A DNA stretch of 38,460 nucleotides. It comes from Planctomicrobium piriforme (GTDB lineage: Bacteria; Planctomycetota; Planctomycetia; Planctomycetales; Planctomycetaceae). Position 1 is the first letter of the stretch; every line of letters begins with the position of its first letter. Under the pieces are notes generated by a model. It saw only the letters and a list, made by a program, of their open reading frames with translations, ran no database searches and was not told the DNA's origin. The stretch covers positions 1-38,460 of the forward strand of contig CAMATH010000080.1 in the NCBI GenBank assembly GCA_945860955.1, given 5' to 3'. The position numbers and the translations under genes were made by a program. This document shows, piece by piece, positions 1 through 38,460 of this stretch.

Positions 1-776
1 GTGAAACTCGAATAGGGAACTCCCAGCACCAGAGCGGGGTTCTCGACCATGTCCAGATTGACGAACTGATTGGTTCCATCTCCGCCAGCGAACCTGGTTT
101 GATCGAATGCGCCGATGTAGGACTCTTTGCCCGCATAGACGACGAACCGCTCTGACAGTGGCAGCGTCCAGAGGACGTTGGTCAGAAACGGAATTCCAGG
201 ATCGTTTGGGGCCGGGGGGAGCAGGGCCGCCGTCACGGGGGGAGCAATCGCCCCGGTGTGCAGCGACACATTTCCGTAGTCGCCGTACCAGTTCTCCAGC
301 GTGATGCGCAGGGTTCCCAGGCTCAGGCCGGACAGTTTCTCAAAGTCCAAGACCGACTGATACATGCCCACGCCCGAGTACCGAAACGTATCGCCTGGCC
401 CCAATGGCTCTGGCAGCGGCGCGTTGATGCCGCCGGCGACTCCAAAGGCAAACTGGGCTTCTCGAATGCGAAACGAGACTCCCGAGTCCCGCAGCGACGT
501 GCGGTGTCCCCCCCATTCGCCGCTGAGAGTTGCGCGCTGCCAGAGATCATCGGTCGAGTCTAAGTCTGGGGGAGCGACCTGTGGTGACTCTGGCCAGAAG
601 GCTGTTTCAGCGGCGAACACATCCGTGTCGGCAGGAGGCGCCGGCGTTTCCTGTGCGACCGACCCCCGCCAGGACGTGGCCATTAAGGCCAGAAGCAGAA
701 GCAGGGGGGGCGTCGACTCGACTGGAATGCGATCTCGGTACTGGCCGATTTGTCGCAAGTGACTGCCGTGTCGCAT
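1..776 (-). CDS. OprB-type carbohydrate-selective porin, N-terminal part (runs off left edge)
   Basis: Read on the minus strand from an ATG at 776, an open frame of 258 codons continues past base 1, so the C-terminus is missing. Residues about 21-42 form a hydrophobic signal peptide (TPPLLLLLALMATSW) ending near Ser-Val-Ala-Gln. Residues 84-92 read LSGEWGGHR, the N-terminal signature of OprB porins (compare LxGDWGGxR). Later stretches also fit the family: a Tyr/Gly-rich strand (WYGDYGNVSLHTGAIAP), LSERFVVYAGK, and FVNLDMVENPAL near the left edge. OprB proteins are outer-membrane beta-barrel channels for sugars and other small solutes, which implies a diderm envelope. No partner gene is visible, since the next genes are on the other strand. 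Family assignment is secure; the substrate cannot be told. Confidence 0.82.
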   Translation of the reverse strand, partial: MRHGSHLRQIGQYRDRIPVESTPPLLLLLALMATSWRGSVAQETPAPPADTDVFAAETAFWPESPQVAPPDLDSTDDLWQRATLSGEWGGHRTSLRDSGVSFRIREAQFAFGVAGGINAPLPEPLGPGDTFRYSGVGMYQSVLDFEKLSGLSLGTLRITLENWYGDYGNVSLHTGAIAPPVTAALLPPAPNDPGIPFLTNVLWTLPLSERFVVYAGKESYIGAFDQTRFAGGDGTNQFVNLDMVENPALVLGVPYSSF

Positions 777-1023
777 GTTAGGTGCCGCAATTCGAATGGC
801 CGCCGAGATGCGGGCAGACACAGTCAGTTGACGATATTACTACTCATCGGCAAGACCGCTGCGAGAGCTTGATTCGCGAACGGACGGGTGCTTTGTTTCC
901 CGTGTCGACTGGGCGGGGGCGAGGGCTCTGTAACACGCGCGATCGACGGCGGCAATCGAGCCCGGAATCTCGGGGGTGATTCCCCCCGGTCAGCGCTCAC
1001 CAGCGACATGGCGGGGGAATGAC

Positions 1024-1438
1024 ACACAAAAGGGGGACATCGTGAGTTTCAAGACTTCTTCGGCCTGCCTGGCGGTCACAAACACGATTCCAGGCCCAAA
1101 GCCTGGGCGGTAGGGCGCGTCCGGTCGTCGTTGCCGAACGGCCGACCTCTCAGCACCGAATGACGCAATCGCTGCAAGTCGCCGCTTGAGAGCGGTTCGT
1201 TGACACGCTCCCACCACGCCGCATCACGCGGCGCCGGCGTGCCACGCCAGAGCAGCCAGTCATCAGCGGACAACCAGCTGGGCAGGCTTGACCATTTCCA
1301 ATGTGCGGGCTCGAGCCACCCATTCGGCACGCACGGGATTGCGCTCGACGTACCGCAGCACGGTGACCAGGTGATCGTCGTCCTGCGACGGAAACGCCTT
1401 GAATCTTTCTTGCTACACGTGCCCGGTCGTGCCGTAAC
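1024..1438 (-). mobile_element. RAYT-like transposase element, remnant 1 (5'-truncated)
   Basis: Minus-strand remnant of a REP-associated tyrosine transposase (COG1943, Y1_Tnp-like). The lower end carries the terminal repeat ACACAAAAGGGGGACATC. Reading leftward from 1438, the translation picks up at HYGTTGHV, passes the conserved RYVERNP region, and continues through EHWKWSSL-type and RVNEPLSSGDLQRLRH-type sequence to GLESCL. There a CGA-to-TGA change (in CL-stop) replaces the Arg found in the other copies. The N-terminal half, including the HxH motif, and the upper terminal repeat are gone: homology to the other copies stops after GTGCCGTAAC at 1438. Not functional. Confidence 0.8.
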
Positions 1439-1503
1439 TGGTCGAAAGGATTCGAGATCCGGACTTCGGAATCCGTTTCACAAAATGTAATTTGTCGGAC
1501 GCC

Positions 1504-1531
1504 TTGCCTTCGACGCTTACTATGATATGAT
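1504..1531 (+). promoter_or_regulatory. Candidate sigma-70-type promoter
   Basis: A possible -35 box TTGCCT at 1504-1509 and a -10 box TATGAT at 1526-1531 are separated by 16 bases. An overlapping TATGAT lies at 1521-1526 but has no matching -35 box. A transcript from here would start near 1538 and run into the strong hairpin and T-run at 1661-1712, giving an RNA of about 175 bases, or continue into the DUF2294-like gene at 1774. This is a match by eye only. Confidence 0.35.
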
Positions 1532-1660
1532 GAATGAATCGGGTGGTGTGAAGAGTTTGATCGCCCTCCGCGTGGAATTAGAATCAGCATCGATTGTCGG
1601 ATGACTAGCTAGAGAGCAACTCGGCCGAACTGTTGTGGGTCGGGCGGCTCGATAAGAAGT

Positions 1661-1712
1661 AAGCCGGCGTACGGGAAACCCTTAAGGGTGGTTCCGGTAC
1701 GTCGGCTTTTTT
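1661..1712 (+). terminator. Strong intrinsic terminator or attenuator upstream of the DUF2294-like gene
   Basis: The left arm AAGCCGGCGTACGG (1661-1674) pairs with CCGGTACGTCGGCTT (1694-1708), with one G-U pair and one bulged C. The apex holds a second short palindrome, ACCCTTAAGGGT. A run of T follows (1707-1712). No clear coding sequence lies directly upstream, so it ends either a short untranslated RNA from the promoter near 1504 or works as an attenuator in the leader of the gene starting at 1774. Confidence 0.7.
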
Positions 1713-1773
1713 CGTTCTTCCGCTTTTTTGATTCGGTGCGCGGGCGAAAGCCTTCCTTACATCGAGTGCGACA

Positions 1774-1992
1774 ATGCCGCAGCAGTCAGTGACCGTTCCA
1801 TCGGTAAAGCCGAAGTTGACCATGGCGCAACAGATCGCGCAGGCGGACAGCAAGTTCGAACAGCGGCGAACGGGGATCGTCCCCAGTTCCGTGACCGTGG
1901 TGTTGGGCGACGACACGCTGGTAGTCACGGTGCACGGCGCGTTGTCGGAAGCCGAAAAAGTGTTGTCGCGGACTCCGGGGATTCGACGCTGA
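1774..1992 (+). CDS. Short DUF2294-like protein, probably truncated
   Basis: A 72-residue frame starting ATG at 1774 (an internal ATG at 1822 is also possible). Its core reads IAQADSKFEQRRTGIVPSSV followed by VVLGDDTLVVTVHGALSEAEK. This resembles the first half of DUF2294 proteins (amphipathic helix, K/P-x-S-V-x-V strand, hydrophobic strand, then G-x-L-x-x-A-E-K). Family members are usually around 110-130 residues. Here the frame stops shortly after AEKVLSRTPG, so the second half is missing, probably by frameshift. Function of the family is unknown. It follows a hairpin terminator and precedes the WxxGxW gene by about 150 bases. Assignment is by recognition only and moderately sure. Confidence 0.5.
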   Translation: MPQQSVTVPSVKPKLTMAQQIAQADSKFEQRRTGIVPSSVTVVLGDDTLVVTVHGALSEAEKVLSRTPGIRR

Positions 1993-2107
1993 CCCCAGCA
2001 TCTCTGTACAGCGATTGGAGATTTGGCAAGGCACTCACAATGCTGCGTTGCTGATCGATTCGATGGCAGAGTCTCGTGTTTCCAAAGCCCGCTCGGTTTT
2101 GGAGGCT

Positions 2108-2125
2108 ATCATCATCATCATCATC
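2108..2125 (+). repeat. ATC microsatellite, six units
   Basis: Six perfect tandem ATC units lie just upstream of the ribosome-binding site (CTGGAG) and GTG start of the WxxGxW gene. Slippage would change the length of the 5' leader and leave the reading frame intact. Whether this affects expression is not known. Confidence 0.8.
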
Positions 2126-2138
2126 TGGAGATTAAGTC

Positions 2139-3971
2139 GTGAATCTACGCTTCGGTTCAGTTTTGTGCCCTGCCATGGCACTCATCGTGGTCGGTCTCTC
2201 TTTCGGCCCGGATCATGCGATCGGTGCGCCTCCCGACCAGGACGGTGTTCAGGTACTGACCCGGGGACCGGTGCACGAGGCCTTCGCGGGAGTGATTGCG
2301 TTCGAACTCCAGCCGGGGGTCGTCGTCCCGAAAGCGCCCCCCGACGCCCTCGACGAACTGCCCCCCGACCAAAGGCCGGCCGGCGCCAATGTGGCCTGGA
2401 TCCCTGGTTACTGGGCCTGGGATGACGAGGAAGAAGACTTCCTGTGGGTGAGCGGCGTGTGGCGATTCCTGCCGCCAGGGCGCCAATGGATTGCCGGGTA
2501 TTGGGGCAAGTCGGACGCTGGCTACCAATGGACGTCGGGTTATTGGGCCGATGCGCAGGCGGAAGAGATCGAATATCTTCCTCAGCCCCCCGCGATGACC
2601 AACGTCGAGCCGGTCGGCGAAGCCTCCGCGGAAGGCCAGACCTGGATCCCCGGTGTACCAGTCTGGAACCAGAACGCCTACTCAGTCCGCCCGGGGTATT
2701 GGGCCGAGATGCAGTCGAACTGGCAGTGGACCCCGGCCTACTACGTCCAAACCCCGCGCGGGTACGTGTTCGTCGACGGCTACTGGGACTATTCCGTTTA
2801 CAATCGTGGCGTGCTCTATGCTCCGGTCAGTTTCAATTCCGGAGTTTACACGCAACCAGGATTCTCGTACTCGCCATTCTACGCGGTCAATCCGGCCGCT
2901 TTGATGGTCAACCTCTTTTTGCGACCGACCTACGGCCACTACTACTTCGGCGACTACTATTCTGGGAACTACGGCGGGATGGGTTACTACCCGGCATACG
3001 CTTATCACAACCAGCAGGGATACGACCCGTTCTACGCACAGCAGAGCTGGCTGAATCGTCAGGACGCCAATTGGCAGCAGAACAACCAAACACAGTTCCT
3101 GAACCGACAGAACAATGAGGCGGCTCGCCCGCCACGAACGCTGACTGCCCAGAACGAACTGGTGAAAGCTGGTAACTCCAAGGACGAAAGCTTCGTCGTC
3201 GCCGCCTCGGTGAACAAGCTGGCCGGTTCCAAAGAGTCGCCGCTGACGTTTCAGAGGGTGACCGAAGCCGAGCGAAAGAAACTCGGCCAGACTGCGAAAG
3301 AGATCGACAAGCACCGCGCGGAACGACAACAGGTGGAAGCCGAAACCGCGAGTGCACCCGATAAAGCTGCCGCCGGTCAAACGGCGCCGACGAAAGCGAA
3401 ACGTCTCGCGTCTCCCGTCGTGGCGAAGGCACCTGATCAGCTTGGCGATGGCCAGGCGCCGCCGAAGATTCATGAAACTCCCAAGGCCGAGCCCAAACCG
3501 GTCGCACAGGCTGAACCGAAGCCGGAGCCTAAGTCGGCCGTGAAGACTGGATCCAAGACGGAGCCCAAACCGGTCGCGAAAACCGAACCGAAGCCCGCAA
3601 CAAAGCCGACTCCCAAGGCTGGACCCGATCCGACGCCCAAAGCCGAACCAAAGGCCGCGGCAAAGCCGACAGCCAAGACCGATCCCGATCCGGCAACCAA
3701 AGTCGAACCAAAGCCCGCGCCAAAGCCGACACCGAAAGCTGGACCCGATCCAACGCCCAAAGCCGAACCGAAGGCCGCGGCAAAGCCGGCCCCCAAGGCC
3801 GAACCCAAACCGGCACCGAAAGCGGAACCGAAGCCTGCTCCCAAGGCTGAGCCAAAGCCGGCCCCACGGGTCGAACCCAAACCCACTCCGAGAGCTGAGC
3901 CAAAGCCAGCCGCGAAAGTGGAACCCAAACCGGCACCGAGTCCCGAATCGAAGCCGACTCCCAAAAGCTAG
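2139..3971 (+). CDS. Secreted WxxGxW-repeat protein with long EPKP tail
   Basis: 610 residues from a GTG start at 2139 with CTGGAG ten bases upstream. Residues 1-29 are a signal peptide (hydrophobic MALIVVGLSF, then an Ala-Ile-Gly-Ala cleavage region). Residues about 85-225 hold repeated Trp/Gly motifs: WIPGYW, WVSGVW, WIAGYW, WTSGYW, RPGYW and VDGYW. This is the pattern of YXWGXW/WxxGxW repeat proteins common in planctomycetes. A Tyr/Gly/Asn-rich segment follows (about 225-325). From about residue 445 to the end the chain is a low-complexity tail of some twenty Pro-Lys-Ala/Thr-Glu-Pro-Lys-Pro units, highly basic and proline-rich. Such tails often span or bind the cell envelope. A surface or periplasmic structural role is an inference. 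The DNA of the tail is itself a degenerate 12-18 base repeat and may vary in length between strains. Confidence 0.8.
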   Translation: MNLRFGSVLCPAMALIVVGLSFGPDHAIGAPPDQDGVQVLTRGPVHEAFAGVIAFELQPGVVVPKAPPDALDELPPDQRPAGANVAWIPGYWAWDDEEEDFLWVSGVWRFLPPGRQWIAGYWGKSDAGYQWTSGYWADAQAEEIEYLPQPPAMTNVEPVGEASAEGQTWIPGVPVWNQNAYSVRPGYWAEMQSNWQWTPAYYVQTPRGYVFVDGYWDYSVYNRGVLYAPVSFNSGVYTQPGFSYSPFYAVNPAALMVNLFLRPTYGHYYFGDYYSGNYGGMGYYPAYAYHNQQGYDPFYAQQSWLNRQDANWQQNNQTQFLNRQNNEAARPPRTLTAQNELVKAGNSKDESFVVAASVNKLAGSKESPLTFQRVTEAERKKLGQTAKEIDKHRAERQQVEAETASAPDKAAAGQTAPTKAKRLASPVVAKAPDQLGDGQAPPKIHETPKAEPKPVAQAEPKPEPKSAVKTGSKTEPKPVAKTEPKPATKPTPKAGPDPTPKAEPKAAAKPTAKTDPDPATKVEPKPAPKPTPKAGPDPTPKAEPKAAAKPAPKAEPKPAPKAEPKPAPKAEPKPAPRVEPKPTPRAEPKPAAKVEPKPAPSPESKPTPKS

Positions 3972-4196
3972 GCTGGAGCCCACGGACGCTAGAGAGTGAT
4001 TCCGGCGTCACCGGGTACGGACGAACGGCGCCTTTCGCTTGGAATTGGGTGCTCGTCCTTGCGGTCCTAGGGAAACAACGCGGCACCACGATATCAATAC
4101 GATTACTGGCAAAGAACTCATCATCGTCAGGCTGACCGAGTCGCCGTGTTACAACGAGCCGAATCGGCGGTAACCGTCCCGAGGACCGAGTTCCTC

Positions 4197-4613
4197 ATGA
4201 CAACAAAAGAGAAACAGACCATGGCGACAAGTGCAGGCGTGTGGATTGACCATCACAAGGCGGTTGTGGTCTTGATTTCGAACGACGGGGAAGAGATCCG
4301 ACAGGTACGGTCGGGCATTGGGAGTGCGTCATCGTCGACTGGCGGTGCCGTTGCCGACGACATCCAACAGCGTCGATTCACGAACGATCTCAACAAGTAC
4401 TATGACGAGGTTCGCACCTGCCTGGGCACCGCCGATTCGATTCTAATCCTGGGTCCTGGCGAAGCCAAGGGGGAGTTCAAAAAGCGACTTCAGAGTAAGA
4501 AGTTTCCGGCGACCATTGCTGAACTTATGACGGCAGACGAAATAACCGACGGTCAGATTGCAGCCGATGTGCGACGACATTTTTCGTCGTCTCCTGGTAG
4601 GGAAGGCGGATAA
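4197..4613 (+). CDS. Small eRF1-like (baeRF-type) protein
   Basis: 138 residues from ATG 4197; a second ATG at 4221 (MATSAGVWIDHHKAVVVLI) is an equally possible start. The protein shows AGVWIDHHKAVVV at the N-terminus, LNKYYDEV in the middle, ILILGPGEAKGEFKKRL, and ends with ITDGQIAADVRRHF. These are hallmarks of the bacterial/archaeal eRF1-like family (baeRF), here reduced to the C-terminal-type domain. Eukaryotic and archaeal eRF1 relatives act at the ribosome in release or rescue. The bacterial short forms are not characterised, so function here is open. It appears to have its own transcription unit, with 225 bases of upstream non-coding sequence. Confidence 0.65.
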   Translation: MTTKEKQTMATSAGVWIDHHKAVVVLISNDGEEIRQVRSGIGSASSSTGGAVADDIQQRRFTNDLNKYYDEVRTCLGTADSILILGPGEAKGEFKKRLQSKKFPATIAELMTADEITDGQIAADVRRHFSSSPGREGG

Positions 4614-4619
4614 TCGATC

Positions 4620-5336
4620 ATGCGCAAGTTACTGGATCTGTCCCTCGCGTTCTAAGTGGTTCTGGGATTGTCGCTGGCGGCAAGCCCCGCCGTCGCCGAC
4701 GCGCCGTTGGCGGAGAAGTATCTACTCGACGGCAAGTTGACTGAGGGCGCGAACTCCTTGGAAGGCTGCCTCAAGGATTCGCCGAAAGACGATCAGGCCA
4801 TGCTTGGACTCGGTGTGTTCCAGTTTCTGCAGACCTTCGAGCATTTGGGGGGGGACTCTCCAAGTATGGCCTCCGGACCGACAAGGCGTTCCTTCAGCCG
4901 CCGCCACAGGTCAAGGAGTTTCTCCCGCAGAACCCAAATCCCGAGAAGCTGACCTACCCGGCTGTACGCCAGTTGGTCCAGACTTTCGTCGACGACTTGG
5001 CCCGGGCCGAAACGACGCTGGCATCGGTCAAAGATCCCGCAGTCAAGCTGCGGCTGCACATCGGGCTCATCAAGATCGATCTCTTCGGTTAGGGCAAGCC
5101 GATCAGTGCGGCTTTCCTGTTCGAGCGAATCGAGGGGCTTCCCTATAGGAGCGACCAGGCCAAGCGGCTCGTGGTCGACTTCGACCGCGGCGACGTGAGC
5201 TGGCTCCGCGGCTACTGTCACTTCCTGGCTGCGCTGGGAGAGCTGTGCCTGTCAGTGGACGGGCAGAAAGCCTTCGATTGCAGCGCCCATCTGCTGTTCG
5301 AGAAGGTGGAGACGCCACACACCTTCCTGCTGAAGT
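4620..5336 (+). pseudogene. Broken gene for a secreted protein, interrupted by a transposase element
   Basis: The original start is ATG 4620, six bases after the preceding gene. The frame encodes a signal peptide that is stopped by TAA at 4653-4655; one base change from TTA would restore it. It continues as GLSLAASPAVADAPLAEKYLLDGKLTE and a TPR-like alpha-helical stretch. The frame is then lost in a run of eight G at 4847-4854, where one more G restores it (reading LSKYGLRTDKAFLQ). A further in-frame TAG lies at 5090-5092. The last recognisable part is WLRGYCHFLAALGEL ... HLLFEKVETPHTFLLKY, where RAYT copy 2 begins; no continuation is seen on the far side. Three point lesions plus an insertion make this a clear pseudogene. 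The family looks like a conserved planctomycete secreted protein of unknown function. Confidence 0.8.
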
Positions 5337-5987
5337 ACACAAAAGGGGGACAAAGCGAGTTTCAAAACTTCTGCGGTCTTCCTGGCGGTCGCAAACAGGA
5401 TTCCAGACCCAAAGCCTGGGCGGTAGGACGCGTCCAGTCGTCGTTGCCGAACGGGCGACCACGCAGCACCGAATGACGCAATCGCTGCAAGTCGCCGCTC
5501 GAGAGCGGTTCGTTGACACGCTCCCACCACGCCGCATCACGCGGCGCCGGCGTGCCACGCCAGAGCCGCGGGTCATCAGCGGACAACCAGCCGGGCAGGC
5601 TCGACCATTTCCAATGCTCGGCTCGAGCCACCCAATCGGCACGCACGGGATTGCGCTCGACGTACCGTAGCACGGTGGCCAGGTGCTCGTCGTCCTGCTA
5701 CGGAAACGCCTTGAATCTTCCCTGCCTTCCGTGCCCGGTTGTGCCGTATTGACGATGTTCTCGTCGCGCCGAAGAGATAGGCCGAAACCAGACGCTGGGC
5801 GTCGTTCATCGCCGCCACAAAGGCGTCGAAGTCCGCCGGCTTGTGGAACACCGTCTCGCGGCGGTTCCCGCGATTCAAAGCGTGATAGATCATGCCGCCA
5901 ACAGCGGCTCAAGCGGTCCGTGGCATCCTCGCATGGTGGCCCCCGCGAGTCTCCGAGTGAATAACGCGCTATGTCCCCTTTTTTGCC
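5337..5987 (-). mobile_element. RAYT-like element, copy 2 (both ends present, internally deleted)
   Basis: Both termini are preserved: ACACAAAAGGGGGACAAAGCG at the lower end and, on the other strand, GGGCAAAAAAGGGGACATAG at the upper end (5968-5987). The transposase would start at ATG 5926 (MPRTA-type start mutated to MPRTAA-like, then MIYHALNRGNRRETVFHKP) and stop at 5362. The span is 565 bases, 95 fewer than the restored full-length copy (660), so it is out of frame. The lost part lies between the Asp-Ala-Gln-Arg region and Tyr-Gly-Thr-Thr-Gly-His. It contains the YCLMPNHFHL HxH catalytic motif, so the copy cannot make active transposase but keeps the ends needed to be moved by another copy. 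Confidence 0.85.
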
Positions 5988-6172
5988 CCCGCTGCGCCCC
6001 AATCGCGCCCGGAGGGCGTGAACGCGTACGAATCCTCCGCATAGACTGCGGTCAGACCGCGAATGCGCAGGCAAGTTGCCAGAGATGAGCTATGTTTGTC
6101 GTGTGGAAAAATTGCGGGCACCGCACTGCCCATGGTTTCTCGCACGCTTCAAACCGGATCCGCTTGACACGA

Positions 6173-6667
6173 ATGAGAAGAATGCCGCTGGCTGTCTTGG
6201 TGGTCGTTTCGCTGCTGCTGGTTGCCTTCGCGCAGGTTCTTGGCGGCCCGCCGTGGGGGGGGTTGTGCCTGATCGCGCTTGTCGCGCAGACCTGGACCGA
6301 CAGACGAACCAGCAATCTGGTCCTGATCGCGTCGAGCCTGTTCTGGTTGGTCCTCTCCCAAGTGACCGGCCGGCGCGACCTGTTCTTTCCCTACGCGATG
6401 TCGCTGGCGAGCCTCGTCTTTCTACAACTCGCCGACCGGAATTTCTGGGCGGGCGTGGTCGGCGGTGTGGTCGCGCTGGGGGCGTTCTTTTTAGTGCGGA
6501 TTCAGCAGCAGGCGAGCACCCGTGTCCTCGTCGTCGAATTCATCGTCGCCACGGCGATCCTGGAATTTGTGATGGTCGCTCACGCGTGGCGTCCCCGGCG
6601 TCTGTCGTGGCGCATTGCGATCGACCTCGCCGCTTCGCTCTTGGCCTGGTGCAGTCTCGCCCTCTGA
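6173..6667 (+). CDS. Small integral membrane protein, unknown function
   Basis: The open frame extends up to 6092, but the hydrophobic protein begins properly at ATG 6173 (MRRMPLAVLVVVSLLLVAF), giving 164 residues. About five hydrophobic segments are visible: LAVLVVVSLLLVAFAQVL, GGLCLIALVAQTW, LVLIASSLFWLVLSQV, FWAGVVGGVVALGAFFLV and VEFIVATAILEFVMVAHAW. The N-terminal one could instead be a signal anchor. I do not recognise the family. It sits between two decayed loci, so it may itself be a survivor or a fragment; no lesion is visible inside it. Confidence 0.5.
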   Translation: MRRMPLAVLVVVSLLLVAFAQVLGGPPWGGLCLIALVAQTWTDRRTSNLVLIASSLFWLVLSQVTGRRDLFFPYAMSLASLVFLQLADRNFWAGVVGGVVALGAFFLVRIQQQASTRVLVVEFIVATAILEFVMVAHAWRPRRLSWRIAIDLAASLLAWCSLAL

Positions 6668-6940
6668 CGGAGTTACTGGCGTTCCCAGAAGCTGTTCGAG
6701 GACTGCCGCGCGGAAGTGGTTGTTGATCTCGACTCCGCTTCGCTCACTACGATCTGCCGGCCGGCGAGACGCGTACCGTTCAATCGGACGATCGCTTCAT
6801 CGGCATCGTCGAGCGCAGTTCATTCTCGGAAGTGTTCAAGGCAAGATTGCCTACAAAAATCTGTGTCATCTGACAAGTGTTGTGATTCGACAGACTGTCG
6901 AAGGAAATCGCCCTGGCCAAGAAGCCCAACCGTCCGCATC
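6668..6940 (+). other. Non-coding stretch with a possible coding scrap
   Basis: No intact gene is visible here. One frame gives a short plausible segment (about 6741-6866: FAHYDLPAGETRTVQSDDRF, then GIVERSSFSEVFKARLP) that ends at a stop and has no start. It may be a remnant of a gene upstream of the DUF1080 pseudogene. Confidence 0.3.
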
Positions 6941-7708
6941 CCGCCGGCGCGATGCGCTGCCTGCCCAGCGAACGCCGCTGCAAACCGGCCGGGGAGTGGA
7001 ATCGCTACAAAGTACTGTGCCGGGATGGGGTGACTTCCCCCGGGCAAGCTCACTCCCGACCAGATCGCGCAAGAAGACCAGGGATTCCGTTCGCTGTACA
7101 ACGGCATCGACCTGGCGGGCTGGAAAAGAGCCGACGGTCACGCCGACCACTGGCAGCCGACCGACTGGCGGCTGACCTACGACGGCAAGAGCGAGGCCCA
7201 GGATAAGGACCTGTGGAGCGAAGCGGAGCTCGGCGATTTTCACCTGATCTGCGACTGGCGGTTGACCGCCAAACCGGAACGCACTTTGCGGCCGGTGATT
7301 CGGCCCAGCGGCGACAACGCCCTGAACGCCGACGGGACGGCGAAGGAAGTCGAGGTGTCCGACGCGGGCGACAGCGGCATCTACCTGCGCGGCAGCAACA
7401 AGAGCCAGGTCAACATCTGGTGCTGGCCGCTCGGTTCGGGCGAGGTGTACGGCTATCGCACAGACAAGACTCAGCCCGCCGATGTGCGCGCCGGGGTGAC
7501 TCCGAAGGTTCGGGCCGACAAACCGATCGGCGAATGGAACCGTTTCGAGATCACGATGCGTGGCGACCGGTTGACGGTGGTGTTGAATGGTCAGCAGGTG
7601 CTTGAAGACGCCCGGTTGCCGGGCGTCCCCGCGCGCGGCCCGATCGCGCCGCAGCACCACTGCGACGCGATTGAGTTCGCCAACGTGTACGTGAAGGAGC
7701 TGAAATAG
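6941..7708 (+). pseudogene. DUF1080 (3-keto-disaccharide hydrolase-type) protein, broken
   Basis: The frame reading GKLTPDQIAQEDQGFRSLYN from 7043 to 7708 is one DUF1080 (PF06439) beta-sandwich domain. It shows LYNGIDLAGWK, DGKSEAQDKDLWSE, a DSGIYLRGSNKSQVNIW core, a GEWNRFEITMRGDRLTVVLN strand and a final IEFANVYVKELK. There is no start codon: the frame is closed by a TGA at 7031-7033. Just upstream, in another frame (about 6980-7030), KPAGEWNRYKVLCRDG matches the C-terminal part of a second DUF1080 domain. The original was therefore a two-domain protein that has lost most of domain 1 plus the linker, and is frameshifted. DUF1080 proteins are secreted, glycan-acting and abundant in planctomycetes. 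Confidence 0.75.
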
Positions 7709-7771
7709 CCGGGGTCGCGAACAGGCGACCACGACGGATTCCAGCACGACAGAAGACGATCATTCGTGTGC

Positions 7772-8014
7772 ACACAAAAGGCTCGACCATTTCCAATGCT
7801 CGGCTCGAGCCACCAATTCGGCACGCACGGGATTGCGCTCGACGTACCGGAGGGGTCAGGTGATCGTCGTCCTGCAACGGAAGCGATTTGAATCTTCCCA
7901 GCCACACGTGCCCGGTCGTGCCGTAACAAAGATGACATCGTCGCGCCGAAGAGATCGACCGAAACCCGACGCTGGGCGTCGATCATCACCGCCACAAAGG
8001 CGTCGAAGTCCGCC
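7772..8014 (-). mobile_element. RAYT-like element, remnant 3 (deleted at both sides and internally)
   Basis: A short remnant begins with the terminal bases ACACAAAAG at 7772-7780. It jumps directly to GCTCGACCATTTCC, a loss of some 240 bases compared with copy 2, and continues to the region encoding FDAFVAVMIDAQRR. The sequence stops resembling the others near 8014. It carries the same internal junction as copy 2 (TCGTCGCG joined to CCGAAGAGAT), so both descend from one deleted element. Confidence 0.75.
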
Positions 8015-8150
8015 TGGTTCCCAATGCCGGGAATGCGTGCTGCGCTTCGATTTTCCTGTCGCATTTCGCGTTGTCTTGCGTAGAGAATATAAGAGTGGAC
8101 TGTCGTGTCGACGATTCGCATGGTGTCCACAATCGTCAGGAGGTTGCGTC

Positions 8151-8576
8151 TTGAAGACGACGAGCAAGAAAACTTTGAAGTCACCGCGCTGGCTGGCGCT
8201 GGTGGCTTTTTCTTTGCTCCACTTGAACATCGCCCCCTGTTGCTGTCAGACGACGACGGCGTACGCGGGGGCGTCTGCGTGTTGCGCCACTTCGACACAC
8301 TCTGCTTCGCACGGATTGGACAAACAGGGATGTCTGCCTCGACTGTGTCATCATTGTCGTTGTCCGAGTGGTTCGTTCGAAGCGATTGGGGCGAAGTCTG
8401 CAACGGTCTCCAAGTTTTTTGGGGCCGATTCGCGGTTTCTTCCCGATCTCAACCTGGAGCCGTTGTCACCGGTTGAAGAGTCTTCGAGGCTAGTGCGAAC
8501 GACCGTTCGATTCTTTCCGCCTGACTGCCATTCCGGGGCCGAGCGCTGCATCAGGTTGTGCCGCTTCAATTGTTGA
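8151..8576 (+). CDS. Secreted Cys-rich 'PCCC' protein 1
   Basis: I place the start at TTG 8151 because CAGGAGG lies eight bases upstream; the frame is open further up but that part is transposase remnant. The 141-residue product begins with a basic segment (KTTSKKTLKSPR), then a hydrophobic stretch WLALVAFSLLHLNIA followed at once by PCCC. It holds many further Cys and His residues (SACCATSTHSASH, CLPRLCHHCRCP) and ends in CIRLCRFNC. The layout of hydrophobic segment, PCCC and Cys terminus is shared with the gene at 9499, suggesting two related secreted or membrane-tethered metal-binding proteins. The family is not one I can name. Position upstream of an RND metal pump supports a role in metal handling, as inference. 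Confidence 0.55.
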   Translation: MKTTSKKTLKSPRWLALVAFSLLHLNIAPCCCQTTTAYAGASACCATSTHSASHGLDKQGCLPRLCHHCRCPSGSFEAIGAKSATVSKFFGADSRFLPDLNLEPLSPVEESSRLVRTTVRFFPPDCHSGAERCIRLCRFNC

Positions 8577-8790
8577 CCACCCCCAGTCGGTCCCTTTTTG
8601 GTTGACCGGCTGATCGACGGGCAAGTTGGTGGTTTTTTAAGCGAATCCCCAGGTGGTCGCACGAAGGCACTGCCACATCGTGAGTCCGCGTACAGGTTCG
8701 GGAGGAGACTCCACGCACCCGGGGACTCGTCGGTCAAGCCGACGATGCACTCTCTTTTTAACACTCACTCTGGAGACACTCATAAATTCC

Positions 8791-9333
8791 ATGTTCCGTT
8801 TGGCTACGTTCTCGCTGTTGATCTGTGTCGCGACCGTCACGGTGTTCGCCCAGGATGCACCGTATCTCGATGAGACGAGGAAGTTCCGCGGCGACTATGG
8901 CCACGGCAACAGCGCCCGAACTTACCAGCAGCACGCGCAGGATTACTCGCGGCAGCTCTATTACCAGGCGCAGGTGCAGCCGACATCGCCGAAGGCGGTG
9001 CTGGTGGAACACGCCACCGCCGTGCAGACGAACATCGAGAAGTCGAACAAGTCGCTCGCAGCCCTGAAGGCGGCTCACAAGGACGACGCGGCAGCGCAGA
9101 AACTGATCGCCTCGATTGAGGAACACCACGCCAAAGTCCTGAAGAACTGCGGCCACCTTCACGACTGCTGCAAGAACGACGCTGGTGTGGAAATGATCGG
9201 CGACTGCTGTGCCGACATCGACGCCGATATTGAAGCGGCGAAGGCCGACCTGACAAAGCTGCTGAAGCATCTCAAGATCGACGCGCTTCCCGCGCCCAAG
9301 AAGGTCGAAAAGAAGGCTGAAAAGAAGAAGTAA
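8791..9333 (+). CDS. Secreted His/Cys-containing helical protein, probable metal-locus protein
   Basis: 180 residues from ATG 8791. A signal peptide (MFRLATFSLLICVATVTVFA, cleaved near Gln-Asp) is followed by a Tyr/His/Gln-rich segment (YGHGNSARTYQQHAQDYSR). Then come predicted helices with spaced His (VEHATAVQTNIEK, IEEHHAKVLKNCGHLHDCC, GDCCADIDADIEAAKADLTK) and a Lys-rich C-terminus. The two CC pairs and the HLH/HH motifs could bind metal. I know no function for this family, although similar secreted proteins occur near metal pumps in planctomycetes. GGAG at 8772 is far from the start, so translation may be weak or the leader structured. Confidence 0.65.
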   Translation: MFRLATFSLLICVATVTVFAQDAPYLDETRKFRGDYGHGNSARTYQQHAQDYSRQLYYQAQVQPTSPKAVLVEHATAVQTNIEKSNKSLAALKAAHKDDAAAQKLIASIEEHHAKVLKNCGHLHDCCKNDAGVEMIGDCCADIDADIEAAKADLTKLLKHLKIDALPAPKKVEKKAEKKK

Positions 9334-9360
9334 TTCCAGCAGCGGTTTGAGTCCACCGTT

Positions 9361-9396
9361 CACCTGCCGTCGATTCGCTGATCCTGACGGCAGGTG
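9361..9396 (+). terminator. Hairpin after the His/Cys-rich gene
   Basis: CACCTGCCGTC at 9361-9371 and GACGGCAGGTG at 9386-9396 form a perfect 11-base stem with a 14-base loop, 27 bases after the stop codon at 9333. No T-run follows, so this is a possible terminator or mRNA 3'-end stabiliser. Confidence 0.5.
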
Positions 9397-9498
9397 GAAG
9401 TTGGTGATGACAGATTTTCGAGTTGCCGGTACGATCAGGCCGATGTGCGCACCCCCCAGGACGACTGCATTGAGTCGTTCAACTGACGAAGTACAGCC

Positions 9499-9972
9499 AT
9501 GTTTCGCGTGACCCTCGCCGCCTATCTGTTGATGGTGTCCTTCACGGGGCCGACCCCGTGTTGCTGCACCGCGGCGCGTTCGGTGGCGATGGTTTTGTCG
9601 TGGACAAGTCTGGTGGCGTCATCTGGCGATCAAGACGTGGCACCCCGATCTTGCTGTCGTCGCCAGCTCCGAGGGAGTTCGGCGGCTGAATCGGATGGGC
9701 CTGGAAAGGCTCCACAACCGTCGCCCGCCGGCGATCCGGTGCGTCGCTGCCTGTGCGAGACCAGCCTGTGCGATGCCGTCCGCAATTCCGTTCCAACGCT
9801 GTTGGTCGAAGGATGGCATCCCGCTCCCGATTGCTTGACGCTTGCCTTCGCGGAAAGTGTGTTCTCGAAAGCCCGGCAATCGACGACGGCAGCCGTCAAT
9901 AGCGGCGGAGTGATATTTGCGGCGCGATCGGGTCGCGAAATTCGCATTGCATTTCGCTCTTGGTGCTGTTGA
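9499..9972 (+). CDS. Secreted Cys-rich 'PCCC' protein 2
   Basis: 157 residues from ATG 9499. The N-terminus MFRVTLAAYLLMVSFTGPTP runs directly into CCC, the same arrangement as the protein at 8151. Further Cys lie in SCCRRQ and RRCLCETSLCDA, and the chain ends SWCC. The middle is polar and low in structure. The hydrophobic N-terminus suggests export, and the Cys content suggests metal or disulfide chemistry. No known domain is recognised. It lies between the helical His/Cys protein and the TRASH-type lipoprotein, all on the same strand. The ribosome-binding site is weak (GACGAAGTACAGCC before ATG). Confidence 0.5.
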   Translation: MFRVTLAAYLLMVSFTGPTPCCCTAARSVAMVLSWTSLVASSGDQDVAPRSCCRRQLRGSSAAESDGPGKAPQPSPAGDPVRRCLCETSLCDAVRNSVPTLLVEGWHPAPDCLTLAFAESVFSKARQSTTAAVNSGGVIFAARSGREIRIAFRSWCC

Positions 9973-10234
9973 TCTCTACATTGCCCAGAGTTCTGTCCGC
10001 CGGGTCGTTTCGACAGGCTGACTGAAATCGGGTGATTCTCATCGATTCAACCCAGCCGCGACCATCATTTGGGTCACGACGTTCTCGTATCGATCGCCAC
10101 AATGGCCTGTTCACGCAAGGTGCGCGCTGGACCTGCGATTGACGCTGAAGGTCATCTCGCACGCCCAAGTCTCTGACGGCTTCGGCAGTGCTTCTCAATG
10201 ACCGCGCCCTTGGGGTGCGGGAAAGGACTGGATC
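9973..10234 (+). other. Intergenic stretch before the lipoprotein-pump genes
   Basis: 262 bases without a supportable gene. It is the natural place for a promoter of the 10235-17245 gene group, but I see no convincing -35/-10 pair. An ECF-type promoter cannot be excluded, given the sigma-factor gene at 18963. Confidence 0.4.
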
Positions 10235-11122
10235 ATGTCCATTGCAAGACGTTTGGTTACGGGCATTCTGCTGCTGTGCGGCACCGCGTTCGTCTCAGGT
10301 TGTATGGAACGGAGTTCCACCGTTCCGTCAGCTCCTGGTGCGACGGCGGGTTCCAGCGACTCTTCGAATCCATCCGACAGTTCCGCAACGGCGAAGTCGG
10401 CTGCGGGATCCACCGCGACCGAGCACGGCCATCAGTCGGGGGATCATGGCGGCATCATGATTTCGCTCGGCCGTGACAGTTACCATGTCGAGGCGGTGTT
10501 TGAGAAAGGGGGCGTCCTGCGGCTGTACACTCTGGGCCAGGATGAATCCCGCGTGATCGACGTCGAACGTCAATCGCTCAAAGGGTTCGTGAAGGTCGAG
10601 GGAGGCGCCGAAGCTCAGCCGTTCATGCTGGAGTCCGAGCCTCAACCTGGGGACGCCGACGGCCGAACGTCCCAGTTCGCCGGACCGCTTCCCAAGGGAT
10701 TGTGGGGGCTCAATCTGGAGGTCACCGTCCCCAATATTGTGATTTCTGGCGAACGGTTTCGACTCGGCTTCAAGTCCACCGCGGAACAGCACGACGCTGG
10801 CATGCCGAACGCGGTCGCCGAGGATGAGGAGCAGCAACTGTTCCTGACACCCGGTGGACTCTACACGGCTAAAGACATCGAGCTCAATGGGAAGACCACC
10901 GCCTCTCTGAAATTCAAAGGCTTGCGGTCCTCGCACGACATGTCTCCCCAGCCGGGCGACAAGATCTGTCCCATCACGCGGACGAAGGCGAATCCGCAGT
11001 TCACCTGGGTTGTCGACGGAAAGTCCTACGAGTTCTGCTGTCCGCCGTGCGTCGAGGAATTCGTCAAAGTCGCGAAGACAGCGCCCGACGAAATCAAGCC
11101 CCCGTCAACCTACGTCAAGTAA
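10235..11122 (+). CDS. Lipoprotein with C-terminal Cys-pair (YHS/TRASH-like) domain
   Basis: 295 residues from ATG 10235, with AAAGGA nine bases upstream. The signal peptide ends in the lipobox FVSGC, so Cys23 is the likely lipidated residue. A Ser/Ala/Thr-rich linker is followed by a His-rich patch (EHGHQSGDHGG, about 67-77) and a beta-rich middle domain (about 80-190). The C-terminus holds GDKICPITRTKANPQFTWVV followed by YEFCCPPCVEEFVK. This arrangement of Cys before and CCPPC after a short beta-hairpin is that of YHS/TRASH metal-binding modules. These modules are linked to copper and other heavy metals. Next to the adaptor and pump genes, it is probably a periplasmic metal sensor or chaperone, which is inference. 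Confidence 0.7.
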   Translation: MSIARRLVTGILLLCGTAFVSGCMERSSTVPSAPGATAGSSDSSNPSDSSATAKSAAGSTATEHGHQSGDHGGIMISLGRDSYHVEAVFEKGGVLRLYTLGQDESRVIDVERQSLKGFVKVEGGAEAQPFMLESEPQPGDADGRTSQFAGPLPKGLWGLNLEVTVPNIVISGERFRLGFKSTAEQHDAGMPNAVAEDEEQQLFLTPGGLYTAKDIELNGKTTASLKFKGLRSSHDMSPQPGDKICPITRTKANPQFTWVVDGKSYEFCCPPCVEEFVKVAKTAPDEIKPPSTYVK

Positions 11123-11158
11123 CACGAAACCAATCGCTTCCTCTTCGAGGGATTCACG

Positions 11159-11536
11159 ATGAAGTCGGCTTTTCAGATCGTCGCTGGTGTCGCGTTGTTC
11201 GCGTTGTTTCAAGCCGGGTGTTCGGACTCGCCCAAGGAGGCCCCTTCTACAAAGCCCCCCAGTACCTCGCAGGTCGACAACGATGCGGCCGAGCGAGAGG
11301 CGGCGTTTGCGAAGCTCAGTTCGGAAGACCGCAATCTGGCCGAGGAGCAAGGTTTTTGCGCAGTCACCAGCGAACCGCTCGGCTCGATGGGGCCGCCGCT
11401 GAAACTTCTGGTCAACGACACCGCAGTATTCGTCTGTTGCAAGGGTTGCGAGAAGAAAGCGCTTGCAAATCCGGACAAGACGCTTGCCAAAGTCGCGGAA
11501 CTGCAGACGAAGGTGAAATCGAATCGTGGCCACTGA
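11159..11536 (+). CDS. Small lipoprotein with Cys-pair (TRASH-like) motif
   Basis: 125 residues from ATG 11159, 36 bases after the previous gene, with GAGG upstream. The signal peptide ends in the lipobox FQAGC (lipidated Cys about residue 20). A Ser/Pro linker precedes a domain with GFCAVTSEPLGSMGPPLKLL and VFVCCKGCEKKALANPDKTL. The pattern Cys ... PLGSMG ... CCKGC resembles the TRASH-like module of the preceding gene and is a likely metal site. It lies between that gene and the RND adaptor, all in one direction and probably one operon. Its separate function is unknown. Confidence 0.7.
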   Translation: MKSAFQIVAGVALFALFQAGCSDSPKEAPSTKPPSTSQVDNDAAEREAAFAKLSSEDRNLAEEQGFCAVTSEPLGSMGPPLKLLVNDTAVFVCCKGCEKKALANPDKTLAKVAELQTKVKSNRGH

Positions 11537-11584
11537 TCATGACGACGGTCGTCCTTTCGGATTCCAATTGCTGGAGGTCGCACC

Positions 11585-13819
11585 ATGACGTTTCGGCAAA
11601 TTCGCGGCAATCGACCGTGGGCGGTCGGCGCGTGCCTGCTTGCTGCTGCTCTGGTTTCAACCTACTCGTTCGGTCACGAAGGTCATCAGCCCCTGCCAAC
11701 CAAGGGGGTCGAGGTCGATCTTCGGGCCGGTCGGCTCACGCTGAGCCGTGCGGCCCGCGACGTACTCGACGTGAGGACGCAGCAAGTCCAGACACGCGAC
11801 GTGGCCGGCGCCATTCGAGCTTATGCCACAGTCGTCGCCCCCTGGACAGGACGAAGTTACGTGACTTCGCGGCTGCCTGGACGGATTGTGAACTTGCTGG
11901 CGCGGCCGGGAGATCTGGTCGAAGCGGGCCAGGTTCTTGCAGAGATTGACAGTCTTGATCTGCATACCCTGCGACAGGATTACCAAAAGGCGCAGAACGA
12001 ACTCGCTCTGTCCGCCAAGATTCTAGAACTGCTCTTGGCCGCCACGAAGGAAGGATCAACCTCCGGCCAAAAGCTCATTGAAGCAGAAAACTCCCACCGT
12101 CAAAGCCAGAATGCCCTGGATGTGCTGCGGGCGAAGGGGGTCGGACTGGGTGTGCCGGAAGCGGAGCTCATTGCTTCGGCCGAAGGGAACGCAGCGCCGT
12201 TACGATTGCAGTTGAAAAGTCAGATCCGGGGAGTCGTCGTACACGCCGATGTCGCGGTGGGCAAATTCGTTGAACCGACTGAGCACCTGTTCGAGGTCGT
12301 CGACACATCCCGGGTGTGGGTAAAAATCGGCGTTCTCGAACAAGATCTCAATCGCGTTGAAAAAGGCCAGGTGGTGCATGTCTCGTTTCAGGGGCTTCCC
12401 CAGAAGCGATTGACAACCAAGGTCGACGTGTTGGGCCTGTTGCTCGATCCCCAAACGCATCAGGGAACGGCGTGGGCGGAACTCGAAAACAACAAGTCCG
12501 TCCCGCATTTGTTGCCGGGAATGAATGGACAGGCGGAGTTGATTCTCCCCGGCTCGTCGGCTCGTCCGTGCGTACCGACCAAGTCCATTTTCAGCGACGG
12601 TGCCGAGCGTTACGTCTTCGTCGAAGAGACCTTAACGAAAGCTGGCTCCGAATACCGCAAGCAGTCGATCGCCATCGGCCGACAAACTCGCGATTTGGCC
12701 GAAATTGTCTCGGGTGACGTGTTCCCCGGAGACCGCGTGGTGACGCGCGGCGGACATGAACTGGCGAGCCTGTTTTTCCTGGGCGTTTTGCGGGTGGGCC
12801 CTGAAACCGCGAAGAGCATTGGTTTGAAAGTGGAAGCAGCCGAATTTCGCCGCGTCGAGCGGATTCTTCGATTCGACGGCTCGCTCGACATCCCTCCCCA
12901 ACTTCGGACCTCGGCGTCCTCGCAGTTATCGGGAACGTTGCGAGAGATTCGAGTGGATCGAAGTCAGTCGGTCAAGGCGGGGGACGTGCTGGCGGAAGTC
13001 GCCAGTCTGGAACTGCAAGATATTCAGTTGGAATTGCTCGAAACTCACCTGGACGGCGTGTTATGGCGCGACACCGACGCTCGACTTCGTAATGCGGGAA
13101 ACGCCGTGCCGCGCCGAACCCTGCTGGAAATGGACAGCCGTGTGAAGGTGCTGGAAACGAAATTCGACAACATTCGCCAGAAGCTGTTGACACTGGGGTT
13201 GTCGGCGTCGCAGATCGACGACGTGGTGAAGAACAAGCGGCTCGTTGATTCACTGCCGATTCGCGCACCCATGGATGGCGCGATCGCGCAGTTCGACCGG
13301 GTGCTGGGCCAGGTCGTGCGGGCTGACGAACCGCTGTTTGAGATCCATGATCTGTCGCAGGTGTGGGTTCAGGCGTTTATTGGAGAACGGGATTCGAGCC
13401 GCGTGCATGTGGGGCAATCGGCGCGGATTCGACTGGTGGCACATCCCGGTTATGAAGCGATGGGGACTGTCTCCCGCATCGGACCGGTCGTCGATGTCGA
13501 CAGCCGGACCCAGATCGCATGGATCGAGTTCACAAAGCCCGAGTCGCTCGCGATTCAGCACAACATGCTGGCCAGTGTCACGCTGACGACAGAGCGCCTG
13601 GCCGCCAGTCTGGCAGTTCCGCAGAGCGCCGTCATCCGCGACGGACTGCGAAACTTCGTGTTCGTCCAGAAGTCCGACGGCGTATTTGAACGGCGCAAAG
13701 TAGAACTCGGACGGGCCGATGACCGCTTTCAGGAGATCAAAACCGGTCTGTCGGTTGGCGAAATGGTCGCCACAGAAGGTGTTCCCCAGATCCAGACCGC
13801 CTATTCCGCAGTGCGGTGA
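11585..13819 (+). CDS. RND efflux periplasmic adaptor, double-length (two adaptor modules)
   Basis: 744 residues, about twice the usual 350-450 of CusB/CzcB-type adaptors. Start ATG 11585 has GGAGG ten bases upstream. A signal peptide (residues 1-30) is followed by HEGH (31-34), a possible metal ligand. Module 1 (about 35-400) has a lipoyl-like half (RLPGRIVNLLARPGDLVEAG), a helical hairpin (QDYQKAQNELALSAKILELL), a second lipoyl half (QIRGVVVHADVAVGKFV), VDTSRVWVKIGVLEQDLNRV, and a beta-barrel ending in GMNGQAEL. Module 2 (about 410-744) repeats this order: LSGTLREIRVDRSQSVKAGD, a hairpin (LETHLDGVLWRD ... KLLTLGLSASQID), IRAPMDGAIAQ, VHVGQSARIRL, then a C-terminal barrel. It sits 12 bases before the pump gene. 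It should link the inner-membrane pump to an outer-membrane channel. Confidence 0.85.
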   Translation: MTFRQIRGNRPWAVGACLLAAALVSTYSFGHEGHQPLPTKGVEVDLRAGRLTLSRAARDVLDVRTQQVQTRDVAGAIRAYATVVAPWTGRSYVTSRLPGRIVNLLARPGDLVEAGQVLAEIDSLDLHTLRQDYQKAQNELALSAKILELLLAATKEGSTSGQKLIEAENSHRQSQNALDVLRAKGVGLGVPEAELIASAEGNAAPLRLQLKSQIRGVVVHADVAVGKFVEPTEHLFEVVDTSRVWVKIGVLEQDLNRVEKGQVVHVSFQGLPQKRLTTKVDVLGLLLDPQTHQGTAWAELENNKSVPHLLPGMNGQAELILPGSSARPCVPTKSIFSDGAERYVFVEETLTKAGSEYRKQSIAIGRQTRDLAEIVSGDVFPGDRVVTRGGHELASLFFLGVLRVGPETAKSIGLKVEAAEFRRVERILRFDGSLDIPPQLRTSASSQLSGTLREIRVDRSQSVKAGDVLAEVASLELQDIQLELLETHLDGVLWRDTDARLRNAGNAVPRRTLLEMDSRVKVLETKFDNIRQKLLTLGLSASQIDDVVKNKRLVDSLPIRAPMDGAIAQFDRVLGQVVRADEPLFEIHDLSQVWVQAFIGERDSSRVHVGQSARIRLVAHPGYEAMGTVSRIGPVVDVDSRTQIAWIEFTKPESLAIQHNMLASVTLTTERLAASLAVPQSAVIRDGLRNFVFVQKSDGVFERRKVELGRADDRFQEIKTGLSVGEMVATEGVPQIQTAYSAVR

Positions 13820-13831
13820 CCCGAGGGCCGC

Positions 13832-16800
13832 ATGCTCAATACCATTATCGCGTTCTCGTTGAAAAACCGGGGTCTCGTCGTCATTGCGGCGATCATCGTC
13901 GTGGTGTTCGGCTCGCTGCGGCTTCGCGAGATGCCGGTCGACGTCTTTCCCGATTTGAACCGTCCCACGGTCACCATCATGACCGAGGCGGCCGGACTCG
14001 CGCCAGAGGAAGTCGAGGTTCTGGTGACTCGTCCCATTGAGTTTCTGCTCAATGGGGCGACCGGCGTGCAACGGGTCCGTTCGTCGTCGGGAATCGGTCT
14101 GTCGATCGTGTGGGTCGAATTCGACTGGGGAACCGACGTTTTTCGTGACCGGCAAATCGTCTCGGAAAAACTGCAACTCGCCCGCGAGCGATTACCCAGG
14201 GACGCCAACCCGGTCATGGCCCCGATCTCTTCGATCATGGGCGAAATCCTGTTGCTGGGATTGCGATCGACGGCCCAGGTCAAAACCCGGGAAGCCCAAG
14301 AATCCCAGGCGATGGAGCTGCGCACTCTCGGTGAGTTCACGTTGCGGAACCGCCTGCTGGCGATCGGCGGGGTGTCGCAGGTCACCGTGATGGGGGGAGT
14401 TCTCAAGCAGTACCAGATCATCACGTCGCCGGCCCGTTTGGCGGCGCAAAACGTCACCATGAAACAATTGACCGAAGCGGCTCAGAAAGCGAACGTGATC
14501 GCCGGCGGCGGAATCATGGTTCGTTCGCCGAAAGAATCGCTGCTGCGAATCAGTGGACAAAGCCTGACGCTTGAAGAGATCGAAAATACGCCAGTCTTGT
14601 GGCGCGACCCCGTTTCAGTCCGCATCCGGGACGTTGCCGACGTGCGATTCGGCGGACCGGTCGCGCGAGGCAACGGCAGCGCCTGGGTGAAGCTCGCATC
14701 CGACGATGGTTCCGCGTCCGAAGACGCCGACCAAGATGAACTCGAATCGAATTCGGATCGTGGATCGGCGACGGCGGCGGAACGGGCTGCCGGTGAGCAT
14801 TCGGCGACAAAAATCAGCGGCGGATCGGCGGTCATATTAACGGTTCAGAAGCAGCCGAATGCCGACACCCTGATTCTCGATCGCAAGATCGACGAAGTTC
14901 TCGACTCGATTCAAAAGGATCTGCCCCCCGATGTGGTCATCGAGCGCCGAATCTTCAAGCAGGCGGACTTCATCAAGGGCGCGGTCGACAACGTGACGGA
15001 AGCGGTCGGCGACGGCGCGATCTGGGTGGTGGTCGTGCTATTCCTGCTCATGGGCAATTTTCGAACCAGCATCAGCTCGCTGACGTCGATGCCGCTGTCG
15101 ATTCTGCTCACGGTACTCGTGTTTCATGCGCTCGGAATCACGATCAACACCATGACTCTGGGAGGCATCGCCGTGGCGATCGGCGACCTGGTCGACGACT
15201 CGATCGTCGACATCGAGAACATCTACCGCCGGCTGAAGGAGAACCGCCAACTGCCGGTCGAACAGCAGCGACCGGCGCTCGCAGTCATCTACGACGCGTC
15301 GTGCGAGGTGCGAAACTCGATCGTCTACGCGACGCTGATTGTCATTCTGGTCATGTTTCCGTTGTTCTCCATGGCGGGCCTGGAAGGGCGCATGTTCGCT
15401 CCTCTGGGAGTGGCGTATATCATCTCGCTGCTCTGTTCGCTGGTGGTCTCGCTGACGCTGACTCCGGTTCTGGGATCATTTTTGTTGTCACGGGCATCGT
15501 TTCTTGCCGATGCCGGCGATCCATTGCTGCTGCGCTGGCTGAAGCGCGCCGACGCCGCCGTGCTGCGGCTCACTCTGAGAAACGCGAAACTGGTGCTGGC
15601 GATGGTCGCCGTCCTGGTGACAGTTTCGTGCGCGTCGATCTTTTGGATGGGGGGCGAATTCCTGCCGCCGTTCAATGAAGGGACGCTGACGATCAACCTG
15701 AGACTGGAACCCGGTACCAGCCTGGACGAGAGCCGCCGTTTGGCCGAGCGGGCGCAACGATTGATTCTCGACGTCCCTGAAGTGGTGGCTGTGTCGCGTC
15801 GAACCGGACGGGCGGAACTCGATGAACATGCCGAAGGGGTCAATTCATCAGAAATCGACGTGCGACTGGCCGAACACTTGGTTTCGAAGCCCGGTTGGGT
15901 TTGGGCCGTGGTCCGGAGGATTCCCATCGCCCACCTCTGGAGCTTCGAATCTATCGGACGTCCGCGGGAGGAGGTGATAGTCGACGTTCGCGATCGCATC
16001 GCGAACATCCCTGGAGCCGCCGTGAACATCGGCCAGCCCATTTCGCATCGGCTCGATCACATGATGTCCGGCATTCGCGCCCAGATCGCGGTCAAGGTGT
16101 TTGGCCAGGATCTGCGGGAGCTCCGCACGGCCGCCTACGATATTCAGGATCGCATGCAGTCGATTCCCGGAGTCGTCGATCTGCAGATCGAGCCGCAGGT
16201 GGAAGTCTCTCAAGTGCGGCTGATGGTCAAACGCGACGAGGCGGCGCGGTACGGGTTGGCCCCGGGTGATGTCGCCGACCTGCTGGAGACCGCCTACAAA
16301 GGGCGGGTCGTGTCGCAGGTGCTCGACGAAGACCGCTATTTCAGCCTCGTCGTCTGGTACGACGAAGAATCGCGCAGCGATCCGGCTGTCATCAATGAGA
16401 CGATTCTCGAGACTCCTTCAGGTCGACGCGTTCCCCTGGGACAAGTCGCCGAAGTGCTCGACACGACCGGCCCGAATACGCTGAATCGCGAGCATGTCGA
16501 ACGTCGGATCGTCGTTTTCTGCAACGTCCAGGGGAGAGATTTGGCGAGCGTCGTTGCCGACATTCGGCGGTCGCTCTCTCCCGTCGAAAACAACCTGCGG
16601 GCACTCGACGGCAGTTACCACATCGAATTCAGCGGCCAGTTCGAGGCGCAGCAAGACGCCAACCGGCGTCTGGCGATTCTTGGTTCGCTCAGCATCTTGG
16701 GCGTGTTCCTGCTGCTTTGCAAGGCACTCGAATCATGGACGGCCGCCTTACAGGTCCTGGTCAATATTCCGCTGGCGGCGTTTGGTTCGGTGCTGACGCT

Positions 16801-17245
16801 GCTGATCGTCAATCACCCCAGCGCTGAGTCGCTGGCCGCCGCACCCTGGTGGGATTGGCCGCGAATCTGGGTGGGAGCCACGAGTCTGTCGGTGGCCCAC
16901 TGGGTTGGGTTCATCACTCTGATCGGCGTCGTCAGCCGCAACGGCATTATGATGATCTCGCATTACATGCATTTAATGCAGCACGAAGGCGAGACGTTTT
17001 CCGAACAGATGATCATCCGGGGCAGTCTTGAACGGCTCGCTCCCGTGATGATGACCGCCATGACGAGCTTCATCGGGTTGCTGCCGTTGTTGTTCGGATC
17101 GGGCCAGACCGGGAAAGAGATCCTCTACCCGCTGGCGCTGGTCGTGTTCGGCGGGATGTTGACCTCGACGGTTCTCGACCAGGTCGTCACGCCGGCGCTG
17201 TTTCTGACTTTTGGCGGCCGGAGACACAAAAGCGGGACATCGTGA
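13832..17245 (+). CDS. HME-type RND efflux pump (CusA/CzcA family)
   Basis: 1137 residues. N-terminal transmembrane helix (LNTIIAFSLKNRGLVVIAAI) with RLREMPVDVFPDLNRPTVTI, the usual start of HME pumps. The first membrane block holds VGDGAIWVVVVLFLLMGNFR and GGIAVAIGDLVDDSIVDIEN, whose acidic residues are the proton-relay signature. EFLPPFNEGTLTINLRLEPG opens the second periplasmic domain, and the C-terminal block ends in FIGLLPLLFGSGQTGKEILY and VVFGGMLTSTVLDQVVTPAL. The family exports mono- or divalent heavy metals. The ion cannot be told: the methionine triad of CusA is not obvious. An acidic Ser/Glu-rich stretch (about residues 288-330) is extra to the first porter domain. The last residues (RRHKSGTS) and stop codon come from an inserted transposase element. 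Confidence 0.9.
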   Translation: MLNTIIAFSLKNRGLVVIAAIIVVVFGSLRLREMPVDVFPDLNRPTVTIMTEAAGLAPEEVEVLVTRPIEFLLNGATGVQRVRSSSGIGLSIVWVEFDWGTDVFRDRQIVSEKLQLARERLPRDANPVMAPISSIMGEILLLGLRSTAQVKTREAQESQAMELRTLGEFTLRNRLLAIGGVSQVTVMGGVLKQYQIITSPARLAAQNVTMKQLTEAAQKANVIAGGGIMVRSPKESLLRISGQSLTLEEIENTPVLWRDPVSVRIRDVADVRFGGPVARGNGSAWVKLASDDGSASEDADQDELESNSDRGSATAAERAAGEHSATKISGGSAVILTVQKQPNADTLILDRKIDEVLDSIQKDLPPDVVIERRIFKQADFIKGAVDNVTEAVGDGAIWVVVVLFLLMGNFRTSISSLTSMPLSILLTVLVFHALGITINTMTLGGIAVAIGDLVDDSIVDIENIYRRLKENRQLPVEQQRPALAVIYDASCEVRNSIVYATLIVILVMFPLFSMAGLEGRMFAPLGVAYIISLLCSLVVSLTLTPVLGSFLLSRASFLADAGDPLLLRWLKRADAAVLRLTLRNAKLVLAMVAVLVTVSCASIFWMGGEFLPPFNEGTLTINLRLEPGTSLDESRRLAERAQRLILDVPEVVAVSRRTGRAELDEHAEGVNSSEIDVRLAEHLVSKPGWVWAVVRRIPIAHLWSFESIGRPREEVIVDVRDRIANIPGAAVNIGQPISHRLDHMMSGIRAQIAVKVFGQDLRELRTAAYDIQDRMQSIPGVVDLQIEPQVEVSQVRLMVKRDEAARYGLAPGDVADLLETAYKGRVVSQVLDEDRYFSLVVWYDEESRSDPAVINETILETPSGRRVPLGQVAEVLDTTGPNTLNREHVERRIVVFCNVQGRDLASVVADIRRSLSPVENNLRALDGSYHIEFSGQFEAQQDANRRLAILGSLSILGVFLLLCKALESWTAALQVLVNIPLAAFGSVLTLLIVNHPSAESLAAAPWWDWPRIWVGATSLSVAHWVGFITLIGVVSRNGIMMISHYMHLMQHEGETFSEQMIIRGSLERLAPVMMTAMTSFIGLLPLLFGSGQTGKEILYPLALVVFGGMLTSTVLDQVVTPALFLTFGGRRHKSGTS

Positions 17246-18002
17246 GTTTCAAGGCTTCTGCGGTCTTCCTGGCGGTCGCAAACAGGATTCCAGGCCCAAA
17301 GCCTGGGCGGTAGGGCGCGTCCAGGAGTCGTTGCCGAACGGCCGACCACGCAGCACCGAATGCCGCAATCGCTGCAAGTCGCCGCTTGAAAGCGGCTCGA
17401 CAGCGGCTCGTTGACACTCTCCCACCACGCTGCATCACGCGGCGTCGGCGTGTCACGCCAGAGCAGCCAGTCATCAGCGGACAACCAGCCGGGCAGGCTT
17501 GACCATTTCCAATGCTCGGCTCGAGCAACCGATTCGGCACGCACGGGATTGCGCTCGACGTACCGCAGCACGGCGGCCAGGTGATCGTCGTCCCGCAACG
17601 GAAACGCCTTGAATCCTCCCTGCCACACGTGCCCAGTCGTACCGTAATGACGATGATCTCGTCGCGTATGGGCTGTCAGGAGCCACTGCATCCAACGCCC
17701 CAGGTCCCCATCACCGTGCGGCCTGAGCGCGAGATGGAAATGGTTCGGCATCAGGCAATATTCGGGATCAGGAAATAACCGAAGAGATCGACCGGAACTC
17801 GACGCTGGGAGTCGTTCATCGCCGCCACAATGGCGTCGAAGTCTGCCGGCTTGTGGAACACCGTCTCGCGGCTGTTCCCGCGATTCAAAGCGTGATAGAT
17901 CATGCCGCCAACAGCAGCTCGAGCAGTCCGTGGCATTCTTGCAGGGTTAGACGACACGACTCTCCAAGTCAAGAACGCGCTATGTCTCCCCTTTTTTTGC
18001 CC
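17224..18002 (-). mobile_element. RAYT-like element, copy 4 (full length with two frameshifting duplications)
   Basis: The most complete copy. Lower end ACACAAAAGCGGGACATCG; upper end, other strand, GGCAAAAAAAGGGGAGACAT, a clear imperfect inverted repeat. The transposase runs from ATG 17936 (MPRTARAAVGGMIYHALNRG) to TGA 17249. It contains MPNHFHLALRP (HxH catalytic motif), HYGTTGHVWQG (candidate Tyr), RYVERNPVRA, and a COG1943-type C-terminus. It carries a 17-base tandem duplication (17744-17760 and 17761-17777) and an 11-base tandem duplication (17391-17401 and 17402-17412). Each shifts the frame. The span of 688 bases less 28 is 660, that is 219 codons plus stop. Inserted at the 3' end of the pump gene. 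Confidence 0.85.
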
Positions 18003-18567
18003 CCCATAGGGAAATGCGACGTGCCGAGCAGACGCCGCCTCTGGCTTGGGTACAGACGGACCGAATCGTTGCAATCGGTCTCCGATCTTGCGCGGTTCTT
18101 TGGGTGGACCGCTTCCTGCGGTACGAAAGTTCAAGCAGAGAACGTACTCCCGGCGAATGAATACACACGGCCAGGAGTGGTCACGTGGATACCCTCATGG
18201 TCTGACGCGGTCAAGTGTACACGCAGCTTGATTTCGTAGGAGCTGCGCTGAATTTATCGCAAGACGCGTTACTCTAGCGGATTGCGATGTACAGCCGGGA
18301 CGCGGCCGATTGGTTGGAGGCTTATTTAGTGATTGCCGGAAACGGGGCGTTGAGCCTGTCTAGTTCTTTGGGTGGTCCGCATCGTTCCTCGCATCGTTCT
18401 GTTCTGGATAAAGCCCAGTTCGACTTTAAAAGACCCGCGCCACTTCGACAAAAAACTCCCGGCCGCTGTAACCTCCCGGCCGCTTCACACCACTAGACTC
18501 ATTGAACAGCCGCTGAGACGCACGACATGTTGCGGGCGGCGATTCGATATTCACGCAGGAGAAGATC
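18003..18567 (+). other. Non-coding stretch between the transposase copy and the EF-hand gene
   Basis: 565 bases. Short frames here have no recognisable domains or suitable ribosome-binding sites. I see no repeat or RNA structure worth naming. It must contain the promoter for the EF-hand gene at 18568, but no convincing boxes stand out. Confidence 0.4.
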
Positions 18568-18825
18568 ATGAAGTACGGAATGTGGTGCATCGCTCTGGTG
18601 GCGATGGCGGCGCTGGTGGGGGATGTGTCGGCTCAGCCCCCAAGGGGCGGCGGTCGGCCGAGCTTCGACAGGCTGCTGAATGCGTTCGACGCGAATGACG
18701 ACGGCGGCCTGGAAAAAGACGAGGTTCCCCGGCCCGTGTGGGCACGCCTTTCGCAGGCTGATGCCAACGCCGATGGCGTGGTCACGGAGGAGGAGTTCGA
18801 CGTCTGCCGCCCGGACAGCAGGTAG
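18568..18825 (+). CDS. Small secreted EF-hand protein
   Basis: 85 residues from ATG 18568 with CAGGAGAAG upstream. Signal peptide MKYGMWCIALVAMAALVGDVSAQ. Two EF-hand loops are visible: DANDDGGLEKDE (about residues 44-55) and DANADGVVTEEE (about 68-79), each with Asp at loop positions 1, 3 and 5 and Glu at 12. It should bind Ca2+ in the periplasm or outside. Short secreted EF-hand proteins are frequent in planctomycetes. The link to the metal-efflux genes on either side is positional only. A hairpin terminator follows. Confidence 0.75.
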   Translation: MKYGMWCIALVAMAALVGDVSAQPPRGGGRPSFDRLLNAFDANDDGGLEKDEVPRPVWARLSQADANADGVVTEEEFDVCRPDSR

Positions 18826-18857
18826 TTCGAGTTGCAAGAGTCGACGCCAGCAGGAAG

Positions 18858-18907
18858 GAACACGCCGATCCCGCAGCGCTGTCTTCTGTCATGGGATCGG
18901 CGTGTTC
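18858..18907 (+). terminator. Hairpin terminator after the EF-hand gene
   Basis: A perfect 15-base inverted repeat: GAACACGCCGATCCC (18858-18872) and GGGATCGGCGTGTTC (18893-18907), with a 20-base loop, 33 bases after the stop codon. Only two T follow directly, so termination may be bidirectional or Rho-assisted. It separates the EF-hand gene from the sigma-factor operon. Confidence 0.65.
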
Positions 18908-18962
18908 TTGATTGGTCTGGCTTATGCCGCCCCTAGTCGATTCCAAAGGCCAAGTCTAGAGC

Positions 18963-19535
18963 GTGGTCATTCCGATTGGCGCCAGCACATCCCTCGATGC
19001 GGACGATTGCCGCGATATTGCAGCCACTTTGCTGGGTGACGGTGAAGCGTATCGCCGTTTGGTCGAGCGGTACCAACATGATATCGCCCGACAGATGAGC
19101 CGCTTCAGTCGCGAGTTCGCGGTTCGCGACGAGCTGATTCACGACGTCTTCGTGGAAGCCTACTTGAGTTTGCGGAACTACAAGAGTTCGGCCCCGTGGC
19201 TGCACTGGTTGCGAAAGATCGCGGTCCGAGTCGGATATCGGTATTGGACCAGTCGCAAAGCGGGGGACCGCGAGATCACCCTCTCCGATGAAGATTGGCA
19301 ACATCTCCGCGGGAGGTCACCAGACGCAGGAGAAGCGTTCGAGGCTGCGGAACTGGTGTATGCCTTGTTGGCGCAACTTTCGCCGAGCGACCGCTTGATT
19401 TTGACCTTGGTCTATCTCGATGGATGCACGATGGCTGAAGCTGCGCATCGCGCCGGCTGGACCGTTGTCGGGGCCAAGTTGCGAGCCTTTCGCGCGCGAA
19501 ACAGACTTGCAAAACTGATCGAGGAAGGTTCCTGA
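18963..19535 (+). CDS. ECF-type RNA polymerase sigma factor
   Basis: 190 residues from GTG 18963 (VIPIGASTSLDADDCRDIAAT); no strong ribosome-binding site is visible, so another start is possible. Region 2 spans about 30-95 (YRRLVERYQHDIARQM, RDELIHDVFVEAYLSLRNYK, WLHWLRKIAVRVGYRYW). Region 4 spans about 130-185 (LLAQLSPSDRLILTLVYLDG, TMAEAAHRAGWTVVGAKLRA). Both core-binding and -35-recognition regions are present. Its stop overlaps the start of the next gene by one base. With the following two genes it forms a sigma factor / small membrane protein / periplasmic sensor set like the CnrYXH module that controls metal efflux. Likely targets are its own operon and the pump genes upstream, which is inference. 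Confidence 0.85.
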   Translation: MVIPIGASTSLDADDCRDIAATLLGDGEAYRRLVERYQHDIARQMSRFSREFAVRDELIHDVFVEAYLSLRNYKSSAPWLHWLRKIAVRVGYRYWTSRKAGDREITLSDEDWQHLRGRSPDAGEAFEAAELVYALLAQLSPSDRLILTLVYLDGCTMAEAAHRAGWTVVGAKLRAFRARNRLAKLIEEGS

Positions 19536-19798
19536 TGAAGAGTGATCCCCTGAACACTTTCGAGCGATTTGCGATCCAGGCGCAAGGGGAAACGACTTCC
19601 CGCGCCGATGTCGCCGACCGGGTGCTTGCGACGCTGCAAACTCAGCCGCCGACGGCTCTCGCCCGGGATCCGATGTATCTGTTTTTCGGCGCGGGCTCGC
19701 TCGTTGCGGCATGCGCCGCAATGGTCGTGTTCTGGCTTGGCACCGACTACGACACACTCTTCGCGCTCGCGCAACCTTTCGTGACGGTGTTGCAATGA
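19535..19798 (+). CDS. Small single-pass membrane protein, candidate anti-sigma factor
   Basis: 87 residues. It starts one base before the sigma-factor stop ends and overlaps the next gene by four bases (ATGA), so translation is coupled. The N-terminal 45 residues are polar and face the cytoplasm in this model (DPLNTFERFAIQAQGETTSR). One membrane segment follows (MYLFFGAGSLVAACAAMVVFWLG) and a short outer tail. Size, topology and position match the anti-sigma role of CnrY, but I see no sequence motif that proves it. No recognisable zinc-binding anti-sigma motif is present. Confidence 0.65.
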   Translation: MKSDPLNTFERFAIQAQGETTSRADVADRVLATLQTQPPTALARDPMYLFFGAGSLVAACAAMVVFWLGTDYDTLFALAQPFVTVLQ

Positions 19799-20253
19799 AC
19801 GAGAAAACCAATGCTGGCTTGATCGCGCCCCTGCTCGCACCCCGTCGTTGGCTGCGAATATTCTCGCTCTCGCTGATATTCCTCAGTGGCAGTGTCGTGG
19901 GGGCTGTGAGCGGCGGCTTCTGGATGCGTAACCGCATGATCTCGATGATCCAGCATCCCGAAAAGGTGCCGGATCGTGTCCTGCCACGACTACGGTCTGG
20001 ACTCTCGCTCAGTGATGTGCAGGCGAGAACGGTTGAAGAAATCGTCCGGCGCCGTCATGCGCAAATGGAATCGCTTCGTGCCGAGACTTACCCGAAGCAA
20101 TTGGCGGAATTCAAAGCCATGCAGTCTGAGGTCGCTGAAGTCCTGACACCAGAACAACGCAGCAAGTGGTCCGCGTTGTCCGATTCCGTCGAACAACGCT
20201 ACCTGCCGGTTCGGCCTGTTGGCCTCCCGCCTGACGATGTGACAATCCGATGA
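19795..20253 (+). CDS. Membrane-anchored periplasmic sensor, CnrX/Spy-like
   Basis: 152 residues from ATG 19795, chosen because it overlaps the previous stop as ATGA; a longer frame upstream lacks such support. An N-terminal basic segment and membrane helix (FSLSLIFLSGSVVGAVSGGF) anchor it. The outer part is helical: PEKVPDRVLPRLRSGLSLSD, VEEIVRRRHAQMESLR, FKAMQSEVAEVLTPEQRSKW. The last motif, LTPEQRxKW, is typical of the Spy/CpxP/ZraP/CnrX periplasmic proteins. CnrX senses metal and holds the anti-sigma factor. His and Met residues in the helical part (RHAQM) could bind metal. Good match in layout, moderate in sequence. Confidence 0.7.
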   Translation: MNEKTNAGLIAPLLAPRRWLRIFSLSLIFLSGSVVGAVSGGFWMRNRMISMIQHPEKVPDRVLPRLRSGLSLSDVQARTVEEIVRRRHAQMESLRAETYPKQLAEFKAMQSEVAEVLTPEQRSKWSALSDSVEQRYLPVRPVGLPPDDVTIR

Positions 20254-20317
20254 TTCAACGCGAACAATGACGGCACCCTCACCGAAAGTAAAGTGCATTC
20301 AGGCATGTGGCGACTAA

Positions 20318-20806
20318 GGCAAAAAAGGGGGACATAGCGAGTTTCAAGGCTTCTGCGGTCTTCCTGGCGGTCGCAAACAGGATTCCAGGCCCAAAGCCTG
20401 GGCGATTGGACGCGCCCAGTCGTCGTTGCCGAACGGCCGACCACGCCGCACCGAATGACGCAATCGCGGCAAATCGCCGCTCGAGAGCGGCTCGTTGACA
20501 CGCTCCCACCACGCGGCATCACGCGGCAGCGGCGTGCCACGCCAGAGCAGCCGGTCATCCGCGGACAACCAGCCGGGCAAGCTCGACCATTTCCAATGCT
20601 CGGGAAACCCAACGCAGGGCGTCGTCCATTGCCGCCACAAAGGCGTCGAAGTCCGCCGGCTTGTGGAACACGGTCTCGCGGCGGTTCCCCCGATTCAAAG
20701 CGTGATAGATCATCCCGCCAACAGCGGCTCGAGCCGTCCGTGGCATCCTCGCACGGTGGCCGACGGAAGTCTCCAGGTCAAGAACGCGCTATTTCCCCAT
20801 TTTATT
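20318..20806 (-). mobile_element. RAYT-like element, copy 5 (both ends, large internal deletion)
   Basis: The lower end is GGCAAAAAAGGGGGACATAG. The upper end, other strand, GCCAATAAAATGGGGAAATA, is its decayed counterpart. The transposase start is ATG 20746 and the stop 20344, a span of 403 bases, 257 fewer than the restored full length. The N-terminal part (MPRTARAAVGGMIYHALNRG ... FDAFVAAMDDALRWVS) is joined out of frame to the C-terminal part (EHWKWSSLPGWLSADD ... GLESCLRPPGRPQKP). This deletion differs from that in copies 2 and 3. The resulting 490-base element with two ends and no transposase is MITE-like. Confidence 0.85.
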
Positions 20807-20901
20807 GGCTGATCGTTGTTGCCCTGATCGTCGTGATCTTCCACTGGTCCTACCGAGCCGCCCGCGCGACCGGCCCCAGCCAATGCGGGGACTCAGTCTG
20901 A
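20795..20901 (+). pseudogene. Possible 3' scrap of a small membrane protein
   Basis: Directly at the upper end of RAYT copy 5, one frame reads WLIVVALIVVIFHWSYRAAR followed by ATGPSQCGDSV and a stop. It is a clean membrane segment with a polar tail and no start of its own. It may be the 3' end of a gene cut by the element. Weakly supported. Confidence 0.25.
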
Positions 20902-20920
20902 CCGCAAATCGCAAAGTGCG

Positions 20921-21703
20921 TCACACGCCCTTCGACCAGTTTTCAATGACTTTTTTGTCGGGAGTTTCGGTCCAGATGTCAGGCCGCTTCCCCTTGTTCC
21001 GCGTCCCAGTGACGTCGTACTGGAACACATGACCATACGGATCAACCAGCGACTCCGAACTCAAGATGTTTGCGTCCACAAGCGCCTTGAGGTTCGGCGG
21101 GAAGTTGACGCCTGCTCTGTCGTCTTCGTTGCCAAGATACCGCTGAACGGCACTATCCAAAATCCGGATTCGGATCGTCACATTGTCCAGCTCGGTGCCA
21201 CGCAGGTGTTCTTCAATCCTGGAATCGTCATATCGACTCCAGCGGAAATCCAGATGCTTGTCGTTCAACTTCACAACACGAACCCTCAAAGGTTCCTCGG
21301 AGTACTTCGTTTCCGTCGGCGATTCCTTCAGTACCAGGGTCGGCGGCAGTTCGTTCCATTCGATGTTCCACTTTCCACTCTCAAAATGACCGGCACCCGG
21401 CCCGTATCCAAAACGAAAATACGTCCCATCCGTTTGGAAAATCGAATCTCCGACGCACGGGCCATGCCCAATCCACGCACCCGCCAATTGCCTCCCGAGT
21501 GCCGCCAGCTCCCCTTTGTCTGGAATGTCGGCCGCAGCCTGCTTCTTGCCATCGGGAACCGTCGTGGCGGCCTGAATCGGCCCATCCGCTGAATCCGGCT
21601 GCTGCGCCACCGAAACCGATCGGTCGAAGAAGCGAGTGCTGGCCCCAACGAAGCACACAGTGGAGACCAGCGCCAATGTCAGCACGCTCTTGATCTTGCT
21701 CAT
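20921..21703 (-). CDS. Secreted protein with pseudopilin-like C-terminal motif, unknown function
   Basis: 260 residues on the minus strand from ATG 21703 (MSKIKSVLTLALVSTVCFVG), chosen over a longer frame because CAGGAG lies 11 bases upstream and the signal peptide starts here. After a Gln/Ser/Ala-rich linker, residues about 75-190 form a lipocalin-like or TIGR03067-like beta domain (LAGAWIGHGPCVGDSIFQTD, GKWNIEWNELPPTLVLKE, HLDFRWSRYDDSRIEEHL). The C-terminus has LVDPYGHVFQYDVTGTRNKG followed by PDIWTETPDKK, the D-P-x-G-x-x-x-x-Y pattern seen at the C-terminus of type II secretion pseudopilins and in other planctomycete secreted proteins. Role unknown. It is convergent with the elements to its left and not linked to the metal operon. 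Confidence 0.65.
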   Translation of the reverse strand: MSKIKSVLTLALVSTVCFVGASTRFFDRSVSVAQQPDSADGPIQAATTVPDGKKQAAADIPDKGELAALGRQLAGAWIGHGPCVGDSIFQTDGTYFRFGYGPGAGHFESGKWNIEWNELPPTLVLKESPTETKYSEEPLRVRVVKLNDKHLDFRWSRYDDSRIEEHLRGTELDNVTIRIRILDSAVQRYLGNEDDRAGVNFPPNLKALVDANILSSESLVDPYGHVFQYDVTGTRNKGKRPDIWTETPDKKVIENWSKGV

Positions 21704-21782
21704 GATTGTCGTGTACTCCTGTAACCAGGTTGGCGGCGTCCAAAGTGGAGAGTCCAAGTTGACTTTCCATTTCTTCGCAACT

Positions 21783-22121
21783 TCAAGACGACTGACGGGT
21801 CGGAAAAGTTCCAACCATCACCGCGCGGCGGCGAGTCTCCGCAGAATCGCCGCGATTTCGGCCGCGGCGCTCAATCCCTCCCAATTCCCTCGTCAACTGG
21901 GCGGCCTGCCGCCGCCGCAGCGTCGCTGACCGCGACGCCACCACCTCGTTCAGCGGGTCGCTCCATGTTTTGAGATCGTTCGGCGGCGATTGTTCCAGCC
22001 GCTTTCGGGCGATCCGTATGTCGCCCGCGCCTGTGTGGACACCTACGGTGCTCAACAGCAGGAATTCCCGTCCGATTGCCGGGAAGCGGACTCCGAACGC
22101 CGGATCAAGAACGGGTACCAC
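21783..22121 (-). CDS. Hypothetical protein, doubtful
   Basis: 112-residue minus-strand frame whose second half is charged and helix-like (RKRLEQSPPNDLKTWSDPLN, RRQAAQLTRELGGIERRGRN). It could be the end of a real coiled-coil protein. No ribosome-binding site, no domain and no partner is visible, and its start is set only by the first ATG. It may be a remnant. Confidence 0.25.
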   Translation of the reverse strand: MVPVLDPAFGVRFPAIGREFLLLSTVGVHTGAGDIRIARKRLEQSPPNDLKTWSDPLNEVVASRSATLRRRQAAQLTRELGGIERRGRNRGDSAETRRRAVMVGTFPTRQSS

Positions 22122-22135
22122 TGCCGATCGCCCCC

Positions 22136-22300
22136 AAACTTTCGCGATTCCACGGTTCGGCTCGCCTGGATCCGGTGCGTATGGGCCGGGACGCGTCTCG
22201 AATCGCGGAAGAGGTGATTCAGAACCTGACTGGAATTGTGGGAGCGGAAGTCGAGATCACATGTCGAACCTTCGCGGAGTTGACGGAAGGACGGCCCAAT
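22136..22300 (+). pseudogene. C-terminal scrap of a DUF499-type ATPase
   Basis: Within a 121-codon frame, the segment KLSRFHGSARLDPVRMGRDA, SRIAEEVIQNLTGIVGAEVE and ITCRTFAELTEG matches what I recall of the end of DUF499 proteins (RFHG-x-V-x-LDP-x-R-x-GRDA-x-RIAEEV). These are roughly 1000-residue ATPases found with DUF1156 methylases in defence-associated loci. Nothing of the ATPase core is nearby, and similarity ends after about 55 residues, so this is a small leftover of a lost gene. Confidence 0.5.
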
Positions 22301-22619
22301 CCTGCAATGTACGCCCGCATCTTCCAGAAATCGCACTGGTTGCTGGGGAGTCCAACTGGGGTCGCCGGGCAACTCATTCGATCCCGCCAATCTCCTGAGA
22401 CGGGACGCGACGAACGAAATCGGGCAGGGGGGGAGGGATAGAAATCTGCCATGCTGGCGGGTTCCAGCGGATTTGCCGCCAAAAACCGAGATGTTGCGAT
22501 ATCAGAATAAAGACTGGTTGGATCAGGAAAGCAACCGGATCCCAGACCGCATGCCTTCAGACAGGGGAGATCGACGTAGAATCGGCGAACTTTCCGATGA
22601 CTTCCCGTCTCTGACTCAC
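22301..22619 (+). other. Non-coding stretch before the tRNA operon
   Basis: About 320 bases without a supportable gene. It marks the border between the decayed accessory region on the left and the intact core region on the right. Confidence 0.5.
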
Positions 22620-22647
22620 TTGCATGGAATGACCGAGTCGATATACT
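22620..22647 (+). promoter_or_regulatory. Promoter of the tRNA-tuf operon
   Basis: -35 TTGCAT (22620-22625) and -10 TATACT (22642-22647) with a 16-base spacer, 32 bases before the first tRNA. The bases after the -10 box (GACGCCC) are GC-rich. This is the best housekeeping promoter match in the window. Confidence 0.65.
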
Positions 22648-22679
22648 GACGCCCTCCGGTAGTCTCGGCGGGCTTACCG

Positions 22680-22751
22680 GCTAGCGTAGCTCAACGGTAG
22701 AGCTCCGGTTTTGTAAACCGGAGGTTGTGGGTTCGATTCCCACCGCTAGCT
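22680..22751 (+). tRNA. tRNA-Thr (TGT)
   Basis: 72 bases fold into a full cloverleaf: acceptor GCTAGCG/CGCTAGC with discriminator T, D arm GCTC/GAGC, anticodon arm CCGGT-TTTGTAA-ACCGG with anticodon TGT, and T arm GTGGG-TTCGATT-CCCAC. CCA is not encoded. It is the first gene of the tRNA cluster. Confidence 0.97.
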
Positions 22752-22833
22752 CACGGACGCGGTGACTGCCGGGTGGTTTGGAAAATCGACCGAATTTCGA
22801 ATCACGAACGTCCACTACAGAGTGAAAAAAGTC

Positions 22834-22915
<82 letters not shown>

Positions 22916-23040
22916 GTTTTTCGGTCTGGTTTTGTCGATCTGGTGTTGCCCGTTCCAGTGTTGCCGGTGCGGTAATGGTCGGACGGGGGGGATTCCCAGG
23001 GGAACCCCAGGATGAGAGTGTGGAAACCGCGAAAAGAAAC

Positions 23041-23111
23041 GCGGGCGTAGCTCAATGGTAGAGCCCCAGCCTTCCAAGCTGGCCGTGAGGGTTCGATTCC
23101 CTTCGCCCGCT
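23041..23111 (+). tRNA. tRNA-Gly (TCC)
   Basis: 71 bases. Acceptor GCGGGCG/CGCCCGC with discriminator T, D arm GCTC/GAGC, anticodon arm CCAGC-CTTCCAA-GCTGG with anticodon TCC, and T arm AGGG-TTCGATT-CCCT. CCA is not encoded. Confidence 0.97.
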
Positions 23112-23327
23112 CTGCGGCGGATTGGTTGTCCGCCAGGTGCGAGTTGTTGACGAGCATTTCCAAAAAAGCGTGCTGTCGGTCCCGAAATGGCTGGCAAGCG
23201 CGGAGGGGACTTGTTATCTTGTGGGGCTTCCCGCGGGATTGCCGGTCCGTAACGAGTCGAATCTGCGGCCCGTCGGACCTGTAACGAGTCGGAACAAGTG
23301 AGCGGCCTGCTGAGTTTTGAGCAGACT

Positions 23328-23400
<73 letters not shown>

Positions 23401-23663
23401 TCGTTGTGGCGTGTCGACGATGCGGAAAGAGTGTTTTCGGCGCGTCTGCGGTGAGAGTGTTGTGGGAAAGTCTGTCGGGATCCGATCGATGGCGAGAGCC
23501 GGGAGAGGATTTTGGCGCAGAGCTGACCCGAAAGTGGCCATGGTAATCCCCGGGTGACCGTGGTTTCCGCCGGGTGAGCGGAGAAGACAAATTCATTCCT
23601 GATTGCACGCTGATCCCCCCGGGTGCGTGACACAAGATTTTTGATTGAACTGAGGGAGTCGCG

Positions 23664-23666
23664 ATG
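23664..23666 (+). promoter_or_regulatory. Start codon and ribosome-binding site of tuf
   Basis: GAGGGAG lies six bases before ATG 23664, a strong site fitting a highly expressed gene. The 263 bases between the last tRNA and tuf contain no other gene; they probably hold the tRNA processing sites and possibly a tuf promoter, which I could not identify. Confidence 0.6.
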
Positions 23667-24863
23667 GCGAAGGAAAACTTCAAACGAACCAAGCCGCACG
23701 TCAACGTGGGGACGATTGGCCACATTGACCACGGCAAGACGACATTGACCGCGGCGCTGGTGGCAACCCAGGCGGCGACCGGACTGGCGACGGCGAAGAG
23801 CTATGCCGACATCGCCAAGGGTGGTACCGTCCGCGACGAAACTAAGACGGTCACGATCGCGGTCAGCCATGTGGAATACGAGTCCGACAAGCGGCACTAT
23901 GCCCACATCGATTGCCCCGGGCATGCTGACTATATTAAGAACATGATCACCGGTGCCGCCCAGATGGACGGGGCGATCCTGGTGGTGTCGGCCGCTGACG
24001 GCCCGATGCCCCAGACCCGTGAACACATCCTGCTGGCCAAGCAGGTCGACGTTCCCGCTCTGGTGGTCTTCCTGAACAAGTGCGACCTGGTTGACGACGA
24101 AGAGTTGTTGGAACTGGTCGAGATGGAAGTTCGTGAGCTGCTAACCAAGTACGGCTTCCCCGGCGAGACGATTCCCATCGTTCGCGGCAATGCGAAGGCG
24201 GCGCTCGAAGGCAAGGGGGCTGACCCCAAGGCCGCCGAGTGCATCAAGAATCTGCTCAAGGCTCTCGACGACCATATCCCCGATCCCATCCGATTGGTTG
24301 ACAAGCCGTTCGTGATGGCGGTGGAAGACGTGTTCTCGATCAAGGGTCGTGGAACGGTCGCGACCGGCCGAATCGAGCAGGGAATCGTCAAGGTTGGTGA
24401 AAAGCTCGAAATCGTCGGGCTGAAGCCGACCCGCGACACGGTTTGCACCGGTGTCGAAATGTTCCAGAAGACCCTCGACGAGGGTCAGGCTGGCGACAAC
24501 GTCGGTCTGCTGTTGCGTGGTGTGGAACGTGACGACATTGAACGCGGTCAGGTTCTCTGTAAGCCGGGCGCGATCAACCCCCACACGAAGTTCCTGGGCG
24601 AGGTGTACGTCCTGAGCAAAGAGGAAGGTGGTCGGCACACGCCGTTCTTCAGCGGCTACCGGCCCCAGTTCTACTTCCGGACCACCGACGTGACCGGAAC
24701 GACCGCCCTGCAGGGTGGTGCCGAAATGTGCATGCCTGGCGACAACGTCTCGTTGGAAGTCGAGCTGCAGAGCCCGATCGCCATGCACGAAGGCAGCCGT
24801 TTCGCGATTCGCGAAGGTGGCAAGACGGTCGGTTCGGGGATCGTTACCAAGATTGTTCAGTAG
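23664..24863 (+). CDS. tuf: Translation elongation factor Tu
   Basis: 399 residues, close to the usual 393-400. It delivers aminoacyl-tRNA to the ribosome as a GTP complex. G1 GHIDHGKT (19-26), switch-2 region [21 protein letters not shown]4 NKCD, then domains 2 and 3 with [38 protein letters not shown], and [16 protein letters not shown]. Where most EF-Tu proteins have a G5 SAL (SALKAL), this one reads [13 protein letters not shown], a change at the base-binding loop. The gene follows four tRNA genes, an arrangement also found in E. coli (thrU-tyrU-glyT-thrT-tufB). A hairpin terminator follows. Confidence 0.97.
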
Positions 24864-24922
24864 GCTGTTGGAAAGCGCGGAGGTCGCGCTGAGCCGAGAG
24901 TCTGTACCGGATTGAAGGTTCA

Positions 24923-24968
24923 CCACCTCCCGGCCCGTCAGAAGTGACGACCGGGAGGCTGGCTTTTT
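24923..24968 (+). terminator. Intrinsic terminator after tuf
   Basis: CCTCCCGG (24926-24933) pairs with CCGGGAGG (24951-24958); the stem extends with CCA and TGG outside a one-base bulge, and a run of five T follows. It lies 60 bases after the tuf stop and 16 bases before rpmG, so rpmG-secE-nusG may rely on read-through or another promoter. Confidence 0.75.
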
Positions 24969-24983
24969 GGTGAAGGTCGTGTT

Positions 24984-25139
24984 ATGGTTCGTGAATACGT
25001 CTGGCTGGAATGCACCGAGTCGGGACAACGGAACTACCGCACTCCGAAAGAGACCCGCGGAACCGACCGGCTCGAGCTGAAGAAGTACTGCAAGAAATTG
25101 CGCAAACACGTGCTGCACAAAGAGTCACGGAAGAAGTAG
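24984..25139 (+). CDS. rpmG: Ribosomal protein bL33
   Basis: 51 residues from ATG 24984: VREYVWLECTESGQRNYRTP, then DRLELKKYC and a basic C-terminus (LRKHVLHKESRKK). It is a component of the large subunit near the E site. In zinc-binding bL33 four Cys form two CxxC pairs. Here each pair has lost one member (Cys10 with Ser13, Cys36 with Leu39), so zinc binding is unlikely in the usual form. The gene lies between tuf and tRNA-Trp, the common rpmG-trpT-secE-nusG order. Confidence 0.93.
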   Translation: MVREYVWLECTESGQRNYRTPKETRGTDRLELKKYCKKLRKHVLHKESRKK

Positions 25140-25174
25140 ACGATTACGGAAGATGTAGCACGGTTCTTGGCCCT

Positions 25175-25248
<74 letters not shown>

Positions 25249-25315
25249 AGCTGCGTGTCAGTTGTCGCCAGAAATCGGGACCAAAAACTGTCGGTGAGAT
25301 TGGGAACGCGATAAG

Positions 25316-25744
25316 ATGGCGAAGCCGGAAGTTGCGGGTGTCTTGAACGAACTCCGCAGTGTGAGTTTGTACAAGCGAAATCAGGGACGGATGGCCCGTC
25401 AACTGACGGCTGGGACGATCATCGTCGTCGCCTTGGTTGGTGCGTACATTATGTCTCACCTTCCTTCGTTGGGGTCCAATCAGGTGGCCCGAATGGGGAT
25501 TCCGCTGGCGTTCGTCGCGGCGATCGCCTGGCTGGCATTTCGGCTGGTGAACATTCCGAAGTTCGCCGAGTTCTTGATCTCGGTCGAGGCGGAGATGGCG
25601 AAAGTCTCCTGGCCCGGTCGGCAAGAATTGACTCGCGCGACCTCGGTGGTGATCGGGTCGATGGTGTTTCTGACATTGGTGTTGTTTTTGTTTGACGCGT
25701 TCTGGGCTTGGTTGTTGACCGCTCTGGGATTTGTGCTGACGTGA
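25316..25744 (+). CDS. secE: Preprotein translocase subunit SecE
   Basis: 142 residues, longer than the minimal 60-residue form and like the three-helix SecE of proteobacteria. Membrane segments are about 31-49 ([19 protein letters not shown]), 60-77 ([18 protein letters not shown]) and 110-138 ([20 protein letters not shown]). The conserved amphipathic motif [16 protein letters not shown] precedes the last helix and clamps SecY. It overlaps nusG by one base (TGATG), a common translational coupling. Confidence 0.93.
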
Positions 25745-26310
25745 TGAATGCGCCTGATTTGATTGAGGGAGACGGCCAGCTTCGCTGGTATGTACTCAAG
25801 GTGCAGAGCAATCGCGAACGCACAATCCGCGACAGTATTCAACGCCGGGTTCGACAAGAGGGACTGCAACACTACTTCGCCGAGATCATCATTCCGACCG
25901 AGAAAGTCGCCGAGACCCGTGGTGGGAAGCGGCGGGTTTCGGAGCGGAAGTTGTATCCCGGCTACATCATGATCAAGATGATCCTGAACGACGAAAGCTG
26001 GTATCTCATCCGAGAGACAGCGGGAGTCGGGGACTTCACGGGGGCGGCTGGCAAGCCGCACCCGATGAAGGATGATGAGATTCAGCGGATGCTGGGATTG
26101 GAGACAGCCAAAGAAGAGGTTGTCCAGCCCAAGGTGAAGATCGACTTTGCCCCGGGAGACCGGGTGAAGATCAAGGAGGGTTCCTTCGAGAGTTTCGAGG
26201 GGACTGTGGACACGGTCGACGAAGTGAGTGGCCGGGTCAATGTGCTGGTTGAGATTTTCGGTCGGTCGACACCGGTCGAGCTTGGTTATTGGCAAGTGGA
26301 AGCGGTGTAA
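25744..26310 (+). CDS. nusG: Transcription termination/antitermination factor NusG
   Basis: 188 residues from ATG 25744, chosen because it overlaps the secE stop. The NGN domain spans about 12-125 ([51 protein letters not shown]). A short linker leads to the KOW domain (about 135-188: [20 protein letters not shown], then [20 protein letters not shown]). It binds RNA polymerase and links it to the ribosome or Rho. Nine bases before rplK. Confidence 0.96.
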
Positions 26311-26318
26311 GGCGTTCC

Positions 26319-26744
26319 ATGGCGAAACAGGTTGTTGCCCAGGTCAAGTTGCAGGTCACGGGGGGTCAGGCGACCCCGGCCCCTCCGGTGGGGACCGCCC
26401 TCGGTCCGCACGGTGTGAACCTGGGTCAGTTCGTGATGCAGTTCAACGATCGAACGAAAGAGATGAAGGGGACGACCATCCCTGTCATCGTGACGGTCTA
26501 CAACGACCGGTCGTTCGAGTTCATTCTGAAGAGTCCGCCAGCGGCGGTCCTGCTCAAGCAGGCCGCTCAGGTGGCCAAGGGGGCCGCCAATCCCAAAGCC
26601 GACAAAGTCGGTAAGGTGAGCAAGGCGCAGGTGCTGGATATCGCCAAGGTGAAATTCAACGACATGAATTCGTCGTCGTTGGAGCAGGCCTGCAAGGTGA
26701 TCGCCGGCACAGCGCGGAGTATGGGCATCGAGATCACCGACTGA
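26319..26744 (+). CDS. rplK: Ribosomal protein uL11
   Basis: 141 residues from ATG 26319, exactly the usual length. It shows [20 protein letters not shown] and [20 protein letters not shown], then [20 protein letters not shown] and the C-terminal helical domain ([24 protein letters not shown]). It binds the GTPase-associated centre of 23S rRNA. In many bacteria the rplK leader is the L1 autoregulation site; I did not identify it here. It is followed by 94 bases before rplA. Confidence 0.97.
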
Positions 26745-26838
26745 GTCCGTGGGACTGTGGTTGGTTCCCCCGATCGCGGCTGAAGCAGGCGGCCGGCGGG
26801 AGTGTCGTTCCTTTGATCGTTCCAGGAAGTCTGTCATT

Positions 26839-27546
26839 ATGGCCCGTCAATCCAAGCGATTTCTGTTCCTCGCCGAACAGACGAAAGCGCTGCCCCCCGT
26901 CGACGTGACGACGGCGGTCAAGAAGCTGAAGTCCCTTGAGCCGTCGCTCCCAAAGACCATCAAGGCGTGCAAGTTCGACCAGACCGTCGAAATCTCGATC
27001 CGGTTGGGAATCGATCCGAAGCAGGCGGACCAGATGGTCCGTGGCTCGATCGTGTTGCCTCACGGGATCGGAAAGTCGAAACGGGTCGCGGTCTTCGCCC
27101 AAGGCGAAAACGCTGAGATCGCCCGCCGCGCGGGGGCCGACGAGGTGGGTGCCGCCGAGTTGGCGGAAAAGGTCAAAGGGGGCTGGACCGACTTCGACGT
27201 CGCGATCGCCACTCCAGACATGATGGGTGTGGTCGGCCCGTTGGGTCGCGTTCTCGGTCCCCGTGGCTTGATGCCCTCGCCCCGCGCTGGCACGGTCACC
27301 ACCGACGTCGCGAACACGGTACGGGAATACAAAGCGGGTAAGGTTGAGTTCAAGGCGGACGAAGCGGGCATCGTCCACTGCGTCGCCGGCAAACTGTCCT
27401 TTTCGGAGGCACAGTTGGCGGAGAACATTGAGGCTCTGTTGAAGTACGTTCGCTCGCTCAAGCCGGCGAGTTCCAAGGGAGTCTATGTGCGCAGCGTCAC
27501 CGTGACGGCGACTATGTCTCCTGGCGTCCCGATTGTAGCGGCCTGA
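26839..27546 (+). CDS. rplA: Ribosomal protein uL1
   Basis: 235 residues from ATG 26839 with AGGAAG ten bases upstream; the frame extends further up but that part is not conserved. It shows [27 protein letters not shown]-like sequence here as [19 protein letters not shown], the signature [33 protein letters not shown], and [19 protein letters not shown] at the end. uL1 forms the L1 stalk and can repress its own operon. Confidence 0.97.
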
Positions 27547-27557
27547 GGTAGTAGACA

Positions 27558-28094
27558 ATGAGCAAGCGAATCAAGGGGATGGTGATTGACGAGCTGCGCC
27601 AGCGGCTTGGCAAGACCCGGGACTTTCTGGTCGTCGACGCGTCGGCGCTGGAAGGAACGGTTGCGAACAATTTGCGGGTGAAGCTGCTGAAGCAGGACAT
27701 CCGGATGCTGGGTGTGAAGAACACGCTCGCCTCCAAGGTTCTCACGGATCTGGGGCTGGGTGAGGTTTCGAAATACTTGGCAGGACCCACGACGCTGGTC
27801 TTTGGCGGCCCCGATGTGGTGGCGCTGTCGAAGGAGATCACGAAGCGGGCCAAGGATATTGACAAGCTGAAAATCAAGGGTGGCGTGGTTGAAGGCCGGG
27901 GTTTGGACACCGCCGGCGTCGACGCGCTCAGCAAGAGTCCCTCGCGGGAGGAATTGCTGTCCAAGATTGCCGGCCAGATACTCGCTCCAGGAGCGAATTT
28001 GGCGGCGTTGCTGGGAGCACCAGGCGCGCGTTTGGCGGGACTGGTCAAATCGGTGTCCGAGAGGGAAGAGTCGGCCCCGGCCGAGGCGTCCTAG
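27558..28094 (+). CDS. rplJ: Ribosomal protein uL10
   Basis: 178 residues, start ATG 27558, 12 bases after rplA with GAGG upstream. It shows VIDELRQRLGKTRDFLVVDA, LRVKLLKQDIRMLGVKNTLA, and a C-terminal helix that binds L7/L12 dimers (ARLAGLVKSVSEREESAPAE). uL10 is the base of the L7/L12 stalk. It is separated from rplL by a 168-base gap, where the transcript could carry the leader recognised for stalk autoregulation. Confidence 0.95.
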   Translation: MSKRIKGMVIDELRQRLGKTRDFLVVDASALEGTVANNLRVKLLKQDIRMLGVKNTLASKVLTDLGLGEVSKYLAGPTTLVFGGPDVVALSKEITKRAKDIDKLKIKGGVVEGRGLDTAGVDALSKSPSREELLSKIAGQILAPGANLAALLGAPGARLAGLVKSVSEREESAPAEAS

Positions 28095-28262
28095 ACCAAC
28101 GGGAGACCAGGCCGCGAGGAGACTGGTTTCCTAAGGGTTTCGGCATGAAGCGTTCCGTGAGGGGCGCGAGATGTTCGCCAAAAGTTCTGCGATTGCTGGC
28201 GGCGATCAACATTCATTCACACAATTTCGCAAACATTTTCGTCTTTCGGGAGTTGAAGTCCG

Positions 28263-28673
28263 ATGTCCGCTGAGGCCACCACGAGCTACGATCCTTCCAT
28301 CACGACTTTGGGAGATAACATTGCGGGGTTGACCCTGCTGCAGGCCAAGAGCCTCGCCGACTATTTGGAGAACCATCACGGCATTAAGCCGGCGGCTGGC
28401 GCAGTGGTCGCCGTCGCTGGTGGTGCCGCCGCTGGTGCCGCCGCCGCTCCTGCCGCCGAGAAGACCGAATTCGACGTCGTTCTTCTCGCTGCTGGTGAAC
28501 AGAAGATCAACGTGATCAAGGTTGTGCGGGCCGCGACTGGTTTGGGGTTGAAGGAAGCGAAAGACCTGGTCGAAGCCGCTCCCAAGGCGGTCAAGTCGGG
28601 CATTTCGAAGGACGACGCCGAGAAGCTGAAGAAGGAACTCGAAGCGGCCGGTGCGAAGGTCGAAGTGAAGTAA
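28263..28673 (+). CDS. rplL: Ribosomal protein bL12 (L7/L12)
   Basis: 136 residues from ATG 28263 with CGGGAG 11 bases upstream, slightly longer than the usual 120-130. N-terminal dimerisation region (about 10-42: [20 protein letters not shown]), Ala/Gly-rich hinge (about 46-67), and the conserved C-terminal domain [40 protein letters not shown] and [17 protein letters not shown], which recruits elongation factors. It is followed by a 259-base gap with a hairpin before rpoB. Confidence 0.96.
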
Positions 28674-28768
28674 CTGCGGGTCACGGAATCCCGGGTTCCC
28701 GGTGGATGGTTTTCTTTTCCCGACCGATCCGCTAAGCTGTTCTACGTATCCCCGATCCTGAGGCGAGT

Positions 28769-28787
28769 CGCCGGCTGTGTGCCGGCG
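28769..28787 (+). promoter_or_regulatory. Hairpin in the rplL-rpoB leader
   Basis: CGCCGGC, a five-base loop TGTGT, and GCCGGCG form a perfect 7-base stem in the 259-base gap between rplL and rpoB. In E. coli this gap carries an attenuator and an RNase III site that set the ratio of L7/L12 to polymerase; a similar role here is inference. No T-run follows, so it is not a full terminator. Confidence 0.5.
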
Positions 28788-28932
28788 TCCGCATTCAGGG
28801 GAGCGTTTTCGACGGACCGCATGGGCATCCTTCGCGCTTGTCTCTCTGCCACAGGTTCCGGACGTATGTCCGGAGCCTTCCGGTCACGCTGCGCCCGCAG
28901 CCGCGCTGGTTTCCCCCACTAGCGAGCACTTC

Positions 28933-32646
<3,714 letters not shown>

Positions 32647-32755
32647 CCCGCCGGGCGTTCGACTGAGGACGCCTGGGCGTCCCTAGTGGCCGCCCCCGGG
32701 CCCGCCGGTTCCCCGGCTTCCCGGATTCATTCCTGTTCCACGAGGAGTGGTCTAC

Positions 32756-35700
32756 GTGAGTACCGCCGCCGAAAACGCCTACGATCGCGTCAACGATTAC
32801 GGAGCGATCAAAATTGGGCTCGCCAGCCCGCACGACATCCGCAGTTGGTCGTTTGGCGAAGTCAAGAAGCCCGAAACGATCAATTACCGCACCTATCGTC
32901 CGGAGCGTGACGGGCTGTTCTGCGAACGGATTTTTGGTCCTGAAAAGGACTGGGAATGCGCCTGCGGTAAGTACCGCGGGATGAAGTATAAGGGGATGAT
33001 CTGCGACCGCTGCGGTGTGAAGGTCACCCACAGCCGAGTTCGCCGCAAGCGGATGGGGCATATTGAGCTCGCCGCCCCCGTCGTCCATATCTGGTTCTTC
33101 AAGACGCTTCCCAGCCGGCTGGGCGCGCTGCTGAACATGAAGTCGTCGAGCCTCGAAAAGGTCGTCTACTTCCAGGACTACGTGGTGGTCGACCCGGGGG
33201 ATACTCCGCTCAAAGCCAATCAGCTCTTGACCGAAGACGAAGCCCGCGAAGCAAAGCGAAAGTTCGGCGAAGGCTCGTTCGAAATCGAGATGGGAGCCGA
33301 GGCGGTCAAGAAGCTGCTCTCCCGGCTGGAGCTGCGCGGACTCTCTGACAAGTTGCGTGAGGATCTCAAGAGTACCAGCAGCCAGCAGAAGCAGAAAGAA
33401 CTGATCAAGCGGCTGAAGATTGTCGAAGCACTCCGCGACAGCGACAACCGTCCCGAGTGGATGGTTCTCGACGTCATTCCGGTCATTCCTCCCGATCTGC
33501 GGCCGTTGGTGCTGCTCGATTCGGGGAACTTCGCCACCAGCGATCTCAACGATCTCTATCGGCGTATCATCAACCGGAACAATCGGCTCAAGAAGCTGGT
33601 TGATCTGAACGCTCCCGAAGTCATCATCCGCAACGAAAAGCGGATGCTGCAGCAGTCGGTCGACGCCTTGTTTGACAACAATCGCTGCAAGCGGCCGGTG
33701 CTCGGTTCGTCGAACCGCCCGCTCAAGTCGCTCACCGACATGATCAAGGGCAAGCAGGGTCGATTCCGCGAAAACCTGTTGGGTAAACGCGTCGACTACT
33801 CGGCCCGAAGCGTGATCGTTGTCGGTCCCGAGCTGAAGCTGCATCAGTGCGGTCTTCCCAAGAAGATCGCGCTGGAACTGTATCAGCCCTTCATCATCCG
33901 CCAGCTCAAAGATCGCGGCTTCGCCGACACGATCAAGAGCGCCAAGCGCATGCTGGAGCGGAAAGAAGACGAAGTCTGGGACATTCTCGAGCAGGTGATC
34001 CGGAACCACCCGGTGCTGCTGAATCGTGCCCCGACGTTGCACCGTATGGGAATTCAGGCGTTCGAACCGACTCTGGTCGAAGGGAACGCGATTCGAATTC
34101 ACCCGCTCGTGTGTAAAGGGTTCAACGCCGACTTCGACGGTGACCAGATGGCGGTCCACCTGCCGTTGTCGATCGAAGCCCAGGTCGAAGCGCACACGCT
34201 GATGCTGTCGACGAACAACATCTTCAGCCCGGCGAACGGCGCCCCGATTATCAGCCCGTCGCAAGACATCGTTATGGGTTGCTACTACGTGACCCTGTCT
34301 CGTCCGGGTCGCTTGGGAGAAGGGTTGAAGTTTGCCTCCCCCGCCGAGGTTCACTTGGCGTACTCGCAGGGGAAGGTGCATACGCACGCCCGAATTCATG
34401 TTCGGCTCCCCCGTGAGAAGCGGGTCAAGGGTGACGGTGCCGAACAGCACCGTCCGGGCAAGTTGCTCTATACGAGCGTGGGTCGGGTGATCTTCAACGA
34501 CATCCTGAATCCCTCGATGTCGTTCTACAACTTGACGATGCGAAACAAGGATCTGGCAAACGTCATTTCCGACTCGTACCTCGAACTCGGTCGGCGTGAA
34601 ACAATCGCCCTGCTCGACCGAATGAAAGAGATCGGGTTCCAGTTCTCGACTCGCAGCGGTCTGTCGTTCGGTGCCAGCGATCTGAAGACACCTCCCAACA
34701 AGGAGAAGGTGATTTCGGCCGCCGAGCAGTCGGTGTTGCAGAAGCAGCGTCTGTTCGAACGCGGAATCATCACCGATCGCGAACGGTATTACCAGGTTCT
34801 CGAAACCTGGACGCACGTTCGTGAACAGATCACGGTCGCCATGATGCAGGAACTCGAGCACGACAATCGTGACGACGGTGCCTACGTCAACCCGGTGTTC
34901 CTGATGGCGAACTCGGGTGCCCGCGGTGGTGTGGAACAGATTCGCCAGCTCGCCGGCATGCGTGGTTTGATGGCCAAGCCGAACGGCGAGATCATCGAAA
35001 CGCCCATTAAGGCGAACTTCCGCGAAGGGTTGTCGGTGCTGGAATACTTCAGCTCGACGCACGGTGCCCGTAAGGGGTTGGCCGACACGGCCCTCAAGAC
35101 GGCCGACTCGGGTTACCTGACCCGTAAGCTGGCCGATGTCGCCCAGAACATGGTGGTCACCCAATACGACTGCGGTACGACACAGGGGATCACCCGCGGT
35201 GTTGTGTATCGTGGCGAAAAGGTGGAAGTGAGCCTGTCGGACGCCATTCGCGGGCGTGTCAGCCGAACGAACATCGTGAACCCAATCACCGACGAGGTGA
35301 TCGTCCGCGATGGCGAGCTGATCACCGTCGACGTCGCCCGCCTGATTGAAAAACTGGGACTCGAAAAGATCCAGGTACGTAGCCCCATGACGTGCGAGTC
35401 GCTGCTCGGCATGTGTCGGCTCTGTTACGGAATGGATCTGTCGACCGGGTCCCTGGTGGAAGAGGGGATGGCGGTCGGAATTATCGCCGCCCAGAGTATC
35501 GGCGAACCGGGAACGCAGCTCACGATGCGTACGTTCCACGGGGGTGGTACCGCCTTCCGCGACGTGGAAGAGAACGAGATCAAGACCAAGCGTGCCGGCC
35601 GCGTGAAGCTCGCCCGGATTCGCAGCGTCGAGAACTCGAACGGCCAGAACGTGGTTCTCGCCCGGAACGGCGAAGTGATCATCATCGACGCCAAGGAACG

Positions 35701-37075
35701 GGAACTCGAACGCTACACGATTCCCAACGGTGCCGTGCTGCTGGTCGCCGAGAATGACGATATCAAGATCGGCCAAGTCATCTGTCAGTGGGATCCACTG
35801 TCGGTGCCGATTCTGGCGGAAGTCGGCGGTAAGGTCCGGTACGAGGACTTCGAAGAAGGTGTCTCGATCCGGTCGGAAGTCGACGCCAGCGGAACGAGCC
35901 GAATCCAGATCATCGAGCACAAGGGGGATCTGCATCCCCAGATTTTGCTCGAACGGGACGGCAAAGTTCTGGACTTCTACTTCCTGCCTGAAAAGGCGAT
36001 TGTCGAAGTCGCGAACGGCGCGACGATTATGGCCGGTACGGTCATCGCGAAGACGCCCCGCGAACTGGGTGGTACGCAGGACATCACCAGCGGTCTGCCC
36101 CGCGTGACTGAACTGTTTGAAGCCCGCAAGCCGAAAGACCCGGCGATCATTTCGGAAATCGACGGCGAAGTCGACCTGTTGGCCGAGAAGAAGCGTGGCA
36201 AACGCGTGATTCGCGTTTTGTCCCCCGATGGCAAGACCGAGAAGGAATACGTCATTCCTCACGGGAAGCATTTGCGGGTCCACGCCAAGGACATCGTTCG
36301 GTGTGGCGACGCGCTGGTCGACGGTCCGCTGGTGCCGCACGACATTCTGAAGGTCAGTGGCGAAGAAGCCGTTCAGCAGTACCTGCTGCGTGAAATTCAG
36401 AACGTGTACCGGTCGCAGCGGGTGGAAATCGACGACAAGCATATCGAGATCATCATTTCGCAGATGTTGCGAAAGGTGCGGGTCGACAACGTCGGAGATA
36501 CCAAGTTGCTGCCCGGGATCGTGGTCGATCGACTTGAGCTTCGGAAGACGAACGAAGCGCTGCTGGGCTGCGTGAAGATCGTCGAGACCGGCGAGTCGGA
36601 ATTCATCAAGGGAGACGTGGTTCCGAAGCAGGACTTCGACGACACGAATGCCGAGATCGAAGCCGCTGGCGGAGCCCCCGCGAAGGGAACCAAGCCCAAG
36701 CCTGCGACCGCCAGCCCGCAGTTGCTGGGGATCACGAAGGCGGCCGTCCAGAGCGAGAGTTTTATCTCGGCGGCCAGCTTCCAGGAGACGACCAAGGTTC
36801 TCACCGAGGCCGCCCTGGCGAGCAAGATCGACAACCTGGTCGGACTCAAGGAAAACGTCATTCTGGGTCACTTGATCCCGGCGGGGACCGGATTCAAGCA
36901 TCACCAGGAATCGGAAGTTCGCATCCGTCCCGCGGCGCTTGCCGAGATTCAGGCCGAGAAGCGAAAGATCCTCACCGACCGCCAAGTGAAATTGCAGGAA
37001 CCCTCAGCCGTCCGTGCCGACGGCGAAGTCCCGATGCGGCGATCCCCGCTGGACGTGACGCCGGACGACGAGTAG
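32756..37075 (+). CDS. rpoC: RNA polymerase beta prime subunit
   Basis: 1439 residues from GTG 32756, nine bases after GAGGAG; an earlier GTG at 32747 overlaps that site. The N-terminal zinc ribbon has all four Cys ([20 protein letters not shown]). The active site motif [16 protein letters not shown] binds the catalytic Mg2+. The second zinc site has YDCGTTQ and [13 protein letters not shown]. The trigger-loop region reads [16 protein letters not shown] short Ala/Lys/Pro linker near residue 1310 and an unconserved tail ([13 protein letters not shown]) are present. Transcription ends at the terminator at 37130. rpsL-rpsG, often next to rpoC, are not here. Confidence 0.96.
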
Positions 37076-37129
37076 CCGACTTGCTGACGGCCTGCGGCCG
37101 TTGGTGATCAGCGGTGAAAGTGTCAATTG

Positions 37130-37161
37130 GGTACCCCATGGTTCATGGGGTGCCTTTTTTT
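37130..37161 (+). terminator. Intrinsic terminator of the rpoBC operon
   Basis: GGTACCCCATG (37130-37140), loop GTT, CATGGGGTGCC (37144-37154) form an 11-base stem with one G-U pair, followed by seven T. It begins 55 bases after the rpoC stop and is the clearest terminator in the window. Confidence 0.92.
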
Positions 37162-37192
37162 CAACTGCCCGCTTGAATGGCAGAAGGGTGCA

Positions 37193-37221
37193 ACGGCCAG
37201 CGAGCGCAGTGAGTCGGCCGT
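37193..37221. repeat. Short palindrome
   Basis: ACGGCC at 37193-37198 and GGCCGT at 37216-37221 flank a GCGAGCGCAGTGAG core. It may be a hairpin; no nearby gene end explains it. The 350 bases that follow, to about 37572, show no supportable gene. Confidence 0.35.
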
Positions 37222-37572
37222 GTGTGCGTGGACGGGCATGTCCGTTGGAGTTCGGGTGATCCGAACCCCGACTCAGGTCGTTGCCTGTTTTGTCAATGAC
37301 GAGAGTGCAGGATCGCCCTTCGATGAGACGGAGTCGAATGGATCGCATGAAGCCCGTAATAACTGCGGGGCAGGGCGGTTGTCGTGGCTCCTCCGAAGTT
37401 ATGGTCACCGAGTTTGTGGAGGATGTCGACAAGTTGTCATTTCCGGCGTGATTTGACAGTACGCATAACCGTTTTTTCCGTTCGCCGCTTTTGAGGCGCC
37501 CAATGACAGCAACCCTGGATGTCGTGACGCTACGCTCACCACCGAACGTACTCCCGACGCTCAGTTTGGTGG

Positions 37573-38460
37573 GGGCAAACGCCGCCTCCGCCTTCTGAGT
37601 TTCTGATTCCACGACATCCTTGAGTGCCCGTGCCGTTCGATTTCTTATGTCGAGCGGCCCGACGGATGATCTCAACCTCATTTCGTTGTCGAAAGGGCCG
37701 TTCCGCAGCAGAGGAATCGTCTCTTTGAACGGGACCGATTCCACTTTGTACTCAACGCCGCCCACCGAGACCAATTTCCGCTCCCTCTGGAAGTTTGTTA
37801 TTTTGTGGTGGAACCGCGAGCGCCTTGACCGCAGTCCAGGCTTTGTCCTCACCATGTGTCAAGACCCAGACCGCCGGCCCGTCCTGACCTGGTTTCGAAG
37901 TGCCTGGTGGTTCTGCATTCGCCAGCTCCTGAAGACCCACCTGGCTCAAAAGGAGCCATCGGTAACCGCCGTCAGCGTACTCACCTCCAGTGAGTACATA
38001 GGCCTGCCAATCGGCAATCGGCGCAGCGTGCTCCGGCGACTTTTCAGCCGCCGTCTCGGCTTCCAGTAACGCCACCAGCGCCTTGGCCGTAATTTCCATT
38101 CCAGCGAGCGGCGGGAAGCGGCAGTGGAGAAAACCCTTTCCGTTGGGATTTTTCAGCAACTGGATTGCGATATCCACCGGCACCGGTTCGACCCCGTACT
38201 CGACATCCCCAATGTGAACCTTGTGATCGTCTGAACTGTTTTTCCTGATGAGCGGTGGGATCTTGATTGGCTGTCCATCCGAATTCCAGATGGCACTCTT
38301 TCCATGAGTTTCGATCCATACTTCGCACGCGTCCAGAATTGGCGGAGAAGCCTGCGGTGGGGTGGGAGTCGTAAATTCCCCGGAGACGGCCAATTTTTCG
38401 AGCTTCTGGCGGCTGATCAGGAGCCAGTGATATCCGGACTCCGCATTCGTCCCGCCAGTC
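37573..38460 (-). pseudogene. Internally repeated protein, frameshifted, runs off right edge
   Basis: The minus-strand frame enters from beyond 38460 and encodes about two copies of a 150-residue unit. Unit 1 has TGGTNAESGYHWLLISRQKL, a polar linker, HKVHIGDVEYGVEPVPVDIA and ITAKALVALLEAETA. Unit 2 has TGGEYADGGYRWLLLSQVGL, VWVLTHGEDKAWTAVKALAV, and then, in a different frame, VSVGGVEYKVESVPFKETIP with TARALKDVVESETQKAEA. The frame change lies near 37765-37780; the first frame stops at 37752. After about 37573 no similarity continues and the other frame is not coding-like. No known domain is recognised. The shared pattern VEYxVExVP and ALxxxxExET makes the repeat assignment firm. Confidence 0.7.

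Follow-up and report, generated by a model that had tools for sequence, protein, structure and literature searches.

Two small Cys-rich proteins, PCCC1 and PCCC2, are encoded ahead of a heavy-metal RND pump in the window (that is, the whole stretch of 38,460 nucleotides of Planctomicrobium piriforme DNA analysed here), and they may both belong to a single family of planctomycete leader proteins that sense metal and control the genes behind them, a reading for which we judge the case to be evenly balanced. Across the family we observed a recurrent gene order, conserved Cys, a fixed spacing and a conserved motif at the C-terminus, RNA structure at set positions and an excess of C over G around the stop codon (a C>G bubble). 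A wider version of the proposal, tentative and in our estimate slightly more doubtful than probable, is that a separate class of nascent-chain regulators responding to metal arose in Planctomycetia independently of DUF2946: exported leaders, rich in Cys, with a ruler of ∼71 residues from a CxC motif to an arrest motif at Arg-Cys-stop, used repeatedly (twice in the window), with a structured, Rho-prone gap through which RND pumps and further metal genes are gated.

All genes considered here lie on the forward strand. PCCC1 (8151..8576, 141 a.a.), an exported-type Cys-rich protein and a probable diverged member of the family, starts with TTG (AGGAGG is found at 8138–8143), has PCCC directly after a hydrophobic segment and ends with Cys; a hairpin with a 9-bp stem that includes one G-U pair (8584..8612) begins 8 nt after its stop codon. 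The next gene encodes CCHH (8791..9333), a secreted-looking protein for which a four-helix bundle is predicted; its ORF covers 8653–9333, and the first in-frame ATG, at 8791, gives a protein of 180 a.a. containing HH, HLH and two CC pairs. PCCC2 (9499..9972, 157 a.a.), likewise exported-type and Cys-rich, appears to head the pump operon; its hydrophobic segment is followed by PCCC and its C-terminal end is CC. Behind it lies a gap of 262 nt (9973..10234), with a post-stop hairpin region at ∼9983–10032 and a pre-SD hairpin region at ∼10175–10224, and then four genes at intergenic distances of 36, 48 and 12 nt: LP1 (10235..11122), a lipoprotein with a C-terminal YHS/TRASH-like putative metal-binding domain; LP2 (11159..11536), a lipoprotein with a GSMG...CCxGC domain; a periplasmic adaptor (MFP; 11585..13819), with two HlyD/CusB-like halves in tandem that are matched by Pfam/NCBIfam in two stretches; and a CusA/CzcA-like heavy-metal RND pump (13832..17245), placed by profiles and PDB relatives.

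The original prediction had described the products at 8151 and 9499 as carrying an export-like segment that runs into PCCC and a Cys-containing C-terminus, with a secreted helical protein rich in CC and HH between them, none of the three belonging to a named family, and all of this was borne out. PCCC1 and PCCC2 have no match at E ≤ 1 in Pfam or NCBIfam, CCHH has sub-threshold matches only (RIO1, 18.6 bits; Prion, 15.7 bits; NCBIfam lasso_PqqD, 11 bits), and an Rfam scan of 7500–11600 gave no match at E ≤ 1. LP1 reaches only sub-cut-off scores with PF24273 (20.3 bits) and YHS (13.5 bits), and is kept in 10 relatives with C245 and CCxxC invariant; LP2 matches no family above cut-off in Pfam or NCBIfam, its Cys and GxMG are invariant across 10 sequences, and its domain occurs inside adaptors at other loci. 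Both lipoproteins are plausible metal binders. The pump scores 694.7 bits against TIGR00914 (CusA/CzcA heavy-metal RND; cut-off 701.45), with CusA and ZneA as its best PDB relatives. When the alignment is read by eye, it has Asn, Ser and His at the positions of the CusA triad Met573, Met623 and Met672, and thus does not carry the triad of a CusA-type Cu(I) pump.

PCCC2 is a member of a real, undescribed Planctomycetia family of small Cys-rich proteins. A search with its single sequence found matches in nine of 58 relatives besides the window (the match in G006 being weak and short), and profile A1, built from 11 sequences, was positive in 47 of 297 Planctomycetia genomes, own genome counted. 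In a sample of the whole phylum, two of 294 genomes carried the family: the window's own and G028, a genome of its family. A1 has invariant Cys at positions 21, 23, 52, 53, 84 and 157 and nearly invariant Cys at 22 and 86. For a larger set we collected 141 candidates (84 unnamed, 56 named and the window), from which two were dropped for failing the N-terminal trimming rule, three for being shorter than 90 a.a. and 43 as near-duplicates, leaving 93 non-redundant members. The best-conserved columns of these 93 are chiefly Cys, eight of them strongly conserved: the triplet (92, 83 and 92 members), the next pair (93 and 93), CxC (89 and 93) and the last residue (85). Homologues found by the profile searches keep the Cys; a loss of Cys among orthologues, which would have told against the original prediction, was not seen in the PCCC family. 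The layout of the family is a hydrophobic N-terminus, CCC, CC (CxxC in some members), CxC and a conserved C-terminal 15-mer that mostly ends in Arg-Cys-stop; the sequence between the motifs is not conserved. The conservation of CCC in the 93 rows is partly by construction, because the trimming rule demands a hydrophobic stretch before Cys; CCC is also conserved, with a hydrophobic segment before it, in the 11 rows of A1, which were not trimmed in this way. All 93 rows have zero to two charged residues before CCC, the rows themselves having been trimmed on the hydrophobic segment (which two of 141 failed). Comparison of 51 members with Pfam and NCBIfam gave nothing beyond single-member matches at E 0.006–0.1, and a plasmid collection queried with one member gave no match. 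We found no description of these proteins in the open-licence PMC literature, where PMC9426467 contains the word planctomycet once.

The distance from CxC to the end of the protein is nearly constant among the 93 members (64–75 residues, median 71, sd 2.5). An alignment-free count, taking CxC at least 40 residues from the end, gave the same median in 90 of the 93 (sd 4.0, with one outlier at 100). Recruitment by profile search may favour similar lengths, but no such constancy is seen in the other two long spacers (CCC to CC, sd 4.0; CC to CxC, sd 7.2); trimming fixes the distance from the N-terminus to CCC (median 21, sd 2.6). Conservation is concentrated at the very end: in the 85 members that end in Cys, information averages 1.98 bits per position over the final 15 residues, against 0.41 at positions 16–70 from the end. 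The motif takes forms such as ...GRDLL.A...LRC-stop and ...SGRE.R.AL.SW.C-stop; 70 of the 93 members end in Arg-Cys, and none has a PP motif in this final 15-residue stretch.

PCCC1 is probably a diverged copy of the same family. The original prediction held the two PCCC proteins to be dissimilar apart from the export segment with PCCC, the scattered Cys and the Cys-containing C-terminus, and this needs a slight correction: both share the order CCC, CC, CxC and terminal Cys, with CxC 70 (PCCC1) and 71 (PCCC2) residues from the end. We place PCCC1 in the family because of this order and spacing, because of the layout of locus L235 (genome G157), and because the 214-nt gap between PCCC1 and CCHH contains a post-stop hairpin (fold z of −1.47, −2.66 and −0.82 for folding windows starting 0, 5 and 10 nt after the stop codon). 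In L235, a PCCC protein (9204–9662) stands before CCHH as PCCC1 does, and the order PCCC, CCHH, CopA, second PCCC, LP1, LP2, MFP and pump is that of the window plus CopA; CxC lies 73 and 72 residues from the ends of the two PCCC proteins. A possible further relative precedes CCHH in another genome (G004; L049:10568–10954), with CxC only 60 residues from the end. The profile score of PCCC1 is not significant against shuffled copies: per 500 full shuffles, 19 scored as high with the 93-row profile and five with the 11-row profile (25 and four with Cys held; 89 and 55 with the first 35 residues held). The hhalign probability of PCCC1 against the family is 88.5, a value obtained without a shuffle control, and its CC and CxC spacings were both matched by 191 of 20,000 shuffles that kept residues 1–35 and the terminal Cys in place. 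Pairwise phmmer of PCCC1 against the PCCC proteins of L235 and L049 gave no match at E ≤ 0.001. A search with its single sequence gave matches in three of 59 genomes at E ≤ 0.01, its own among them; the two foreign matches (L005/L055 and L006/L056) look like chance frames.

The PCCC and CCHH genes of the window are real and linked with metal genes, and judging by gene order the family appears to head metal-handling operons. We examined the neighbourhoods of 84 non-window profile matches from genomes of the class. On the same strand and no more than 500 bp downstream, LP1 was found in 51 of the 84, LP2 in seven and either of them in 57. Among the 64 members with at least 7 kb of downstream sequence, an RND gene follows on the same strand within 9.5 kb in 45, and 53 have this or a lipoprotein. 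Ten of the 64 have neither a lipoprotein within 500 bp nor an RND gene within 9.5 kb on either side; one of these is the PCCC1-like gene of L235, whose operon pump begins just past the examined stretch. When 15 chosen carrier genomes (∼8.7 Mb each) were searched with the window pump, 385 RND match pieces came up (mean 25.7 per genome), and therefore an RND gene would be expected behind a PCCC gene by chance in ∼1.4% of cases (about 1–2%), an estimate in which match pieces overcount genes. Approached from LP1, the best 80 of 138 loci (planctomycetes, two labelled bacterium only) include a PCCC profile match in 51, MFP in 70, RND in 68 and CCHH in 10; PCCC lies at most 500 bp before LP1 in 46 of these 80. 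The expectation that homologues keep company with pumps, and do not consistently lie away from metal genes, is supported for the PCCC family. In at least two loci without a pump (L223 and L226), a metallothionein-like secreted protein with 20 Cys in 106–107 a.a. is encoded behind PCCC, and some loci also hold Csp1-like, metallothionein-like and CopA-like genes. Copper-type genes are found among the neighbours in other genomes, whereas the pump of the window has Asn, Ser and His in place of the CusA Met triad.

The same company is kept by CCHH, a family found in 28 of 297 class genomes (own counted): an RND or adaptor gene lies within 9.5 kb in 28 of 37 CCHH loci (a subset of the family matches), and in 22 of the 25 loci with 7 kb on both sides. 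AlphaFold2, given eight sequences, modelled CCHH with four helices (mean pLDDT 78.1, pTM 0.69), in line with its earlier description as helical, and the protein is predicted to be a four-helix bundle. The model matched no PDB fold at E ≤ 0.001; the nearest, not significant, were four-helix ligand-binding domains of receptors. Cys140 is nearly invariant, and HH and the first CC pair are partly kept. The Csp copper storage proteins are secreted four-helix bundles with Cys. CCHH resembles them as a secreted-looking four-helix bundle with Cys, but it has few Cys and no match to TIGR04401. At locus L033, CCHH has as its neighbour a Csp1-like gene, whose match to TIGR04401 (E 5e-12) is below cut-off.

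RNA structure in the gap behind PCCC is concentrated at its two ends. In the 50 pairs where an SD could be recognised, PCCC and LP1 are separated by 143–300 nt (median 202), except for a single gap of 77 nt. Among 44 non-redundant loci, the best-folding 50-nt positions were 10–59 nt after the stop codon (mean z −1.77) and 60–11 nt before the next start (−1.66); in the interior of the gap z was −0.38 at both 60 and 80 nt after the stop codon and near −0.4 for most folding windows, and it was −0.86 at 110–61 nt before the start. Before other starts, folding of this kind was absent (LP1 without PCCC, −0.33, n = 29; MFP, −0.24, n = 74; RND, −0.05, n = 67) or mild (LP2, −0.73, n = 42; CCHH, −0.83, n = 9). 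After the stop codon, z was −1.58 for PCCC genes before LP1 (n = 59) and −0.79 for other PCCC genes (n = 43), compared with −1.02 for CCHH (n = 10), −0.36 for LP1, −0.59 for LP2, +0.38 for MFP and −0.16 for RND. The SD of the next gene is only slightly less open (0.29 versus 0.34–0.37, one-sided p 0.043); any hiding of the SD is weak. The C>G bubble, a feature of Rho-type terminators that extends from the end of the CruR gene into the gap and was chosen for testing beforehand from the CruR paper (PMC9426467), is present around the PCCC stop codon. There C minus G amounts to +10.5% (positive in 55 of 64) and +10.1% (positive in 37 of 42); at five other gene types it is −2.8 to +1.2%. The window's own RNA signals, the post-stop hairpins apart, are mostly weak: the PCCC2 gap has a z of −1.79 after the stop codon and of −0.41 before the SD, and a second pre-SD z is −0.05; of the C>G bubble, the genes show nothing and the gaps little. 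An alternative pairing between the two hairpins, seen by eye in L134, L114 and others, was rejected: it beat swapped partners in 22 of 43 loci (p 0.83) and shuffled partners in 19 of 43 (p 0.72). The one hairpin alignment that was counted, with four rows from related loci, showed neither covariation nor compensatory change.

We infer the following course of events, in which export, metal binding, stalling and regulation, with its sign, are all proposed for PCCC by reasoning from these features. Sec would export the nascent PCCC chain. By the time the ribosome translates the conserved final 15 residues, CxC would stand at about the periplasmic mouth of the translocon, a placement that follows from its fixed distance of ∼71 residues to the chain end. 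Metal bound at CxC, aided by CCC and CC, would alter the rate at which the chain is completed, and this rate would decide the fate of the downstream mRNA with its C-rich gap of ∼200 nt and its post-stop and pre-SD hairpins. PCCC2 would in this way set the output of LP1, LP2, the adaptor and the RND pump, and PCCC1 that of CCHH.

The original prediction preferred an unrecognised periplasmic metal-trapping set that feeds the RND pump. Its description of the components as unnamed, secreted-looking, Cys-rich and accompanied by an RND pump stands, but passive trapping is no longer the best reading. Under such a reading, the mature PCCC protein, perhaps anchored by its hydrophobic segment, would act as a trap or chaperone in which CCC, CC, CxC and the terminal Cys/His bind a soft metal, which we consider rather unlikely though well worth keeping in mind; that PCCC, CCHH, LP1 and LP2 jointly pass metal on to the adaptor and pump is, to a similar degree, a minority expectation. 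The eight strongly conserved Cys (83–93 of 93 members each), the Csp1-like, metallothionein-like and CopA-like neighbours in some loci, and LP1 and LP2 as plausible metal binders are what a trap would lead one to expect, whereas the lack of conservation between the motifs and the poor AlphaFold2 model (pLDDT 63.1, pTM 0.31) are not. A passive trap is not the best fit for PCCC because it leaves the fixed distance from CxC to the end, the conserved motif at the stop codon and the leader-like RNA (hairpins and C>G bubble) unexplained; trapping or delivery may still be at work, above all for CCHH and the two lipoproteins.

The fixed length could instead come from an ordinary small folded C-terminal domain, with the hairpins and C-richness following from base composition and from transcription signals in the gap (promoter, operator or terminator), an account that strikes us as unlikely. 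Helices at 113–131 and 145–156 in the weak model would agree with it, as would the hairpin alignment of four rows, in which no compensatory change was counted, and the presence of some RNA structure around CCHH and in other parts of the gap. Against it, these signals are weak or missing at most of the other gene starts and ends with similar GC. Still less probable, in our view, is a modulator of the pump on the pattern of CzcI in Cupriavidus, a periplasmic protein of small size that is encoded before czcCBA and reported to quench CzcCBA (PMC10127602). A PCCC protein quenching its pump at low metal would occupy the same gene position, but the RNA features would be left unexplained, and some PCCC members have no pump nearby. 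PCCC is likened to CzcI by description, as a small protein encoded before an RND metal pump.

Returning to the reading of PCCC as a metal-sensing leader, we compared the family with named families of similar build. DUF2946 (PF11162) was not found to be its home, with no match among 51 members at E ≤ 0.1; in 15 chosen carrier genomes, PF11162 gave three matches, none of them at the place of PCCC. CopL is an exported regulator, small and rich in Cys, whose gene lies ahead of copper genes, and PCCC resembles it in being small, Cys-rich, of exported type and encoded before metal genes; the CopL profile (NF033807) matched one of 51 members, at E 0.028 only, and none of 59 genomes was above a cut-off that no control genome reached either. 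HYC_CC_PP is a small Bacteroidota protein, hydrophobic and then Cys-bearing, found near metal genes. PCCC shares with it the small size and the hydrophobic segment followed by Cys, and the HYC_CC_PP profile (NF047658) was above cut-off in none of 15 genomes.

Published metal-responsive leader proteins are DUF2946/CutF-like and come mostly from Pseudomonadota and Bacteroidota, as far as PMC9973294 and PMC9426467 describe them; CopL is named as a CutF-like node and CzcI is said to have no proline motif (PMC9973294). CruR of Bordetella (DUF2946) is described as a protein of 145 residues with an export signal and a CXXC motif at a conserved spacing of 45 residues to RAPP near the end, a spacing probed by adding and deleting single residues; a gap of 162 bp with a C>G bubble separates it from the next gene, copper acts on the nascent chain, and the signal peptide is reported to be dispensable for the effect (PMC9426467). 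CutF is reported to require export and to control translation via a stem-loop (PMC9973294), mature CutF being reportedly undetectable in the envelope; according to PMC10987492, translation arrest by CruR and CutF has itself not been demonstrated. PCCC is like CruR and CutF (DUF2946, PF11162) in being a small exported-type protein, apparently encoded first in a metal operon, whose Cys motif keeps a constant spacing to a conserved C-terminal end, although the motif types differ. It further resembles CruR in the gap to the next gene and, at the level of the family, in the C>G bubble, and CutF in the stem-loop: where the stem-loop of CutF hides the SD, the family has a hairpin just before the SD and an SD openness of 0.29 versus 0.34–0.37. 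It differs from both in having CxC in place of CXXC or CXXXC, 71 residues to the end, the additional CCC and CC motifs, no PP and mostly an Arg-Cys end. Because there is no PF11162 match and no PP, we say that PCCC would work like CruR and CutF, not that it is a DUF2946 protein. If the reading is right, an unnamed Planctomycetia family gains a role and a new arrest-like sequence becomes available for testing, and PCCC would be a second sequence family with a CruR-like layout but its own spacing and C-terminus, a convergent metal switch in which export and metal binding by the nascent chain have again been put to use.

The adaptor of the metal operon (11585-13819) carries two HlyD/CusB-like halves within a single chain, matched as two stretches in a Pfam profile search, and the same operon in relatives encodes adaptors of comparable length (736-780 aa). 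RND adaptors of four other loci (L045:7778-9829, L049:2390-4783, L052:4594-6660 and L053:6969-9146) contain the GSMG...CCxGC type of domain found in LP2, the lipoprotein encoded at 11159-11536. Because this domain belongs to RND adaptors elsewhere, LP2 may represent a free-standing version of an adaptor's metal-binding domain.

Five tRNAs, EF-Tu, rpoB and rpoC, all core genes, lie on the same contig as the metal operon (22680-37075). An IS200-like Y1 transposase (PF01797; Pfam match) is encoded at 17125-17751 on the minus strand. By eye, degraded copies resembling this transposase text flank the metal operon on either side; the two others, on the minus strand around 5103-6074 and around 7591-8403, had no Pfam match.

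Another protein that is rich in Cys, begins with a hydrophobic stretch and weakly resembles the PCCC family (E 7e-4) is encoded on the minus strand at L235:4666-5124, where its gene precedes a divergent adaptor-RND pair (genome G157); its CxC-to-end distance is 72 residues. Near CCHH (four-helix-bundle protein) or PCCC genes, four loci encode secreted-looking, metallothionein-like proteins of 106-113 aa with 18-21 Cys (L096:3740-4060, L102:3132-3473, L223:10483-10803 and L226:10022-10345); the L096 protein had no match in Pfam or NCBIfam. In another genome (G230, contig C1, near 1609087), a match above the cut-off lies ∼16 kb from a PCCC gene, and is to DUF2946 (PF11162), the family of the CruR/CutF copper-responsive leader proteins.
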